NCBI RefSeq assembly: GCF_024721975.1
Contig: NZ_JANQBB010000002.1
Location: 372,001-436,000, forward strand
DNA length: 64,000 bases
Source of the DNA: Paenibacillus endoradicis
GTDB lineage: Bacteria > Bacillota > Bacilli > Paenibacillales > Paenibacillaceae
Direction of reading: 5' to 3'
In this document: positions 1 to 64,000 of the stretch, piece by piece
Layout of the letters: every line of letters begins with the position of its first letter
Numbering within the stretch: position 1 is the stretch's first letter
The notes under the pieces: generated by a model
What the model was told of the DNA's origin: nothing
Seen by the model: the letters and a program-made list of their open reading frames with translations, nothing else
The model's database searches: none
Program-made: the position numbers and the translations under genes

Positions 1-3000
1 GCACGCGATAATTGTTCATTAGGACGGAATGTATCGTCAGAATAACCTTGGATAATACCCGCCTTAACTACTCGCGCAACATGATCTTTCGCCCAGCCAG
101 GAATAGCTGCGAAATCAGTCAAAGTAGTAGTGTCGCCATTACCTTCCAGTTTCAACGCACGGCTTATCATTACCGCAAACTCACCACGTGTTACCGTAGC
201 ATTTGGACGGAAACTACCGTCAGCAAAGCCATTTACAATGCCTAACTTAACCGCTTTATCAATGCTTGTTTTAGCCCAATGGCTTGCTGTATCTGAGAAT
301 ACAACGTTATTAGTCCCTGTACCAGTGCCTGTTTCACCTTCACTTGGCTTTTGTTCTTGTTCTTTCACTTCTTCTTCTGGTTTTGTACCTTCACCATTAT
401 AATCGTCTATTTTTCCACCATCTACACCAACATTACCATCATCATCAGAACCTGGTACAGTAGGATTTGTATCAGTCACATACGTAGCAGAAGACTCGTC
501 AAACTGGAATTGTACGTTGTAAGAATGATGGTAATTAAACGCATCCCAATCAATTCGAACCGTTCCATTCGTCTTTTGCGCTAGAGAAGAAAGAGTAAAT
601 GATACGACTCTTGTATTGTTTTTCGCATTACGACTAACTACCTTCTCGCTTTGTCCATTTATTGTGAAGGACTTAATTTCCGCGCTTTGCTTAACAGTAA
701 ACATAACCGTACGCTGCGAACCTTGTACACGGACTAATGCTGGATTAACTACGTAATCGTCTGCCATTGAAGTAGCATTAGTGCCATCCTTCAAAATACT
801 GAAATTCATATAATAGTAACCATTAGCTGGATATACTGGTCCTGTTCCCGGATTAGTTCCTGGATTTGTACCAGGATTTTCAGTACCATTACCGCCACCA
901 TTAAACACTTTATTAAATGTTTCCAACGCATTATTCAAACGAAGATGTGCTTCATCTGTAGTAATCTGCTCAGAAGGAATTCTTACTGCTTCTTCATTCG
1001 CAAGCGCAATTGCACTTGCTAACGATGCTAGAGCAAGCTGTTGATACTGACCTGTTTGACCACTATCAACGGCTTTTTTATGAGCTGATGCTGCAGTTTT
1101 AATTAATTCATACAGCTTTTGATTGTCTACATTATTAAAGTTCAAACGAATGTCATGCGTACGGTCATAATTTTGCTCCGGCACAACTGTGCGCACCTTA
1201 GCATCCAAGAAACCTGACAAGCTATCAACTTCAAATGTAACTACTCTTGTATTGTTGACTTTGTCTTCACTAACTGTTGTAGCTGCTATATAATCCTCGC
1301 CTAGCTTCACTTTGAACTCTGGCACATTACTGCTGCTAGTTATCTTAAATGATACATGTGAGTTACCTTCATCGTCTGTCACAACAAGTGCAGGTTTTGC
1401 AAAATAATCATTCATTTGCGAAAATTCTGCTAAACTACTATGCACTGCCGAAAAGTATACTTGTTTCGTTTCCGCAGCATTAAATGTCTCGATTACAGCT
1501 TGCAATGCCTTTTCAGCTTTCAAAATTGCTGGTCGTGATGCTGACAACTGGCCCGCAGTATCTTGTGCAGTTGCAATCGCTACTTCTAACTGGTCGATAT
1601 AATAAGCAGAATGCGATCCTACTTCTGTACCTTCTTCTGCATCATCTAGTAGAACTTGTGCATCGTCAATCAATTGCTGTAATGATTTCAGATATGTTTT
1701 ATTAAAGCTAATAAATACAGTTTTGCGTTCAGCTTCCGGTAGCTCCATTGGATATTGCAGCTTCCACAAGCCTTGCCATAATTCATCTGTTTGCAAATAA
1801 GTACGATTATTACTTCTGACAAATGCCTGATATACTTTAATCGTATCACTATGCTCTCCCGCCAAAAGAGCGCTAAACTCAGGTGTATTTGTCAAAATAG
1901 GATCTTTAACTCCAATTGCTGTATTACCCCATCTCGAAAACGAACCAATTGCCGCATCAGCTGATACCGTTCTTATAGACTTATCTGCTAGCTCATTTTC
2001 TGTATCGTAAAATGCAAAGTTAGCAAAAGACTGATAATAGTCAGGACCAGCCTGCTGTAACATAACAGCATGAGAGCTAATATCTCCAGCATGTGAAGAA
2101 ATCTGTGCATCCTTCTCCAAAGAATCAAGCACCATAATCTCAATATCGTAGGCTGCTAGACGTTGCTTGTCGAATAACTCCCAATTACCAGCACTATTGG
2201 ACGCATTAAGCATCGTATTTACATCAGCCTGAGTTGCTTGTGCATGATCAACCACTAGTTGAGCTTTAACAATTTGCTCTTTTACGTCTGTAACAGGACC
2301 TTTATAACCGATAGTTGACCCGTAATAAGTTTGTGGCAAGTACTCACCATCTGATAGTGGAGTTGCATTAATACTTGCTGGTTTTCCTGCTTCGCGCTCA
2401 CCAGCATCAGCCTTGCCTTCGACCCAAGTTGTAGCTGTTTCGATCCATTGAATTAATCGCGTTTTATCTACAGTAATACGAGAAGTTTGGAAAGCTTTAA
2501 TTGCTTGGTCGGCAATTTTATAAGCAGCTGCTAAAATATCAGTATTTCCTGAATCTTCTTCGATTAAGTTTTCTGCCAGTTCTAGCTTAGTTTGAAGCTT
2601 CGCTTTCGAACCTAGTGCATATGTACCATCGTATTCACCTTCCACCGCATCACCAAGCAAGGCATAGCCTTCAGCGATACGTTGTACAAATAGTTCCTCT
2701 GTTATTTCAGAAGCTGGTGGTCCCTCATTACCACCACCAGGGATCTCTGGAAGTGTAATATCCGTTACAGCAATTTCAAGCTGCGCATTGTACCAATGAT
2801 TGTAACGAACAGGAAGCCCGAAATAATTTTCTAGATCATCAATATGCATTAAAATATCTTGTTTTTTCCACACATCTTCGATTGCAAATTGTACAACAAC
2901 ATTATTGGTATATGTAGCATCACGAACAACAATATTTTCATATCCCTCTGTACCAGTTGCAGTCTCTACGCCGTTCACTGTCGTAATAACTGCTTTGGCA

Positions 3001-3299
3001 GAGCCTACTTTGCGAGCTGCTAAGTAGGCAAAAGTAGCATAGTTAGCTTTAGTCACTTCATGCTCAAAAACTGCTTTACCACCAGAAATGATTAGCTTTC
3101 CGCTGCCTTTCACCATAAATCCGTCTGCCGCAGAAGCATCTGTAGTTCCATCTTTCACATAACGATAAGATACTGCGTATTCACCATCAGGAATAACCTT
3201 TCCCGCTTCAACATAAGCAAACACCGAAGATGGCAATGCTATGCCAACAAACAATGCCGCAATTAATAATAAAGCAAATAATTTATTTAATCGCTTCAC
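1..3299 (-). CDS. NEAT-domain SLH surface protein, heme capture (3' part outside window)
   Basis: The gene begins at GTG 3299, 8 nt after AAAGGAG, and stays open for 1099 codons to the left edge, so the C-terminus is missing. Residues 1-28 form a signal peptide. Three NEAT-like domains lie near residues 35-180, 608-720 and 820-933. Their last hairpins read YNHWY, YDRTH and YHHSY, the place where NEAT proteins carry the heme-binding YxxxY. Between them are long helical segments, one of them FIVAR-like. After a Gly/Glu-rich linker there is one SLH domain and most of a second, so the protein should sit in the S-layer/cell wall. It lies downstream of the Fur-controlled small NEAT-like gene at 3424-3810, separated by a hairpin. 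By family knowledge it should take up heme or hemoproteins and pass heme inward. Which domains bind heme is inference; the YDRTH domain lacks the second Tyr. Confidence 0.85.
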   Translation of the reverse strand, partial: MKRLNKLFALLLIAALFVGIALPSSVFAYVEAGKVIPDGEYAVSYRYVKDGTTDASAADGFMVKGSGKLIISGGKAVFEHEVTKANYATFAYLAARKVGSAKAVITTVNGVETATGTEGYENIVVRDATYTNNVVVQFAIEDVWKKQDILMHIDDLENYFGLPVRYNHWYNAQLEIAVTDITLPEIPGGGNEGPPASEITEELFVQRIAEGYALLGDAVEGEYDGTYALGSKAKLQTKLELAENLIEEDSGNTDILAAAYKIADQAIKAFQTSRITVDKTRLIQWIETATTWVEGKADAGEREAGKPASINATPLSDGEYLPQTYYGSTIGYKGPVTDVKEQIVKAQLVVDHAQATQADVNTMLNASNSAGNWELFDKQRLAAYDIEIMVLDSLEKDAQISSHAGDISSHAVMLQQAGPDYYQSFANFAFYDTENELADKSIRTVSADAAIGSFSRWGNTAIGVKDPILTNTPEFSALLAGEHSDTIKVYQAFVRSNNRTYLQTDELWQGLWKLQYPMELPEAERKTVFISFNKTYLKSLQQLIDDAQVLLDDAEEGTEVGSHSAYYIDQLEVAIATAQDTAGQLSASRPAILKAEKALQAVIETFNAAETKQVYFSAVHSSLAEFSQMNDYFAKPALVVTDDEGNSHVSFKITSSSNVPEFKVKLGEDYIAATTVSEDKVNNTRVVTFEVDSLSGFLDAKVRTVVPEQNYDRTHDIRLNFNNVDNQKLYELIKTAASAHKKAVDSGQTGQYQQLALASLASAIALANEEAVRIPSEQITTDEAHLRLNNALETFNKVFNGGGNGTENPGTNPGTNPGTGPVYPANGYYYMNFSILKDGTNATSMADDYVVNPALVRVQGSQRTVMFTVKQSAEIKSFTINGQSEKVVSRNAKNNTRVVSFTLSSLAQKTNGTVRIDWDAFNYHHSYNVQFQFDESSATYVTDTNPTVPGSDDDGNVGVDGGKIDDYNGEGTKPEEEVKEQEQKPSEGETGTGTGTNNVVFSDTASHWAKTSIDKAVKLGIVNGFADGSFRPNATVTRGEFAVMISRALKLEGNGDTTTLTDFAAIPGWAKDHVARVVKAGIIQGYSDDTFRPNEQLSR

Positions 3300-3361
3300 A
3301 ATTTATAACTCCTTTACGTTTGTATTTTTATATAATTTTATAAAAATCATATTCTTGTTTA

Positions 3362-3407
3362 GCAGGTAAAAGAGCGATCTGCCACCGCAGAGCGCTCTTT
3401 TACCTGC
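3362..3407 (-). terminator. Intercistronic hairpin between two NEAT genes
   Basis: A perfect 15-bp inverted repeat (3362-3376 with 3393-3407) lies between the small NEAT-like gene and the large NEAT-SLH gene. No clear U-run follows on the minus strand, so it is more likely an attenuator or mRNA-stabilising hairpin that favours the upstream gene than a full terminator. Confidence 0.6.
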
Positions 3408-3423
3408 TTTACATTAATAATGC

Positions 3424-3810
3424 TTAGCCCCAAATAAGATCAAGTGAATACCATGTGTCATGCCAAGGAGCTACTACTACATGCAATAACACATCAATAG
3501 GTGCTGCACTGCTACCTGGGAAAGTTATTGTAGTTGTGTTTGTACCTGAATTATATACGCCTGCATAATTCACTCCACCAACTTCAACTTCTGGGAAATA
3601 GCTTCCTGATAGCGTGATCGTTACATTGCCGCCCGACTCAGTAGCATTAGCTGCAATATAGCTGCTTGAGTGTGAGTGGTAAGCTCCATCATACTCGAAG
3701 TAATAGTTGTAGCTGTTGTAAGGATTTGCAAAAGCAGATGCAGCCATTGACAACATAAGTACCAAAGCAACCATCGTTAAACCAACTGATTTTTTCATAG
3801 ATTTCAACAT
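3424..3810 (-). CDS. Small secreted NEAT-like protein, putative hemophore
   Basis: This encodes 128 residues with a signal peptide (cleavage after ASAFA, about residue 28) and then one domain of about 100 residues with no anchor. The domain has the NEAT order of strands: an aromatic N-terminal strand, a Ser-rich lip, a central VTITLSG strand, and a last hairpin before YSLDL. Aligning that hairpin with YNHWYNAQL of the neighbouring NEAT protein places HDTWY at the YxxxY site, so the iron-ligating Tyr appears to be His. A perfect Fur palindrome lies about 200 bp upstream, and the large NEAT-SLH gene follows. A role as a diffusible heme scavenger, like the soluble IsdX1 type, is inferred. The fold assignment rests on pattern matching, and a different small beta-sandwich is possible. 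Confidence 0.65.
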   Translation of the reverse strand: MLKSMKKSVGLTMVALVLMLSMAASAFANPYNSYNYYFEYDGAYHSHSSSYIAANATESGGNVTITLSGSYFPEVEVGGVNYAGVYNSGTNTTTITFPGSSAAPIDVLLHVVVAPWHDTWYSLDLIWG

Positions 3811-4416
3811 GAATATAACACTCCTTTAGATTTAGGTTAATATAAAAGCTTAGTATAAGAGCTTGCTGTGAACACGTACTGTCATCTTACATATGCTGCC
3901 GACCAGCATATAAGGATACAATCAAAGTTTCAACCGCAGGCATTCCTCCTCGACCCATATGTAATCTTCAACTGGAATAGTCACAATACTTCACGAAAGT
4001 CATGATTATGATAATCATTATCAATGACTAATCAAAAAAAATATGTTCCTTACACTTGAATGTCCCGGTAACATTCTACATTTATCTATAATAGAAAAAT
4101 ATATGTAAAGTAACTCCAGTTATTTACTATAGTACACTACCATTGTGAACAGAGTATGAATAATAGATTACAAATGAGAAAGTAAATCAATAAGCTACTT
4201 GTAATATCAAATATTAGCAAAAAGTATGATTTTTGAGTATATGCAACTAATTTGTCAAACTTACGTCATAAAATCTTCAAATATCTCCTATTTTCTAGCG
4301 CTAGCCCTTATTTCAATCAATTATCTATTTTGTTATGATTAAAATAATAAGATCTAGGATGCAGGCTACAATAATGTGCAAAAGAAGAGACATCATGAAA
4401 GGAGTGAATAAGAAAA
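3811..4416. other. Intergenic region with long Fur-controlled leader
   Basis: No gene was seen in this stretch. It holds the Fur box at 4009-4023 and a roughly 200-nt leader for the gene at 3810. Within the leader, on the minus strand, an 8-bp hairpin (3891-3898 with 3904-3911) follows a possible 18-codon reading frame that starts beside a GGAGGA motif. The leader could regulate expression, but nothing matches a riboswitch known to me. Confidence 0.4.
4009..4023. promoter_or_regulatory. Fur box
   Basis: TGATAATCATTATCA is a perfect 7-1-7 inverted repeat matching the Fur consensus, placed upstream of the minus-strand NEAT genes. It predicts iron repression of the genes at 3424-3810 and <1-3299. 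Confidence 0.85.
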
Positions 4417-4512
4417 TGGCATACATTATCACTTTAAGTTTATTACTTGTTGCTCCATTAGTGCTGCTTTTCGTAGCAGGAAAACATATTCTCGATAAAG
4501 ATCCAATATAAG
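4417..4512 (+). CDS. Small hydrophobic membrane peptide (~31 aa)
   Basis: A short reading frame starts at ATG 4417, 10 nt after a perfect AAAGGAG. It encodes about 31 residues: a hydrophobic helix (LLLVAPLVLLFVAG) and then a charged tail ending in DKDPI. A Rho-independent terminator follows at 4631-4669 on the same strand, so this may be a self-contained transcription unit. The end coordinate may be off by a base. The peptide resembles the small single-helix subunits of membrane complexes in general shape only; no family is recognised. Confidence 0.4.
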
Positions 4513-4630
4513 GAACGTGTTTGATTCTATTCTAACCACTTATCATGAATACTTTTACTATCAAACTCGAATCATCCGCAAGCTAATGGTTCTAGTAATT
4601 GTTTACTTAAATAGACCAAATGTTTTCATT

Positions 4631-4669
4631 AGCACCTACAAGCTCGAGTAGATCTTGTAGGTGCTTTTC
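4631..4669 (+). terminator. Rho-independent terminator
   Basis: AGCACCTACAAG pairs with CTTGTAGGTGCT (4631-4642 with 4654-4665), followed by TTTTCC. It suits the small plus-strand gene at 4417. Confidence 0.7.
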
Positions 4670-4710
4670 CTATCCAAATAGAATGATCCAAGACAACATA
4701 ATTTTGATTT

Positions 4711-4740
4711 AAAAAGAAAACGGGTTCTCGAAAGAGCCCG
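4711..4740 (-). terminator. Rho-independent terminator
   Basis: The stem at 4721-4740 (CGGGTTC/GAGCCCG with one G-U pair) is followed on the minus strand by a T-rich run. It ends the ABC exporter operon that stops at 4850. Confidence 0.65.
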
Positions 4741-4849
4741 TAAACATTGATATTATAAAGTTTTGAGCTATTATTTACATCATGTTATCCATGATATTAG
4801 GTGAGTTTTAATTTCAGATATGGATATAACTTCGGAAAACGATAATCAT

Positions 4850-7174
4850 CTATTCAATACTTTTCAATGATTCAATCATATTGATTCGGGATACCTTTCT
4901 CCGAAGCAGCGAGTTAGAGATAGTGGTAAGCAAAAATGCAAGAATGACTGATACCAGCATAACAAACATATTTATTTGATCCGGGATTTGTTGATGGGTA
5001 CTCGACAGCGCCTCTATAATAATAGAATACATGTAGCCGCTGATAGGCAGCGCTATAATAACCGCAAAAGTGGTGAGTATCATATTTTCAGAAAAAATAA
5101 GTCGGTTTATTTTGTTTTTTTGATAACCCAATACCTTAAGAGTAGCCAACTCGCGATTCCTTTCGTAAATGTTGATAGAGGATATCGTATAAATGGCACC
5201 AAACGAAAGAATGATGGCACTAATGATAAACATGATGAAGATAAAACTATTTTGCTTCATCATAAATTGTGCAGATTCTTTCAAATTCTCCTTATCCACG
5301 ATTGTATCCACCTGACTGTCTTGTTCGAAGAACTGTCGGACGTTAGTAAGGTCTGCGGCGTTACTGGCTTTCACTAGAATTGAGGTTGGGTTGTAGTCAA
5401 TGCCAAAGCTCTTGAGATACGCTATTGAGCAATAGAAAGACGGGTTCGAATACTGATTGGATATTTGCGTAACCTTCATATCGACCGTTTTATTCGCAAG
5501 CGACGGGTCGGTGAATTGAATTCGAATCGTATCCCCTATCGCAACCTGATAGTGATCTGCATACGATTTGGGTACCAGTACTCCGCTGTCCATAAGCGTC
5601 ATCGGATTATCGTTCTCGTCGAAAAACTGAATAAGATCATTGTCCTTCTCCGTAACGGTCAACGTGGCGTTCTCATGATTGTCGCCTTTGACAAATTCCA
5701 CCGGAAAGGCCGATAGATAATAGCTACTTTCAATCCTGGTGGGTAGCTCCACCTTCGCTAACTCAGCTCCCCTCGTATATTCGACCTTCAAATCATAAGT
5801 ATTTACCTCTTCAATCTGGTCAGCCACCCTTTGCAGAGATGTTTGAGTCCCGAAAGCAGTGATCAATAACACCGTGCTCACCACAACGCCAACGGAACTC
5901 GCTATCGCTTTTTGCTTATTAAGAAAGATGTTTCTCAAAATAAGCTTATTGCTATAGGAAATGCGTCTCCATATTCCCGGAAACCGTTCAATGAGCAGCG
6001 TCTTCATCTTCTTCGGGGGTTTAGGCCTCATCGCCTGCGCTGCGTGTTCTCGCAGAATACCTATACCGCTGAAGTAACAAGCCAGAATACCGAATGCGCT
6101 CGAGAACAAGATAGGCGTAAGGACCGAGAAGTAAGATAGGGAGAAAGTAATGCCCGGCAGCGAGTAGGATCTTGCATTTGACGCTTCAATCATTGGAATG
6201 AAGAGGAATGCCGCAACGACACAACCAAGAATGGAACCTATGATGCCGACAAGCACTGGGAATCCCATGTAATGGAGCATGATGCTGCTGTTCTTCACTC
6301 CTAAAGCCTTCATAATTCCTACTTGGTTCCTTTGTGAATCGATGATCCGAGACATGGTGAGGAAAAGTATGATCGCTTCGATTATAAAGAGAACTAGCGG
6401 AATAACCTTGCTCATCAATTTATTGTTATAGACTGTTTGTTGGAGCTGCGAATAACTGAATGTTCGCTCTTTGCTTATTTGGCTTACATAAGAAAGGGTT
6501 TGGGATTGCGCTTCAATGTTTTGGCCTAACCGGTCTATATCGTACCCTTCTTCCACATCGATTAAAACTTCATTATAGTAAAGGCTACCGCCGATACGAG
6601 GAACTCCCGCTTCAGCCACATAAGCGAATCCGGAATTTTTATGATCTTGCGTTTCATTCTTTTTGGCGTATTCCACATTTTCGCCCAAGCCGCTGATGGT
6701 GAACGCCACATCCTCGTCATTGACCTTTAACATAATTTGATCTCCTACTCTGTACTGATGTTCCCTGGCGTAATGGGAATCAAGCAAGATTTGATCCTTG
6801 CCTGACGGAATGTTGCCTTCAATTATCGTAGGCGTATTAATCAAATTGTTGACGGGAATCGAATGAATCTTTAAGGTCGCTTTCGTATCGCCTAAAGATA
6901 GTGTCGCATCGAAGGTGTACCGTCCTTCAACCTTGTTTATCCCTTCGATTTTACCCAACTCTGATGTGTCCTGCTTGGAAATTTGGTCGTAGTAGACGTT
7001 CAAATCGCTTAAATTATAGGTATGAAAGTATTCCTTGGTATAAGTGCTAAGATTATCGCTTAACGTAACCAGCCCTGTATAGAAAAAAGCACCTATAGTG
7101 ATAACCAATACAAAGGCAAGAAATTGGCCGATTGACTGCTTGATATCCCTTAACAATTTTTTGAGTAATTTCAT
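4850..7174 (-). CDS. FtsX-family ABC transporter permease
   Basis: About 774 residues are encoded. An N-terminal membrane helix (LAFVLVITIGAFFYTGLV) precedes an extracellular region, then a three-helix FtsX block near residues 260-380. A second extracellular region and a C-terminal FtsX block (FIFIMFIISAIILSFGAIY onwards) follow. The short motifs NQVGIMKALGV and NRELATLKVLGY are the usual FtsX coupling segments. The gene follows its ATPase with an overlapping TGATG junction, so ATG 7174 is the likely start although GTG codons lie 3 and 6 nt upstream. The family exports peptides or lipoproteins or handles antimicrobial peptides. The substrate is unknown. Confidence 0.85.
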   Translation of the reverse strand: MKLLKKLLRDIKQSIGQFLAFVLVITIGAFFYTGLVTLSDNLSTYTKEYFHTYNLSDLNVYYDQISKQDTSELGKIEGINKVEGRYTFDATLSLGDTKATLKIHSIPVNNLINTPTIIEGNIPSGKDQILLDSHYAREHQYRVGDQIMLKVNDEDVAFTISGLGENVEYAKKNETQDHKNSGFAYVAEAGVPRIGGSLYYNEVLIDVEEGYDIDRLGQNIEAQSQTLSYVSQISKERTFSYSQLQQTVYNNKLMSKVIPLVLFIIEAIILFLTMSRIIDSQRNQVGIMKALGVKNSSIMLHYMGFPVLVGIIGSILGCVVAAFLFIPMIEASNARSYSLPGITFSLSYFSVLTPILFSSAFGILACYFSGIGILREHAAQAMRPKPPKKMKTLLIERFPGIWRRISYSNKLILRNIFLNKQKAIASSVGVVVSTVLLITAFGTQTSLQRVADQIEEVNTYDLKVEYTRGAELAKVELPTRIESSYYLSAFPVEFVKGDNHENATLTVTEKDNDLIQFFDENDNPMTLMDSGVLVPKSYADHYQVAIGDTIRIQFTDPSLANKTVDMKVTQISNQYSNPSFYCSIAYLKSFGIDYNPTSILVKASNAADLTNVRQFFEQDSQVDTIVDKENLKESAQFMMKQNSFIFIMFIISAIILSFGAIYTISSINIYERNRELATLKVLGYQKNKINRLIFSENMILTTFAVIIALPISGYMYSIIIEALSSTHQQIPDQINMFVMLVSVILAFLLTTISNSLLRRKVSRINMIESLKSIE

Positions 7175-7878
7175 CACCACTCAATCCCTTCAACGCTTTG
7201 TTTGTGCTCATTGACCGTTACACTTTCGATTATCCCACTTTTCACCCGAATGATTTTATCCGCCATCGGCACAATCGCGGAGTTATGCGTAACCAGCACA
7301 ACACACTTTTTCGTTTCCTTGTTCAAATCCTGAAGAAGCTTCAAAACCGACTTGCCGGTCACATAATCCAACGCACCAGTTGGCTCATCGCAGAGCAGTA
7401 GCGAAGGGTTCTTTGCAACTGCTCGTGCTATAGCAACTCGCTGCTGTTCTCCTCCGGAGAGCTGAGACGGGAAGTTATTCATCCGGTTATTTAGCCCGAC
7501 CTTATTTAATATCTCTTTGGCATCCAGATGGTTTTTACATACTTCAGTGGCGAATTCAACGTTTTCTAAAGCATTCAAATTGGGGATTAAATTATAGAAT
7601 TGAAAGATAAATCCTACCTTCTCGGCGCGATATCTCGTAAGTTTCTTCTCGTTATACGTAGTAATATCCTTACCGTCAACAGTCACTTTACCCAAGGTGA
7701 CTGTATCCATGCCGCCAAGTATATTCAGAATCGTGCTTTTACCTGCGCCGCTCGCACCCAGAACAACGACGAATTCGCCTTCGTTGATCGAAAAGTCAAC
7801 GCCGTTCAGTGCCTTGATCGGCACTTCGCCTATTTTATATTCTTTCGTTACGTTATTAAATTCGATTAATGGTTTCAT
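7174..7878 (-). CDS. ABC transporter ATP-binding protein (MacB/LolD type)
   Basis: This is a 234-residue ATPase with Walker A GASGAGKS, a Q-loop (FIFQFYNL), signature LSGGEQQR, Walker [13 protein letters not shown] and an H-loop (VTHN). The start is preceded by GGGGAGAT. It forms an operon with the FtsX permease (1-nt overlap) and should power it at the cytoplasmic membrane. It reads from a well-formed sigma-A promoter at 7975-8003, divergent from the GntR-type regulator at 8127. The substrate is not predicted. Confidence 0.9.
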
Positions 7879-7952
7879 AAATTCTATCTCCCCGTTATCT
7901 ATTTGTCATACTTCTGGAGTGATCTCTCTTGCTAATATAATGTTAGGTATGT

Positions 7953-8003
7953 TAGTATGTCACTCATGTAGCATACTATAATTCAATCGTAATCTATTGT
8001 CAA
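7953..8003 (-). promoter_or_regulatory. SigA promoter with overlapping palindromic operator
   Basis: On the minus strand TTGACA (8003-7998), 17 nt and TATAGT (7980-7975) form a near-consensus promoter for the ABC exporter. TAGTATG (7953-7959) and CATACTA (7972-7978) form an inverted repeat covering the -10 region, a plausible operator for the divergent GntR-type regulator or another repressor. Confidence 0.6.
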
Positions 8004-8052
8004 TAACTGGACTCTATGTAAAAAATCATGTCATCTACAAAGCGATTGGTTA

Positions 8053-8081
8053 TTGACAAATTTTCGCATATAAGTTATGGT
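8053..8081 (+). promoter_or_regulatory. Promoter of the GntR/ABC operon
   Basis: TTGACA (8053-8058), a 17-nt spacer and TATGGT (8076-8081) lie about 45 nt upstream of the regulator start. Confidence 0.5.
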
Positions 8082-8126
8082 TTCCTGCTAGATGGGTAAC
8101 AAACTAAGATGCTGAGTGGTGAGGTA

Positions 8127-8495
8127 ATGAACGTCACATTCGACGAAAAACAGCCAATTTTCCAACAAGTAGCGGATATCATTGAGGACGATATTCTCAA
8201 CGGAACTTACCGAGAGGACGAGCAGATTCTTTCTGTTGCTCAGTTTTCTCAGCTGTTTCAAATCAATCCGGCGACTGTTGTGAAGGGGATCGGCTTGCTC
8301 GTAAATGAAGGTATTTTGTATAAAAAAAGAGGGCTTGGCATGTATGTCTCGTCTGATGCCAAACAAAAGATTCAGAACCAGCGAAGAAATCGTTTTTACA
8401 AGGAAATGCTGTCTAATCTCATTAGTGAAGCCGACAAACTCGAGCTGGCAACTGAGGATATCATTGGGATGATTAAACAATTAAGGAAGGAATGA
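8127..8495 (+). CDS. GntR-family regulator, YtrA subfamily
   Basis: The protein has about 122 residues when read from ATG 8127, which follows GTGAGGT; an ATG at 8109 lacks a ribosome site. It has an N-terminal winged helix (PIFQQVADIIEDDIL through LYKKRGLGMYV) and a short C-terminal helical tail of the YtrA type, with no large effector domain. It is the first gene of an operon with an ABC ATPase (8503) and a membrane protein (9374). YtrA-type regulators usually repress their own ABC operon and respond to cell-wall antibiotics. That role, and binding to the palindrome at 7953-7978, are inference. Confidence 0.85.
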   Translation: MNVTFDEKQPIFQQVADIIEDDILNGTYREDEQILSVAQFSQLFQINPATVVKGIGLLVNEGILYKKRGLGMYVSSDAKQKIQNQRRNRFYKEMLSNLISEADKLELATEDIIGMIKQLRKE

Positions 8496-8502
8496 AATCA
8501 TT

Positions 8503-9372
8503 GTGAGCATCGTGCTGAGTTGCGACAAATTAAACAAAAAATATGGTCGAACCTACGCATTACGGGATCTGGATATACAGCTGGAAGAAAACGTTATTTA
8601 TGGCTTGCTCGGCCGAAACGGCGCTGGCAAGACAACCTTGCTTAATATCATAGCAGGTGGACTTTTCGCGAACGATGGCACCATTGAGGTAAGAGGAAAA
8701 AAGTTGGGCAAAGGAGCTCAACCGGAAGATTGCTGTTTCGTACGGGAGAATAACAAGCTTTTTGGAGGAGCGCGATTGATTAAGATTTTGCAGTTCGCAG
8801 CCAATTTTTATCCCAATTGGGACTGGACGTTTGCTCATAAACTGCTTCAAACGTTTCAGCTCGATCCCAATAAAAAAATTAAGCAACTCTCAAGAGGCAC
8901 GGAATCGCTAGTAGGAAACATCATCGGCCTGTCCAGCCGATCGGCGTTGACATTATTCGATGAGCCGGTGCTTGGACTTGATGTCTTAATGCGGGAAAGG
9001 TTTTACAAGGAGCTATTGGAGGATTACGCCAATCATCCCCGTACGATTTTGCTTTCTACGCATTTGATTGACGAAATCGCTACAGTTGCAGAGCGAGTTT
9101 ATATTATTGACGAGGGCTCTATCCTGCTTCATGAGGAGATGAATCAGATAAGTATGGCAGCTTTTTTGATTCGAGGAAATTCGGAAGCTGTGGCTTCGTT
9201 TACGGAAGGAAAGCGAGTATTGCACACAGAATCCTACGGCCACGGGAAGCTTGCCGCAATTTTCGAAAAGTTAAACGATGTGGATAGAATACAGGCGCGC
9301 AAACTAGACATCACGATTGAAAGTTTGTCGCTTCAAAAGTTTTTCTCGTATTTGATCGAAGGAGGTCGTTAA
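8503..9372 (+). CDS. ABC transporter ATP-binding protein (YtrB-like)
   Basis: The protein has 289 residues from GTG 8503. Walker A is GRNGAGKT, Walker B is LTLFDEP and the H-loop is STH. The signature is the unusual LSRGT in place of LSGGQ, which is typical of the YtrB group. The C-terminal third (from about residue 215) is a variable extension. The gene lies 7 nt after the regulator and 1 nt before the permease, consistent with a three-gene operon exporting or sensing an unknown compound. Confidence 0.85.
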   Translation: MSIVLSCDKLNKKYGRTYALRDLDIQLEENVIYGLLGRNGAGKTTLLNIIAGGLFANDGTIEVRGKKLGKGAQPEDCCFVRENNKLFGGARLIKILQFAANFYPNWDWTFAHKLLQTFQLDPNKKIKQLSRGTESLVGNIIGLSSRSALTLFDEPVLGLDVLMRERFYKELLEDYANHPRTILLSTHLIDEIATVAERVYIIDEGSILLHEEMNQISMAAFLIRGNSEAVASFTEGKRVLHTESYGHGKLAAIFEKLNDVDRIQARKLDITIESLSLQKFFSYLIEGGR

Positions 9373-9373
9373 A

Positions 9374-10051
9374 TTGGGTGCATTGGCCGTTCATTTAAAG
9401 GCGACCTATTTGCAATTGAGGATATACATCTGGATGGTCATTATTCTCATCCTCCTTGGCAGGTTGGCTGAATTCATCGTTGGTCTCTTTACAGACAGCA
9501 GCCAAAACAGAGGACTTTCAGATGGCAACCTGCTTCTGCTTATATTGCTCATTATCGCAATCGTTCTTCCGCTTAGCTATTACAAACGCATCGTACATTT
9601 AGGTGCAAACCGAAAACAATATTTTTGGGGGCTTCAATTCGTTTATGCCGTGTGGGCAGCAGTCATTGCTTTATTCAATTCTTTATGGCCAATGCTTGAA
9701 GTGAATGTGTTCCACAAAAACAACGTTAACCTTATCGAAGCGTTTCATTGGAATGAATTCGGCGTGGCAGGTTCTTTTCTCTACCAAACCTTTTTTTATT
9801 TGATGACGATGGCGCTCCTAAGTATGCTAATCTCTGGCTACCACCACTTTGTCGGTTGGCTGCTGTGGGTGTTGTTCATTGTTGCGATCCCGACGGGAAC
9901 GGCAATTCCTGCGCTACGCACTCATGTTGTTTCTTTTTTCGAAACCTTATTATTTAACGACTCACTGCTTGCGGGCATCGGATTTAATGTTGTGCTTTTC
10001 TTCGTTTTCTTGGCGGGCGGCTGGTTTTTCATCAGAGAAAGAACTTATTGA
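9374..10051 (+). CDS. ABC transporter membrane subunit (YtrC/D-like)
   Basis: This is a 225-residue integral membrane protein with about six predicted helices. TTG 9374 follows GGAGGT at 8 nt. No soluble domain is present. Its position after the ATPase and before a terminator marks it as the permease of the YtrA-type operon. The sequence is too divergent to name a substrate. Confidence 0.75.
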   Translation: MGALAVHLKATYLQLRIYIWMVIILILLGRLAEFIVGLFTDSSQNRGLSDGNLLLLILLIIAIVLPLSYYKRIVHLGANRKQYFWGLQFVYAVWAAVIALFNSLWPMLEVNVFHKNNVNLIEAFHWNEFGVAGSFLYQTFFYLMTMALLSMLISGYHHFVGWLLWVLFIVAIPTGTAIPALRTHVVSFFETLLFNDSLLAGIGFNVVLFFVFLAGGWFFIRERTY

Positions 10052-10069
10052 ATATACTTAAATCCATGT

Positions 10070-10105
10070 GAAGCGGCAGCCTATAAAATCGGCTGCCGCT
10101 TCTCT
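10070..10105 (+). terminator. Terminator of the GntR/ABC operon
   Basis: GAAGCGGCAGCC (10070-10081) pairs with GGCTGCCGCTTC (10091-10102), a 12-bp stem followed by TCTAT, just after the stop at 10051. Confidence 0.65.
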
Positions 10106-10172
10106 ATCCGCGTACAATATAAAAGCAATCGTTCTGTCACCATTCATCCCGTTTATTCTTTCCATAGATATG

Positions 10173-10203
10173 AAAAAAGCCCAGACCGTGTACGGTCGGG
10201 CTT
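10173..10203 (-). terminator. Rho-independent terminator
   Basis: A GC-rich stem (GCCC.GACCG with CGGTC.GGGC) is followed on the minus strand by TTTTTT. It lies beyond the ECF sigma gene and the rlmCD-like tail. Confidence 0.65.
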
Positions 10204-10226
10204 CAACTTGCAGGTAAATGTGGCTC

Positions 10227-10276
10227 TTAAATGCTAATTTTCAACAACGCGACACCTTCCACATGTGTGGTTACAG
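10227..10276 (-). pseudogene. rlmCD 3'-end fragment (copy 1)
   Basis: Read on the minus strand this encodes THVEGVALLKISI and a stop, close to the C-terminus of the intact rlmCD product in this window (TVHVECVALLKLEGQD). The 8-mer CATGTGGA is shared. There is no room for the rest of the gene, because a stop lies just upstream in frame. I interpret it as a former attachment-site copy. Confidence 0.5.
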
Positions 10277-10359
10277 TTCACAACTTTCGCTATACCACCG
10301 TGCACGATACGAATCTCCATAACGGGTCTAACGGTGTAATGTTTTTCGAATAATCTTTT

Positions 10360-11223
10360 TTATTTCAATAAAAACCTCAGCTTATCTGGATTCCTAACAA
10401 GGTATAGGTTGCAAATCGCATTTCTCTCAACGTGTATCAGCACAACAACTTCGATGCCCTCGCCTGAACGGACAACAAGCCCTGATTGACCATTTATATC
10501 CGTCATCTCGACATGCATGCCTCCTTCGTAATGAGGAGCCTTACGAATTAGACCGAGAAGGAACCGTGCGACGAGATCGCGCGATTCAATAGGATGGACG
10601 GCGGCGGATGCTTTCCCCCCTCCATCTGAGACCAACACGACATCTTCGGCGAGTATGGATACAACCGTGTCCACGTTTCCCAGTTCGAGAGCCTTCAGGA
10701 ATCGGCGGATCCACTCTTCGCTTGCTGCTTCGGGATTGACTGGTTCATCGGGGGTAATCCCCATCTTTCCTCTTGCACGGCTGAACAGTTTGCGGCAATT
10801 TGCTTCACTTTTGTCAACAAGTTCAGCAATATCTGAATATTCAAAGCCGAGCGCTTCACGAAGCACGAACACCGCCCGTTCCGTATGGGATAGCCTTTCA
10901 AGCAACACGAGCATTGCGTAAGACAACAGCTCGTCACGAACAACCGCTTCAAATGATTCATCATTGGGAGTAAGAATGGGCTCGGGAAGCCATTGTCCGA
11001 AATACAGTTCCCGCCGTTTACGCGCGGATTTGAGTAAATCCCTACAGCGATTAGTCACCATTTTGCACAAATATGCTTTCGGTTCAACCAAACGCACCAG
11101 ATCTACGTCATTTATCTTCAGGAATACGTCCTGCACAACATCCTCCGCATCGGAAGCCGACCCGGTCAGTTGGTAGGCAAGCGTAAACAGCAGCCCTTTA
11201 TACTGCTCATATAACTCTTGCAT
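10360..11223 (-). CDS. ECF41-type RNA polymerase sigma factor
   Basis: The protein has 287 residues. Region 2 (LAYQLTGSASDAEDVVQDVF) and region 4 (ALGFEYSDIAELVDKSEANC) are followed by a SnoaL-like C-terminal domain from about residue 165. The domain carries the two motifs that define group ECF41: DGGGK (VLVSDGGGKAS) and NPDKL near the end. In ECF41 the fused domain replaces an anti-sigma factor and tunes activity. The gene follows an NADH-dehydrogenase-like oxidoreductase by 43 bp; oxidoreductases are among the usual ECF41 partners. A matching ECF41-type promoter precedes that partner at 12482-12508, so the pair is probably one autoregulated operon. The inducing signal is unknown. Confidence 0.9.
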   Translation of the reverse strand: MQELYEQYKGLLFTLAYQLTGSASDAEDVVQDVFLKINDVDLVRLVEPKAYLCKMVTNRCRDLLKSARKRRELYFGQWLPEPILTPNDESFEAVVRDELLSYAMLVLLERLSHTERAVFVLREALGFEYSDIAELVDKSEANCRKLFSRARGKMGITPDEPVNPEAASEEWIRRFLKALELGNVDTVVSILAEDVVLVSDGGGKASAAVHPIESRDLVARFLLGLIRKAPHYEGGMHVEMTDINGQSGLVVRSGEGIEVVVLIHVERNAICNLYLVRNPDKLRFLLK

Positions 11224-11266
11224 CTTACCACTTCCAATCTTAGCCTCTAATCCTCTAATTTCATTA

Positions 11267-12451
11267 TTATTTTAACAGGCTTGGCGCATCCCATGTGAAT
11301 TTTCTCAGTCTCCAACCCAGCTTTCCCGTAAAAATAATATCTACCCCCCATATACGTGTCCATGCCATTCCATGCCCCGGACCTAAGCCAAAGCAGAAAA
11401 AGTCTATAAACCCCTTATGCGAGGGTGCAGGGCGCCCTTCAAGATCCGCCGACAAAATCTTTCCAAGCCTTGCCGCTTGAGCGGTCGCTTCCTTACACGT
11501 CTTCCCGTCCGCCCGTCCGCTAGCAGGGTCTACAATTCGGGCGCAGTCGCCGATACTGTATACACCCTGAACACCCTGAACCCGATAACTTGCATCTACG
11601 ATCACGTATCCTTCCGGAGTGACTGGTAACCCAATGTTTCGCAGCATTGGATTGGGTAACAGCCCCAGCGTCCAGACACATAGGCCGACGGACATCGTTT
11701 CGCCGCTAGATAAGGTTAGCGTTCCCTCTTTCTCCTGTAACACCCTGCTCCCATGTAAGATAGTTACTCCGCAAGCTTCAAGTGAACGTTCCAATTTAAG
11801 TCCTACCTTGGCCGGGCCATCCGGGAATAGCCTCTTGTTCGTGTTAAATAATTTTATCCTCACAGCACCCGGATCTAGACCCAATTGCTGCGCATCTTCT
11901 TGAACGAAATGAGCCAGTTCGGCAGATGTCTCGATGCCGCTTATGCCTGCTCCCGCAACGGCTATGGTCATTAATCTCTGACGCTCTTTCGCGTTTGTTT
12001 CCTTAACAGCTTTTTGCATATTCGTGCGCCACGCCTCTCTGATCTTCCACGCGGCATCCAAGCTAGCCAACGCCATCCCCCCCAGATCAGGATCAGGTTG
12101 CCGTACGACGCTGCCTACCGTCAAAACGAGAATGTCATATTTCATCGAATTCTCATTTCCTTCGGCATCCTGATAAAGCAGCCTTCTCTTCTCTGATTCG
12201 ATTTTGGTTACGGTAGCCTGAACGAATTCAACCCCCTCGGGAAACAACCTTGTCAATGGGACAATTATATCTTCGTTTCCAGTCGCAGGCTTAAAAAGCA
12301 AAACTTTGCGAAAGTGATAGGGATTCTTGTCGATTAGAATAAGTCGAAGCGAACGCTGGCTTGCCTCACCCTTAAACGTTTTTCGAATCGCATTAACCCC
12401 ATTAATACCCGCATATCCTCCGCCAACGATGATGCATATCAATTCTTTCAT
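11267..12451 (-). CDS. Type II NADH dehydrogenase-like FAD oxidoreductase (ECF41 partner)
   Basis: The protein has about 394 residues. The N-terminal FAD site is IIVGGGYAGINGV, the NAD(P) site is near AVAGAGISGIETS, and the second FAD motif is GVYSIGDCARI. It belongs to the pyridine nucleotide-disulfide oxidoreductase/NDH-2 group, which passes electrons from NADH to quinone or similar acceptors. ATG 12451 follows AAGGAG with 8-nt spacing; an in-frame GTG lies 9 nt upstream. It leads the operon with the ECF41 sigma factor and has an ECF41-like promoter. No clear C-terminal membrane helix is seen, so its acceptor and location are uncertain. Confidence 0.85.
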   Translation of the reverse strand: MKELICIIVGGGYAGINGVNAIRKTFKGEASQRSLRLILIDKNPYHFRKVLLFKPATGNEDIIVPLTRLFPEGVEFVQATVTKIESEKRRLLYQDAEGNENSMKYDILVLTVGSVVRQPDPDLGGMALASLDAAWKIREAWRTNMQKAVKETNAKERQRLMTIAVAGAGISGIETSAELAHFVQEDAQQLGLDPGAVRIKLFNTNKRLFPDGPAKVGLKLERSLEACGVTILHGSRVLQEKEGTLTLSSGETMSVGLCVWTLGLLPNPMLRNIGLPVTPEGYVIVDASYRVQGVQGVYSIGDCARIVDPASGRADGKTCKEATAQAARLGKILSADLEGRPAPSHKGFIDFFCFGLGPGHGMAWTRIWGVDIIFTGKLGWRLRKFTWDAPSLLK

Positions 12452-12481
12452 TGCAACCACTCCTTATTCTCTTGCATATAA

Positions 12482-12508
12482 AACGAGATAAAGGATCGTT
12501 TTGTGACA
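12482..12508 (-). promoter_or_regulatory. ECF41-type promoter
   Basis: On the minus strand TGTCACA (12508-12502), exactly 16 nt, then CGTT (12485-12482). The published ECF41 consensus is TGTCACA-N16-CGTC, so only the last base differs. It lies about 30 nt before the oxidoreductase start. Confidence 0.65.
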
Positions 12509-12663
12509 ACAACGATATGTCGACGACTGCCGATTATTTGTGCTTGAAAAATTCTGTTTCCTCCAAAGACTCTTTCCAAGTCTAGAAGTTGAATGGAGCG
12601 TAAGCTAACACCCAAAAATTTAGCCGTCACTAGTAGCACGGTTCACTGCTTGGTAGCTTGAGC

Positions 12664-12722
12664 AACACTGTCACATCTCATCAATTCATTCAGAACCATC
12701 AATATTACACATTCCACATGAC
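12664..12722 (-). pseudogene. rlmCD-like 3'-end fragment (copy 2)
   Basis: On the minus strand this reads SHVECVILMVLNE, resembling the end of RlmCD-type methyltransferases. It starts about 23 nt after the stop of the recombinase remnant at 12744. Its sequence is clearly related to copy 4 at 19002-19055 for about 50 nt. It looks like the attachment-site half that the neighbouring recombinase would have used. Confidence 0.5.
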
Positions 12723-12743
12723 TTGAGTGTCTGTCACTGTAAT

Positions 12744-12947
12744 TTAAGCTGTAAGAAGAACGGTGGCGGTAAACTTATAGTAAATGTTTACCGAGCCATC
12801 CGCTTTAACTTCAATCTTATCAACAAACCGATGTACCATTTCAGTAATCGATTCGTCCAACTTCACAAGCTGCTTGAGTTCTTTCTTCAATCGAACAATA
12901 CTTTCTCTGCTTGCTTTCATGCTTGTAAAGTCGTTACCTCTAGCCAT
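12744..12947 (-). pseudogene. Serine recombinase C-terminal remnant
   Basis: The 67-residue frame resembles the C-terminus of large serine recombinases: a helical stretch (LKKELKQLVKLD) and then a segment like the family's terminal strand motif (FVDKIEVKADGSVNIYYKF). The catalytic N-terminal domain is absent and the hydrolase gene abuts upstream. The gene end next to an rlmCD-like tail fits a degraded integrative element. An ATG with a weak AGGTG site exists, but function is unlikely. Confidence 0.55.
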
Positions 12948-12973
12948 CTTTCACCTGTAGATCTGACTGCTTC

Positions 12974-14017
12974 TCAATATTTAAACTGACTCCATGTCTT
13001 TTTCAACCATTCAGCAAATAACTCTTCCTCCTCAAACTGAGGATAATGAGCGGATTTTTCGAAAATAACAAATTCCTTCTTAGGTGCTTCCAGTACTTCA
13101 AAGTATTCTTTTGCCGCTTTTACAGATGTCATATAATCATATTGTCCCATTACAAAATAAACGGGTATATCTACTTTATCGACAATGCTTGTAATATTAT
13201 TTTTCGACTCTTCCTCCAACAAAATTTCTTGGGATAATGAAACTCCTTTTAAATAGCGAATGACATCTAGCAAATTATACTCCGGATTAAAGAGAAACCC
13301 TGTGTAATAATCCCCATTATCATCAATTAATCTAGCTGCTCCACCATATTTTCGAACCATATCTCTTGGAGTAAGTTGCTCCCTTTTTTCTATTGGACCT
13401 CGAAGCTGTTCTAATCGTTCTGCATCCTTTAAGTTACCAGCTAATTTTGCTTGTTCAATAGAATAATTCAAGCTATCCAATTCGCTATTCCAATGATCGG
13501 CAACCTGCCCGATTCCAACATAAGCAACAAATTTTTCAGGTGCTTTTGCGACTGCTTTCATCCCAATATATGTACCAAAAGAATGGCCTATCAGCAACAC
13601 TTTTTCTTGTCCAAATTCCTTTTTAACATAATCTGTTAATGCCAACAAATCATCTACGAGCAAGTCTGCCGATAATGTAGAGTAATCCTCAAAAAAGTGA
13701 TACGACTTCCCGCTTCCGCGTTGATCATAGTGTACAATTGTAAAGTTTTTTTCTAGCAAATCTTGATATTTTCGCACATAAGGAATTTCAGAACAGCCAG
13801 GCCCGCCATGCACAAAGATTACTATCGGATTGCGTCGGTGCACTCCCCTAATCATGACTTCATGATCAGTACCATTAATCTCGATCTGTTTTAAAGTACT
13901 TATGCTATTATCTCCTTCAATTCGAGGTGTCCATGTTGGAAAAACCAATCCGATTGTAAGAAGCAAAACAATAATAAAAATACTTATTTTTGTTATCTTT
14001 ATGTATTTTCTTTTCAA
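12974..14017 (-). CDS. Alpha/beta hydrolase, proline-iminopeptidase-like, membrane-tethered
   Basis: The protein has 347 residues from TTG 14017, preceded by AAGGAG. An N-terminal hydrophobic helix (IFIIVLLLTIGLVF) should anchor or secrete it. The fold shows the oxyanion motif HGGPG, the nucleophile elbow GHSFGT, and a late His in KSAHYPQFEE; together these make the usual Ser-Asp-His triad of the S33 group. The substrate (peptide or ester) cannot be told. The gene sits between the recombinase remnant and a truncated plus-strand fragment, consistent with an acquired cargo gene. Confidence 0.85.
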   Translation of the reverse strand: MKRKYIKITKISIFIIVLLLTIGLVFPTWTPRIEGDNSISTLKQIEINGTDHEVMIRGVHRRNPIVIFVHGGPGCSEIPYVRKYQDLLEKNFTIVHYDQRGSGKSYHFFEDYSTLSADLLVDDLLALTDYVKKEFGQEKVLLIGHSFGTYIGMKAVAKAPEKFVAYVGIGQVADHWNSELDSLNYSIEQAKLAGNLKDAERLEQLRGPIEKREQLTPRDMVRKYGGAARLIDDNGDYYTGFLFNPEYNLLDVIRYLKGVSLSQEILLEEESKNNITSIVDKVDIPVYFVMGQYDYMTSVKAAKEYFEVLEAPKKEFVIFEKSAHYPQFEEEELFAEWLKKTWSQFKY

Positions 14018-14189
14018 TTGACGGCTCCTTCATAATAAATATCCACTATTGGGTTCATCTCAATGCGGGTTAGTAATATTCATCTTCTAAAATATAAAAT
14101 ATAGGTTTAAAATCTTAGCCCAAGTAGGACAGTACAGCTCATCGATATGACTTATTATCCTGAATAATGAAAAACAAATGATACATTAA

Positions 14190-14412
14190 TTATTTTATTC
14201 CATTATCGCAAACAGAAGATATTGTACAACTATTATATATTCTTGAAGCTGCAGGAATAGACGGAGTGACCGCTGAGAACTTTAACGATATCTTGTCCGT
14301 CATTGGAGAGGCCTATCATCAAATCAGAGGTCCATCTGACCCGCCGTTTTCTTTAACTGGCAGAAACAATCTTCAGCAAGTTGTTGAAGATTGGTTAAAC
14401 CAGCAATATTAA
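14190..14412 (+). pseudogene. 5'-truncated gene fragment of unknown family
   Basis: A plus-strand frame of about 70 codons has no start codon: it follows a TGA directly. Its composition is protein-like (LLYILEAAGIDG, then DPPFSLTGRNN and QVVEDWLNQQY) and it ends just before a strong hairpin. It looks like the C-terminus of a lost gene. I do not recognise the family. Confidence 0.4.
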
Positions 14413-14419
14413 CCTAGAA

Positions 14420-14458
14420 TAATAGCGGCGTAAGGGAGGTGATCCCTACGCCGCTATT
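14420..14458. terminator. Bidirectional terminator-like hairpin
   Basis: AATAGCGGCGTAGGG-type arms pair across a short loop at 14420-14458 with T-rich flanks. It can end the plus-strand fragment at 14412 and the minus-strand regulator at 14556. Confidence 0.6.
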
Positions 14459-14555
14459 TATTAATGAATTCAATCTTTAGGTTTAATTTTGATGACTGTG
14501 GCTGTAGTGTGTTAGCGGTAAAGCAGTAGTCTAGGTCACATTACCAACCTTAACG

Positions 14556-15260
14556 CTATGTTCGCACTTGCAACGTATTTCTGACAACCAGCATATATCC
14601 GGCTCCCCGAATCGTAATGATTCTCTCGGGATTAGCGGGGTCAGCCTCGATTTTTTTGCGTAAATTACTGATATGTACAGCAACCGTTCTCGTATCCTCC
14701 AAACTTTTCATACCCCAGATGAGCTGAAACAACGCATCGACACTAACGACGCAATTTACATTTTGCGCCATATAGGACAGTAGGCTAAACTCTCTTTTCG
14801 ATAAAAAGATGGTTTCGCTACCCATAGTGACAGACTGTGCGTAGAAATCAAGTGTTAAGCCTGGTAACTCCAATAGTTGTCCCTTTCTGCCCGTCGACAC
14901 TCTACGAAGATGTGCCTTGATCTTGGCCATGAGTACTCCCGGACTGAACGGCTTGGTCACATAATCGTCGCCGCCATCGGATAATGCGCTGATTTTCACC
15001 TCGTCTTCCTCTCGACTGCTCAAAAACACGATCGGCACATTCGTGTAGCTCCGTGCGTTCCTGCACCAATCAATGCCGTTTTCATTCGCCAGCAATACAT
15101 CCAGTACAATCAAATCAGGCTCAAACGACGCAAGTACCTTCATCGCTTCTGTCCCGCTGTAGCTATACGAAGTTATAAAACCCTCCCGTTCGCAATACGC
15201 CTGTACAATCTCGCATATATGGGGATCATCATCGACGATCATAATTTTGTGCGTATCCAT
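14556..15260 (-). CDS. OmpR/PhoB-family response regulator
   Basis: The protein has about 234 residues. The receiver domain carries the acidic pocket VDDDP, the phospho-accepting Asp in LIVLDVLL and Lys in VTKPF. A winged-helix output domain (SKREFSLLSYMAQ to IRGAGYMLV) follows. It starts 8 nt (ATG) or 5 nt (GTG 15263) after its histidine kinase ends, so the two are co-transcribed. The target genes are not evident from the window. Confidence 0.92.
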   Translation of the reverse strand: MDTHKIMIVDDDPHICEIVQAYCEREGFITSYSYSGTEAMKVLASFEPDLIVLDVLLANENGIDWCRNARSYTNVPIVFLSSREEDEVKISALSDGGDDYVTKPFSPGVLMAKIKAHLRRVSTGRKGQLLELPGLTLDFYAQSVTMGSETIFLSKREFSLLSYMAQNVNCVVSVDALFQLIWGMKSLEDTRTVAVHISNLRKKIEADPANPERIITIRGAGYMLVVRNTLQVRT

Positions 15261-15267
15261 CACACCG

Positions 15268-17421
15268 TCACCTTCCTTCTTCTACCGTACAAGGAAGCGA
15301 TACATAGAATATCGCCCCGGTCTTGCCATCGCTCTCCGCTCGAATCGTCCCTCCATGCGCTTGGACGATTTCCCTGCAAATCGCCAGCCCGAGCCCGCTA
15401 CCCTCTAAGCCCTTCTCAACACCCGGTTGATCATACCTGTAATTGCGATCGAAAATTTGCTCGAGCTGCTCTGGGGGAATACCCGTGCCTGAATCTTGCA
15501 CGCTTATGATCGCATAGCGGGTATGATTCACCTCGTCCACAGCTAGCGCAATACGTACCATCCCATCTCTAGGAGTGAACTTCATTGCATTCGACACTAG
15601 ATTAAACAACGCCTGCTCTAGTCTTTGCGTATCCATCTTGACAACAGACAAGGTAGGTCGCTGATCTTCCGCATCTCCGATATCCAGCACGAAATCCAAC
15701 CCTGCGTCACGCACAACTAGCTCATATTGTTCGTAGAACCGGTGCAAGAAGTGAGCCACATCAATCGATTCCATGTGGTATGTGACTTGTCCCGTCTCCA
15801 AATGCGACAAGAAAGACAACTCCTCGATCATACGGTTAATTCTTATCGTGTTATCCCGGATATACTTCAGATACTGTTCGTTGCGTTCCGGCTTGACCCT
15901 GTCTTGCACAGCCTCGACATATCCGAGCATGCTGGACAGCGGCATACGCAGATCATGCGTAATATAGGCAAGGAGCTTCTTCCTCCCTTGCTCGGAGTGA
16001 AGCAACCGATCATACGAGATGCGGAGATCAGCATGCGCTGCGGATAAAGCCTGTGTTCGTTCCTGCACGGTTCGTTCCAAATTCATATTCATCTCGGTCA
16101 GCTTGTTGTTAGCGTCCTGCAGTTCACGAGCAATCCTCTCTTCGTTCGATGCCGCCCGCGTAAATCTCGAAGAAAGCAATATCATCTGTGCCATCGTAAA
16201 CACTAGCAGACCAAGCGAAGATGTATTTCCGATCAACGACCATTCGTTGTAATATAAAAAATCGTTGATGACCGTAACTAAAGCAACTATCGACACCAGC
16301 AGGAAGACCAACGCTCCCTCCATACGCCGTACAGCCGCTTTGGCCAGTCCAACCATCAAATAAATCATATGGAAAACAACCATCACACCGATCATCGGCA
16401 ATAATTTTGTATATATAATTGCAGGGGTCACCACAATAATGATACAGAATGCTCCGGTTACGATTCGTGTGCCAAAATGAAACCAACGCGAAACATAATT
16501 TGGAAAGATGCATTCAGAGTACATCGTGATGATGTATGTACCGCTGCAAAGAATCAAGTACTCGATCTTGAACTGCAACCCCCATGGAATAGCTGGCCAC
16601 AATTGTGTGATCAAGAGCTCACCGACCAGTAAGGAGCGGATACCGAACAACAGGGTGAACAGACCAAAATACAATGGGGCCCTGTCCTTGCGTCGCAGTG
16701 CGAACAACAGCAGATGATACACGCCAATCACCAGCAGGCTTGCAGTGATAAACATTTCAGCTGCGATTTTCAGATGTGTCCTGACCGTTATCACATCACT
16801 GCCGCCTAACTCTATATACTTGGTGATGCCGCCACGCTTATGCTGAAAGTTGGCTACTTGCATAACCAGCTCCACCGTGTCATTCTCGGGTTGGAAGAAC
16901 ACCAGCTTCGTTGCCAGATGCGGTGTCACGCTGCTCTTGTCCTGACCAACCACACCGACTTCCGCTAGCAGCTCGCCATTCACCCATAACTTATACGCAT
17001 GAAAAATGGTAGGCAGCCGCAGAGCAAGCCGCTCATTCCTGTCCTGCTCACTAAGCTGGATAACCACCCGAAAGGTTGCAAAGCCTGTCCCGTTTAACTG
17101 CTGATCATCTAATCGATAGCCAAGCCATGAACTCGGGATACTGATCCAGCGTTCATCATTTCCGTCCCGTGCCAAGCGATTCTGTATGTCCTCTGGCGAC
17201 AGTAACTCTTGCCAGTAGAACGCCCACTCTCCTTTTAACTTTAACGGATTCTCACTGATATGAGCCTGCGTTAAATCCAGAATGCCTTCTTCACTTTGGA
17301 ACTTAGGAGAGTGCGGTGCAGAGATGCTGAGATAGAGATAGCTTGCCATCAAACCAATAATAATGATAGCAACTGTATGAAGCAAAATAGTACGAGAACT
17401 GAATCGGAGAATACCCGTCAT
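15268..17421 (-). CDS. 7TMR-DISM sensor histidine kinase
   Basis: The protein has about 717 residues from ATG 17421; a TTG at 17439 is also possible. After a membrane helix comes an extracellular jelly-roll sensor (7TMR-DISMED2-like, residues ~55-215), then seven membrane helices (7TMR-DISM_7TM) to about residue 405. A coiled coil (LQDANNKLTEMNMNLERTVQ) leads to a HisKA dimerisation helix with the phospho-His in YITHDLRMPLS. The catalytic domain has N-box NLVSNAMKF, DSGTGIP and GSGLGLAI. It should sense an external carbohydrate-like or small ligand; the ligand is unknown. A short relic of a paralogous kinase sits next to groEL at 47274-47400. Confidence 0.9.
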   Translation of the reverse strand: MTGILRFSSRTILLHTVAIIIIGLMASYLYLSISAPHSPKFQSEEGILDLTQAHISENPLKLKGEWAFYWQELLSPEDIQNRLARDGNDERWISIPSSWLGYRLDDQQLNGTGFATFRVVIQLSEQDRNERLALRLPTIFHAYKLWVNGELLAEVGVVGQDKSSVTPHLATKLVFFQPENDTVELVMQVANFQHKRGGITKYIELGGSDVITVRTHLKIAAEMFITASLLVIGVYHLLLFALRRKDRAPLYFGLFTLLFGIRSLLVGELLITQLWPAIPWGLQFKIEYLILCSGTYIITMYSECIFPNYVSRWFHFGTRIVTGAFCIIIVVTPAIIYTKLLPMIGVMVVFHMIYLMVGLAKAAVRRMEGALVFLLVSIVALVTVINDFLYYNEWSLIGNTSSLGLLVFTMAQMILLSSRFTRAASNEERIARELQDANNKLTEMNMNLERTVQERTQALSAAHADLRISYDRLLHSEQGRKKLLAYITHDLRMPLSSMLGYVEAVQDRVKPERNEQYLKYIRDNTIRINRMIEELSFLSHLETGQVTYHMESIDVAHFLHRFYEQYELVVRDAGLDFVLDIGDAEDQRPTLSVVKMDTQRLEQALFNLVSNAMKFTPRDGMVRIALAVDEVNHTRYAIISVQDSGTGIPPEQLEQIFDRNYRYDQPGVEKGLEGSGLGLAICREIVQAHGGTIRAESDGKTGAIFYVSLPCTVEEGR

Positions 17422-17563
17422 TATCAATCGTAACCCCAATCTGCAAGAGCTAAATAAGTAAATGAATTATTCTAATCATAACATCACTAAAGGATACTGT
17501 CCTCTGCAAATATCTGCGAGGCGTTGAACACAAACATCATGATGAGGTCCTTTTTTGAACATA

Positions 17564-17589
17564 AGAAAAACCGTCCACCCCGGACGGTT
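17564..17589 (-). terminator. Rho-independent terminator
   Basis: AACCGTCC (17569-17576) pairs with GGACGGTT (17582-17589) over a 5-nt loop; on the minus strand TTTTTC follows. It lies downstream of the rlmCD-like tail at 17717-17752, as a terminator also does behind intact rlmCD. Confidence 0.6.
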
Positions 17590-17716
17590 CATTAACGTGC
17601 AAACCCAAATTTTAAGCAAGAAGAAGGGTAATAAAGCAGACTCACCGATGCAGATCACAGTGGTAGATTCAAAATATATTCGGACTTCAATATACAGGCT
17701 CTTAACTACTATTTCC

Positions 17717-17752
17717 TTAAGGAGACACACAGCACTCCACATGACTGGAATA
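17717..17752 (-). pseudogene. rlmCD-like 3'-end fragment (copy 3)
   Basis: On the minus strand this reads YSSHVECCVSP and a stop. Only the SHVEC core is shared with the other copies, so this is the weakest member of the set. Confidence 0.3.
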
Positions 17753-17874
17753 CGTAATATTGCGATGAATCAAGGCACTATTATCGTAAGTTTTTTTAGA
17801 TACATAAAGAAAAAGATCACCTATGATAAGGCGATTTCTTCAACTTTCGTTCCCCGTTAGCGGAATGACATTTC

Positions 17875-18789
17875 TTAATCTGAAAGAGCACGTTTTATGT
17901 TCGCTTTTGCTTCATCAACCAATCTTTCATCTTTATCATCAATTGCCTGCATCATTATCAAAATGGGAATATATATGGCAATTAATCGAGATAAGATTTT
18001 CGTTTCTTCATCTACATCCCCATATTCTTTGAAAAAGTCAGAACGCGCATCCGGAGGTAAAAAGCTATACACAACATTCAAATCACAAGCAGGATGTCCT
18101 ATATTGATATCTCCCCAGTCGATAATCCCTGAAACTCTTCCATTCTCATCTACCAGTATATTTTTAAAATGAAGGTCACCATGAAGGAATACATACTTTT
18201 GATTCACTCTTTCAGTTCTGAGCTGTTCCAAATAATTTGATATTGCATGATACTCTTCTTCACTGAAATGAAGGGCAAGATCGGAAATGAATTTATGTAT
18301 CTTCTTCTTACGCATCGCAATATCAGTCAGATTTCTATGGTCATATTGAGCTCCATTTTCTTGGGCAATTTGCACAGGGAATGCATGTAAGCTTTTTAAA
18401 AATTGCGCGAGCGTTGTTGCTGATAGCGCTCGTTGCTTGTCAGTTAATCCGATTGGAAACTCTCCGGATAAATAGTGGTAGCCTAGGAAGGGTGCAGGAT
18501 AATTATAATCCCCTTCCCCCAAAAATAGTGGTATCGAATATGCAATAGAAAAATAATCTTTAAGCTTAGGCAGTATCTTTCCTTCCATCCTTAAAGAATT
18601 AATTGCAACTTCTCTTCTTGGAAAGCGAAATGCATATTCGGACCCGACAAGAAAAACAGTGTTATCCCAGCCATGTCCTATTTTTTTTACACTTTTTGTA
18701 GCTAACTGCGGAAACTGACTGCTTATTAATTTATAAGCCAATTCTTCTGATACTTCCCATTCTGCATCCCATTGATTCGAACTTTCCAT
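17875..18789 (-). CDS. Aminoglycoside/macrolide phosphotransferase-family kinase (YcbJ-like)
   Basis: The protein has 304 residues. The APH fold shows an N-lobe with the nucleotide strand (HGWDNTVFLV) and an ATP Lys/Arg region (FRFPRREVA). The catalytic loop is HGDLHFKNIL and the metal site is IIDWGDINIGHP. The start follows GGAGGAG/AAGGG. The family transfers phosphate from ATP to antibiotics or small metabolites; resemblance is closest to the macrolide-phosphotransferase-like YcbJ group. No resistance phenotype can be inferred. The gene stands alone between two rlmCD-like tails, which suits acquired cargo. Confidence 0.8.
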   Translation of the reverse strand: MESSNQWDAEWEVSEELAYKLISSQFPQLATKSVKKIGHGWDNTVFLVGSEYAFRFPRREVAINSLRMEGKILPKLKDYFSIAYSIPLFLGEGDYNYPAPFLGYHYLSGEFPIGLTDKQRALSATTLAQFLKSLHAFPVQIAQENGAQYDHRNLTDIAMRKKKIHKFISDLALHFSEEEYHAISNYLEQLRTERVNQKYVFLHGDLHFKNILVDENGRVSGIIDWGDINIGHPACDLNVVYSFLPPDARSDFFKEYGDVDEETKILSRLIAIYIPILIMMQAIDDKDERLVDEAKANIKRALSD

Positions 18790-19001
18790 ATCCCTTTATC
18801 TCCTCCTTCGCAAAAATAGAAAATCTGTTCACCTAACCTTGACCCATTTCCCACACATCATACCATGGATTTAATATTATGTTTGAGAACAATCTAACCG
18901 TCTTGTTCCGCTAAACTGCCTGTTCGCTTAATACCAGTTCCTAAGCGTAAACGATTATATCATTACAATCAATGCCTTTGAGCCGCACCGTCACATCTCA
19001 A

Positions 19002-19055
19002 TTATTGTTTCAGAATCATCAATATTAAGCACTCCACATGCACAGTGTGTGGAAA
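19002..19055 (-). pseudogene. rlmCD-like 3'-end fragment (copy 4)
   Basis: On the minus strand this reads LFPHTVHVECLILMILKQ and a stop. LFPHTVHVEC is identical to the end of the intact RlmCD at 24 kb. A stop codon directly upstream in frame shows that the rest of the gene is missing. Confidence 0.65.
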
Positions 19056-19104
19056 CAAAATCTAAACAAAATAACGGCATCTCTACCGTTTGTGTTTAAG
19101 GTAC

Positions 19105-19164
<60 letters not shown>

Positions 19165-19269
19165 CGTAAGTCGGTTTAACTACCATACATATCACAGATA
19201 GACAAAGACTCATAAACTATATTATGTAGGTCGATTACTGACTTACTGGTTCAAGTTCAGAGTATTGAC

Positions 19270-20229
19270 TTAGTTGTCTGAACTCATATCTTCACCAATT
19301 ATTTTTTTTGCAAAGTCCTTTGCACCTTCAAGCAGTTTTCTTCTAACAGCTTTTTTATTGTTGGTATCTTGTTCTGATTTAAACCAGCTTTTATTTTTTT
19401 GGAAAATGCCATTTATCTGATCAATTGAAGCAGGCAAGCCCAAGATATCAGTCATTAAATATTGTATATCTAAAACAGTAAAAGTATCTCCTTTTCCCTC
19501 GTTAACGATAATATACATTGTAAGTAACATTTGCTCTTTAAAGCTATTGAGTTTTTTTATTACAGGGTACTTATTAAGACTCATATCATCTGCACTCAAA
19601 TTAGCAAATATAGATTCTGCTCTGCTTCGTGTTTTCTTTGGTCTCGATTTCGTTTTCCTATCTTGGGATTCCCCTTTAGGAACATACAATTCCACATATA
19701 AGATGCCCTCTGATGTCAACACATACTGTTTAGGTGATTTAGTTTCTGGATTTGGAGCATCCATAATCATACCTTTTTTCGCCAATTGTCTTAATAATTC
19801 ACTGATATTTGAATATTCAATTTTTCTTGCTTCGGCGTAGTATCTTTTGATATTTTCAGAAGAGAACATACTTGTGCCATTTTTCTTCTCGTCGAAATAT
19901 GCTGCGATTAGCGCGAAATCTTGATCATTTAACCTACCGAAATTCCTTATAAACGATGGTAAGCTTGTTCTAGATAGGTCTTCCTTATCTACATCAATCA
20001 CATGAGTTCCATGATCTATAACAGGGGGCAACAGAAGTTCCTGATACTCTTCATTTTCTATGTACCGTTTTTCTGGTATCTCACCACGTGTACGCACTAT
20101 TGCATCGACAGCTGCTGGCAAAAGTGCGTTCAAAAAAACACTTCTTTCTCGCTCAACTACCTCAGCAGAGCCTTCTGCTTCAAATTCAATGTCACCAATT
20201 TTAAACTTCACACGGTTCTCCAATATCAT
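19270..20229 (-). CDS. Unknown protein with tandem winged-helix-like regions
   Basis: The protein has 319 residues; ATG follows AAGGAGG. Residues 1-40 form a beta/alpha start (VKFKIGDIEFEAEGSAEVVERE). Residues ~90-185 look like a winged helix (SELLRQLAKKGMIMDAP, then YVLTSEGILYVELYV). A basic linker (KTKSRPKKTRSRAES) precedes a second helical/winged region with LLTMYIIVNEGKGDTFTV. The C-terminus is Lys-rich and then acidic. The gene lies 8 bp behind the gene at 20238-20978. I do not recognise the family. DNA binding is suggested by the basic linker and the helix-turn-helix-like parts. Position in a tRNA-bounded segment with a HEPN-like partner makes a defence role possible. Confidence 0.7.
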   Translation of the reverse strand: MILENRVKFKIGDIEFEAEGSAEVVERERSVFLNALLPAAVDAIVRTRGEIPEKRYIENEEYQELLLPPVIDHGTHVIDVDKEDLSRTSLPSFIRNFGRLNDQDFALIAAYFDEKKNGTSMFSSENIKRYYAEARKIEYSNISELLRQLAKKGMIMDAPNPETKSPKQYVLTSEGILYVELYVPKGESQDRKTKSRPKKTRSRAESIFANLSADDMSLNKYPVIKKLNSFKEQMLLTMYIIVNEGKGDTFTVLDIQYLMTDILGLPASIDQINGIFQKNKSWFKSEQDTNNKKAVRRKLLEGAKDFAKKIIGEDMSSDN

Positions 20230-20237
20230 ATTCCTCC

Positions 20238-20978
20238 TTAATCTAAAAGCCCAGATTTATAATAAAGCTCTTCCAACATTACACGATAATTTAGTTTAAT
20301 ATCATCAATATCCTTCTTGCTAGCAGTATAAGTAATATTATGAGCTGAAAAATTCCCAACTTTTCTAAATGTATCAAACTCATTTTTGATTCTTGATAGC
20401 TTAAGCGTTTGATTATTTTTTGAATTCCTTACAATTCCATCAAGCATTAAATATCCTGAACCGGAAGAATCCTTAATTTGATCATCAATACCCATATTCT
20501 GATATGAGAGCACTAGAACTACCTCGAATAAGCGGCGCATTAATACCGCACTGGCATCATAACAATTAAACCTATATGAATGATTAATTTGCATGATCAA
20601 ACGATCTAAATAATTGCGCTTTCCGCAAAATTTTATTTCATCAATTAATTCACTTGATGAAACTATTGTTACCGTATCTCCCCATGATGTGCCTAATTCT
20701 ATTTCAAGTGCTTGATGAATAATTGGAATGAACTCAAAAATCCCTTTTGACCCTTTTAAAGGGGAAAGTATTTTGTCTCTTCCCTTTGTAAGCTTGTCCT
20801 TAAGACGTGTCGAGTTTGGAGTATTGAATCCGCACTTCACCATTAATTCTATAATTTTTGCTATTGAAAACTGTAATTCACCAGTTTCTTTATAATGATA
20901 AAAGCATAGTAGCTTAGCTCGTTCTAACTCTGTTTTATTTTTCATATCGACCAACTTAATATAGTCAATGAGTTGCAT
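20238..20978 (-). CDS. DUF4145/HEPN-like protein, unknown function
   Basis: The protein has 246 residues, starting after GTGGTGATTAA. The N-terminal ~75 residues are helical with a possible winged helix. The C-terminal half (from YDASAVLMRRLFEVVLVLSY) is a four-helix region ending in FRKVGNFSAHN, the R-x-GN-x-xAH signature of DUF4145/HEPN-like domains. HEPN domains are often RNases of toxin-antitoxin, abortive infection or CRISPR systems. Here the catalytic Rx4-6H spacing is not exact, so activity is uncertain. It forms a two-gene operon with 19270-20229, and both lie between tRNA-Ala and its duplicated 3' part. Confidence 0.7.
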   Translation of the reverse strand: MQLIDYIKLVDMKNKTELERAKLLCFYHYKETGELQFSIAKIIELMVKCGFNTPNSTRLKDKLTKGRDKILSPLKGSKGIFEFIPIIHQALEIELGTSWGDTVTIVSSSELIDEIKFCGKRNYLDRLIMQINHSYRFNCYDASAVLMRRLFEVVLVLSYQNMGIDDQIKDSSGSGYLMLDGIVRNSKNNQTLKLSRIKNEFDTFRKVGNFSAHNITYTASKKDIDDIKLNYRVMLEELYYKSGLLD

Positions 20979-21204
20979 TTAATCACCACACATTCAGTTT
21001 GTAAACAAGCAAGCATCTTTGTTTAATTCTACAAAACTGCAATTATTTTGAACCAGATCTAGATATCTACATTTTTATACATAATTCGTTTCTTTTTTAA
21101 TAATCCCTTCCGAACGAACGTTCTATCGTCATTTTTTCAAGTGAAATCTACATATCTTATACCAATCCTTCGTGCTCACTCTGCCTTTTACGAGTTACCC
21201 AAAC

Positions 21205-21230
21205 ACAAAAAAACGCCACAGAATGGCGTA
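21205..21230 (-). terminator. Rho-independent terminator
   Basis: ACGCCA/TGGCGT stem with a run of T on the minus strand. No minus-strand gene is recognised directly upstream; the nearest is tRNA-Ala. Confidence 0.55.
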
Positions 21231-21420
21231 TGATTGTCATTTTTTGGTAATTTATGGATTACTAATTTGTTAGTGAATCCGATTCATGATCTATTGGAGA
21301 AGGATGCAACTCAATGGGTTTATTTTTGATTCAGACGTCGTACCTGTGTACCAAATACACTTCGAAGTTTATTCCTTTGTATGATTCGGGGGCTGATTCT
21401 TTAGACCGCACTCTACAAAT

Positions 21421-21459
21421 AAAGGAACACCACCACGAAACGTGGTGGCGTTCCTTTTT
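21421..21459 (+). terminator. Long terminator-like hairpin
   Basis: AAAGGAAC.CCACCACG pairs with CGTGGTGG.GTTCCTTT over an AAA loop, followed by TTG. A-rich and T-rich edges allow use from either side. Confidence 0.6.
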
Positions 21460-21636
21460 GTATGGAGCCTAGGAGGATGTCCGAATCTTGATCGTAGACT
21501 GACGAAGCTTTCTCGACGAGGACTTTTAGCGGTAGATTCAGACGCCGTACTCCTCCATTAGATGTATTACCTTCGATGCCTACTCACTTCATTACGTCCG
21601 CGCGGACTGAACCCCGGGGTTCGCCCCCTGGGCATT

Positions 21637-21689
21637 CCACCAATAAAACAAATCAACCACGTCCTTAGGACGTGGTTGATTTGTTTTAT

Positions 21690-21695
<6 letters not shown>
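21637..21695. terminator. Perfect 28-bp palindrome at the tRNA-Ala 3' end
   Basis: CCACCAATAAAACAAATCAA (then CCACGTCC) pairs perfectly with the downstream arm over a 3-nt TTA centre. The inner GC-rich stem with flanking A/T tracts is a bidirectional terminator for the tRNA. The outer arms run on into the tRNA's encoded CCA end. Confidence 0.75.
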
Positions 21696-21765
<70 letters not shown>

Positions 21766-21854
21766 GTGTTATTTATTCGCCTTACTTCATCTTACTTTTA
21801 GGGTAGTGTAACCAACTAGCTCGTGCTCCCTTATGGGGATATTACACTACGACG

Positions 21855-21881
21855 AAAAAACCCCACCTCGACGGGTGGGGC
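21855..21881 (-). terminator. Rho-independent terminator
   Basis: CCCCACC/GGTGGGG stem followed by TTTTTT on the minus strand, about 36 nt beyond the anti-sigma gene stop. Confidence 0.85.
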
Positions 21882-21916
21882 GTTCAATTCATTCACGATA
21901 TACACCCATCAACTCA

Positions 21917-22606
21917 TTAAGGCTCAACCGATTCAGCTACCTTCATGGCCTCATCGCCGGAAATCGGACCGGACACGCCATACTGAATACCGTCAACCAC
22001 CCAGAACAGCTCCGTGAACTCAGCTTGCTCGAAAATAAAGCCGTCCGCTCCGCTCACTTTGGTCTGTGTGAACAGTTCCGTCGGGAACGCCGCCGGCATA
22101 CGGCTCGCGCTGAACGTCACAGTCTTATCACCCGAGCCGTATGTGAAGTTCAAATCTCTGAGCGGTTGGTCCTTCATTCCCACGCCGACGATCTCAGACA
22201 GCTCGAAGCCTTCCGGGGCAACTTGAGGAACAAGCACACCGGAACCGAAAGCTGCTTTCGCTTCCTCCACCGTTCCTAAAGGAGTTGTAATCAATTGGGA
22301 CAACTGCGAACCTGTAGCTCCTCCGTTTCCGGGTTGCACAATTACCGACGAATTATCCGTTGGTGTTGGGACTATCGCGGGATCTTGCAGCATCGGCAAT
22401 CCCGTCACTATGACGACTGCCGCGACCAGCGCTGCCGCTCCTCCAAGCCAGGCTTTCGGAAGAACGAATCGGCGGCGGCTTCTCTGCTCCGCAGCGGCTT
22501 GTTTCCTGATCTTCTGTTTATCGCTATCGCTTAATTCCATTGTAGAAAATAACATATCATCCATCTCCTTTTGCAAATGTTGTAAATTATGCTCCATGTC
22601 CGTCAT
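21917..22606 (-). CDS. Membrane anti-sigma factor, DUF4367-like
   Basis: The protein has 229 residues. A cytoplasmic N-terminal stretch of about 50 residues (helical, Arg-rich end) precedes a single membrane helix (AWLGGAAALVAAVVIVTGL). An external Pro/Gly/Thr-rich linker and a DUF4367-type C-terminal domain (FTYGSGDKTVTFSASR) follow. The gene overlaps the ECF sigma gene by 20 bp, starting inside its last codons, which is typical for a translationally coupled anti-sigma factor. It should hold the sigma factor at the membrane until an envelope signal arrives. Confidence 0.82.
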   Translation of the reverse strand: MTDMEHNLQHLQKEMDDMLFSTMELSDSDKQKIRKQAAAEQRSRRRFVLPKAWLGGAAALVAAVVIVTGLPMLQDPAIVPTPTDNSSVIVQPGNGGATGSQLSQLITTPLGTVEEAKAAFGSGVLVPQVAPEGFELSEIVGVGMKDQPLRDLNFTYGSGDKTVTFSASRMPAAFPTELFTQTKVSGADGFIFEQAEFTELFWVVDGIQYGVSGPISGDEAMKVAESVEP

Positions 22607-23150
22607 CGGTTGTCTCCTCCTTGCGCATTTCCCGAGCCAACGCCTCGCGCGCCCGGTGCAGTCTGTTTCTCACGGTACCCTCGGGCGACGACGTCGCTTT
22701 CGCTATTTCCCGGGTGTTCAAGTCCAGATAATAATATAAATATAAAGCCTCCTGATACTGCAGAGGCAGACGCAGCATATGCTGCAAAATCTCGCTTTTC
22801 TGCAATCTTTTAAGTGCTTCTTCTTCCACGTTGAATATCCGTCCCCGCTCCATCCGACTGGGATCGGTCGGCTGTTCCGTAAACATCCGCACGCCCATCT
22901 TGTCTCGGCAAACGTTGATAGCGATCGTCGTCAACCAGGTTTTAACCGCGCTATCTCCACGAAACGAGTTCCAGTTGCGATAAGCGCGAAGAAATACCTC
23001 CTGACTGATATCCTCGGCAAAATGCCGATCGCCGGTATAAAAATATGCGGTGCGCATGATCGTGGAGCCAAAGCTTTCCATCAGCAGCTCTAGAGCTTGA
23101 GAGGGATCTTTAGGGAAATTTTCCTTGTTATTCGAGCCGGCCAGCTTCAC
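22587..23150 (-). CDS. ECF sigma factor
   Basis: The protein has about 187 residues from GTG 23150, which follows a perfect GGAGGTGAT; a longer ATG form from 23201 lacks this site. Region 2 (AYFYTGDRHFAEDISQEVFL) and region 4 (LPLQYQEALYLYYYLDLNTREIAKATSSPEGTV) are intact. It resembles SigW/SigV-type factors. It overlaps its membrane anti-sigma gene. No promoter copy could be matched with confidence, so the regulon is unknown. Confidence 0.88.
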   Translation of the reverse strand: MKLAGSNNKENFPKDPSQALELLMESFGSTIMRTAYFYTGDRHFAEDISQEVFLRAYRNWNSFRGDSAVKTWLTTIAINVCRDKMGVRMFTEQPTDPSRMERGRIFNVEEEALKRLQKSEILQHMLRLPLQYQEALYLYYYLDLNTREIAKATSSPEGTVRNRLHRAREALAREMRKEETTDDGHGA

Positions 23151-23201
23151 TGAATTATCACCTCCACATATTAGACGACCTGAGCGCAGTTTTCGCTTCA
23201 C

Positions 23202-23665
23202 TTTGCTTTAAATCTGACAGTCTATTAAAGATTTTTCAAATTTGAGCTTAAGTTTCCATGCTCCTTCTAGCTTGAATTTCATACGATGAAAAGCCACATG
23301 AACAGTATGCCTGTTTGATGCGGCTTTTCGACTTCATCTTCGGTTTAAAAGATCCCCAATATCCGTTTATACTAACACTATTTTCTCTACATGACCTCTT
23401 CGCTGCCAATAATAACACCGTGTTCATCCCTGGAAAATTGAAGTGCCGTGTAATGCCCTTCGCTCCCAGTGATGCTAACTTTATCAGATAAACCAGTTTG
23501 GCCTTCCTCAAACACCAAATCCGGGGATATCTTAACACTCTAATCTTTATACTCATAGTTGATAAAACCTTTACCGTCATAGGTCATTTCTTTAACAGAA
23601 TTGGGGATGACCTTTCCATCAGGTATTCTTTTCTTTTATTGTTCAAAGTTAAATGCCCATTCCGC
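23202..23665. other. Intergenic region with decayed gene
   Basis: Apart from the broken frame at 23387-23640, nothing gene-like is seen. Confidence 0.4.
23387..23640 (-). pseudogene. Decayed gene with in-frame stop
   Basis: One minus-strand frame reads RIPDGKVIPNSVKEMTYDG, INYEYKD, a TAG stop, then VKISPDLVFEEGQTGLSDKV and YTALQFSRDEHGVIIGSEEV before a final stop. Both halves look like real extracellular or regulatory protein sequence, but the frame is interrupted. The open frame over the same bases in another phase has no protein-like features. The family is not recognised. Confidence 0.45.
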
Positions 23666-23884
23666 TTACTCATTATCAATAGCAGCCTCCTCATTTGCGG
23701 TGTCGGCTGATTGTTCTTTTAACAACTCCTTCAAATAGGCTTCAGCCTTAGCTGGTTCTGCTTTGGATTTGTCCAATGGGAGATCGAATACAACCGAAAT
23801 TCCTCCGGCATCCGCTTTAAGGCTTATTTCACAATACTCTGGTTCGAAATGAGAACACCATACTTTCAGAACGCAAGGCTGCAT
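23666..23884 (-). CDS. Small hypothetical protein or gene remnant
   Basis: The 72-residue frame has a plausible strand-helix composition (EISLKADAGGISVVFDLPL, then KAEAYLKELLKEQSADTANE). No clear ribosome site precedes the ATG, and decayed coding sequence lies downstream, so it may be a further part of the same lost gene. No family is recognised. Confidence 0.35.
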   Translation of the reverse strand: MQPCVLKVWCSHFEPEYCEISLKADAGGISVVFDLPLDKSKAEPAKAEAYLKELLKEQSADTANEEAAIDNE

Positions 23885-23896
23885 TGTAAACGCACG

Positions 23897-23937
23897 TTAA
23901 AAAAGAAAAAGACCTGGACATGAACATCCAAGTCTTC
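23897..23937 (-). terminator. Terminator of rlmCD
   Basis: GACTTGGA/TCCAGGTC stem (one G-U pair) followed on the minus strand by TTTTTCTTTTTT, about 45 nt after the rlmCD stop. Confidence 0.75.
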
Positions 23938-23983
23938 GAAAAGCAAGTAAAGAATTTGCTACCCCTCAATATAGGCGTAGGAA

Positions 23984-25384
23984 TTAATCCTGCCCCTCCA
24001 ATTTTAGCAACGCAACACACTCCACATGCACAGTATGCGGGAATAAGTCAACAGGTTGCACGGTTTGAAGCGTGTAGCCGAATGGCAGCAACTCAGTTAT
24101 GTCCGTTGCGAATGTGTCAGGATTGCATGATACATAGACGATCCGTTTTGGTTTGGAGCGTCCGATGCGGCGCATCACTTTCCCGCCAGCTCCACTACGT
24201 GGTGGGTCTATCAACAGAATATCTGCGAATCCGAAATGTTCATGCATCTCATCTAATCCTCTGCGTGCATCACGCGCTAGGAATGTTGTGTTATGCAAAT
24301 CATTATCGATAGCATTCCGTTTTGCAGATTCAATCGATGTCTCGACAAGCTCTATTCCCGCCAATTGTTTCACACGTGCAGCAAATGGTAAAGAGAACGT
24401 GCCGACACCACAAAACAAATCGATCATTTTCTCGTCTTCCTTTGGTTTCCCCATCTCAAGTGCAAGGTCCACAAGCTTTTTGGCCTGTACAGGGTTCGTC
24501 TGGAAGAATGTATCGAACCAAAGACGATAACGATAACCTGCCATTTCATCATAAATGAAATCACGCCCCGCTAACAGATGCGTATCCTCGGATTGTGTGC
24601 GATCCGCCCAGTCCGTGTTCACAAGCCAAAGAAGGCTTTTCACATTCGGAAACTTCTTCGTAATCCGCTCGACAAGATTTCGGACTGCTGACGCCAATTC
24701 ACCGTCAGGCGTTTGTGTAGCAAATAACGCCAACATCATTTCGCCAGTCGCAAACGATTCCCTTACCATCAAATGACGAAGAAGCCCTTCATGTGAATCT
24801 TTGTTATAGCCTTTAAGGCCAAACTCTTTGACCCATTCGCCGACTTCCAACATGCCATCGACCATATTCCGGCCTGCAATTAGACATGTTTCCAATGAGA
24901 TGATCTTGCGGAAATTCCCTTGTTCATGCATTCCAAGATCCCCTTCAGGGGAGAACGTGAACTCCATCTTATTACGGTAATGCCAATGGTCGTCCATGCC
25001 GATCGTATCCATTACCAGATCAGAATCTAACCCTTCACGTTTCAATGCGTTCTTCACATGATGAGTCTTATGCTTCAATTGACCTTCATACGTCCAGTGT
25101 TGCCATACACAACCTCCGCAAAGCTCGAAATGAGGACAATGTGCCTCCGTCCTTTCGTCGCTTACAGCTAGTATTTCTACAGGCATTACTTTTCTATGTT
25201 TCTTATTCGGATCATCGACGACGACCTGCACAGACTCCCCTATGAGCGTCTGCGGAATTGTTAGCTTCAACTTTCTAGGATTGAAACCTTGTTCACTCTC
25301 ACGCCAAATCACAGCTTTTCCATTGCCTTTTTCATCTAAATTGTCAATTTCCGCGATGAGCGTTTGATCTTTTATAATAGTCAA
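23984..25384 (-). CDS. rlmCD: 23S rRNA (uracil-C5)-methyltransferase RlmCD
   Basis: The protein has 466 residues from TTG 25384 behind AAAGGGG. An N-terminal TRAM domain (residues ~1-60) is followed by an iron-sulfur cluster motif (HCPHFELCGGCVW). The central domain and a SAM-dependent methyltransferase domain carry DLFCGVGTFSLPFA, LLIDPPRSGAGG and the catalytic Cys in VYVSCNPDTFATD. It methylates uracils of 23S rRNA. Fragments like its last ~15 codons occur four more times upstream in map order (10.2, 12.7, 17.7 and 19.0 kb). The 3' end of this gene is known as an integration site of serine-recombinase elements in other Firmicutes. Confidence 0.92.
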   Translation of the reverse strand: MTIIKDQTLIAEIDNLDEKGNGKAVIWRESEQGFNPRKLKLTIPQTLIGESVQVVVDDPNKKHRKVMPVEILAVSDERTEAHCPHFELCGGCVWQHWTYEGQLKHKTHHVKNALKREGLDSDLVMDTIGMDDHWHYRNKMEFTFSPEGDLGMHEQGNFRKIISLETCLIAGRNMVDGMLEVGEWVKEFGLKGYNKDSHEGLLRHLMVRESFATGEMMLALFATQTPDGELASAVRNLVERITKKFPNVKSLLWLVNTDWADRTQSEDTHLLAGRDFIYDEMAGYRYRLWFDTFFQTNPVQAKKLVDLALEMGKPKEDEKMIDLFCGVGTFSLPFAARVKQLAGIELVETSIESAKRNAIDNDLHNTTFLARDARRGLDEMHEHFGFADILLIDPPRSGAGGKVMRRIGRSKPKRIVYVSCNPDTFATDITELLPFGYTLQTVQPVDLFPHTVHVECVALLKLEGQD

Positions 25385-25752
25385 GGAATGATTCCCCTTT
25401 CAACAGTTCATTCATGTATTGAAGGATTATTCCCACAGTGCTTGTGTGCCACTTCAAAACAGACATACCTATCATTATAACGAAAATGAGGCAGAATGAA
25501 CATGCACCTCTTGTAAATTCAACAACATCAAGTTGGATGAGTGATGGGTGATTAATATCCAAAATGTGTCTATCGCTCCCACAATTGATTCTGTGCATCA
25601 AACGCAAAAAAATGTTACTATGTAGGATGGGAAAAGACTTTACTATAGCATATATCGATGTTTATATGTTAAGCCCATGCTTCCGATGCGACTTTTCAGT
25701 TGCTGGTAGCATAGGCAAGATGTACAACTGAATAGTTTAAGGAGAAGATAAT
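25385..25752. other. Divergent intergenic region
   Basis: This separates rlmCD and the dihydrouridine synthase gene and must hold both promoters. I could not single out -35/-10 pairs with confidence and see no other feature. Confidence 0.4.
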
Positions 25753-26730
25753 ATGAGTAACGAACAAAATTTTTGGCTTGATTTACCAAAGCCATTTTTT
25801 ATATTAGCACCAATGGAAGATGTCACTGATGTTGTATTCCGTCATGTTGTTAGTACAGCTGCAAAACCTGACGTATTTTTCACGGAATTTACAAGTACAG
25901 ATAGTTATTGTCACCCAGATGGAATAGCCAGTACTCGTGGTCGGTTAACGTTCACAGAAGATGAGCAACCGATCGTCGCTCATATTTGGGGCAATAAACC
26001 TGCATTGTTTGAACAGATGAGTATTGATATGAAAAAACTTGGTTTTCGTGGTATCGATCTAAACATGGGATGTCCAGTACAAAATGTCGCATCCAATGGA
26101 AAAGGTGCTGGATTAATACAACATCCTGAAGTTGCAGCAGAAATTATTCAAGCAGCCAAAGCGGGTGGTTTGCCCGTTAGTGTTAAAACAAGATTGGGTT
26201 ACCATAATATTGACGAGTGGCGCGATTGGCTAGGACATATATTGAAACAAGATATTGCGAATCTTTCTATTCACCTTCGTACAAAAAAAGAGATGAGCAA
26301 AGTAGATGCACACTGGGAACTAATCCCTGAAATTAAAAAATTACGCGATGAAATTGCCCCAAATACGTTATTAACCATTAATGGAGATATTCCTGACCGC
26401 GCAACAGGATTAAAATTAGTGGAACAATACGGCGTTGATGGTGTCATGATTGGCCGCGGCATTTTCACCAATCCATTTGCTTTTGAAAAAGAACCTAAAG
26501 AACATAGCGCGAAGGAGTTTCTTAATTTACTTCTATTACAGTTGGATCTTCACGATAAATATTCAACAGAAACCGAGCCACGTTCATTTAAACCACTGCT
26601 TCGCTTTTTCAAAATCTATGTTCGTGGATTTAGAGGCGCAGGTGAACTAAGAAACCAACTAATGGATACCAAGTCAACAGATGAAGTACGTCGTTTAGTA
26701 CAACCTGTTTTAGATCAAGAGTTAGATTGA
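25753..26730 (+). CDS. tRNA-dihydrouridine synthase (Dus family)
   Basis: The protein has 325 residues behind AAGGAGA. A TIM-barrel flavoprotein: start motif LAPMEDVTD, catalytic Cys in [19 protein letters not shown], and FMN-binding motifs VKTRLGY, TINGDI and VMIGRGIF. The C-terminal helical tRNA-binding domain begins near residue 250. It reduces uridine to dihydrouridine in tRNA with NADPH. The length and fold are normal. It is a single-gene unit with its own terminator. Confidence 0.92.
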
Positions 26731-26812
26731 AGTATAGCCACCTGTGAATTTCACTCCGTCAATTGAGGAATTACTAGTTTCAATCATTTTTCACGCAATG
26801 ACTTTTAAACGT

Positions 26813-26853
26813 AAAGAGCATCAGCCTCAAATTATTGGCTGATGCTCTTTTAT
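26813..26853 (+). terminator. Rho-independent terminator
   Basis: AAAGAGCATCAGCC pairs with GGCTGATGCTCTTT, followed by TATAG; it follows the dihydrouridine synthase gene. Confidence 0.85.
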
Positions 26854-26903
26854 AGATATGCTATAATCTGTGAAGCAATATGTTAATTATAGATATTAAG
26901 TAA

Positions 26904-28367
26904 TCAAAATATACGAGATTTTGATTTCTTTTTTCGAAATTTACTCATCAATAACTTGCCGAAAGTTGTTGCAATTAAATAAACCGAGAGTCCAATCCCG
27001 CCCACTGCAGTAATTAGAGATACCCATTCAAGAAATGTGTACGTAGCGATTTCCTTCCAACCAAAAGGGGATTCCCAGTCCTTGATAACCAAGTTCATAC
27101 CATAAATCCCAGAAACCACAGTGAAAACAGTTAGGAAGAACAGGAGCATGTTCATTCTAGCGGATGCATCATTTTCTTGACTTTTATATAGTTCGTGTAG
27201 TGTATTGTTCACTTCTTTAAAAAGGTTGTCGATATTGAAAGCTTCCCGAAACATCTTCGAAAGTTCTTTACCTTCAGATCTTGTACTCACTTCTTGGAAG
27301 AAGTACCAAGATGAAAATAAGGTTATGAACTTGATGAGTGATTTTACATATTCATCATCTTTTTCCCAATCGATTTCACTGTATTCATAAGAAATTCGAA
27401 GTAACATGATTTTATAGAAGTAATGCAAAAGAAAGTTATAATAGTGGGTGCCCATATATTGACTAAGTTCCCTCGACATATCTTTAGGTAGGATGTTTGT
27501 TGCTGTTATATATGCATGTTCAGTCACTATGGTATAGGAATTGGGTGCCCATCGATCATGTAAGTGATGATCCAAATAACGTTGGATATATTCGGGATTA
27601 TTTGCTGAGATGAACTCTTCCCCGGTAGGTGTCCTCCCATCCAGAGTTCCCATTCGATACAATTGATCTTGGGTCATTTGGGATTTTTCTCTGCTGAATA
27701 GAAATGCTGAAGCATACATTCTTTCATCATTAAAAAAGGGGAAAGAACCATAATACCCCTTTAATTTTTTGTCATGCAGAATAAATCCTTTCAAAAATGG
27801 ACAAAGATACTCAAAAAAAAGTTCATTAATGGACAAATGACTGCCGCTTTCACAACAGACGATAACCGCTCCTTGTTCTTCTTTCAGTTTGGTTTCGACC
27901 GCCCTAAAATGATTCATAAAATCGAGAACATCTGAAAGCTCTATTTCCACATTCTTTAATTGGACTCTAACAGTCAAAAAAGCTATTCCGAAAGGCCCTA
28001 AAATAATATCTACACTACGGATAAAAAACGGTATGTTAGTACTTCTAAGTTTAAAATTAAATTCCTCCGTGAATGGCTTTGTATATCTGTGGAATCCGTG
28101 TTCTTCTAAAGAATTTGGAAAAACTTTATTTCCGACATAAGGAAGAAAGTTTTGTTCAAGCTCTTTTCCATTAACTACAATTTCTTCTCCATAAATGTCC
28201 ATTCCGCTTAAATTATCATTAATCTGAAAATAGGTATATCCATTTTTTTTAAGTGTTTGTGAAAAATCTTTCTTTTTTCTGTCATTATAGCCTAACGGAA
28301 GAATGAACGACATATGTGAACGTTGGATTTCAAGTTTATTAATTAAAGCATTTTTTTGCATAAGCAT
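26904..28367 (-). CDS. CorA-like divalent-cation transporter family protein, long form
   Basis: The protein has about 487 residues; the start at ATG 28367 follows GAAGGAAGGA better than the ATG at 28403. The C-terminus has the two CorA membrane helices (MLLFFLTVFTVVSGIYG and a last helix near VGGIGLSVYLIATTF), joined by a loop that begins with the selectivity motif GMN. The soluble N-terminal part of about 390 residues is much longer than in typical CorA (about 250) and not clearly alike, apart from the long helix before the membrane (NNTLHELYKSQENDASARMN). Transport of Mg2+ or a related metal is the family inference. Confidence 0.7.
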   Translation of the reverse strand: MLMQKNALINKLEIQRSHMSFILPLGYNDRKKKDFSQTLKKNGYTYFQINDNLSGMDIYGEEIVVNGKELEQNFLPYVGNKVFPNSLEEHGFHRYTKPFTEEFNFKLRSTNIPFFIRSVDIILGPFGIAFLTVRVQLKNVEIELSDVLDFMNHFRAVETKLKEEQGAVIVCCESGSHLSINELFFEYLCPFLKGFILHDKKLKGYYGSFPFFNDERMYASAFLFSREKSQMTQDQLYRMGTLDGRTPTGEEFISANNPEYIQRYLDHHLHDRWAPNSYTIVTEHAYITATNILPKDMSRELSQYMGTHYYNFLLHYFYKIMLLRISYEYSEIDWEKDDEYVKSLIKFITLFSSWYFFQEVSTRSEGKELSKMFREAFNIDNLFKEVNNTLHELYKSQENDASARMNMLLFFLTVFTVVSGIYGMNLVIKDWESPFGWKEIATYTFLEWVSLITAVGGIGLSVYLIATTFGKLLMSKFRKKKSKSRIF

Positions 28368-28500
28368 ACATCCTTCCTTCATTGAGAAAATAGATCTATC
28401 CAATCTATACCCTTAAACGTAAAGGATAAACCGCAATGAATGTAACTCTTGATGAAACGTCTACACAAGCTTATTTATACATTATAAAAGGCAAACAAAA

Positions 28501-28540
28501 AAAGCCTCTCAAAAGTTTGATCAACTAATGAGAGGCCTTT
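28501..28540 (-). terminator. Rho-independent terminator
   Basis: AAAGCCTCTC pairs with GAGAGGCCTTT; on the minus strand a T-run follows. It ends the FAD oxidoreductase gene (stop at 28571). Confidence 0.75.
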
Positions 28541-28570
28541 AAGCGCCCGGAAAATATTTAAATTATGTTT

Positions 28571-29275
28571 TTAAGCATCGAAAAACTCAGGTAGTTTTTG
28601 TTCATGCTTGTCGAGCATAATTTGTTCCGGTTTGATGCCTTGCTCACGCAGTACTTTAATGTTCTGCATGAGGAATTCGTCGCTGCCGACAACATAGAAG
28701 AGTCCATCCTTGTCTGTGGCAAGGTTTTTCACTTCTTCATAATAGTCATTACGGTTATCAACGAACTGTGATGTGAACTTCTTGTCAGGTGCGGATTCAA
28801 AAATATTAGTGAATAAAAAATCTTTTGATGAATCGATGTTCAGGGAATGAATTTGATTGACTTTGTCAGCTCGTTCGAAATAATCAAGTACAAGCGGTCT
28901 AAAAGTTGCCAGGCCCACACCTGATGACAGCAGGTAAACATTTTTGTCTTCTCTTTTAAGTGGTACATTCGAATGAGTTTTAAAGATTGCAACTTCATTG
29001 CCGACTTCAAGATTTCTTAATATCGTTTTAAACTCAGAGCACTGTTCTCTGATGCGTGTTGTAATACCGATTGAATTTTCGTGCGGTAAAGTAGAGATTG
29101 ACATGTGGCGAATCAGGCTACGATTTGGTTTATCACCGGCATTAAAACCTTCCAGTGCGAAATGAGTGTGGGAACCTTCTTCCCATGTAAAGCCTTCCGG
29201 ACAGTCGAGCAGGTACGTTTTAACCTCAGGCGTTTCTTCAATAATCTTATTTATTTTAGTCCAGTATATTTGCAT
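28571..29275 (-). CDS. Ferredoxin-reductase-like FAD/NAD(P) oxidoreductase, iron-regulated
   Basis: The protein has 234 residues behind AAGGAG. The N-terminal FAD-binding barrel (HTHFALEG, then a variant RHMSIST in place of the RxYS motif) is followed by an NAD(P)-binding domain (YLLSSGVGLATFRPLV, VVGSDEFL). There is no iron-sulfur domain. A Fur-like box lies about 60 nt upstream (29330-29344). With the heme and iron genes elsewhere in the window this suggests a ferric or ferrisiderophore reductase, or supply of electrons for heme breakdown. That specific role is inference. Confidence 0.78.
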   Translation of the reverse strand: MQIYWTKINKIIEETPEVKTYLLDCPEGFTWEEGSHTHFALEGFNAGDKPNRSLIRHMSISTLPHENSIGITTRIREQCSEFKTILRNLEVGNEVAIFKTHSNVPLKREDKNVYLLSSGVGLATFRPLVLDYFERADKVNQIHSLNIDSSKDFLFTNIFESAPDKKFTSQFVDNRNDYYEEVKNLATDKDGLFYVVGSDEFLMQNIKVLREQGIKPEQIMLDKHEQKLPEFFDA

Positions 29276-29329
29276 TATATATTCTCCTTACTCAATTTTA
29301 TGTTTCGTTATAATCTATCATACAACAAA

Positions 29330-29344
29330 TGATAACAATTCTCA
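29330..29344. promoter_or_regulatory. Fur-like box
   Basis: TGATAACAATTCTCA matches the 7-1-7 Fur inverted repeat at 13 of 15 positions, upstream of the FAD oxidoreductase gene. Confidence 0.6.
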
Positions 29345-29544
29345 ATTAAGAGAATTATTCATAGTTTCACATGATATGCTAATTCAATTCACCTTAGTAG
29401 TATTCTTAAACCTACGGTCATCAAGAAAATCCGTATATGCAAATTTTAACAACACAAAAAACCACTCCCTAATAGAATTATTAAGAAGTGGTCATTGCAA
29501 CCTCAATTTATGAAGAAAAATGCTCAGATGATATAAACCTGAAA

Positions 29545-29672
29545 GGCTCTGGTGCCTTGTCAGTCTTACGACATGGAGCGTTTTTCAGATCCATCGGCAT
29601 CCAACTCTTCCACTAATAGTGGACCAGCATCGACTTACGTCAATAAAGAGTTGTTACATCATACCGCCCATG
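29545..29672 (-). repeat. Duplicate of the groEL 3' end and its downstream flank
   Basis: TTACATCATACCGCCCATG (29654-29672) encodes MGGMM and a stop on the minus strand and matches the end of groEL (47649-47667) with one mismatch. Homology continues for about 100 nt downstream (CATGGAGCG, CCATCGGC, two nested hairpins). On the other side the match stops exactly at CCCATG. It is in direct orientation to groEL, 18 kb away. Confidence 0.7.
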
Positions 29673-29857
29673 AGACAAATAAGATTTTATGGGTATTTTG
29701 AGTCTTTTTGAGGCGATTTTGTCCGATTGACTACAAAAATTAGTCCAATAAATCCGTGTGAATATGATCTGTGGGGAAAGTGACCCACAACCATTCCGGA
29801 TATTTATTCGATTCGAACATCGCCATCGCCATTTTGGACACCGATCAGCCTTTACAA

Positions 29858-31504
29858 CTAATTTTCATTGAAAATTGTTTCTATATACTTTGAGCTAAGA
29901 CCAATGGCTTTTAGCTCTTCTTTCATTTCATGTGTGTGTGCGATTTTTCTGTTAGGGACATATAAAGCCACGCCATTGCGATTTTTATAGCCTGCTGAAT
30001 TTCTTACTTCGAATGCAAGTGATTGGGCTGCAGCAGTGATTTCTGATGATTTGCCCATTATATCTATAAGATCATATTGATCAAATATCCCTTCGTTTTT
30101 GCCTAATAGCTCTGATTTGTTTGCAAGGTCTGTTAGTGAGAAATTAAATTCTGTATTTTCTATTGCCTTAACCAATGATTCAGCCTGAGAAAGCTTCATC
30201 ATTGACATTGTTGTTGGAATATTAGCTTCAATCCCCGAATGTAGGGTAAAGGAATCTAACATTAAACGCCCCACTCTTTCAGTGCTAATTCGTGGGTTTC
30301 GCTCCATTGCACTTATCCATGTAGTATAATATAACCCTCCTGCGGGGGTTGAATCTTCAGAAGCTATGAGATATTTGCCATGGTTTCTAAGGGCATAGGC
30401 AGTTTCAACTGTGCCCATAAGACATGCATCAAAGACGATTAAGTCGAAATACATATCTGATGCATCAATTGCCTTCGAAAGCTCCGAAACTTTCATCGTT
30501 TTTCGTTCGTTTAGCTCGTCTGCACCAAATCCGCCCATTGTACCATACCCATGGTCCCATAAAATCAGTATATAACGCTCACTTGGTGCAACGGTTTTGC
30601 CCCAAGCAAGAAAATCCCTTAGTGTTTTAGGGTCTGATGCGGCGGTTTGGATGAGGCTTTCGTGCTTTTCAAGTCGTCCATCGCTAACTTCAAAGCGTTC
30701 TGATGCTCCATCAGTCATATATTTGTTGTGATATTTGAGCGTTCCACCTGTTTGAATCAGGATTTTCGTATTTTGGTTTGGCTGACCACGAAAAATTTCT
30801 TCCAAGTCATTTGTTAGCCGCCCTTGTTGTGATTCAAGGTCAGAACCAATTGCATATATTAAAATCGTAGATGAATCAAAATTTTTATCCTGCTCCCAAA
30901 GTGATCTTGCCTCGTTTAAACTTTGCGTTGTGAAAACATCTGCTTCGCGAAGGATTTGACCTTGTGTTGCAATTTGGTTTTTGGGTCTTGTGTTTAAAAC
31001 ATAGCTGCTTATTTTTGCAAGAGTTCCCCGATTGAATTCGACTTCTTTTGTAAGGTCTATTCCTAAAACCATTGAGGCAAAAGAAACCGCGGTTTCATAT
31101 GTAAAGTCGCCCTTTGTTTCTGAATATCCCAAAACCCTTAAAACCATTGCACAATATTGGTTTAGAGAGGTTTGTTGGTTACCGCCAAAACTATGTTCAT
31201 TAATTCCGTTAACTATACCATTTGTATATGCAAACGACACATAGGGACTTTCCCAACCAGTATCATTAAATGGATTTTTGTAGGTATTTTTCTGAATGTC
31301 TTCTTCCTTCCCCCACAGACGAAGCATCATCACAAGGGCTTCTGCTCTGGTAGGCACCCTCAAAAGTTCATATCCATTCCCCGTCCCACTGAACAATCCC
31401 AAGTGGTTAAGCGCTTCTGCATATCTTGAGTTTTGTGCCGCTGCTGATGGAGTTGTTGCAAGAAGAAAGATTAAAAAAATGATTAAACTTCGGATATATT
31501 TCAT
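29858..31504 (-). CDS. SLH-bearing clostripain-family (C11) cysteine protease
   Basis: The protein has about 548 residues from ATG 31504; a TTG at 31522 is an alternative. A signal peptide is followed by SLH-like repeats (residues ~25-150: RAEALVMMLRLWG, PFNDTGWESPYVSFAYTNGIVNG). The C11 protease domain runs from about residue 200, with the catalytic His in ILWDHGYGTMGG and Cys in LIVFDACLMGT. Such proteases cut after basic residues and often need self-processing. The gene lies downstream of the three giant surface genes on the same strand, with a dead transposase between. It is likely a cell-wall-bound protease acting on, or with, that complex. Confidence 0.85.
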   Translation of the reverse strand: MKYIRSLIIFLIFLLATTPSAAAQNSRYAEALNHLGLFSGTGNGYELLRVPTRAEALVMMLRLWGKEEDIQKNTYKNPFNDTGWESPYVSFAYTNGIVNGINEHSFGGNQQTSLNQYCAMVLRVLGYSETKGDFTYETAVSFASMVLGIDLTKEVEFNRGTLAKISSYVLNTRPKNQIATQGQILREADVFTTQSLNEARSLWEQDKNFDSSTILIYAIGSDLESQQGRLTNDLEEIFRGQPNQNTKILIQTGGTLKYHNKYMTDGASERFEVSDGRLEKHESLIQTAASDPKTLRDFLAWGKTVAPSERYILILWDHGYGTMGGFGADELNERKTMKVSELSKAIDASDMYFDLIVFDACLMGTVETAYALRNHGKYLIASEDSTPAGGLYYTTWISAMERNPRISTERVGRLMLDSFTLHSGIEANIPTTMSMMKLSQAESLVKAIENTEFNFSLTDLANKSELLGKNEGIFDQYDLIDIMGKSSEITAAAQSLAFEVRNSAGYKNRNGVALYVPNRKIAHTHEMKEELKAIGLSSKYIETIFNEN

Positions 31505-31668
31505 CAAATTACGACCTTTCAATTTGAAAATTTCCTTCTTAAATGTAAAAAATACAAAAGGGTTATCGATACTAGTCTACCTGATATGCAGCACCTAATG
31601 GCGGTTTAGAATCTATACCTGAATGTCGATTCTGAGGGGCCTTCCCTCATCTCATGCAAAGCACGTAA

Positions 31669-32026
31669 AGCTGCGTATTTGCTACCGGTGATGGAACCCC
31701 GATTGTCACCTCTGCCTATACAAGAAGCAAATCCACCTGCGATTATCATGCACAAGGCATTAGGGGGTGCAACCATCCTCGTATTTACTCCCAGCCCGAC
31801 TGCAACTTGGGCTGGGACAGCGCCAGAGAGAAGTATAATAACGGATACCATCTCTACATGAATTCAGCCGCTCATGATGCCGAAGCCATTTACATGCTGT
31901 TGGCTCACCAGAACATTGAGCCCTTTATTGATCTCAACAACCGTAGCAAGAAAAACTCAGCCACGGACAGCGATATTCAAATTTCACCGGCAGGCATTCA
32001 GATTTGCCCTAAAAGTTCACAGAAAG
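31669..32026 (+). pseudogene. Transposase remnant (IS1182-like)
   Basis: A plus-strand frame reads ATGDGTPIVTSAYTRSKST, then DCNLGWDSAREKYNNGYHLY, then IEPFIDLNNRSKKN and ISPAGIQICP, which resembles the DDE region of IS1182-type transposases. There is no start, the upstream part is missing, and the end runs into the neighbouring gene. The insertion separates the protease gene from the three large surface genes. Confidence 0.65.
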
Positions 32027-32066
32027 AAACCAAACTGACAAAAAAAGTTCTAAGCCAGTTTGGTTT
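32027..32066 (-). terminator. Possible terminator of the surface operon
   Basis: AAACCAAACTG (32027-32037) pairs with CAGTTTGGTTT (32056-32066), with a T-run in the loop on the minus strand, 16 nt after the cohesin-SLH gene. The unusual U-run position keeps confidence low. Confidence 0.4.
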
Positions 32067-32081
32067 GTATTCATTTCTAAA

Positions 32082-33680
32082 TTATTCTAACTCTATAAAC
32101 CTTTGAAGCATTGTCGCAACTTCTGCTCTGGTTGCAAGACCAGAAGGATTGAGAGTCGAATCAGAGTTCCCCTTCATGATGCCTTTTGATACAGCCCAAC
32201 TAATTGCTTCTTTGGCATAGCTAGATATTTTATTTACATCTTTGAAGTTAAGGCTTGAACTTGTGGTATGTAGATCAAACCCTTTACTCTGTGCGTATCT
32301 GTGAAGCATAACAGCAATTTGCTCACGAGTGACTGAATCATTAGGAGCAAACATTCCCTTACCATTGCCGTTTACAATTTGGTTTTGGTTTGCCCAAATA
32401 ATAGGATCAGAATACCAAAGACCGCTTTGAACATCAGAGAACACATCTGTGAATTCAACATCTGGTTGATCTGCCATACGATATAATGCAGTAGCAAGCA
32501 TTGCACGACTCATTTTTCCTGAGGGTGAAAATTTAGTTTCAGAAGTTCCTGTGAATAGCCCCGCATTATAAGCATACCTTACAGAAAAATAGAACCAATC
32601 GTCATGTGCTATATCTGTAAAAGGAGGTATTCTCACAAATGTAACAACTACAGTTGTGTCACGACTAATCTCTGGAATGGTATAAATGTCACGTCCTATA
32701 AATTTTTCACCGTTGATGTAGATATATTCTGTTTCATACCCTTCATCAGGAATCATTCTGATCGTTGCAGAGGTTGTTGCACGAATGGTTTGAGATTCAA
32801 AGCCATCGGCAATTTTTCCATTTCCACCTTTAACAGAAGCTTTAACAGAATAGTTAAGCTTATTGTTCGAATCATCGTCCGAGACAACCCAACGCTTCGG
32901 ACCTACAATTTTTGAATTCTCAAAATTCGAAAAGGCAATGCTAAGCTTCTCTATTGCTTCTGTAATTTCCGAATCTAGAGCGTGTTCATTCTCAAAAACA
33001 GCCTCAACCTCGGCAATAACATTCCTTAAATTTTGAGCGGATTTTGTTGAATACCAAAAATCCGGGCTATATATTGTTTTGGGATTATCCGCGATAATTA
33101 CTGAAGCAAGATAAGATTTTGCAGCAACAATGTCTTCATATAGTGATGACTTTGAGGCTTCCTTAATTCCAGTGCCCACAATGATTTGCACATCTTCAAA
33201 CGGTGTAATATACCGCTGTGTCGCATCTTTATTGGTTACAATGAAGCTGCCTAAAGAAAAGCTTAAAGTTCCGTTGTTTCTAGCTTGGAAAACAGCGGTT
33301 CCAATATTGTGAAGCATTGAATCATCTTTTCCGTTGGCGGTCATATCGAGAAATACATAGTTGATGACACCATCCGAATATTTCATTGAAATGTCCTTTT
33401 CCATATTGACACTAGTGTTTTTTAGAACATAAGAATCAAACTGTAGCTTGCCTTGAAAGCCATATACCGGTGCTTTACCAGCACCAGTATATGCAAGACT
33501 TAGTTTCACAAATATTTCCTCTCCAACGTCAAACGATGATTTTGGAGAACCAGAGCTGTCAGTTACTGTGATATTAACACGATAACTAAGGTCAGCAGCA
33601 TCGTTTGCCCCATAGACATATGATGGTAAAACAGCTACTAGAAGTAGCATACACAACATCATTTTCAATTGTTTCATCAT
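32082..33680 (-). CDS. Cohesin-like domain protein with SLH anchor
   Basis: The protein has 532 residues. A signal peptide (to about 25) is followed by a cohesin-like beta-sandwich (~30-170: SFDVGEEIFVKLSLAYTG, then YGFQGKLQFDSYVL). A helical spacer (~180-265), a small beta region (~285-360) and three SLH domains to the C-terminus follow. The SLH domains should bind secondary cell-wall polymer, so the cohesin faces outward. Its start overlaps the end of the dockerin-bearing gene by 4 bp (ATGA type), so the two are translationally coupled. I infer that it is the surface receptor for that dockerin protein. Confidence 0.8.
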   Translation of the reverse strand: MMKQLKMMLCMLLLVAVLPSYVYGANDAADLSYRVNITVTDSSGSPKSSFDVGEEIFVKLSLAYTGAGKAPVYGFQGKLQFDSYVLKNTSVNMEKDISMKYSDGVINYVFLDMTANGKDDSMLHNIGTAVFQARNNGTLSFSLGSFIVTNKDATQRYITPFEDVQIIVGTGIKEASKSSLYEDIVAAKSYLASVIIADNPKTIYSPDFWYSTKSAQNLRNVIAEVEAVFENEHALDSEITEAIEKLSIAFSNFENSKIVGPKRWVVSDDDSNNKLNYSVKASVKGGNGKIADGFESQTIRATTSATIRMIPDEGYETEYIYINGEKFIGRDIYTIPEISRDTTVVVTFVRIPPFTDIAHDDWFYFSVRYAYNAGLFTGTSETKFSPSGKMSRAMLATALYRMADQPDVEFTDVFSDVQSGLWYSDPIIWANQNQIVNGNGKGMFAPNDSVTREQIAVMLHRYAQSKGFDLHTTSSSLNFKDVNKISSYAKEAISWAVSKGIMKGNSDSTLNPSGLATRAEVATMLQRFIELE

Positions 33681-36600
33681 CTTCTCAGTGCCTCCATTAG
33701 TATGAGTTGTGCGTCTACAATGTCAACAATACCATCACCGTTTTTATCCGATCTCATCCAGTTTTCTGATGAGCTAAAGCCATTGTAGACATTATTTAAT
33801 AGAGCTTCTATGGTTGCTAAAACGTCAGTCCTATCTACTGCCCCACTACCATTGGTGTCTCCACGAAGAAGATTAGGAGATTTCACTGTTGGTTCAAAAA
33901 CAAGGTTCGCTGTTAATTGCTCACCAGAGACAAGTTCTCTTGAAGAACCAATATATGCTTTCTTAAGGTTGTCATACAAGAGAGTTTGTTGATTGCCTCC
34001 AATCACAACTGTTGCTTTACCCATATTTATCTCAGTATATATGGTGAACAACGAGAATCCTTGTGACTGCCTGACTTCATAACGATATCCAAGATCTTTT
34101 ACACTAATGTTGATCACGTCTGACAGTTCTTTATAGACAATTTCCCCATTCTCACCTTCAAAAGCAGAAAGTCTGTAACTAACCTTGATTGTCGTTTCAC
34201 CTGGAGCCAAAGCTTCGATTGTCCCATCCTGTGAAAGCTTGATAATGTTCTGATTATATAGAACATGCCACACAACATCTTCTTCTCTTAACTCGGTTTC
34301 GCCTATTGTGCGAAGAGCCTTAACAGAAAGTACTGTTTTCCCGCCTATTCCAAGCTCGATAGCATCAGGTTGATTGGCGGAGTTTTCAAGGTCAGATATT
34401 AGTTTAATGCTCTCAAACTCTGACAATTCACGATTCACAAGATAAATTGGAACAACCGTTTCGTTTCCAGCTTCATCCACTGCTTTAAGCAGTAAGGTTT
34501 GGCTTGGTTCTTGACTTGAAGTCTTACGATGAACTTGGAATGTTCCGTCTGAACTTTTCACAATACCTTCTGAACTACCATCTAAAGTTAATGATGCAGA
34601 TACCTCTGTTAGACCGTGGAAGCTATAGCTTGAGTTCGCACTAACAAAAACAACTTGATTGCTGACGGTATTTTCAACTTTATCCTTATCAAGGCTTGGT
34701 TGAATTTCTTCACCTAGAAGTAATGTGGGTGCACTTGTATCAACAGTAACACCTATTGCTCCTGATGATCTGCTACCTTGAATGGTGTCACGATTTTCGC
34801 CAATCGCAATAAAGTCAACCAAATTCGCACCGTCTTCAACTGTTTCTTCAAATGACCAGACCGTCTTAAATTCCTCAGGCGTGTTCTTATCCTCTTGATT
34901 AATATTCAAGGTCATTTTAACTGGTCTATCGAAAGTGTACTTTGCCTCTAATTTATTAGTTCTTAAATAATAACGTTCTTTTGATTTGTCAATATTTGTT
35001 TCAACACTTACAAGCTTAGGTTTATCCACTGAAGGCATAACAAAGCTTTTCGATGCTGCAACCTCAGTAGAGCTATAATATTCCGTATGATTAAGTGGAG
35101 ACTCGACAATTCTAACCGCTTTAGCTTTAATAGAATAAGTCTTACCTGCCTGTAATAAAGGGTTGTTCCCTTCGTCTAACGGTTTTAGAATAATTTCACT
35201 GCCCACAGGAAACTGACCAAAGGAACTCTCAACCTCAACCCCGTGCTCATCTTCGATTGCCACAAAATAATGTGTTGCAGTTTTGTCACTTCCAGTTATT
35301 TCAGCTTTCACATAGCCATTACCATTGTAGACCGCAGATACTGACTTAGGTCTTTGTGGAAGCAATGGATTTGTAAAAGTGAATGGAGATGAAGTGATTT
35401 TCTTACTCATTCCACCTAGATTGTTAACAAGCATTGCAACAACATAATAATTCCCTTCAGGGAAAGACTCAGGAAGTGTAAATACATGAGAACCTGATTT
35501 AATTTTATCTAGCTCAAGATTACCAATACTAATTAATGATGAAGTATCTTGAGTGTTATCAGATTCTATTGTTTGCATAATGGATGGGTCTTTTGTGACA
35601 TAGACATTAACTGCCCCTGAATATGCACTTTGCCCGTCAGTTGTCCAAGAAACATTAATCTCACGGCTCGTATTTTTGCTATGAGAAGCACTAATACCTG
35701 TAAGCTCTGGTATATTTTCAACACTGTTTACTTCAAAGTTGTCGATATAAACATCTGCTGTTGTCACAGAAACTGACCAATTACCAGCAACAATAAGAGC
35801 TGGATCAGTGATTGTAACATACAAATAATTTTTACCATCCATAGATTGAACAAGATAGTTTCCATTTCCGTTATTATCGTCTTCAACCATTGTCAATCTT
35901 TTTCCAGCTGGATTAGTGACTATGATTTCAGATGTAGAAGGTTTGACATGTCCACGAAGTGGGATTTCAAAAAGAAGTGAATCTTTCGATGCTGGGATAA
36001 CTTCTTTAGTAATTCCATTTCCTGCTCGAGTATTAGCTATTGTCATTGTAGTGAGCCTTCTCATATTCGTTCCATATAACGCAGTGGTTGGCACAAGATT
36101 GCCGTTCGCGTCTAGCTCTTCCGAGTGAACATAGTGTACAGCTCCTCCTCTAGAAGAGAGATCGATGGAACCACCAAAGTTTAGATCACCATCCCAATAA
36201 TATATAAAGCCAAACTTAATTCCAATTACTTTAATGTTTGCACCAATAAAGTCAGATGAAACAGCTGCCTCAATTCCTCCAATTTCCTTTCCCCCTATTA
36301 TTGGGACTGAAGTTGGAATATAGAATCCTGCGTAAACATAACCATAGAAATAATCTTCAGTAATTTTAATCGTTATACCACCACGAACCGCCCCAGCGTG
36401 AATGCTAATGTTACCATAGGCATTTAGCTGAAATGGTGATATCCATTGAACATTCATTCCCGCTTGAAGATTAAGCAATCTTCCATCTTCGTCTTTTTTC
36501 AACCGACCAGAACCTTCAATACTAAGACCGGATAGTTTTGCTTCTAGCTTGAAGTCACCTACAATAACTAGGTTAATTAATAACCTTGTTTGAAGATGAA

Positions 36601-39364
36601 GTGTAATTGGTGGAAGTTTGCCGTCTGGTGATCCAGAAACTGTCTCTGCAAGGTTTCCGATCCCTCCACCAAGCCCTGTCATAAATACATATGGTGCAAC
36701 GATAGGAACTTTCGAAGTTTTACTTGCTATAAAGAATGTAAGTTCGTCAAGCATGACAGCTGGAATATCGTTAATAGGAACCTCTTTAAATGCCAGGGAA
36801 CCTTCCACTTCTAGCATTGTGAGAGAAATTCCGTAATCTAATTTATAGATACCATCAATTGTATTAATTGTTACTTCTGCCATAGCACCAACTTCATTTC
36901 CTACTAATGGACCTAGTATATCTTCCGGTAGGGCTACAGCTAGTGTAGTATTGACGCCAATAAAACCAATTTTCTCATCTTTACTGCCATAGAGGATATC
37001 ACTAATTTCTGCAGTTAGTGAGCCCTTGTAGTCATAATGTTCTTCATTCTTGTTCTCATCTGCTGCTTTTAAAGGCATTGAGATCTTTCCACCAAAGCTA
37101 ATTCCGAAGTCATCTTCATCTTGAGTCATGACACCGTACTTTATATTGATTAAAAATCCTGCAATATTTTGAAGCATAGAACCAGCATCTCCAAATTGTA
37201 GTTCTAATGCTTTAGCCTCATTCTCGGAAACAGCCTCACGGTCCAAGCTGTATTTCACTCCATTTTGGGCTTCATAAAACCACTTATTATGCCAAATATT
37301 AATAGAGTTTATTACTTTTATTGTGCCATCGCCTTCTAATTTTGCACCATTGTCGTTAACTGTCATCTTAAGTGCATTGTTGCTGTCATATGTCAAGATG
37401 TTATTAATAGTAATATCGCCATCGGCTTTACTAGCAGAGTAATATCTCTCTTTACCAGTACCCATTAACCTAACTTTTCCACGAACTGTCAATAGAATTT
37501 CTGTTTCATCTTCTTCATATTTTATGTCATTATGAATAATACCATTTCTTGTGACGTCACCAGAAATAAATTTTTTCATTATATCTTCGTTTTCAAAACT
37601 AATATAATCGTATAACTGCCTATGATTAGAAGAGTCTGTTATTCGAACTAGCGAAACAATACCGTAGCTTGCACTTTTATCCTTCAGATTATTTGTCACA
37701 TCTAGTTTAGTTGTTGAAATAATCTTTGCACTAAACGCATCGATTAGCTGTTGATTTGTAAATCTAAATTCAATGTTATATTTTCCAACTGCCAAATTTT
37801 CATTAGTTGAAAACGAAAGCGCTTGACCCTCTTCAACAAAACTTATTTTCCTTTTGTCAATTAATGTAGTTCCACCGCTTGCTTCAGAAACAAGATAAAG
37901 ATCCCATCCATCAATTCCTGTAATTGCTTGTTCCAAAACTTCCATATCACCGGAAACGGTGATATTTTTGTCTCCTTCATAATATACTGCCGCAGGGAAA
38001 ATATGCTTCATTGAAACTTTAGGAAGTTCACCTTCAACTGCTGGAATTAATATATTTGTATTCGCACTATATTCAACCAGTTTATGTGTGCTAGAATCAA
38101 TAATTTCTGTTGCATTTAACGAAACTATCAATCGCTTTGCGGTAATCATAGATTGTTTCTTTGCGATAATTTCTATATTTGGAATGTCAAATACAGTACC
38201 AACGTTTAAACCACCAGAAATTTTCATCGTATATTCTCTTGTATTCGTTGCTGCAAAAGTAAGTCCCTCATCGAGAGTAAGGATTACAACTGGTTCTATA
38301 AGCTCTTTAGCTCCCGAAACACTGTTGTCAATTGTTACAGTTGCTTTGAATTTGCCATCGTTAAGATATCCATTTTTGTCTTTATTCAGTTGAACTTTAT
38401 CTGTCTGGATACCGATTGATACATTCTTTTCTTGTGTCTGATCAGAAAAGTTACCGATACCATATAGCATTTCAGAAATTCTTACTTTACCTGGCTCAAT
38501 TGGTTTTTCGCTCCAATAATAAGCTGTTGCAGTATCGGGTACTAAATATTTGTTTGAATAGTTAGTAAAGTCGACGTTAGGGTTGGGTGTATAATCGTAT
38601 CTTGTGTTTGCAAGATTAACCCAGTGTCCAACAATAACTTTATCAACATTTACGTCATTGTTACCACTCCAGCCAGACAAAAGGGCATAAGCCATTTTGT
38701 CTGAAGCTGAAAGAGAATCCACATATCTAATTTGTTGCGGCAGGTTTTCACCGCTATATTCTGTTTCCACGATTGTCGGTTGTGTTCGGTTAACGAGAAC
38801 ATGAGGTGCATCAATTTCTGAACCAAGCGCGTTATCTAGAAGAAGACGAATACCCACTGTTCCCGCTTTGGTATTATTATTTTTCACGTCATATGAAATA
38901 CCAATGTTTCCAACCAATGGGTTGTTGGGGTCAATAGAAATTGATACCTTTTGTGTAATGGTATAACCCTTGATGTCCCATGCAACTGTTAAAAGTCTGT
39001 TTTGCTCAGAAACGACCGGTTCATGAAGTTTGGTATCTATTCCAAACCATCCATATTCCTGACCGAAAATATAATCTTTTCCGTCGATACGAACTGTTGT
39101 AAATGATGTTCCATTGCTTCTTGCCGCATCTTCCTTATAGAGAAGCGGAAGATTGTTGTCGAAAGCTTTTTGTGGATGACCATCAACGGTTTCGATAGAA
39201 AACCCACCCGTTTTTGAATTGATAGAATATTTCATAAAGTCGTTTGCAATTGAATAATTCGCACTGTTAGCTTCTGCACTCACTGGGAAACTTGCAAAAG
39301 TGAATAGAATCGCTAGAAAAAGGGTCACAGCTATGCCGCGTTTTAATCTACTATAGATAATCAT
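33677..39364 (-). CDS. Giant secreted surface protein with C-terminal dockerin
   Basis: The protein has 1895 residues. A signal peptide is followed by a long beta-rich N-terminal half and several fibronectin/Ig-like regions (for example residues ~1250-1450). A BIG2-like region (~1690-1760: GTIEALAPGETTIKVSY) precedes a C-terminal type I dockerin with two calcium loops (GDTNGSGAVDRTDV and SDKNGDGIVDIVDA). There is no SLH or sorting motif, so attachment through the dockerin to the cohesin-SLH protein encoded next is the simplest model. It starts 3 nt after the stop of the 2330-residue gene, with GGAGGG inside that gene's end. What it binds or does is unknown; no enzyme motif was seen. Confidence 0.82.
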   Translation of the reverse strand: MIIYSRLKRGIAVTLFLAILFTFASFPVSAEANSANYSIANDFMKYSINSKTGGFSIETVDGHPQKAFDNNLPLLYKEDAARSNGTSFTTVRIDGKDYIFGQEYGWFGIDTKLHEPVVSEQNRLLTVAWDIKGYTITQKVSISIDPNNPLVGNIGISYDVKNNNTKAGTVGIRLLLDNALGSEIDAPHVLVNRTQPTIVETEYSGENLPQQIRYVDSLSASDKMAYALLSGWSGNNDVNVDKVIVGHWVNLANTRYDYTPNPNVDFTNYSNKYLVPDTATAYYWSEKPIEPGKVRISEMLYGIGNFSDQTQEKNVSIGIQTDKVQLNKDKNGYLNDGKFKATVTIDNSVSGAKELIEPVVILTLDEGLTFAATNTREYTMKISGGLNVGTVFDIPNIEIIAKKQSMITAKRLIVSLNATEIIDSSTHKLVEYSANTNILIPAVEGELPKVSMKHIFPAAVYYEGDKNITVSGDMEVLEQAITGIDGWDLYLVSEASGGTTLIDKRKISFVEEGQALSFSTNENLAVGKYNIEFRFTNQQLIDAFSAKIISTTKLDVTNNLKDKSASYGIVSLVRITDSSNHRQLYDYISFENEDIMKKFISGDVTRNGIIHNDIKYEEDETEILLTVRGKVRLMGTGKERYYSASKADGDITINNILTYDSNNALKMTVNDNGAKLEGDGTIKVINSINIWHNKWFYEAQNGVKYSLDREAVSENEAKALELQFGDAGSMLQNIAGFLINIKYGVMTQDEDDFGISFGGKISMPLKAADENKNEEHYDYKGSLTAEISDILYGSKDEKIGFIGVNTTLAVALPEDILGPLVGNEVGAMAEVTINTIDGIYKLDYGISLTMLEVEGSLAFKEVPINDIPAVMLDELTFFIASKTSKVPIVAPYVFMTGLGGGIGNLAETVSGSPDGKLPPITLHLQTRLLINLVIVGDFKLEAKLSGLSIEGSGRLKKDEDGRLLNLQAGMNVQWISPFQLNAYGNISIHAGAVRGGITIKITEDYFYGYVYAGFYIPTSVPIIGGKEIGGIEAAVSSDFIGANIKVIGIKFGFIYYWDGDLNFGGSIDLSSRGGAVHYVHSEELDANGNLVPTTALYGTNMRRLTTMTIANTRAGNGITKEVIPASKDSLLFEIPLRGHVKPSTSEIIVTNPAGKRLTMVEDDNNGNGNYLVQSMDGKNYLYVTITDPALIVAGNWSVSVTTADVYIDNFEVNSVENIPELTGISASHSKNTSREINVSWTTDGQSAYSGAVNVYVTKDPSIMQTIESDNTQDTSSLISIGNLELDKIKSGSHVFTLPESFPEGNYYVVAMLVNNLGGMSKKITSSPFTFTNPLLPQRPKSVSAVYNGNGYVKAEITGSDKTATHYFVAIEDEHGVEVESSFGQFPVGSEIILKPLDEGNNPLLQAGKTYSIKAKAVRIVESPLNHTEYYSSTEVAASKSFVMPSVDKPKLVSVETNIDKSKERYYLRTNKLEAKYTFDRPVKMTLNINQEDKNTPEEFKTVWSFEETVEDGANLVDFIAIGENRDTIQGSRSSGAIGVTVDTSAPTLLLGEEIQPSLDKDKVENTVSNQVVFVSANSSYSFHGLTEVSASLTLDGSSEGIVKSSDGTFQVHRKTSSQEPSQTLLLKAVDEAGNETVVPIYLVNRELSEFESIKLISDLENSANQPDAIELGIGGKTVLSVKALRTIGETELREEDVVWHVLYNQNIIKLSQDGTIEALAPGETTIKVSYRLSAFEGENGEIVYKELSDVINISVKDLGYRYEVRQSQGFSLFTIYTEINMGKATVVIGGNQQTLLYDNLKKAYIGSSRELVSGEQLTANLVFEPTVKSPNLLRGDTNGSGAVDRTDVLATIEALLNNVYNGFSSSENWMRSDKNGDGIVDIVDAQLILMEALRR

Positions 39365-39367
39365 TGC

Positions 39368-42300
39368 CTATTTCCCTCCTTTGTTTGAAACATATACAGA
39401 AATGTTGAAATAGTCACGTTTATCCGTTTGGATATATACGGTATACCAACCCTCTGAGACATTATCAAGTGTATACACTCCGTTTTTCTCCCGAAGGACA
39501 GTTCCTTTTGTTTTCATTTGACCTTGTGTTAATATGCCTTTTTCATAACGTGCATACGAAATTCCAGCAAAGTTTTTCAGTGAAATTTCTACTTTGTTTC
39601 CAATCACCGTTGCAACATTGGAACTGTCAGGCATTACTCCGTTAACAAGCGCTATTGTGTCATAAAGACCTACAAGACGAACTGTGCGACGAATTGTAGT
39701 TTGATTTCCTGCATCATCTCTTACTGTATAGTCTATATAGTAAGGGTTTGAGCGATTAAATTCATTCGCTGAGATATTGTTAGGATTAAATTCTCGCCCG
39801 CCTACACCATAGCTGATGGTAACTCGGTTAGTTAAATCAGCCTTTTTATTTGCAACCATATCCCACGCTTCAAAGTCGAGCAACTTAGACTTATCATAAG
39901 CAATTGAAGCATCTTTTTGAGGTGTCATTCCTTCGATGAAGATTAGCTCTTCACCATTTTTAAGTTTTAACTCAGGAGGTGTTTTGTCGATGAGACCAAT
40001 GTTAACACCATACGAATTATGCTCCCCTGTTCTTCCTTGAAGATTAAATACATAAAGTCCATTGTTGCTATAGTTCATTGACTTATCTAATTCCCAAACG
40101 TCGTTTCCGCCAACGAATTTAGCATCTTTATCAGTGATTACAGTGACGTTGACATCTTGGTTTGTTATTGGGTTTTTATCAGTTCCGACAATATAACCTT
40201 CTTCTTTTCCAGATGTGTCAACTCCGACATTAATCTTGTTTTGATAATCTTGTTCTATCCACTGACCAGCTTGGTTTTTCACAAGATATTTATATGACCA
40301 ACGAATTTCTTTAATCTTTGGTGCTCCTACTTCAATTCCTTCAATCGTTAGCAGAATTTTTTGTGTTAATCCTGTTTTGTCTCTAACTTGAAAGACGTGC
40401 TCCCCATTCGTTTTAACGTTGATGACAGTATCTTTATAAGACACCACATCACCATCTTCATTTTTAACCTCTGTTGAAAGTACATATTCATATCCACGAT
40501 AAGAAACGGTAAGGTCTTCTATATTTCTAAGAATGTCTAGCGGGACGCCATCACTGTCACGAATTTGGTCAAATAACACATTAACACTCAACTTATCTTT
40601 GGCTAATGTTGCAGTTGCGCTAACTTGCGGTGGTGTAGATACAATATTTGAAATTGTAATAATTTCATGACCTTCGTTACCATAGTCATCAACAAAGAAC
40701 ATAGTAACTGTACCATTTTTTCTAAGGCGAACAGCTTTGGTTCCAGGGATATGAACGATGTCGGTATAGGTTAAGCTTCCAATCGGTTCAACACCTGTGA
40801 CCTTAATTGTTTTGATATCTTTGCTAAACTGCGTCAACTCAACATTTACACTTTGTGTAGTAATTTCAGTTGGTAGTGTGCTGTACGTCCTTGCAGTTGC
40901 AATTGGCACTACTTTGTTAATATTTGAAACTGTGATTGGAGTAGTCCACTTGTTTCCTGCGTAGTCATAAGCTGTAACATAATAAATTCCTGAGCTATCA
41001 AGTTCAACGACATATTCATTTTCAAGTGGCTCACCTTTGAATGGATAAACTACATCGCCCTTCTTGACCTCTGCAAATGATATTTCACCTGAATCATCAG
41101 TGAATGTAATCGTTGCATATATATTTTGATTCGTCTTGGATGTGTTTGATAACACATAAGATGTTTGACCTATTGTGTTGTCAAAATGCTTATAGCTAAC
41201 TGTACGAGAATTTGTGTTTCCTGATTGATCTCTAAACTCAAATGTGAATGAATTAACATCTTCAGTTAGAGTCCTTGAAAAGGAAGCGTTGTTGTTAGTC
41301 ATTGATAGAGTTTTTCCGCCACCGATAGGCTTAACGGTTGCCATTACTCTTCTATAAGCCTTTCCTTCTTGAACTGGAACCCAATTCCCTAGATAGTTTT
41401 CGTAGGTGTATTCTACTTTGTAGTGTACGTCTTCTGTAATTGGCGTTTTATCAATATTTGAAACTGTAACTGGTACGGTCGTTTCCATTCCCGCTTTATT
41501 AGTCACTTTGAAATATACCGTTGCATTGTGCTCAAATCTTTCAGTATGAGATGCAATGGAGTCAATTTGGGTAAAGCTTTTGCCGTCATAAGAACGTTCA
41601 AGCTTTAAAATTCCGCTTTCCGGGTCAGATATCGAAAGCCTTGCATTCACAGTTTGGTTTGTTGGCTCAGTATTTGAATATTCCACACTAGCAACTGGTG
41701 CAGTTTCGTCAACTACTGAGATGGCAACATACGCAGCTTCCATCCGATCAGCTTCAACTCCTTCTGTTGTATAGACCTCGAAGTAAGCTGATTTTGTTGT
41801 CTTCCCATCTCTTAGCGCTTCAAATACAAGCTTGGAATAAGCGGTTCTTCCTGCTTCTGCTCCCTCTGCTTCTGTTTCTGTTCCTTCTGCTTCTGTTTCT
41901 GCTCCTGCTCCTTCTGCTTCTGTTTCTGCTCCTGCTTCTGCTTCTGCTTCTGCTTCTGCTTCTGCTTCTGCTTCTGCTTCTGCTTCTGCTTCTGCTTCTT
42001 CATTTTCTTCCTCTGTAAATGAGTGGGCAAGAACACTTAGCTCCGTATTTAGCTCTAATCCAGACAACACTGCATTTTCAACAAAGAAATATTGCCCAGA
42101 ATATTTAGGATTTGGAACAATAACATAGTAAAGCTTATCGCTTTCCTTATAGGATATAAATCCTCCATTTTGGATAGATGTTCCATTTTTCTCCACATTC
42201 CCTGTAATCTCAAATCCTTCAATGAATTCAACATCAGGTGTGAATTTTACAACACTATCCCTTCCAGCCTCATCCTGAATATATAGACTAATTTCATTAT

Positions 42301-45300
42301 TGTTTTGAATAACAAGATCATAGTCCATCACATAGTCAACAGATGTTGTTAAAAGCCCTGTATAAAGATGATTCGACCTTGCCATTTCATTCACCTTATT
42401 CCCCTCAATTGGTGCATTAGGCATGACCGTTACCGGAACATTAAATGAAACAGTAACAGTTGAGGTCGTTTTTGATATTGCAGGGTTTGCGCTAACACCT
42501 ACAATTGATGCTTCCGCATCCACCAGGTTCAGTTTTGAGTCAAAGAATACTTTTTCAGTAATATTTCCTGAATTGTCGACAGCTTTGATTCCAATTGCAT
42601 AGTTTCCACTAAGCCCTTTCAAGTCAATGGTATACGTTTTCTGTTTGTTCCCTTCGCCATTCACGATTGGCTGACTACTTTGCAATGTCACTGAGTTACT
42701 CGTATTAAATAGCACATAGTCTTCTTCTGTAAGAATATGGTTTGCTGTTGGATCTTTAATAAGTGCGAATGAAACGGTTGTGTCACTCTTGTCTGAAACA
42801 TCGACTGTGATAAGACCATCTTGTCTTGCTCCATTTGTTACGATTTCACTTGATGCAATTGCAGTCGGAGCTACCTTGTCAATATTCGAAACTGAAATAG
42901 GAACATAAACACTATTACCAAGCTCGTCAGATAGTACTAGGTTTGTAGCAATATTTTCACTAATAGTTACTGTGAATGCACCGTTTGTATATGGAGAAAT
43001 TGTGATTTTGTCCCGATATTCTGGTGCAACTGTTAGTTTAGAAATTCCTGTGCCTACATCATTTGCTACTATTGTTGCGGTTACTGATGAGTTTGTTGGC
43101 TGAATTGTGCTATAGTCTGGCAATTCAAAAGTTGGTGCTGTGCTATCATATAAGATTTTGATAGGTCTTATTTCTGTTAAAAACTCTGGTCTTTCGTCAG
43201 CCGGATAATTGATGAGTCCAAACTGTAAATAGATTGTGTTGACACCCTCTTGAAGCGCAATAGGCGTGTCAAGTGCAAATTGATAATCCCCCCCAGAGTT
43301 ATTAAGTGCTGAAAACTCTGATACTACAACTCCACTATCTGTTGGCATTCCATCAGTTGTTGCATAATATACCGGCTTTTGATATTTCGTTGTGCTCTGA
43401 AGAGTCCAAGCTACATGAGGTTCTCTCAATGTAGCAGAGATAGTATATGACCCATCTTTTGTTGCACCCATTCCGTTTATAGTCTTTGGCAGAGTATGTC
43501 CTAATTTCTGAATTGTTGCAGGTCCTGACCTCATCCCAAAGTACGGGGAAATCTTTTTACTTTCTTTACTATGAAGATCTTTTGTAACAACAACAATGCT
43601 ATAAGCACCTGAAGGAAGTCCAGTTATTGTCAAGGTTTGATCAACTTCAAATATACCTTCACTGTTTGGTGTCAGTGTCAATGGATAATTTGGCGTATAT
43701 TCAATCTTGATGTCCGTGTCTGGTTTAGCTAAATAGTAATGTGCACTTGCAATACCGCTTGCATCTGTCACTTTAACTTTAAACTGATGTGTTGACTTAA
43801 AATGATCATGTTGATTTCCAACAATATAACTAATCTCCGGGGATTTGTTATCATAAGTGAACTCTCGAGAAAATTCTGATGAGTTGCCAGAGCGTTTATC
43901 TCTAACTCGGTATTCAAGTATATATTTTCCATCCATCGTAACTTGAGTGCCGCTACTATTAAGTTTATCGGCTACACCAACATCATGGCTTGCATCATAG
44001 ACAGTAAAGTTTTGTGTGAAGCTTTTTCCATTACTAGTATGAGAGACCCATCTATAACTTGTTTCGATATTTGGATTACTTACATCGAATGTGATATCAA
44101 AACGTTGCTTTGGAGTACCCGAATCCTTTGTAATAAGAGTATCAGTAACAGAACCATTAAAGATCTGCACTGTTTTTGTGTAATAATCTGACACTTGCTC
44201 GTTTCTTGAATCGTTTCCTAATGAGTCCACAGTGAAAGAATAGAGAGTTCCGTCAAAACTATCACCTTTTGGAATAGATAATATAGCAGTAGTACTTTCA
44301 CCTTTAGAATCTACAAATGCCCACATGCCTTGAATTGAAGAAATTTCTTGTGATGCAAGTTTAATTTCATCAATTGGAGTATTAGGTGGCGAAGCAGTAC
44401 CGTTCATAAAAGTATAATAAGTTCTAGACCAACCGCCATTACTTTGTTGATAATCGTTCATTTCAAATCTATAATCATTTCTTTTACGAGACTGCGCATC
44501 TTGCGGCTGTACAGTTTCGTGAATGGTTACACGCGGAGCCTGGTTATCTAGTTTAATATTTTCAATTTCTTCATATCCGGCAGCTCCGCCTAGTGGATTG
44601 TCAGCTTTATCCCATCCATACAATCGAAGCTTGAATTCGCCTTCTGTAAGATCAATAGGACGTAGGTTTATACTAACTCCTTTTAACACTTGCGTACTAA
44701 TAGGTGCTGTAACTTTAGTTGCGCTTCCTGTACCGTCAAAGTTTGTTATCCTTGTCATCGTCGGTTCATAGACATCACCGTTTTTCTTGTACAGCTCATA
44801 TTTAAAATAGTTTTGATTATCAATGGTGTGGGCGACATTTCCCTCTGGGTAGAGTGTTTCGCTAGCTACCATATAAAATTGATGCATTTTTTTAACGTTA
44901 TTTTGAATTGAATTTTGTCCTGTTAGATCCAGTCCATTTTCGTCGGTAACTCTTATGGTTGGTGTTTTTGTATCAACTTTATGAGTTGAAAAATAAAAAC
45001 TTTGTGATGTTTTTGATTCTGGTGTTGGATTTTCCAAATGATATGGTTGTCTATTATTATTTTTCATTAAATAGGTAGACACATTATTAAGTTGTAGTCT
45101 TATCCCCTCACTCTCAACTTCGCTAACATCCATTGATACTTTCCCAGTAAACTGAAGCGTGCCATTTGGTTTACCATCCGCTCCTAATAGTTTCGTCATG
45201 GTAAGATTAGCAATTGGTGTTGCAGTACTGTTTCCAAGATATAACACTGATGTTGCATCGAAATTAGTTATAAGTTCCTCTTTAATTTCTTTTGTCATAT

Positions 45301-46360
45301 TTTTTTTATGAATTGAAATTGCATCAACTGTAATATTAACATCTGTTAAATTTCGATTTAGATATCGATGATCAGTTGCATGCGAGAAGGTAGCTGTTTG
45401 AGAAATATTTTCGTTGCCTAAGTCAAATATGCTACGATAAAAAGTATAAATAACATCTTTATAGTAGTAATCTACTCCACCTATTTTTATAGTTAAATAC
45501 GTTTTAACTTGGGGATTACCTGAAACGGTGTGAGCAAAAGTCCCATCAAGACTTTCAGCGTTGGTAGACTGGGCAAGAAGCGCCACTCTATAGGTTAGCG
45601 AAATCTCTGCTTTGTCCTGTGCAACCATTGCATCGTGAAGCTTTTTACGGTCAATATCCAACTTGAAATTTTTTGTTTTTGTTGGCTCTTGAAATGTTAA
45701 CCAATCTCGGCCTACAGAGTCGTCCGAAAGTGTATAATTAACAACAGGAGCATCTTCATATTGCATAACGTCATAGTGACCATATTGATCCCTAACTTTT
45801 TTGTCCCACTCTTTTATTTCAGAACCAGTCGAAGTCGCATCTAGATATAACTCTCCTCCACCATTATCGACGCCACCTATATCTGTGAATTTTCTTTTTG
45901 TTACGTCGGAAATGTCACGATATTGTCTGCCATAGCCTTTTGTCCACGTGTTTAGTCGAATAGTCTTCGCCTGTGTTGGATTTATGCTCCCATCAATCTG
46001 AGGAAGCCACAGAACCACAGATTCAACATACCAGTCATCAGTTCCCACCAACCAAAAAACAAATTCATTCATTCTCCATGGTGGAATGTTTTGTATTTTA
46101 AATGGATATTGCGCATCAGAACCCGGCTCAAAGTCGTCGCCAGGTCCGTCAATATACGCTGTATGGTCAGAGCTTTCTCCTGTTTCATAGGTACTTAAGC
46201 CCATGTAAACATCATCGTCAGTTCCGGTGGTGTCGCCCGGCAACGTTTTCACACCGAACACATAATTGTACGCGGTTGGCACATTTGCAGAAACAGGTAC
46301 TACTGATATTGCTGATATTAAAACTGAAAATGCTAGTATCATACTTAAAATCTTCTTCAT
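39368..46360 (-). CDS. Giant Ig-like secreted protein with poly(Glu-Ala) tract
   Basis: The protein has 2330 residues from ATG 46360, which follows GAGGAGGT; a longer frame to 46489 lacks a ribosome site. A signal peptide (VPVSANVP cleavage region) is followed by an N-terminal beta-rich domain and then a long series of bacterial Ig-like modules. These share motifs of the type DxxAP and TxPITVSNIDK, the latter repeated many times (VPISVSNIDK, VPVTVSNIDK, TPITVSNINK). A Glu-Ala tract interrupts the series near residues 1450-1503. No anchor motif was found at either end. It is the first gene of the surface operon and probably an adhesin or stalk. Attachment is unexplained. Confidence 0.82.
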   Translation of the reverse strand: MKKILSMILAFSVLISAISVVPVSANVPTAYNYVFGVKTLPGDTTGTDDDVYMGLSTYETGESSDHTAYIDGPGDDFEPGSDAQYPFKIQNIPPWRMNEFVFWLVGTDDWYVESVVLWLPQIDGSINPTQAKTIRLNTWTKGYGRQYRDISDVTKRKFTDIGGVDNGGGELYLDATSTGSEIKEWDKKVRDQYGHYDVMQYEDAPVVNYTLSDDSVGRDWLTFQEPTKTKNFKLDIDRKKLHDAMVAQDKAEISLTYRVALLAQSTNAESLDGTFAHTVSGNPQVKTYLTIKIGGVDYYYKDVIYTFYRSIFDLGNENISQTATFSHATDHRYLNRNLTDVNITVDAISIHKKNMTKEIKEELITNFDATSVLYLGNSTATPIANLTMTKLLGADGKPNGTLQFTGKVSMDVSEVESEGIRLQLNNVSTYLMKNNNRQPYHLENPTPESKTSQSFYFSTHKVDTKTPTIRVTDENGLDLTGQNSIQNNVKKMHQFYMVASETLYPEGNVAHTIDNQNYFKYELYKKNGDVYEPTMTRITNFDGTGSATKVTAPISTQVLKGVSINLRPIDLTEGEFKLRLYGWDKADNPLGGAAGYEEIENIKLDNQAPRVTIHETVQPQDAQSRKRNDYRFEMNDYQQSNGGWSRTYYTFMNGTASPPNTPIDEIKLASQEISSIQGMWAFVDSKGESTTAILSIPKGDSFDGTLYSFTVDSLGNDSRNEQVSDYYTKTVQIFNGSVTDTLITKDSGTPKQRFDITFDVSNPNIETSYRWVSHTSNGKSFTQNFTVYDASHDVGVADKLNSSGTQVTMDGKYILEYRVRDKRSGNSSEFSREFTYDNKSPEISYIVGNQHDHFKSTHQFKVKVTDASGIASAHYYLAKPDTDIKIEYTPNYPLTLTPNSEGIFEVDQTLTITGLPSGAYSIVVVTKDLHSKESKKISPYFGMRSGPATIQKLGHTLPKTINGMGATKDGSYTISATLREPHVAWTLQSTTKYQKPVYYATTDGMPTDSGVVVSEFSALNNSGGDYQFALDTPIALQEGVNTIYLQFGLINYPADERPEFLTEIRPIKILYDSTAPTFELPDYSTIQPTNSSVTATIVANDVGTGISKLTVAPEYRDKITISPYTNGAFTVTISENIATNLVLSDELGNSVYVPISVSNIDKVAPTAIASSEIVTNGARQDGLITVDVSDKSDTTVSFALIKDPTANHILTEEDYVLFNTSNSVTLQSSQPIVNGEGNKQKTYTIDLKGLSGNYAIGIKAVDNSGNITEKVFFDSKLNLVDAEASIVGVSANPAISKTTSTVTVSFNVPVTVMPNAPIEGNKVNEMARSNHLYTGLLTTSVDYVMDYDLVIQNNNEISLYIQDEAGRDSVVKFTPDVEFIEGFEITGNVEKNGTSIQNGGFISYKESDKLYYVIVPNPKYSGQYFFVENAVLSGLELNTELSVLAHSFTEEENEEAEAEAEAEAEAEAEAEAEAEAGAETEAEGAGAETEAEGTETEAEGAEAGRTAYSKLVFEALRDGKTTKSAYFEVYTTEGVEADRMEAAYVAISVVDETAPVASVEYSNTEPTNQTVNARLSISDPESGILKLERSYDGKSFTQIDSIASHTERFEHNATVYFKVTNKAGMETTVPVTVSNIDKTPITEDVHYKVEYTYENYLGNWVPVQEGKAYRRVMATVKPIGGGKTLSMTNNNASFSRTLTEDVNSFTFEFRDQSGNTNSRTVSYKHFDNTIGQTSYVLSNTSKTNQNIYATITFTDDSGEISFAEVKKGDVVYPFKGEPLENEYVVELDSSGIYYVTAYDYAGNKWTTPITVSNINKVVPIATARTYSTLPTEITTQSVNVELTQFSKDIKTIKVTGVEPIGSLTYTDIVHIPGTKAVRLRKNGTVTMFFVDDYGNEGHEIITISNIVSTPPQVSATATLAKDKLSVNVLFDQIRDSDGVPLDILRNIEDLTVSYRGYEYVLSTEVKNEDGDVVSYKDTVINVKTNGEHVFQVRDKTGLTQKILLTIEGIEVGAPKIKEIRWSYKYLVKNQAGQWIEQDYQNKINVGVDTSGKEEGYIVGTDKNPITNQDVNVTVITDKDAKFVGGNDVWELDKSMNYSNNGLYVFNLQGRTGEHNSYGVNIGLIDKTPPELKLKNGEELIFIEGMTPQKDASIAYDKSKLLDFEAWDMVANKKADLTNRVTISYGVGGREFNPNNISANEFNRSNPYYIDYTVRDDAGNQTTIRRTVRLVGLYDTIALVNGVMPDSSNVATVIGNKVEISLKNFAGISYARYEKGILTQGQMKTKGTVLREKNGVYTLDNVSEGWYTVYIQTDKRDYFNISVYVSNKGGK
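41856..41999. repeat. Hexanucleotide (GCTTCT)n tract coding for poly(Glu-Ala)
   Basis: The plus strand shows GCTTCT units, pure for about 11 copies at 41931-41999 and degenerate before that. On the coding strand they give (Glu-Ala)n and GAETEAEG-like variants. Unit changes keep the reading frame, so the length may vary between strains. The long Leu/Phe frame on the opposite strand is a shadow of this tract. Confidence 0.85.
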
Positions 46361-46406
46361 AAAATACCTCCTCGTATAATCGTACTTGTGAGATTTTCCT
46401 TTTTTT

Positions 46407-46559
46407 TCATTGCATCCACTTTTGAGCGCTCCCTCGAAGTGAAAACGTTTCCTTTCCTGTTCCGTTATATATACCGTTCTTCTGTGCATATTCTACTGCT
46501 TCGTAAAACCAATTCGATAGACTTCTAGCCTCAGCATGATTAGACTCATTGGCTGCTAC
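46407..46559 (-). pseudogene. SLH-domain tail remnant
   Basis: A minus-strand frame of about 50 codons just upstream of the giant gene reads LSNWFYEAVEYAQKNGIYNG and then FSLRGSAQKWMQ with a stop, the pattern of an SLH motif. There is no start. It may be what is left of a further SLH protein that once headed the operon. Confidence 0.5.
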
Positions 46560-47136
46560 TACCCTCTGCTATCTTTTTGAGCCTCCTTGCCGGCATTAAA
46601 TCAAAATAAGCTACTACTAGTCACTCTTAGATATATGGAAGTATTCTATCAGATTTTGTCGATATTTTTAGAAATGTAAAGAAAACTTTAAGTTACGATT
46701 CACATTATAATCCATATGGCAATGACTTCCTTATTTTAGTCTTCCACTAACAGTAGAAAGAAGTAGTAAAGCAAGTAGCTCTCGAGCTAATCTATGCTGC
46801 TGTGGCTTCAGGACAATGAGCTTGCATATGATTTCCCTTCGAGGGCACAGTCAGCTTATTGGGCATTTGGGGATATCAGATGAATGTCGGGGGATATCCG
46901 AAGTATTGAAGAGGTACAAAGGGAAATGAATCGTACATCGACAACATAAGTAATGTACCGATCGTTATGTTCTCGTATAGAACGAGTAATCCTCCGAAGA
47001 AATAAAGCATGAACTTCTTGAGAAACTCGCCCTTTATCTTCGGCAATACTAACACCCTTGCTATCCAATAATTAATCCATCTTGCATTAAATTGAACGTA
47101 AAAAATGTATAAAACAGTTACAGGATATTTAAGCAT
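46560..47136. other. Intergenic region, nothing recognised
   Basis: It should contain the promoter of the surface operon. The short open frames have no protein-like features and I could not place -35/-10 boxes confidently. Confidence 0.4.
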
Positions 47137-47171
47137 AAAAAAAGCCCACTAGAGAAAATCTCTAATGGGTG
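47137..47171 (-). terminator. Rho-independent terminator
   Basis: CCCATTAGAGA/TCTCTAGTGGG stem with a seven-T run on the minus strand. It would end transcripts from the remnant region next to groEL. Confidence 0.65.
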
Positions 47172-47273
47172 GTTAGTCAGATTTCCACTACGGAGCGCAT
47201 ATCGGAAGCGGACGAGCTTATGCAGAAGCCGCTAAGACTGCGCGTGAAATCGAATTAGAAAAAGAAATTGGTT

Positions 47274-47400
47274 CATGAGCTCGCCGACCAGCAAGGATCG
47301 GATACCGAATTAACGGGTGAACAGACCAAAATACAATGGAGTCCTGTCTTTGCGTCACAGCACTAACAACAGCAGATAATACACACCAATCTAAGGAAAA
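47274..47400 (-). pseudogene. Fragment of a 7TMR-DISM histidine kinase
   Basis: About 115 nt match the intact kinase gene (16610-16725) closely in the same orientation, for example GTGAACAGACCAAAATACAA on the plus strand. Only part of the seven-helix domain is present. Plus-strand bases 47193-47280 hold another short orphan frame (GRAYAEAAKTAREIELEKE). Confidence 0.7.
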
Positions 47401-47438
47401 TGTGCGCAACATAGATGATGGTCAGCGCAATGCATAAT

Positions 47439-47488
47439 AAATAGGCTTCTCACAAGGTTCGAATTGAACTCGTGAAAAGCCTATTTTT
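47439..47488. terminator. Bidirectional terminator-like hairpin
   Basis: AAATAGGCTT pairs with AAGCCTATTT, extended by CTCAC/GTGA, with T-rich ends on both strands, about 160 nt downstream of groEL. Confidence 0.6.
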
Positions 47489-47521
47489 AATTCGATATGG
47501 TCAATTCGAGTTTCTCCGAAG

Positions 47522-49400
<1,879 letters not shown>

Positions 49401-49454
49401 TACATCGGAAGCATAAGCAATTTTGGTTTGTTGTATGTGTATTTGATCGCGAGC

Positions 49455-49736
49455 CTATTCGAAGATCGCGTGTATGTCGCTTTCTTTCATGATCAAGTAT
49501 TCTTTACCATCATACTTGATTTCAGTACCAGCATATTTAGAGAACAGAACGCGGTCGCCTTCTTTAACTTCCAAAGCAACACGAACGCCATCTTTAAGCA
49601 CGCCACTTCCTACAGCGATAACTTTACCCTCTTGTGGTTTTTCTTTAGCCGTATCTGGCAATACAATACCACTAGCTGTTGTTACTTCTTGTGCAATTGG
49701 TTCAACCAATACTCGTTCACCCAAAGGTTTAATCAT
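49455..49736 (-). CDS. groES: Co-chaperonin GroES
   Basis: The protein has 93 residues starting [17 protein letters not shown], with the mobile loop ([21 protein letters not shown]) and the [21 protein letters not shown] core. It caps GroEL. A CIRCE operator lies 44-70 nt upstream, so it is under HrcA control together with groEL. Confidence 0.98.
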
Positions 49737-49779
49737 TGAAAAAAGCCTCCTTATATGAATGGTTCAATTTAATTTCATT

Positions 49780-49806
49780 TTAGCACTCGATCACTGATAG
49801 TGCTAA
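49780..49806. promoter_or_regulatory. CIRCE operator (HrcA site)
   Basis: TTAGCACTC-N9-TAGTGCTAA differs from the CIRCE consensus at one position only. Confidence 0.9.
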
Positions 49807-49864
49807 CAACTATTATTCTACCTATTTTTCTGTATGATTTCAAGTATTAACTCAAAAAAAATGC

Positions 49865-50647
49865 CTATGCATTTGTAGCAATAGGCACGATATATAATCC
49901 TGTTTCCTCATCTTTGCGAATAACTGCCTTCACATCATAGACAAGTTCCATTAATTCACTGGTCATTATCGCCTCTGGTTCGCCTTCAGCAATAATATTT
50001 CCATCTTTCAGCACTTTTATGTGATCGCTATATCGAACAGCTTGATTAACATCATGAAGCACCATTACGATAGTTAAACCATGCTCACGATTCAATTGTT
50101 GTACAAGATCAAGCAATTCAATCTGATAGTATATATCTAGAAATGTTGTTGGTTCATCTAGAAACAGTATCGATGTTTTCTGGGCAAGTGCCATGGCAAC
50201 CCAAGCACGTTGCTTCTGTCCACCAGATAACTCATTCAACCGACGATTACGGAACTCAGTAAGTTTTGTACACTCTAATGCCCATTCCACCGCCTCGCGA
50301 TCTTCATCAGACTCTGACGAAAACATATGACGGTAAGGTAGACGTCCATACTCCACTAATTTCTCTACGGTTAAATCGTAAGGTGCTTCGTTCTGCTGAT
50401 GAACAACGGCTAGCATACGAGCTAATTCCTTCGATTTCAGTTGTTGCAAGTCACGCCCATCAATAATGATTTGACCCTCATTAGGTATGTAGTTACGAGC
50501 TAACAAACCTAGCAACGTTGATTTCCCGCTACCATTGGGACCAATAATTGTCGTGATCTTGCCCTCCACAATTGAAGTTGAAAGTCCACTTATAATCGGT
50601 GGACTGTTTTTGTATTGAAAGCTAATCTCTTTAGTTTCCATTGACAC
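49865..50647 (-). CDS. Heme/iron ABC transporter ATP-binding protein
   Basis: The protein has 260 residues of the FecE/FhuC type: Walker A GPNGSGKST, Q-loop VVHQQNE, signature LSGGQKQR, Walker B ILFLDEPTTFLD and H-loop MVLHDVNQA. It overlaps the permease gene by 17 bp. It is the last gene of the NEAT/heme uptake operon and should power import through the FecCD permease. Heme as substrate is inferred from the NEAT genes upstream. Confidence 0.93.
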   Translation of the reverse strand: MSMETKEISFQYKNSPPIISGLSTSIVEGKITTIIGPNGSGKSTLLGLLARNYIPNEGQIIIDGRDLQQLKSKELARMLAVVHQQNEAPYDLTVEKLVEYGRLPYRHMFSSESDEDREAVEWALECTKLTEFRNRRLNELSGGQKQRAWVAMALAQKTSILFLDEPTTFLDIYYQIELLDLVQQLNREHGLTIVMVLHDVNQAVRYSDHIKVLKDGNIIAEGEPEAIMTSELMELVYDVKAVIRKDEETGLYIVPIATNA

Positions 50648-51611
50648 GATCCCCCCTCATTAACATAAAGATAAGGAATGGACCACCAATAATCGTCATA
50701 ATAACGGATGCTGGTATTTCCATTGGTGCAATAATCGTTCTTCCAATGGTGTCAGCCAGTAGAATTAGTAATCCTCCTAGTATCGCGCAAAATGGAATAA
50801 GAATCTTATGATCCGTACCAACCATTTGACGGGCAATGTGAGGAACTAACAGTCCAACAAAGGCAATCAAACCACCAATAGCGGTTGCTATAGACGCTAA
50901 TAATACAGCAACAAAAGAGATAATAACTCGTGCACGCATAACTCTTAGACCGAGATTACTTGCTGTACGATCCTGCAATGATAACATATTACACCAAGTA
51001 CTTAGTAATAGTGCAATGAGTAAACCAATTGATCCATAGATCAATATCAATTTCACATCTTCCCATGTTTTCATAGAGAACATTGAGCTAACCGCTTGAT
51101 TAACAGACGTTACTGCATAGCTACCGCGATAATTGAATAATTGATTTAGTCCTGAGAACATCGCATTAATGGCAACCCCCACAAGAATTAACCTTAACGG
51201 TTGTAACCCAGAACGCCATGAGAATAAATATACTAAGAAACATGCCAAGAGACCACCGATAACGGAGAACATCGGCATCCAGAATATTAATGCTGGTGAC
51301 AATGTAGCTATTAATACAGATACAAAGCCCGCTCCGGATGAAATACCGATTACCCCAGCATCCGCTAGTGGATTACGCATAACCGCTTGTAACAGCACAC
51401 CTGATACTGCAAGAGCTGCTCCAGTCAATATAGATACAATAATACGAGGCAGACGAAGATCTCGGATGACATCAACGTTATCATTACCACCATAGATTAA
51501 ACCTTGGATAAGTTCCCAAAGCCCAACTTTAATACTTCCTGTCGCCATAGAATACAATGCGACTGCAACAAGCAATAGAAGCGCAGCGACAAAGTAAATG
51601 ATTTTCTTCAT
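50631..51611 (-). CDS. FecCD-family heme/iron ABC permease
   Basis: The protein has 326 residues with about ten membrane helices and the family motifs RLPRIIVSILTGAALAVSGV near the start and GLLVPHIARQMVGTDHK near the end. It follows the lipoprotein gene by 8 bp. It is the single membrane subunit of this importer and would act as a homodimer with the ATPase at 49865. Confidence 0.93.
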   Translation of the reverse strand: MKKIIYFVAALLLLVAVALYSMATGSIKVGLWELIQGLIYGGNDNVDVIRDLRLPRIIVSILTGAALAVSGVLLQAVMRNPLADAGVIGISSGAGFVSVLIATLSPALIFWMPMFSVIGGLLACFLVYLFSWRSGLQPLRLILVGVAINAMFSGLNQLFNYRGSYAVTSVNQAVSSMFSMKTWEDVKLILIYGSIGLLIALLLSTWCNMLSLQDRTASNLGLRVMRARVIISFVAVLLASIATAIGGLIAFVGLLVPHIARQMVGTDHKILIPFCAILGGLLILLADTIGRTIIAPMEIPASVIMTIIGGPFLIFMLMRGDRVNGN

Positions 51612-51619
51612 GGGATGAA

Positions 51620-52564
51620 TTATCCTTTCCGATCTGGATAGAGCATATCAGCAAGTATGTCTAATGCTTCATCTGCTGCTAAATTACCTGTCGTTCCGAA
51701 GAAATCTTCAGGTAAATCATAAACACGTTCATTTTTCACTGCGTTAAAATGTTTCCAAATATCATTTTGCTTAAACTCATCATCGAACATTTTAATAACT
51801 TCTTCAGGCATACCATGAGCAGCACGAAGAATGACATCAGGATTGCCTTGTTGAAGAAACTCTGTATTAGATGAAACAAATTCTACTTTGGAATCTGTTA
51901 CAACATTAGCACCGCCTAATTGCTTCACAAGATCACCAATGTATGAGTTTTCCGTAGCCACTAAGTAACTACCAGGAATACCCATTAATATTAATACTGT
52001 AGGAGCCTGTTGATCAGCAACTTCCGCTTTAATATCACTAATTTTCTTATCGTAACTTTCAACAAGAGCTGCTGCTTGCTCTACTCGATTAAACTCTGCA
52101 CCAAGCTTAGTGATTTCCGTCTTCATATCTTCAATACTTGTAAAGTCTAGAAACCTAGCTTCAATCCCTAATCCTTTAAAAGTATCTTCTAAGTCATGTT
52201 GTAATGTAGTTACTGATAACACATGAGTAGCTTTCAATGACTTTACAAGCTCCATATCAGGACTCATCGGATTACCAACCTCAATTGCATCACTATATCG
52301 TTCTGGCAATGGTTTCGCTGTGGACGGCTTTCCTACTACGTTAAGATCAAGCGCGTCAAGAATATCAGTAATAGCAACCGTTGTAGAGACGATACGATAC
52401 TCATCATCTGAGCTTGGAGTAGCTGTATTGTTACCTGCTGTATTGGATGGTTTATTAACAGATTCATTCCCTTTAGCTCCATTAGAGCTACAACCTGCCA
52501 TAAGTAGTATACATAATGTCAAACCAATTGCGATTAACTTCATACTTCGCGTCTTTCTTAACAT
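51620..52564 (-). CDS. Heme/iron ABC substrate-binding lipoprotein
   Basis: The protein has 314 residues. The lipobox is LLMAGCSSN; a Ser/Thr/Asn-rich linker precedes the class III binding fold (residues ~60-310), with SPDMELVKSLKATHVLSV and the long helix typical of the IsdE/FepB group. It receives heme or another iron chelate from the wall proteins and feeds the FecCD permease. It sits behind the NEAT-SLH gene after a 224-bp gap that contains a 66-bp-type repeat and a hairpin. Confidence 0.88.
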   Translation of the reverse strand: MLRKTRSMKLIAIGLTLCILLMAGCSSNGAKGNESVNKPSNTAGNNTATPSSDDEYRIVSTTVAITDILDALDLNVVGKPSTAKPLPERYSDAIEVGNPMSPDMELVKSLKATHVLSVTTLQHDLEDTFKGLGIEARFLDFTSIEDMKTEITKLGAEFNRVEQAAALVESYDKKISDIKAEVADQQAPTVLILMGIPGSYLVATENSYIGDLVKQLGGANVVTDSKVEFVSSNTEFLQQGNPDVILRAAHGMPEEVIKMFDDEFKQNDIWKHFNAVKNERVYDLPEDFFGTTGNLAADEALDILADMLYPDRKG

Positions 52565-52573
52565 CGTATGATA

Positions 52574-52686
52574 TCCTCCTAAAACTTTTTATGATTGCTT
52601 CTTGAGTTGCTCCTAACAAATGAAAAGTAGCGACGAAAGCATTGACTTAAACTTTTGATGTTTACGTCTTGAGTTACTACCCATAA
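52574..52686 (-). repeat. Intergenic repeat, about two units, before the lipoprotein gene
   Basis: On the minus strand the element ends AAAAAGTTTTAGGAGG, giving the ribosome site. The plus strand shows TTCTTGAGTT, ATGAAAAGTAGCGACGAAAG and TTAAACTTTT blocks shared with the 58.2-kb repeats. Confidence 0.65.
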
Positions 52687-52687
52687 A

Positions 52688-52728
52688 TACATCATGAGGA
52701 CTTCGATTACTCGAGGTCCTCATGATGT
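52688..52728 (-). terminator. Intercistronic hairpin in heme operon
   Basis: TACATCATGAGGAC pairs with GTCCTCATGATGTA, continued by TCGA/TCGA. It follows the highly expressed-looking NEAT-SLH gene and may reduce read-through into the transporter genes. Confidence 0.55.
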
Positions 52729-52788
52729 AAACTATTCATTTCATAACATGCCATCGTTGACATGTTTCATACTAAGGCTACGCTTGAA

Positions 52789-54504
52789 TTATTGAGCGCG
52801 TACAATAATTGTTACTGCTTCAGCACGAGTAGCTTGCCCGTTAGGACCAAATGTGTCTTTCGTAAGACCAGTAACTAGACCAAGCTTCACTGCAGTAGCT
52901 ACATATGATTTCGCATAATTCGGGATAGAATCACTATCTTTGAACGTTAGCTCATCAGCAGAAGCAAGCTCTGTAATATTTAACGCTTTAACAACCATAA
53001 CCGCCATTTCTGCACGCGTAATATTGTTGTTCGCACGGAATGTTTCATCTTGGTATCCAGTAATAATTCCAGCGTTTACTGCTTGTTTCACAAATGGAAC
53101 TGCCCACTCTTGAATACTTGCAGCATCTTTGAATGTTAATTCATTGCTAGCTACCGGCAAATCAAGAGCTGTAGCAATTAGTTTAGTGAATTCAGCACGT
53201 GTAATATTTTTGTTTGGTTGGAATGTACCGTCTGTATAACCATTTACAATGCTTTTCGCTACTGCTAAGTTAATAGCATCTTTTGCCCAGTGAGTTGTTA
53301 CATCAGAGAAGCTTACGTTTTTCGCAACTACTTCAACTAAAGCATTTGTAGCTGTAACGATTTTCTCATTAGAATTCAAGTAGCTATTTGCTGCTGTAGC
53401 TGTTGCAATCGCAGTTGTTAGTGCTGCAGAAGGATTTGTTACAGCGTTAGCTACTGCAAGTGCTTTTACTAAGTTAGCTTTTGCTGCATCAACGTTGCTT
53501 CCGATAACAATGTTAATACCGTGAGATTGCGGCTCAGTGAATACACCTGGAACCATGTAAGAAGCAGAAGCTTTAATTACTGCGTTCTCATCAGCAATAG
53601 CATAATCTAATGTGAAGAATGTAACTTCTTGTGGACCAGTACGGCCATTTACTGTTGCAACATACTCAGCAACTTTAGCACCAGCTTTTTCTTCAACTGT
53701 TACTGTTACATCGTACACTTGTTGTACATCAAGACGAAGATACGTTACACCGTCTTTAGTATATGTTTTTGGATTGGAAATATAGTTAGCCATGGAAGAG
53801 ATTTTACTAGCATCACTTTCATTAACGAAGTATACTTGTGCATCCGTTGGATTTTCATTAAGTGCTGCTTTTAGAGCTTTAAGTGCTGCTTCCAAATCAA
53901 CTTTTTTCGTTACGTAGTTATTTGCTTTTTCAGCAGCTGCAAGAGCTGTTTGAAGTGCTGCTGTTGGAGCTGATTCTAATTTAGCTTGCTCGATTAATGT
54001 TGCAAGTTCAGCTTTCGCTGTATCGATATCATTACCAACTACGATAAATAGATCATGAACTTGAGTTTCAGTAAATACGCCAGGAACGAAATAAGAAGCT
54101 TGAGATTTTATAATTGCTGTAGCATCATTTAATGCATAATCAAAAGTGAAGAATGTAACTTCTTGAGAACCGTTACGACCTTCTACTGTTTTCACATATT
54201 CTGCAACTTTAGTGCCTTCTTTACCATCAACTGTAATTTTCACACTATATACTTGTTGAACATCTAATCGTAAATAAGTAACGCCATCTTTTACATACGT
54301 TTTTGGTTCAGATACATAAGTTGCCATACTTGATAATTTAGAAGTGTCTCCACTATTTACGAAATGTACAATTGCGCTTGTTGCAGTTTCTTGCGTAGCA
54401 GTAATACCGTTAACTTCTGCTGCCATTGCGAATGCTGGAACAGATCCTACTAGCATAGCCGCAACTACGGCTGTTGATAAATGTTTTACCATTTTCTTCT
54501 TCAT
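52789..54504 (-). CDS. Two-NEAT SLH surface protein of heme locus
   Basis: The protein has 571 residues. A signal peptide is followed by NEAT-like domain 1 (~43-165), a helical spacer, NEAT-like domain 2 (~222-345), a second spacer and three SLH domains (~395-571). The two NEAT domains are near duplicates (SKLSSMATYVSEPKTYV and SKISSMANYISNPKTYT lips). Both lack the YxxxY heme motif: the equivalent hairpins read ETQVHD and EPQSHG, with Glu and His in place of the two Tyr. They may bind hemoproteins or heme by another ligand. The gene follows the membrane NEAT gene in the same operon. Confidence 0.85.
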   Translation of the reverse strand: MKKKMVKHLSTAVVAAMLVGSVPAFAMAAEVNGITATQETATSAIVHFVNSGDTSKLSSMATYVSEPKTYVKDGVTYLRLDVQQVYSVKITVDGKEGTKVAEYVKTVEGRNGSQEVTFFTFDYALNDATAIIKSQASYFVPGVFTETQVHDLFIVVGNDIDTAKAELATLIEQAKLESAPTAALQTALAAAEKANNYVTKKVDLEAALKALKAALNENPTDAQVYFVNESDASKISSMANYISNPKTYTKDGVTYLRLDVQQVYDVTVTVEEKAGAKVAEYVATVNGRTGPQEVTFFTLDYAIADENAVIKASASYMVPGVFTEPQSHGINIVIGSNVDAAKANLVKALAVANAVTNPSAALTTAIATATAANSYLNSNEKIVTATNALVEVVAKNVSFSDVTTHWAKDAINLAVAKSIVNGYTDGTFQPNKNITRAEFTKLIATALDLPVASNELTFKDAASIQEWAVPFVKQAVNAGIITGYQDETFRANNNITRAEMAVMVVKALNITELASADELTFKDSDSIPNYAKSYVATAVKLGLVTGLTKDTFGPNGQATRAEAVTIIVRAQ

Positions 54505-54514
54505 TATTCATTCT

Positions 54515-54585
54515 CCTCAAATTTTTATTAGCTTCCCGATGAACTACCTTGTCAATAAAAAATAGCATCGAAAGCAAAATCTTTT
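54515..54585 (-). repeat. Diverged intergenic repeat unit
   Basis: Weak member of the 66-bp family: CTTGTCAATAAAAAATAGCATCGAAAGCA on the plus strand parallels the consensus block; the minus-strand end is AAATTTGAGGAG before the NEAT-SLH gene. Confidence 0.35.
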
Positions 54586-54600
54586 TTTGAATTTCTTAAA

Positions 54601-55653
54601 TTATTTATTGCGTTTACGATTCATTACAATCCAAGCAACAGCACCAGCAATGAATAGTACAGCAACGATAATAATGATCACAATTGCAATAGTACCGCCT
54701 TGCTTTTCATCTTTACTAACTGTAAATTGTTCTGTTTCAACTTCAGTTGTGCCATCTACTGCTTCATTTGCAGTAATACCTTCTTCTGATACTACGATAA
54801 CATCATCCGTTGTTTCACCTGTAAGTACTTCCGCATTTTCTTCCGTCGATGCATTTTCGTTTGCATTTATACCAATCTCAGATCCTTCGCTTTCCGTTTC
54901 TACATTACTATCATCAGTATTTGCAGAAGGAGATGTGCTCGTGTTCGGATCTGGCGTTACAGAGTTAGAACCTGAATTATTAGACGAACTCGGTGTCATC
55001 GAATCAGTTGAATCTTGTGGCTTCGTTGAAGTTGTTGCCTTCTCTGAAGTCGTTGGTTTAGCTGGATTCGTACTGGTTGTCGTTTCTTTTGTTGGTTCAG
55101 GTGTTACTTTAGGCGTTGAGGTTGGTTTAGCTGTCGGTTTAGGCGTTGCTGTCGGTGTTGCTGTCGCCGCAGGCTTGCCAACCGATTTCAACGAATCCGG
55201 ATAAAATTTGAATCGAACATCATAACTATGGAAGTAATCCATCTCAGGAATTTCGACAGTCATTTCGGATAATAACATATCGTTAAAGTTACTTACTTTA
55301 AATTCAGTAACTCTTGAATTAGCTTTCTCATTCGTTGAAACTACTTTTGCATCAACCATTTTTCCGTTGTATTGTGTTGAAAATGCAACAACCCATCCAT
55401 TTTGATTAATGGTCGTTTGAACCGTTATATTACCGTCTTTCACAAAAACTTTAGCAGGCTTATTCCAATATCCATCTGCTAGTGAAGTAGAGTCGTCTTT
55501 CGTGTCGCCTCTGAGTATTTCATAATTAATTGTATATTCTCCATCCTCAAGCGCTGTCGCTGCCATTGCATGAGATGTACCTAATAAGACTAATAATAAA
55601 GACATCACTACTACTGTAAGCAACTTTCTTACATAATCTCGTTGATAACTCAT
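54601..55653 (-). CDS. Membrane-anchored single-NEAT protein
   Basis: The protein has about 350 residues from ATG 55653 behind AGGAGGT; a GTG lies 6 nt upstream. A signal peptide is followed by one NEAT domain (~30-165) with the canonical heme motif YFHSY near DYFHSYDVRFKF. A long Ser/Thr/Pro/Glu linker precedes a C-terminal membrane helix (IAIVIIIIVAVLFIAGAVAW) and a basic tail (NRKRNK). No LPXTG-like motif is seen, so it is anchored by the helix rather than by sortase. It is the first gene of the heme uptake operon behind two Fur boxes and probably hands heme to the lipoprotein. Confidence 0.87.
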   Translation of the reverse strand: MSYQRDYVRKLLTVVVMSLLLVLLGTSHAMAATALEDGEYTINYEILRGDTKDDSTSLADGYWNKPAKVFVKDGNITVQTTINQNGWVVAFSTQYNGKMVDAKVVSTNEKANSRVTEFKVSNFNDMLLSEMTVEIPEMDYFHSYDVRFKFYPDSLKSVGKPAATATPTATPKPTAKPTSTPKVTPEPTKETTTSTNPAKPTTSEKATTSTKPQDSTDSMTPSSSNNSGSNSVTPDPNTSTSPSANTDDSNVETESEGSEIGINANENASTEENAEVLTGETTDDVIVVSEEGITANEAVDGTTEVETEQFTVSKDEKQGGTIAIVIIIIVAVLFIAGAVAWIVMNRKRNK

Positions 55654-55683
55654 AGACACCTCCTATGTAAGCAAAGATATTAT

Positions 55684-55698
55684 TGATTATCATTCTCA
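55684..55698. promoter_or_regulatory. Fur box (1 of 3)
   Basis: TGATTATCATTCTCA, a 7-1-7 Fur-like repeat about 30 nt before the NEAT gene start on the minus strand. Confidence 0.7.
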
Positions 55699-55757
55699 GC
55701 TGATAACAAAAAAATAAAATGCTCCAATAGAACATCCTACACTTAGTAATTTGATAG

Positions 55758-55772
55758 TGAGAATGATTATCT
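55758..55772. promoter_or_regulatory. Fur box (2 of 3)
   Basis: TGAGAATGATTATCT, a Fur-like repeat in the shared upstream region of the divergent heme genes. Confidence 0.7.
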
Positions 55773-55919
55773 CTACTCCCTATTCGATATTACATGATTT
55801 GAAAAGAAATAGTCAACAGATTTATGACATTTTTAAGTCACTTCAATAATCTGTCATTATTCAGACATAAGTTTTCTCTTTCCTTCAAACCGCATCTATG
55901 TCACAATTAGTAGCGAGAT

Positions 55920-55934
55920 TAAGAATCATTATCA
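55920..55934. promoter_or_regulatory. Fur box (3 of 3)
   Basis: TAAGAATCATTATCA, about 80 nt before the plus-strand lipoprotein gene; a TATATATA stretch follows and may be its -10 region. Confidence 0.7.
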
Positions 55935-56012
55935 AAAATAGCGTCTATATATATAAATAGCACAATGACTTTTAATACACTTATTTCTATTTATTTTGAA
56001 GGAGAATTGAAA

Positions 56013-56957
56013 ATGCGTAAATACACAAAACTTTTAGCAAGTGTGTTACTTACAAGTACTGTTCTACTTGCTGGCTGTGGTACTACTACGAATCCCTCTA
56101 CTACTAATGAAGCAACGGGTGAACAAATTACGATTACTGATTTCAATGATCGTTCGATTACGGTGAACGGTGTTCCTGACAAAATCGCCGCCCTAAGTAT
56201 CGGTGAAACTAACATTATCTACTCACTTGAAGGCACATTAGTTGGTCGACCAACGACAGATGTACCTTTGCAATGGGAGTCATCTTACGACGTGCACGAG
56301 ATTGGTACAACACATGAGGTTGATCTAGAGCAAATTGCTTATGTAAAACCACAGGTCGTACTCGCTCACAATATTATGAATGAAAAGGATGTAGCGAAGC
56401 TTGAAAGCATCGGTGCCAAAGTTGTCCTTACTAGCGGTAACTCCGTCTCCGACATTCAACGTCAAATTACGATTTTTGGAGATTTATTGCAAAAACAAAA
56501 TAAAGCAGAACAATTAGTGGCTGAAATTGATAGTAAACTTACTGAATTAGCTGCTGAGTCGAAGACACCTGTACCAGCTCTAATCGTATACGGTGCTCCA
56601 GGCACATTTATGGCGGCATTACCTAGCTCACTTGCAGGAGATCTCCTTTCACTTTCTGGAGGTACTAACATTGCTGCAGATTATCCGCAACTAGCAAGTT
56701 ATCCGCAGTATGCAACGCTAGATATGGAACGTATTGTCGAGTCGAACCCACAAGCTATCTTCATAATGACGCATGCTGATCCTGAAGATGTAAAGAATAG
56801 TTTCATTCGCGAGATGGAAGCTAGTAAAGCGTGGAACAGTATTGATGCAGTAAAAAATGGTCGGATCGAAGTATTACCAGCGGAGCTGTTTGGTTCTAAT
56901 CCAGGTACACGTATTAATGAGTCGCTGGACTATATGAATAAAGCACTTCATCCTTAG
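56013..56957 (+). CDS. Second heme/iron ABC substrate-binding lipoprotein
   Basis: The protein has about 314 residues from ATG 56013 behind GAAGGAGA. The lipobox is VLLAGCGTT. The class III binding fold shows ITVNGVPDKIAALSIGETNI and the long central helix (SVSDIQRQITIFGDLLQKQN). It is divergent from the NEAT operon and has its own Fur box. It is a paralogue of the 51620-52564 product rather than a copy, so it may bind a different iron chelate or a different heme donor and share the same permease. There is no permease gene beside it. Confidence 0.88.
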   Translation: MRKYTKLLASVLLTSTVLLAGCGTTTNPSTTNEATGEQITITDFNDRSITVNGVPDKIAALSIGETNIIYSLEGTLVGRPTTDVPLQWESSYDVHEIGTTHEVDLEQIAYVKPQVVLAHNIMNEKDVAKLESIGAKVVLTSGNSVSDIQRQITIFGDLLQKQNKAEQLVAEIDSKLTELAAESKTPVPALIVYGAPGTFMAALPSSLAGDLLSLSGGTNIAADYPQLASYPQYATLDMERIVESNPQAIFIMTHADPEDVKNSFIREMEASKAWNSIDAVKNGRIEVLPAELFGSNPGTRINESLDYMNKALHP

Positions 56958-56990
56958 TCTCTCAACCGTATATATTCAATATTACGAATA

Positions 56991-57043
56991 AAGGGAGTGT
57001 CTCATTGGTAGATTTTATCTACTATTGAGACACTCCCTTTTCT
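56991..57043. terminator. Bidirectional terminator
   Basis: AAGGGAGTGTCTCA pairs with TGAGACACTCCCTT, with A/T tracts on both sides. It separates the convergent lipoprotein and tatC genes. Confidence 0.85.
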
Positions 57044-57054
57044 TATTACGATAT

Positions 57055-57915
57055 CTATTTCACTTCATCCTCTGAATCTACCCACTGACTATCTGTCAAC
57101 AACTGCTTCCTATATATTGTGCCCGATAGCCAAACACTAATTTCGTACAATACAATAAGTGGAATAATGACAAGAATATCTGAGATGAAATCAGGCGGGG
57201 TAATAACGACTCCGATAACAACCATTAAAAAGTATGCTATCTTCCTCATCTTACGCAAACGAATCGGATTAACGATACGAATAGCTGTCAAAAACATTAT
57301 AACTAATGGAAGCTCGAATAATAACGTTATCGGCAGTATGATGCTGAACATAAAATCAAAATATTGTACAACACCAAAGGTTTCAGCTAACCCTAATTGT
57401 GCTGAAACAGCTCTTGTAAAGTTGAACGCTAATGGAAATACGACAAAGTAAGCAAAAGATAACCCAAGTAACGCCATAAACACTGCTAATGGAACGTACT
57501 TCAATGTCGATCGTTGCTCATGAGGTAATAGCGCCGGCTTAACAAATAACCATAATTGCAGCACAGTGAACGGTAACGTCACGATTAATGCGACAACAAA
57601 TGCTATTTGCATATAGATACCAATACCGTCCCAGAAAGAGAAGGTATGTAATACTAAGGAACCTGCGGCTGGTTTCTGATTCAATAAAAACTGATAAGTT
57701 GGTTCCGCTATCACAAGACCTAGTACAAGGCCAAGTACAATCATAATTAGTATGTATATTACTCTTTTTCGAAGCTCGGTTAGATGTTCAACTATTGACA
57801 TTAATCCTTCTTCTGACATAAGTCGATCTCTGGCGGAAGCCAAACGCTCCAATTGTTTTCGTGGCACACTCATTCGCGCGACTTCCCTCTTTTCTCTTTG
57901 ATGATTAACAAGCAA
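57055..57915 (-). CDS. tatC: Twin-arginine translocase subunit TatC
   Basis: Up to 286 residues; the start is uncertain, since MSVPRK (behind AGAGGG) or MSEEGLM may be the real start. The family core begins EHLTELRKRVIYILIM and has six membrane helices, with SFAYFVVFPLAFNF and the TPPDFISDILVIIPLIVLYEIS motif near the end. It lies 17 bp after tatA. TatAC exports folded proteins with RR signals. Position behind molybdenum-cofactor genes fits export of folded cofactor enzymes. Confidence 0.95.
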   Translation of the reverse strand: MLVNHQREKREVARMSVPRKQLERLASARDRLMSEEGLMSIVEHLTELRKRVIYILIMIVLGLVLGLVIAEPTYQFLLNQKPAAGSLVLHTFSFWDGIGIYMQIAFVVALIVTLPFTVLQLWLFVKPALLPHEQRSTLKYVPLAVFMALLGLSFAYFVVFPLAFNFTRAVSAQLGLAETFGVVQYFDFMFSIILPITLLFELPLVIMFLTAIRIVNPIRLRKMRKIAYFLMVVIGVVITPPDFISDILVIIPLIVLYEISVWLSGTIYRKQLLTDSQWVDSEDEVK

Positions 57916-57932
57916 GAAAAAAGCGGACCAAA

Positions 57933-58169
57933 CTAGTCTGGTAGCCGCTTATTAGTTTTCTCTGATTGCTCTGATTGATTCACTTCAACGCGAGATGTAT
58001 CTTCGCTCTTCTTGTCGGTCGAATCCATCATCTCATTAGCACCCGTCTTAAACTCGCGCAAAGTACGTCCTACTGCACGTCCAAGCTCAGGCAACTTATT
58101 AGGACCGAATAACAGCAATGCTACCAATACTAATAGAATAACCCCAGTTACACCTATACCACCCATCAC
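57933..58169 (-). CDS. tatA: Twin-arginine translocase subunit TatA
   Basis: The protein has 78 residues. A short N-terminal membrane helix (VTGVILLVLVALLLF) with the FGPNKLPELGRAVGRTLREFK hinge/amphipathic helix is followed by an acidic-polar tail. It starts at GTG 58169 or ATG 58166, behind an AGGAGG that is the end of the 66-bp repeat array. A hairpin with T-run lies over its 3' end, before tatC. Confidence 0.95.
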   Translation of the reverse strand: MMGGIGVTGVILLVLVALLLFGPNKLPELGRAVGRTLREFKTGANEMMDSTDKKSEDTSRVEVNQSEQSEKTNKRLPD

Positions 58170-58180
58170 GATTCCTCCTA

Positions 58181-58388
58181 AAACTTTTCATATTCTTCTT
58201 GAATATACTTGCTTGATATGAAAAGTCACAACGAAAGCATCAACTTAAACTTTTCATATTCTTCTTGAATGTACTTCCTTGATATGAACAGTCACAACGA
58301 AAGCATCAACTTAAACTTTTCATATTCTTCTTGAATGTACTTCCTTGATATGAACAGTCACATCGGAAGCATATACTTAAACTTTTCA
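58181..58388 (-). repeat. Tandem 66-bp repeat, three full units, before tatA
   Basis: Units start at 58181, 58247 and 58313, with a partial fourth at 58379 (AAACTTTTCA). Each contains an inverted repeat ACTTTTCATAT...ATATGAAMAGT and CGAAAGCATCAACTT. On the minus strand the last unit ends GAAAAGTTTTAGGAGG, the tatA ribosome site. The array fills the whole gap between the MoeA-like gene and tatA. Confidence 0.9.
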
Positions 58389-58394
58389 CCTTAC

Positions 58395-59456
58395 TTAGCA
58401 GCCAAGTAGACCACCATAGCCAAGAGCGATAATATCTTCCTTCTCAATCTTTTCACCTAGCAATAGTCTAGGAAGAAATACATCAAAAGAAGTATACGGA
58501 TCATGCATCACACATCCTGGCAAACCAAGAATCGGTACATCCTGCAAATAGGCTACGAGCAACATCGAACCTGGTAACATTGGTGTTCCATAACTAATAA
58601 TATCTGCTCCTGTAGCTTTAATAGCCGCTGGAGTTCGATCATCTGGATCAACAGACATACCGCCAGTCACCAAAATCATATCATAACCTTTAGCTTGCAA
58701 ATAATGAATTTCTTCAACAATTTTCGCACGATCATCTGTAGCAAAGCGTTGCTCCACAACAGTCGACCCAAGTGCTTCAAGCTTTACTTTTACAGCAGGT
58801 CCAAATTTATCCTTAATTCTGCCATTATACACTTCACTACCAGTTGTAAGCAACCCTATACGTCTAGCTGGTAATGGGACAACTGATATTGGTGCTACGC
58901 CATGTTTTTCACGGTATTGATTGGCAATGTTCTCTACTAGCCTAATTTTTTCTTTCGACACGATGAGTGGAATTGCTCTAGTCGCTGCAAGTTGTCCTCC
59001 TTGCTTCACCACTTTATTAGTTAAAATTGTCGCTAATGCTATCTCCCCGATCGCATTAACCGCATCTATTACTTCTTTGGCAATTTTGGCAACACCATCA
59101 ATATGAGCTTTGACACTTACTTTTCCTTCATGTGGCTCATTACGTAGCAATTGTTCGTCCATCAACGCATCCGCCATTAACTTCGCAGCATCATCTTCAT
59201 GTAGATCAAGTGAGCCTAACTCCATCACATAGATATGTTCTTTACCGATATCAAGTAATTTCGGAATATCTACTTCAGTAATGATATGGCCTCGCGTGAA
59301 TAGTCTGCCTTTGAATTGACCTGGAATGATTTGCGTTAAATCATGTGCAAGCCTTAGTCCGATCGCATCAAAAACAGAAACCTCCCTAAGTGAGGTTTCT
59401 GTTTTCGTAGTATGTGAATCCATATTATTGTCATTATTTCCGTATGATTCTGTCAT
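58395..59456 (-). CDS. MoeA-like molybdopterin-binding protein
   Basis: The protein has about 353 residues from ATG 59456, which follows GGGAG with 10-nt spacing. A longer frame from 59546 begins inside a diverged 66-bp repeat and is less likely. The MoCF_biosynth domain is clear: RIGLLTTGSEVYNG, DMILVTGGMSVDPDDRTP, TPMLPGSMLLVAYL and GLPGCVMHDPYTSFDVFLPRL. The N-terminal part is shorter than and different from classical MoeA. It should bind molybdopterin and help insert molybdenum or modify the cofactor. The gene lies in an operon with moaC and moaB. Confidence 0.85.
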   Translation of the reverse strand: MTESYGNNDNNMDSHTTKTETSLREVSVFDAIGLRLAHDLTQIIPGQFKGRLFTRGHIITEVDIPKLLDIGKEHIYVMELGSLDLHEDDAAKLMADALMDEQLLRNEPHEGKVSVKAHIDGVAKIAKEVIDAVNAIGEIALATILTNKVVKQGGQLAATRAIPLIVSKEKIRLVENIANQYREKHGVAPISVVPLPARRIGLLTTGSEVYNGRIKDKFGPAVKVKLEALGSTVVEQRFATDDRAKIVEEIHYLQAKGYDMILVTGGMSVDPDDRTPAAIKATGADIISYGTPMLPGSMLLVAYLQDVPILGLPGCVMHDPYTSFDVFLPRLLLGEKIEKEDIIALGYGGLLGC

Positions 59457-59527
59457 CTTGATTTTGTCTCCCAAAACGTCTGGGTAGTTCATTGTAAGAT
59501 GACCTACCCAGACGTAACTTCGTAAGC

Positions 59528-59600
59528 TTAATCCAAAACTTTTCATGCGCTTACTATATAACTGCTTGTAGATGAAAATTACTTCGCAAGCATTGTACTA
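59528..59600 (-). repeat. Diverged intergenic repeat unit before the MoeA-like gene
   Basis: The plus strand shows AAAACTTTTCATGCGCTTAC, GTAGATGAAAATTACTTCGC and AAGCATTGTACTAATG, the order of blocks in the 66-bp family. Here the minus-strand end is GTTTTGGATT, not a good ribosome site. Confidence 0.6.
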
Positions 59601-60086
59601 ATGCTCTAACAATTCACCTGATAGTATGCCTAATGCATGTGGTAATTGATCCATAATTGCAAGTAAACTTTCTGAAACTCCTTTTGGACTCCCTGGTAAA
59701 TTAATAATTAAAGCTTTACCACGAGTACCACATATCCCACGCGAAAGCATAGCACGTCTCGTTTTATGCAGTGCCCCCATCCGCATCGCTTCAGCAATTC
59801 CTGGCACTTCACGATCAATGACTTTTAATGTGGCTTCTGGTGTCACGTCTCTTGCCGCAAGCCCAGTACCACCTGTCGTTATTACGAGATCTGCCCCATA
59901 ATATTCTGTCATCTCAATCAATGCTGCCATAATCTCATCTTGCTCATCTGGAACAATTCGATAATCAACGATCTGGCCACCTAGTTCATCTTCAACTAGT
60001 TCTCTGACAACCTGTGCACTTACATCTTCACGTTCACCACGTGCACCTTTATCGCTTGCCGTAAGTATAGCAACCTTCCATTGCAT
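59598..60086 (-). CDS. MoaB/MogA-type molybdenum cofactor protein
   Basis: The protein has about 162 residues from ATG 60086 behind GGAGG. Motifs VAILTASDKGARGEREDVS, LVITTGGTGLAARDVTPEAT and NLPGSPKGVSESL are those of the molybdopterin adenylyltransferase fold. It activates molybdopterin for metal insertion. It lies between moaC and the MoeA-like gene. Confidence 0.92.
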   Translation of the reverse strand: MQWKVAILTASDKGARGEREDVSAQVVRELVEDELGGQIVDYRIVPDEQDEIMAALIEMTEYYGADLVITTGGTGLAARDVTPEATLKVIDREVPGIAEAMRMGALHKTRRAMLSRGICGTRGKALIINLPGSPKGVSESLLAIMDQLPHALGILSGELLEH

Positions 60087-60127
60087 CTCCAATTCCTCCA
60101 TCCTTCTCTCTATTCTTTCTACTCTTT

Positions 60128-60604
60128 CTATTCAGCAGTTCTCTCAAAATCTCCGTGTACTCCACCAGTTTTCCTCATAAGTTGCGTTGGACCAATAATC
60201 ATATCTTTCTGTAGTGCTTTACACATATCGTATATCGTTAAGGCAGTTGCGGATGCCGCTGTAAGAGCTTCCATCTCCACGCCTGTCTTTCCTGTTATCT
60301 TCACTGTGACCATAATATATAACTCATCAAGGTCATTATCAGTGAAAGAGATATTTACTCCGTTTAAGGCAAGTGGGTGACACATTGGAATCCAGTCCGA
60401 TGTTTTCTTTGCAGCCATAATTCCCGCTACTTGAGCTACAGATAATACATCGCCTTTACCAATTTTACCTTCTTTAATTTTTTGTAAAGTAGTTGGTAGC
60501 ATCTTCACCATTGACGTTGCCGTAGCTTCGCGCTTAGTAATCTCTTTGTCAGAAATATCTACCATCTTCGCTCTACCTTGTTCGTTAAAATGAGTGAATT
60601 CCAC
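60128..60604 (-). CDS. moaC: Cyclic pyranopterin monophosphate synthase MoaC
   Basis: The protein has 158 residues from GTG 60604. Family motifs are [33 protein letters not shown] and [26 protein letters not shown]. With MoaA it makes the first intermediate of molybdenum cofactor; moaA is not in this window. Confidence 0.95.
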
Positions 60605-60625
60605 TATCTGCTACATCCTTTCATT

Positions 60626-61216
60626 CTATGAACATGTCGTAATTCCTTTATTAGTAATTAAAATGTTCAATTTAATATCATATTTATCCATCGGTATTTG
60701 ATCAGTAATCTGAGGTTCATATCCGATACCGATCCATGTTATCCTCTTCTCGTGTTGCTTCATTAACTCGTAAAAACGATCATAATAACCGCCACCATAT
60801 CCTAAACGTGCTCCGTCCTTTGTATAGACGAGTCCAGGCACAATAACCGCGTCTGGCACAGTATCGATCTGTGACAGTTGATCTGAATCAGGTTCTAATA
60901 TATGATACGCCCCTAGGCGTAACTGCTGTTTATTGTATAATGGATATAGTTGCATCGTATGCGTCTCTATTAGGCATTTTGGTACAATAATAGTTATCTG
61001 ATGTTCCCAGCACCATTCGATGAATGGCCATAGTTGAAGCTCACTACGAAATGGGATATAAACCATCACTTCGGTCCAACCTCGTTCTTGTACTAGACTA
61101 ATAGCATATGCTGAAGCCTCTTCTGACCATTGCTGGGCATCTTGTGGCTCAATACAATTTCTAATTTCAGTAAATTGTTTTCGCATTTGTAGTTTTTGTA
61201 CAGATAGCTGTTGCAT
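60626..61216 (-). CDS. 5-formyltetrahydrofolate cyclo-ligase
   Basis: The protein has 196 residues with the N-terminal basic/helical part, ATP motif DAVIVPGLVYTKDGARLGYGGGYYDRF and the end IPMDKYDIKLNILITNKG. It converts 5-formyl-THF to 5,10-methenyl-THF. It heads the operon that continues with moaC. Confidence 0.92.
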   Translation of the reverse strand: MQQLSVQKLQMRKQFTEIRNCIEPQDAQQWSEEASAYAISLVQERGWTEVMVYIPFRSELQLWPFIEWCWEHQITIIVPKCLIETHTMQLYPLYNKQQLRLGAYHILEPDSDQLSQIDTVPDAVIVPGLVYTKDGARLGYGGGYYDRFYELMKQHEKRITWIGIGYEPQITDQIPMDKYDIKLNILITNKGITTCS

Positions 61217-61483
61217 AGTATAACCACCTATATTAGAAATGTTCTATCGAGGTAATTCAAGGATGAGCGACTTCGTCTATAAGGTAGCTTTTATCACTAT
61301 ATAGAATGTGCCCTTCGCTCTCCTCGGAAATTAATTAAATCTATTGTGGTAAGAAAAATAGACTACAATTGATAATAGTGTACCATTGTTACACAAGTTA
61401 CGCCAATATATAACAAGCTTATGGTACACTATATAGTAGTTATATACGAGAAGATACCACTACATTTTGATGGAGGACAAGGA

Positions 61484-63421
61484 ATGTTACTGCAAGTATC
61501 CAATATTACAAAAAGCTACGGGATTGATACAATCCTTTCAAATATTAATGTACAAGTACTAGAAAGAGACAAAATCGGACTAGTAGGTGTCAATGGCGCT
61601 GGTAAATCAACGTTACTTAAAATCATCGCTGGAGAAATCAGTTTTGAAAGTGGAGACATTCATAAAGCGAAAGAAACAAAGTTAGGCTATCTTGCGCAAA
61701 ATAGCGGCCTACAATCCCATCTCTCTATAATAGAAGAGATGCAAACAGTATTTGCTCATCTCTACGCTGCGGAGAAGGAATTACGTGAGTTAGAGTTAAA
61801 AATTGCAGACCCTAAACTGCACGATAATGAGAAACGTTATAATGAAGTGCTAGAACGTTATGCAGAGCGTTCAGATTGGTATAAAGCTAACGGTGGGTTT
61901 GAGATTAATACTCGCATTAATAGTGTCCTGCACGGGATGGGCTTTGGAACGTTCGAACTTAATACACCGATCGCATCATTAAGTGGTGGACAAAAAACAA
62001 GATTAGCATTAGCTAAAATTTTGCTACAAGCCCCGGACCTGTTAATGCTCGATGAGCCTACCAATCATCTGGATATTGAGACTTTAACTTGGCTCGAAGG
62101 ATACTTACGTTCTTATAACGGAGCTATTCTTGTCGTATCACATGACCGTTACTTCCTAGATGCTATGACGACTACAATTGTAGAAATCGAGCGTCACCAA
62201 GCGAAGCGCTACACTGGTAATTACAGCCGCTACCTTGAAATCAAAGAAGCAGAGTACGAAATTCAGATGAAACACTTCGAAAAACAACAAGATGAAATTG
62301 CTAAAATGGAGCAGTTTATTCAAAAAAATATTGTACGTGCCTCAACGACAAAGCGTGCCCAAAGCCGTCGCAAGTCTTTAGATAAAATGGATCGTATGGA
62401 TCGCCCGATGGGTGATTTGAAACGTGCGTCTTTCTCATTTGAAGTAGAACGGATGAGTGGGAAAGAAGTACTGAATGTTAATCATCTATCAGTACAATTC
62501 CCTAATACTACGACACCACTGTTCAGTGATATTAGTTTCCAGTTGCAACGTGGCGAGATGGTTGCACTAGTTGGGCCAAATGGAATCGGCAAGTCAACAT
62601 TATTGAAGACACTTGTATCACAATTAGAACCTACAACAGGTAGTATCCAATTCGGATCACATGTGAAGGTTGGTTACTATGATCAAGAACATAATGTGCT
62701 GAATAGTAATAACACCGTATTAGAAGAAGTATGGGGTACTTACCCTCATATGGAAGAAGCTCGTATTCGTACAGTGCTCGGTAACTTCTTATTCAGTGGT
62801 GAAGATGTATTGAAAAAAATATCAGCACTCAGTGGTGGCGAAAAGGCGCGTGTCTCTTTATCTAAGTTAATGTTAGCTCAAGCTAACTTTCTAATTCTCG
62901 ATGAGCCTACGAACCATTTAGATCTATTCAGTAAGGAAGTACTTGAATCAGCATTGTTTGATTATGAAGGTACTTTACTATTCATTTCACATGACCGTTA
63001 TTTCCTTAACAAAATGTCTGAGCGTATTGTCGAACTATCAGCGCAAGGTGCCAGCTATTTCCTGGGAAATTATGACGATATGCTGGAGAAAAAACTCGAA
63101 ATGGAAGAAGCTCGACTTGAAGCTGCAAAATTACAAATCAATAAAAACTCAGTTCAACAGCAAGTGACAGCATCCCCTGTCCAATCCTATGAGGCTGAGA
63201 AGCAACAGAAACGTGAAGAGCGTACTAAGCAGCGTAAATTAGAACAATTAGAGCAACAAATTGCCGAATTAGAGCAAGAGATCGCTGACTGGGAAGTTAA
63301 ACTGACAGATCCAGCTATTTTTAACGACTATATGCGTATTCAAGAAATTCAAACAGAAATCGCTAATCGTAAAGCTACTCTTGATACTTGCTATGAGCAA
63401 TGGGAAGAGTTTATGGCTTAG
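61484..63421 (+). CDS. ABC-F family ATPase (YdiF-like)
   Basis: The protein has 645 residues from ATG 61484 behind GGAGGA; an upstream in-frame ATG lacks a ribosome site. Two ATPase domains carry GVNGAGKST and GPNGIGKST, LSGGQKTR and LSGGEKAR, and LMLDEPTNHLD and LILDEPTNHLD. A charged linker with RASTTKRAQSRRKSLDKMD lies between, and a C-terminal coiled coil (from EKQQKREERTKQRKLEQLEQ) follows. There are no membrane helices. ABC-F proteins act on the ribosome in translation or antibiotic protection; which applies is unknown. Confidence 0.92.
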   Translation: MLLQVSNITKSYGIDTILSNINVQVLERDKIGLVGVNGAGKSTLLKIIAGEISFESGDIHKAKETKLGYLAQNSGLQSHLSIIEEMQTVFAHLYAAEKELRELELKIADPKLHDNEKRYNEVLERYAERSDWYKANGGFEINTRINSVLHGMGFGTFELNTPIASLSGGQKTRLALAKILLQAPDLLMLDEPTNHLDIETLTWLEGYLRSYNGAILVVSHDRYFLDAMTTTIVEIERHQAKRYTGNYSRYLEIKEAEYEIQMKHFEKQQDEIAKMEQFIQKNIVRASTTKRAQSRRKSLDKMDRMDRPMGDLKRASFSFEVERMSGKEVLNVNHLSVQFPNTTTPLFSDISFQLQRGEMVALVGPNGIGKSTLLKTLVSQLEPTTGSIQFGSHVKVGYYDQEHNVLNSNNTVLEEVWGTYPHMEEARIRTVLGNFLFSGEDVLKKISALSGGEKARVSLSKLMLAQANFLILDEPTNHLDLFSKEVLESALFDYEGTLLFISHDRYFLNKMSERIVELSAQGASYFLGNYDDMLEKKLEMEEARLEAAKLQINKNSVQQQVTASPVQSYEAEKQQKREERTKQRKLEQLEQQIAELEQEIADWEVKLTDPAIFNDYMRIQEIQTEIANRKATLDTCYEQWEEFMA

Positions 63422-63436
63422 TACATGTTGACAATA

Positions 63437-63483
63437 AAGAAGCTGTTCCACTGTAGATAAATCTACAGTGGAACAGCTTCTTA
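63437..63483. terminator. Bidirectional terminator
   Basis: A perfect 22-bp inverted repeat (63437-63458 with 63461-63482) lies between the convergent ABC-F and LuxR-type genes. Confidence 0.9.
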
Positions 63484-63526
63484 TATTGAGATTGATTTTT
63501 CTCAAGCTCAGCATTCATGTTATGCA

Positions 63527-64000
63527 TTAACCTTTCGAAGTTTTTGCTGGGATATATCCTAGTTCAATAGCTACTGTAACAGCCTTCGCACGCGAACGAA
63601 CTTGTAACTTCTCGAATAACTTACTCAATTGATATTCCACACCGCGTTGACTAATATGGAATTTGTCAGCTAGTTCTCTGTTACTGCTACCAAGTGAAAT
63701 GGCTTCTAGAAGTTCCTTTTCTTTGTCTGTAATATATGAATTTTGTCTCTGCATAATTTTTTGTAAAGCCCGCAAGTCCATACTTCGTAATCGTTGTAAC
63801 AAATCTATCGGTATAATAGCGTTGCCTTGTATCATGCTTTGTAGCGATTGAATAAGTTCATCACTAGAACTAGATTTACTTACAAATCCATTTACCCTTG
63901 CATCCATCATCTCATTGAAATGTGGTTCTAACTCATATCCAGAATACATCATTACTTTCACATCTGACTGCTTGTCTTTCAAAATACTACATAATTCAAT
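63527..64000 (-). CDS. LuxR/NarL-type response regulator (5' part outside window)
   Basis: The frame is open to the right edge, so the N-terminal half of the receiver is missing. The visible part has the end of a receiver domain (VKVMMYSGYELEPHF, then Lys in GFVSKSSSS) and a GerE helix-turn-helix (DKEKELLEAISLGSSNRELADKFHISQRGVEYQLSKLFEKL). The cognate kinase is not in the window. Confidence 0.88.
   Translation of the reverse strand: MELCSILKDKQSDVKVMMYSGYELEPHFNEMMDARVNGFVSKSSSSDELIQSLQSMIQGNAIIPIDLLQRLRSMDLRALQKIMQRQNSYITDKEKELLEAISLGSSNRELADKFHISQRGVEYQLSKLFEKLQVRSRAKAVTVAIELGYIPAKTSKG

Follow-up and report, generated by a model that had tools for sequence, protein, structure and literature searches.

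A dockerin-ended giant and its predicted single-cohesin wall anchor in Paenibacillus, a likely docked counterpart of SLH-fused surface giants

SLH-cohesin anchors and non-cellulosomal cohesin-dockerin pairs have both been described (in the available text of PMC11557425, PMC9012536, PMC6823336 and PMC12997984, among others). OlpA of C. thermocellum, whose cohesin is solved (Coh-OlpA, PDB 3ul4), is an SLH-anchoring scaffoldin of cellulosomes, and NagJ and NagH of C. perfringens (2ozn, 2w1n, 2jh2) form a non-cellulosomal pair in which both proteins are glycoside hydrolases. The available text on ANME archaea reports non-cellulolytic dockerin and cohesin surface proteins, some with both S-layer and dockerin domains (PMC9012536), that on the mucinolysome of Limousia reports a wall-anchored cohesin protein predicted to capture dockerin-bearing chains (PMC12997984), and that on S1 of P. 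curdlanolyticus reports an SLH scaffolding-like protein without cohesin or dockerin modules (PMC6823336). Here we analyze four genes in a stretch of 64,000 nucleotides (the window) and conclude that they likely specify a surface structure of two giants, P0004 and P0003, held on the wall by a one-to-one cohesin-dockerin joint whose anchor, P0002, derives from the tail of a fused giant. The observations behind this conclusion are the domains, one modelled fold, the gene order, mutually exclusive protein endings, co-occurrence and SLH kinship.

Among named homologues, those closest to P0002 and P0003 come from Paenibacillus (86-88% identity), which places the window in this genus. All four genes are transcribed from the minus strand in the order P0004, P0003, P0002, P0001, with 3 bp between P0004 and P0003, a 4-bp overlap between P0003 and P0002, and a 559-bp gap before P0001 (Table 1). 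A sequence-only reading of the window had singled out the same four proteins, and our analysis confirmed them. Above Pfam cut-offs, P0003 matched dockerin only, P0002 matched SLH only (three stretches), P0001 matched a clostripain domain and one SLH stretch, and P0004 matched no domain. Scans for promoters (50 observed versus 57.2 expected) and terminators (11 observed versus 10.4 expected) stayed at chance level.

Table 1. Features of the four-gene locus, in window coordinates.
Feature	Length or residues	Coordinates	Strand	Remarks
P0004, secreted Ig-like giant	2330 aa	39368..46360	-	without detected anchor domain
P0003, giant surface protein	1895 aa	33677..39364	-	dockerin at end
P0003 C-terminal block	residues 1741-1895	33680..34144	-	linker ('X'-like, named by eye) and dockerin
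P0003 type I dockerin	residues 1832-1895	33680..33871	-	two Ca-binding loops (by eye)
P0002, wall anchor	532 aa	32082..33680	-	cohesin, FIVAR, B-repeat and 3xSLH
P0002 cohesin domain	residues 27-172	33165..33602	-	
P0002 FIVAR helical module	residues 176-258	32907..33155	-	
P0002 B-repeat-like module	residues 276-349	32634..32855	-	divergent, InlB type
P0002 SLH motifs	residues 354-530	32091..32621	-	three motifs
P0001, clostripain-family protease	554 aa	29858..31522	-	N-terminal SLH region; ATG at 31504

Structure prediction bore out the cohesin-like call made earlier for the N-terminal domain of P0002, giving a beta-sandwich cohesin fold that matched solved cohesins. At the sequence level the domain scored 15.0 bits against PF00963 (cut-off 24.1 bits), and this profile was matched at E <= 0.01 by 8 of 25 P0002-family members (best E 9.2e-6) and annotated on 2 of 43 listed relatives; PF18998 (B-repeat) was matched at E <= 0.01 by one of the 25. 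P0002 combines cohesin and SLH in a single chain, the arrangement of an SLH-anchoring scaffoldin of the OlpA kind. We counted one cohesin in P0002, and Pfam detected none in P0001, P0003 or P0004. A cellulosome at this locus was rejected, as the four proteins include one cohesin, no multi-cohesin scaffoldin and no dockerin-bearing glycoside hydrolase. The idea of a wall-bound scaffold that captures a giant partner survives in part: P0002, bound to the wall, is predicted most likely to capture the adjacent dockerin giant, but because it has a single cohesin it would be a dedicated anchor and not a scaffold. Together with P0003 it most likely forms a dedicated one-to-one, non-cellulosomal anchor.

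The end of P0003 passes the dockerin type I profile (PF00404, 30.9 bits versus a cut-off of 22.9 bits), in agreement with the two-loop dockerin previously read there. By eye, both loops, DTNGSGAVDRTD and DKNGDGIVDIVD, show the D/N ligand pattern, and they differ at positions 10-11 (RT versus IV). Some cellulosomal dockerins bind in a symmetric dual mode; because the two loops differ at these positions, a single binding mode is more likely for P0003. A chance dockerin was rejected, since the ending is conserved in 37 family members. A sequence search of the P0003 family against solved structures returned SLH, weak Ig/FN3 and further weak matches. The earlier reading saw no carbohydrate-active domain; Pfam found no catalytic carbohydrate domain in P0003 or P0004, and no catalytic domain in the 21 SLH-fused relatives of P0003 that were scanned.

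These fused relatives came from a search of 5.8 billion proteins, in which we scored 7989 candidates sharing most words with P0003 at 0.55-1.75 times its length. Of 92 family proteins, P0003 included, the ending is a dockerin in 37, SLH in 51, both in none and neither in four, three of these four being truncated. Dockerins were called with a profile built from the family itself, and precomputed PF00404 annotation covers 13 of the 37. The tails of 38 of the 51 SLH-ended proteins follow the order FIVAR, B-repeat, SLH, as in P0002. Because the P0003 body runs straight into these modules in other Firmicutes, many clostridia among them, P0002 probably arose from the tail of a fused giant.

Among the best 80 of 89 loci, ten are split (L001-L005, L007, L009, L011, L013 and L018), eight of them from Paenibacillus and two from clostridial MAGs, with L009 and L018 on fragmentary MAG contigs. 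The split form thus occurs in Clostridia and, patchily, in Paenibacillus. Nine loci are fused (L008, L012, L014, L019, L020, L021, L023, L024 and L064), and L010 has neither ending. L015 was rejected as a split form: the upstream of its two ORFs breaks off in a stretch of unknown bases, and the two read together as one fused giant that this stretch interrupts. P0002 adjoins P0003 in all ten split loci, each of which also has a clostripain gene. The fused loci contain no clostripain gene (0 of 9, a count limited by L021, which starts inside P0004).

We then examined the relationship between the two forms with quick-method trees. The body tree (62 rows, residues 33-1740) drew on 47 of the 92 proteins and 15 loci, with four truncated proteins excluded and close relatives thinned by hand. 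In it, a single clade (100%) gathers 21 dockerin rows, next to 27 fused rows and two with neither ending, and P0131 and P0132 make up a second dockerin branch; the tree needs two changes of ending, versus a mean of 18.5 after shuffling. The fused form is probably ancestral, because fused forms also occupy the deepest branches of this tree, which has no true root and in which long branches were flagged. Paenibacillus rows are nested among clostridial ones, which suggests horizontal transfer.

The SLH tree retained spans of 150-230 residues, 68 of 146 pooled sequences (many pooled ORFs were without SLH), including 30 of 33 fused rows. All 14 P0002-type rows share a branch with 98% support, together with 26 of 30 fused tails and a single control (L095); 17 of 18 control SLH proteins and all six distant Paenibacillus paralogues included lie outside it. 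Eleven of the excluded controls neighbour other dockerin proteins, and another is an SLH protein of the window itself, at 52789. L095 is a cohesin-SLH protein beside a dockerin protein in genome G016. Four divergent fused tails fall outside the branch, and support within it is weak. P0002's group is placed beside P0083-P0087 and L012 at 84%. In the nine fused genomes, each with 7-66 matches to P0002 residues 176-532, the best match is the fused giant (recognised by frame length) in five and not in four. Because fused homologues exist, the simplest reading is that P0002 appears to be the detached tail of a once-continuous giant.

These tree data also bear on convergence, in which the common FIVAR, B-repeat and SLH modules were shuffled independently onto P0002 and onto the fused tails without any fission. 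Modular surface proteins shuffle often, and the presence of one control, itself a cohesin-SLH anchor, inside the SLH branch, the weak inner supports and the four fused genomes in which the giant is not the best match to P0002 are all in keeping with this explanation. We nevertheless consider it unlikely, given that the SLH sequences themselves, beyond their order, group at 98%, and that the same tail order lies behind a homologous body whose endings divide 37/51/0/4 among dockerin, SLH, both and neither.

We assessed pairing across the 51 genomes of a single Paenibacillus genus group, that of G001 (P. paridis). The same five genomes had a P0002 match (E <= 1e-60) and a match to the P0003 C-terminal block (E <= 1e-5), adjacent in each. 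In G003 and G008 the sole PF00404 match is that of P0003, alongside one and two other cohesin matches, respectively. G001, G002 and G005 each have 15-24 cohesin and 10-16 dockerin matches. Profiles of the P0002 cohesin and P0003 dockerin, built from the family, matched other pairs weakly (E 2e-1 to 4e-6), compared to E values of at most 3e-39 and 5e-21 in the split loci, which suggests that the pair has a separate specificity. Of 46 other dockerin matches tabulated in 11 genomes, 38 share a frame with a cohesin, and for 24 a cohesin lies downstream in a frame of its own, no more than 2.5 kb away. These frequencies rest on the 46-match table, which leaves out G010, G012, G015, G018 and G020 and includes one match on a contig (G016, C21) that has no cohesin match; a separate set of 15 stretches was mostly chosen for close dockerin and cohesin matches. 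All seven such dockerin proteins that we scanned carry both cohesin and dockerin, among them one rhamnogalacturonan lyase and one GH2, the rest having carbohydrate-binding, lectin-like or esterase-associated domains. The locus points to a broader habit, among the Paenibacillus genomes examined, of placing a cohesin-SLH anchor gene beside a dockerin protein gene. The window's pair is the form without a recognised enzyme domain and seems to have arisen separately.

The abundance of cohesins and dockerins in G001, G002 and G005, and the cohesin sharing a frame with most other dockerins, would also fit a general surface network of which this locus is one node and in which P0002 and P0003 are not partners, the P0003 dockerin binding other cohesins (e.g. 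enzyme-borne ones) and P0002 other dockerins. This is improbable in light of G003 and G008, which lack any other Pfam dockerin match, the strict adjacency and co-occurrence of the two genes, and the weak matches of their profiles to other pairs.

We found a P0004 homologue in 25 of the 26 core loci (from the best 80 of 89). The last ~130 residues of P0004 are its best-conserved part, with a mean majority-residue frequency of 0.62-0.64 in 14 sequences, compared to 0.29-0.54 elsewhere and 0.18 at a Glu/Ala-rich stretch, and this end is still recognisable in four distant paralogue loci. A search against solved structures gave a weak PLAT match, and 3 of 18 P0004 family members have a PLAT-like N-terminus, which hints at lipid or glycan contact. 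Both giants are probably adhesive or structural. A reduced cellulosome-like system, in which the giants bind plant polysaccharide and the joint is a common anchoring scaffoldin stripped of its enzymes, would accommodate these PLAT-like relatives and the cohesin-dockerin proteins of relatives' genomes, which include enzymes and which have cohesin-SLH anchors as neighbours. It is improbable because P0003's own relatives are SLH-fused giants with no Pfam catalytic domain (21 scanned) and because 11 of the 12 SLH neighbours of other dockerin systems in the SLH tree (L081-L089, L093 and L094) lie outside P0002's branch, with L095 inside.

P0001 belongs to clostripain family C11 (PF03415, E 2.4e-34), and scores 33.7 bits against the 550 required for the equivalog of clostripain proper (TIGR02806). 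Its WDHG and DACLMG motifs, to which we presume the catalytic His and Cys belong, are intact and present in 8 of 8 aligned sequences. The gene lies upstream of P0004 in relatives and downstream of P0002 in the window; this upstream position and the 559-bp gap led us to reject a reading of the protease gene as the constant end of the operon. Among the loci compared, it consistently accompanies the split form and not the fused one.

These findings can be assembled into a scheme in which the binding, the direction of evolution and the functions are predictions. The SLH motifs of P0002 would hold a wall polymer and present the single cohesin, into which the terminal dockerin of P0003 would plug by a Ca2+-dependent contact, and P0004 would probably ride on P0003 via its conserved C-terminus. 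The SLH-clostripain might trim or release the split complex. The cohesin-dockerin joint would stand in for the peptide bond of the fused giants, the body having gained a linker and dockerin and the tail a signal peptide and cohesin upon fission. The full history, in which gene fission of a covalently wall-anchored giant yielded a joint of its own specificity and a detachable, calcium-dependent structure of two giants (~1900 and ~2300 residues), and in which a wall-bound protease came in alongside to control it, we put forward tentatively, holding it nearly as plausible as not.

The fused and docked versions of one protein provide evidence, from natural sequences, for a cohesin-dockerin pair that is dedicated and lies outside the degradation of cellulose. 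They may serve as a test system for why bacteria give up covalent anchoring in favour of reversible anchoring, and the fused relatives as a guide to further docked pairs. If the reading is true, Firmicutes would have in dockerin-cohesin exchange a general evolutionary alternative to covalent anchoring by SLH, beyond the breakdown of polysaccharides.

The literature searched, largely outside subscription journals and in part of its text, yielded neither a docked pair with a fused counterpart nor a system with these components, and no report joining clostripain, S-layer and Paenibacillus. The earlier claim of novelty therefore holds for a pair built on a non-enzyme giant and does not extend to cohesin-SLH anchors, which were already known. 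In the available text, S1 resembles P0002 as a Paenibacillus SLH protein discussed as a scaffold but has no cohesin (PMC6823336), and the Limousia mucinolysome differs from the window in its LPxTG anchor, multi-cohesin scaffoldins and enzymes (PMC12997984). The ANME proteins place the dockerin on the S-layer protein, unlike the window, and the available text describes neither a fused counterpart nor a fission (PMC9012536). In the window's pair FIVAR belongs to the cohesin protein and no enzyme domain was detected, in contrast to the NagJ/NagH pair. P0002 shares with OlpA the combination of cohesin and SLH, but its predicted partner, the product of the adjacent gene, is a giant in which no enzyme domain was recognised, it carries FIVAR and B-repeat modules, and its SLH part is akin to the tails of its partner's own family.

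The N-terminal domain of P0003 (residues ~25-307), the giant surface protein with a C-terminal dockerin, is the only part of P0003 that the 640-735-aa proteins of six loci (L073, L074, L075, L078, L079 and L080) have in common with it; the C-terminal end of the L079 protein gave a cohesin match below threshold (E 1.9e-4, 22.1 versus a cut-off of 24.1 bits). Both dockerin and SLH are absent from the ~1890-aa P0003 homologue (L010 and P0093) of a water-buffalo rumen MAG. Distant paralogues of P0003 in Paenibacillus (most of L026-L072, plus L076) are ~2550 aa long with SLH of their own, and directly upstream of the paralogue in L055, L063, L028 and L072 lies a 1740-1840-aa protein whose C-terminus resembles that of P0004, the secreted Ig-like giant encoded upstream of P0003. 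P0003-type and paralogue systems can coexist within one species, as in P. paridis, P. luteus and P. oryzae. Within P0004, a Glu/Ala-rich stretch is encoded by 25 copies of a 6-bp tandem repeat (CTGCTT), a sequence that could undergo length slippage. The window also holds an iron-uptake-type cluster, in which an ABC ATPase and a FecCD permease are accompanied by two substrate-binding proteins, one protein with a NEAT domain and a further SLH protein.

Positions of features in the window and in locus L095
Feature	Location	Coordinates
CTGCTT tandem repeat in P0004	window	41851-41999
Iron-uptake-type cluster	window	49865-56957
SLH protein of the cluster	window	52789-54504
NEAT-domain protein of the cluster	window	54601-55659
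Cohesin-SLH protein, genome G016	L095	614-4750

Genome G016 encodes a 1378-aa cohesin-SLH protein beside a dockerin protein, and also carries a giant fused to its own SLH tail (L020). The SLH motifs of the cohesin-SLH protein cluster with the branch uniting most such fused tails with P0002, the cohesin-bearing wall anchor, and it is possibly a second borrower of the same tail. A separate cohesin frame lies shortly downstream in 24 of the 46 tabulated dockerin matches (P0003's own excluded; 11 genomes). Many single chains in relatives bear both cohesin and dockerin (L081, L082, L083, L086, L087, L088 and L093), and those scanned included one rhamnogalacturonan lyase and one GH2; their layout, one anchor per protein, might permit chaining.
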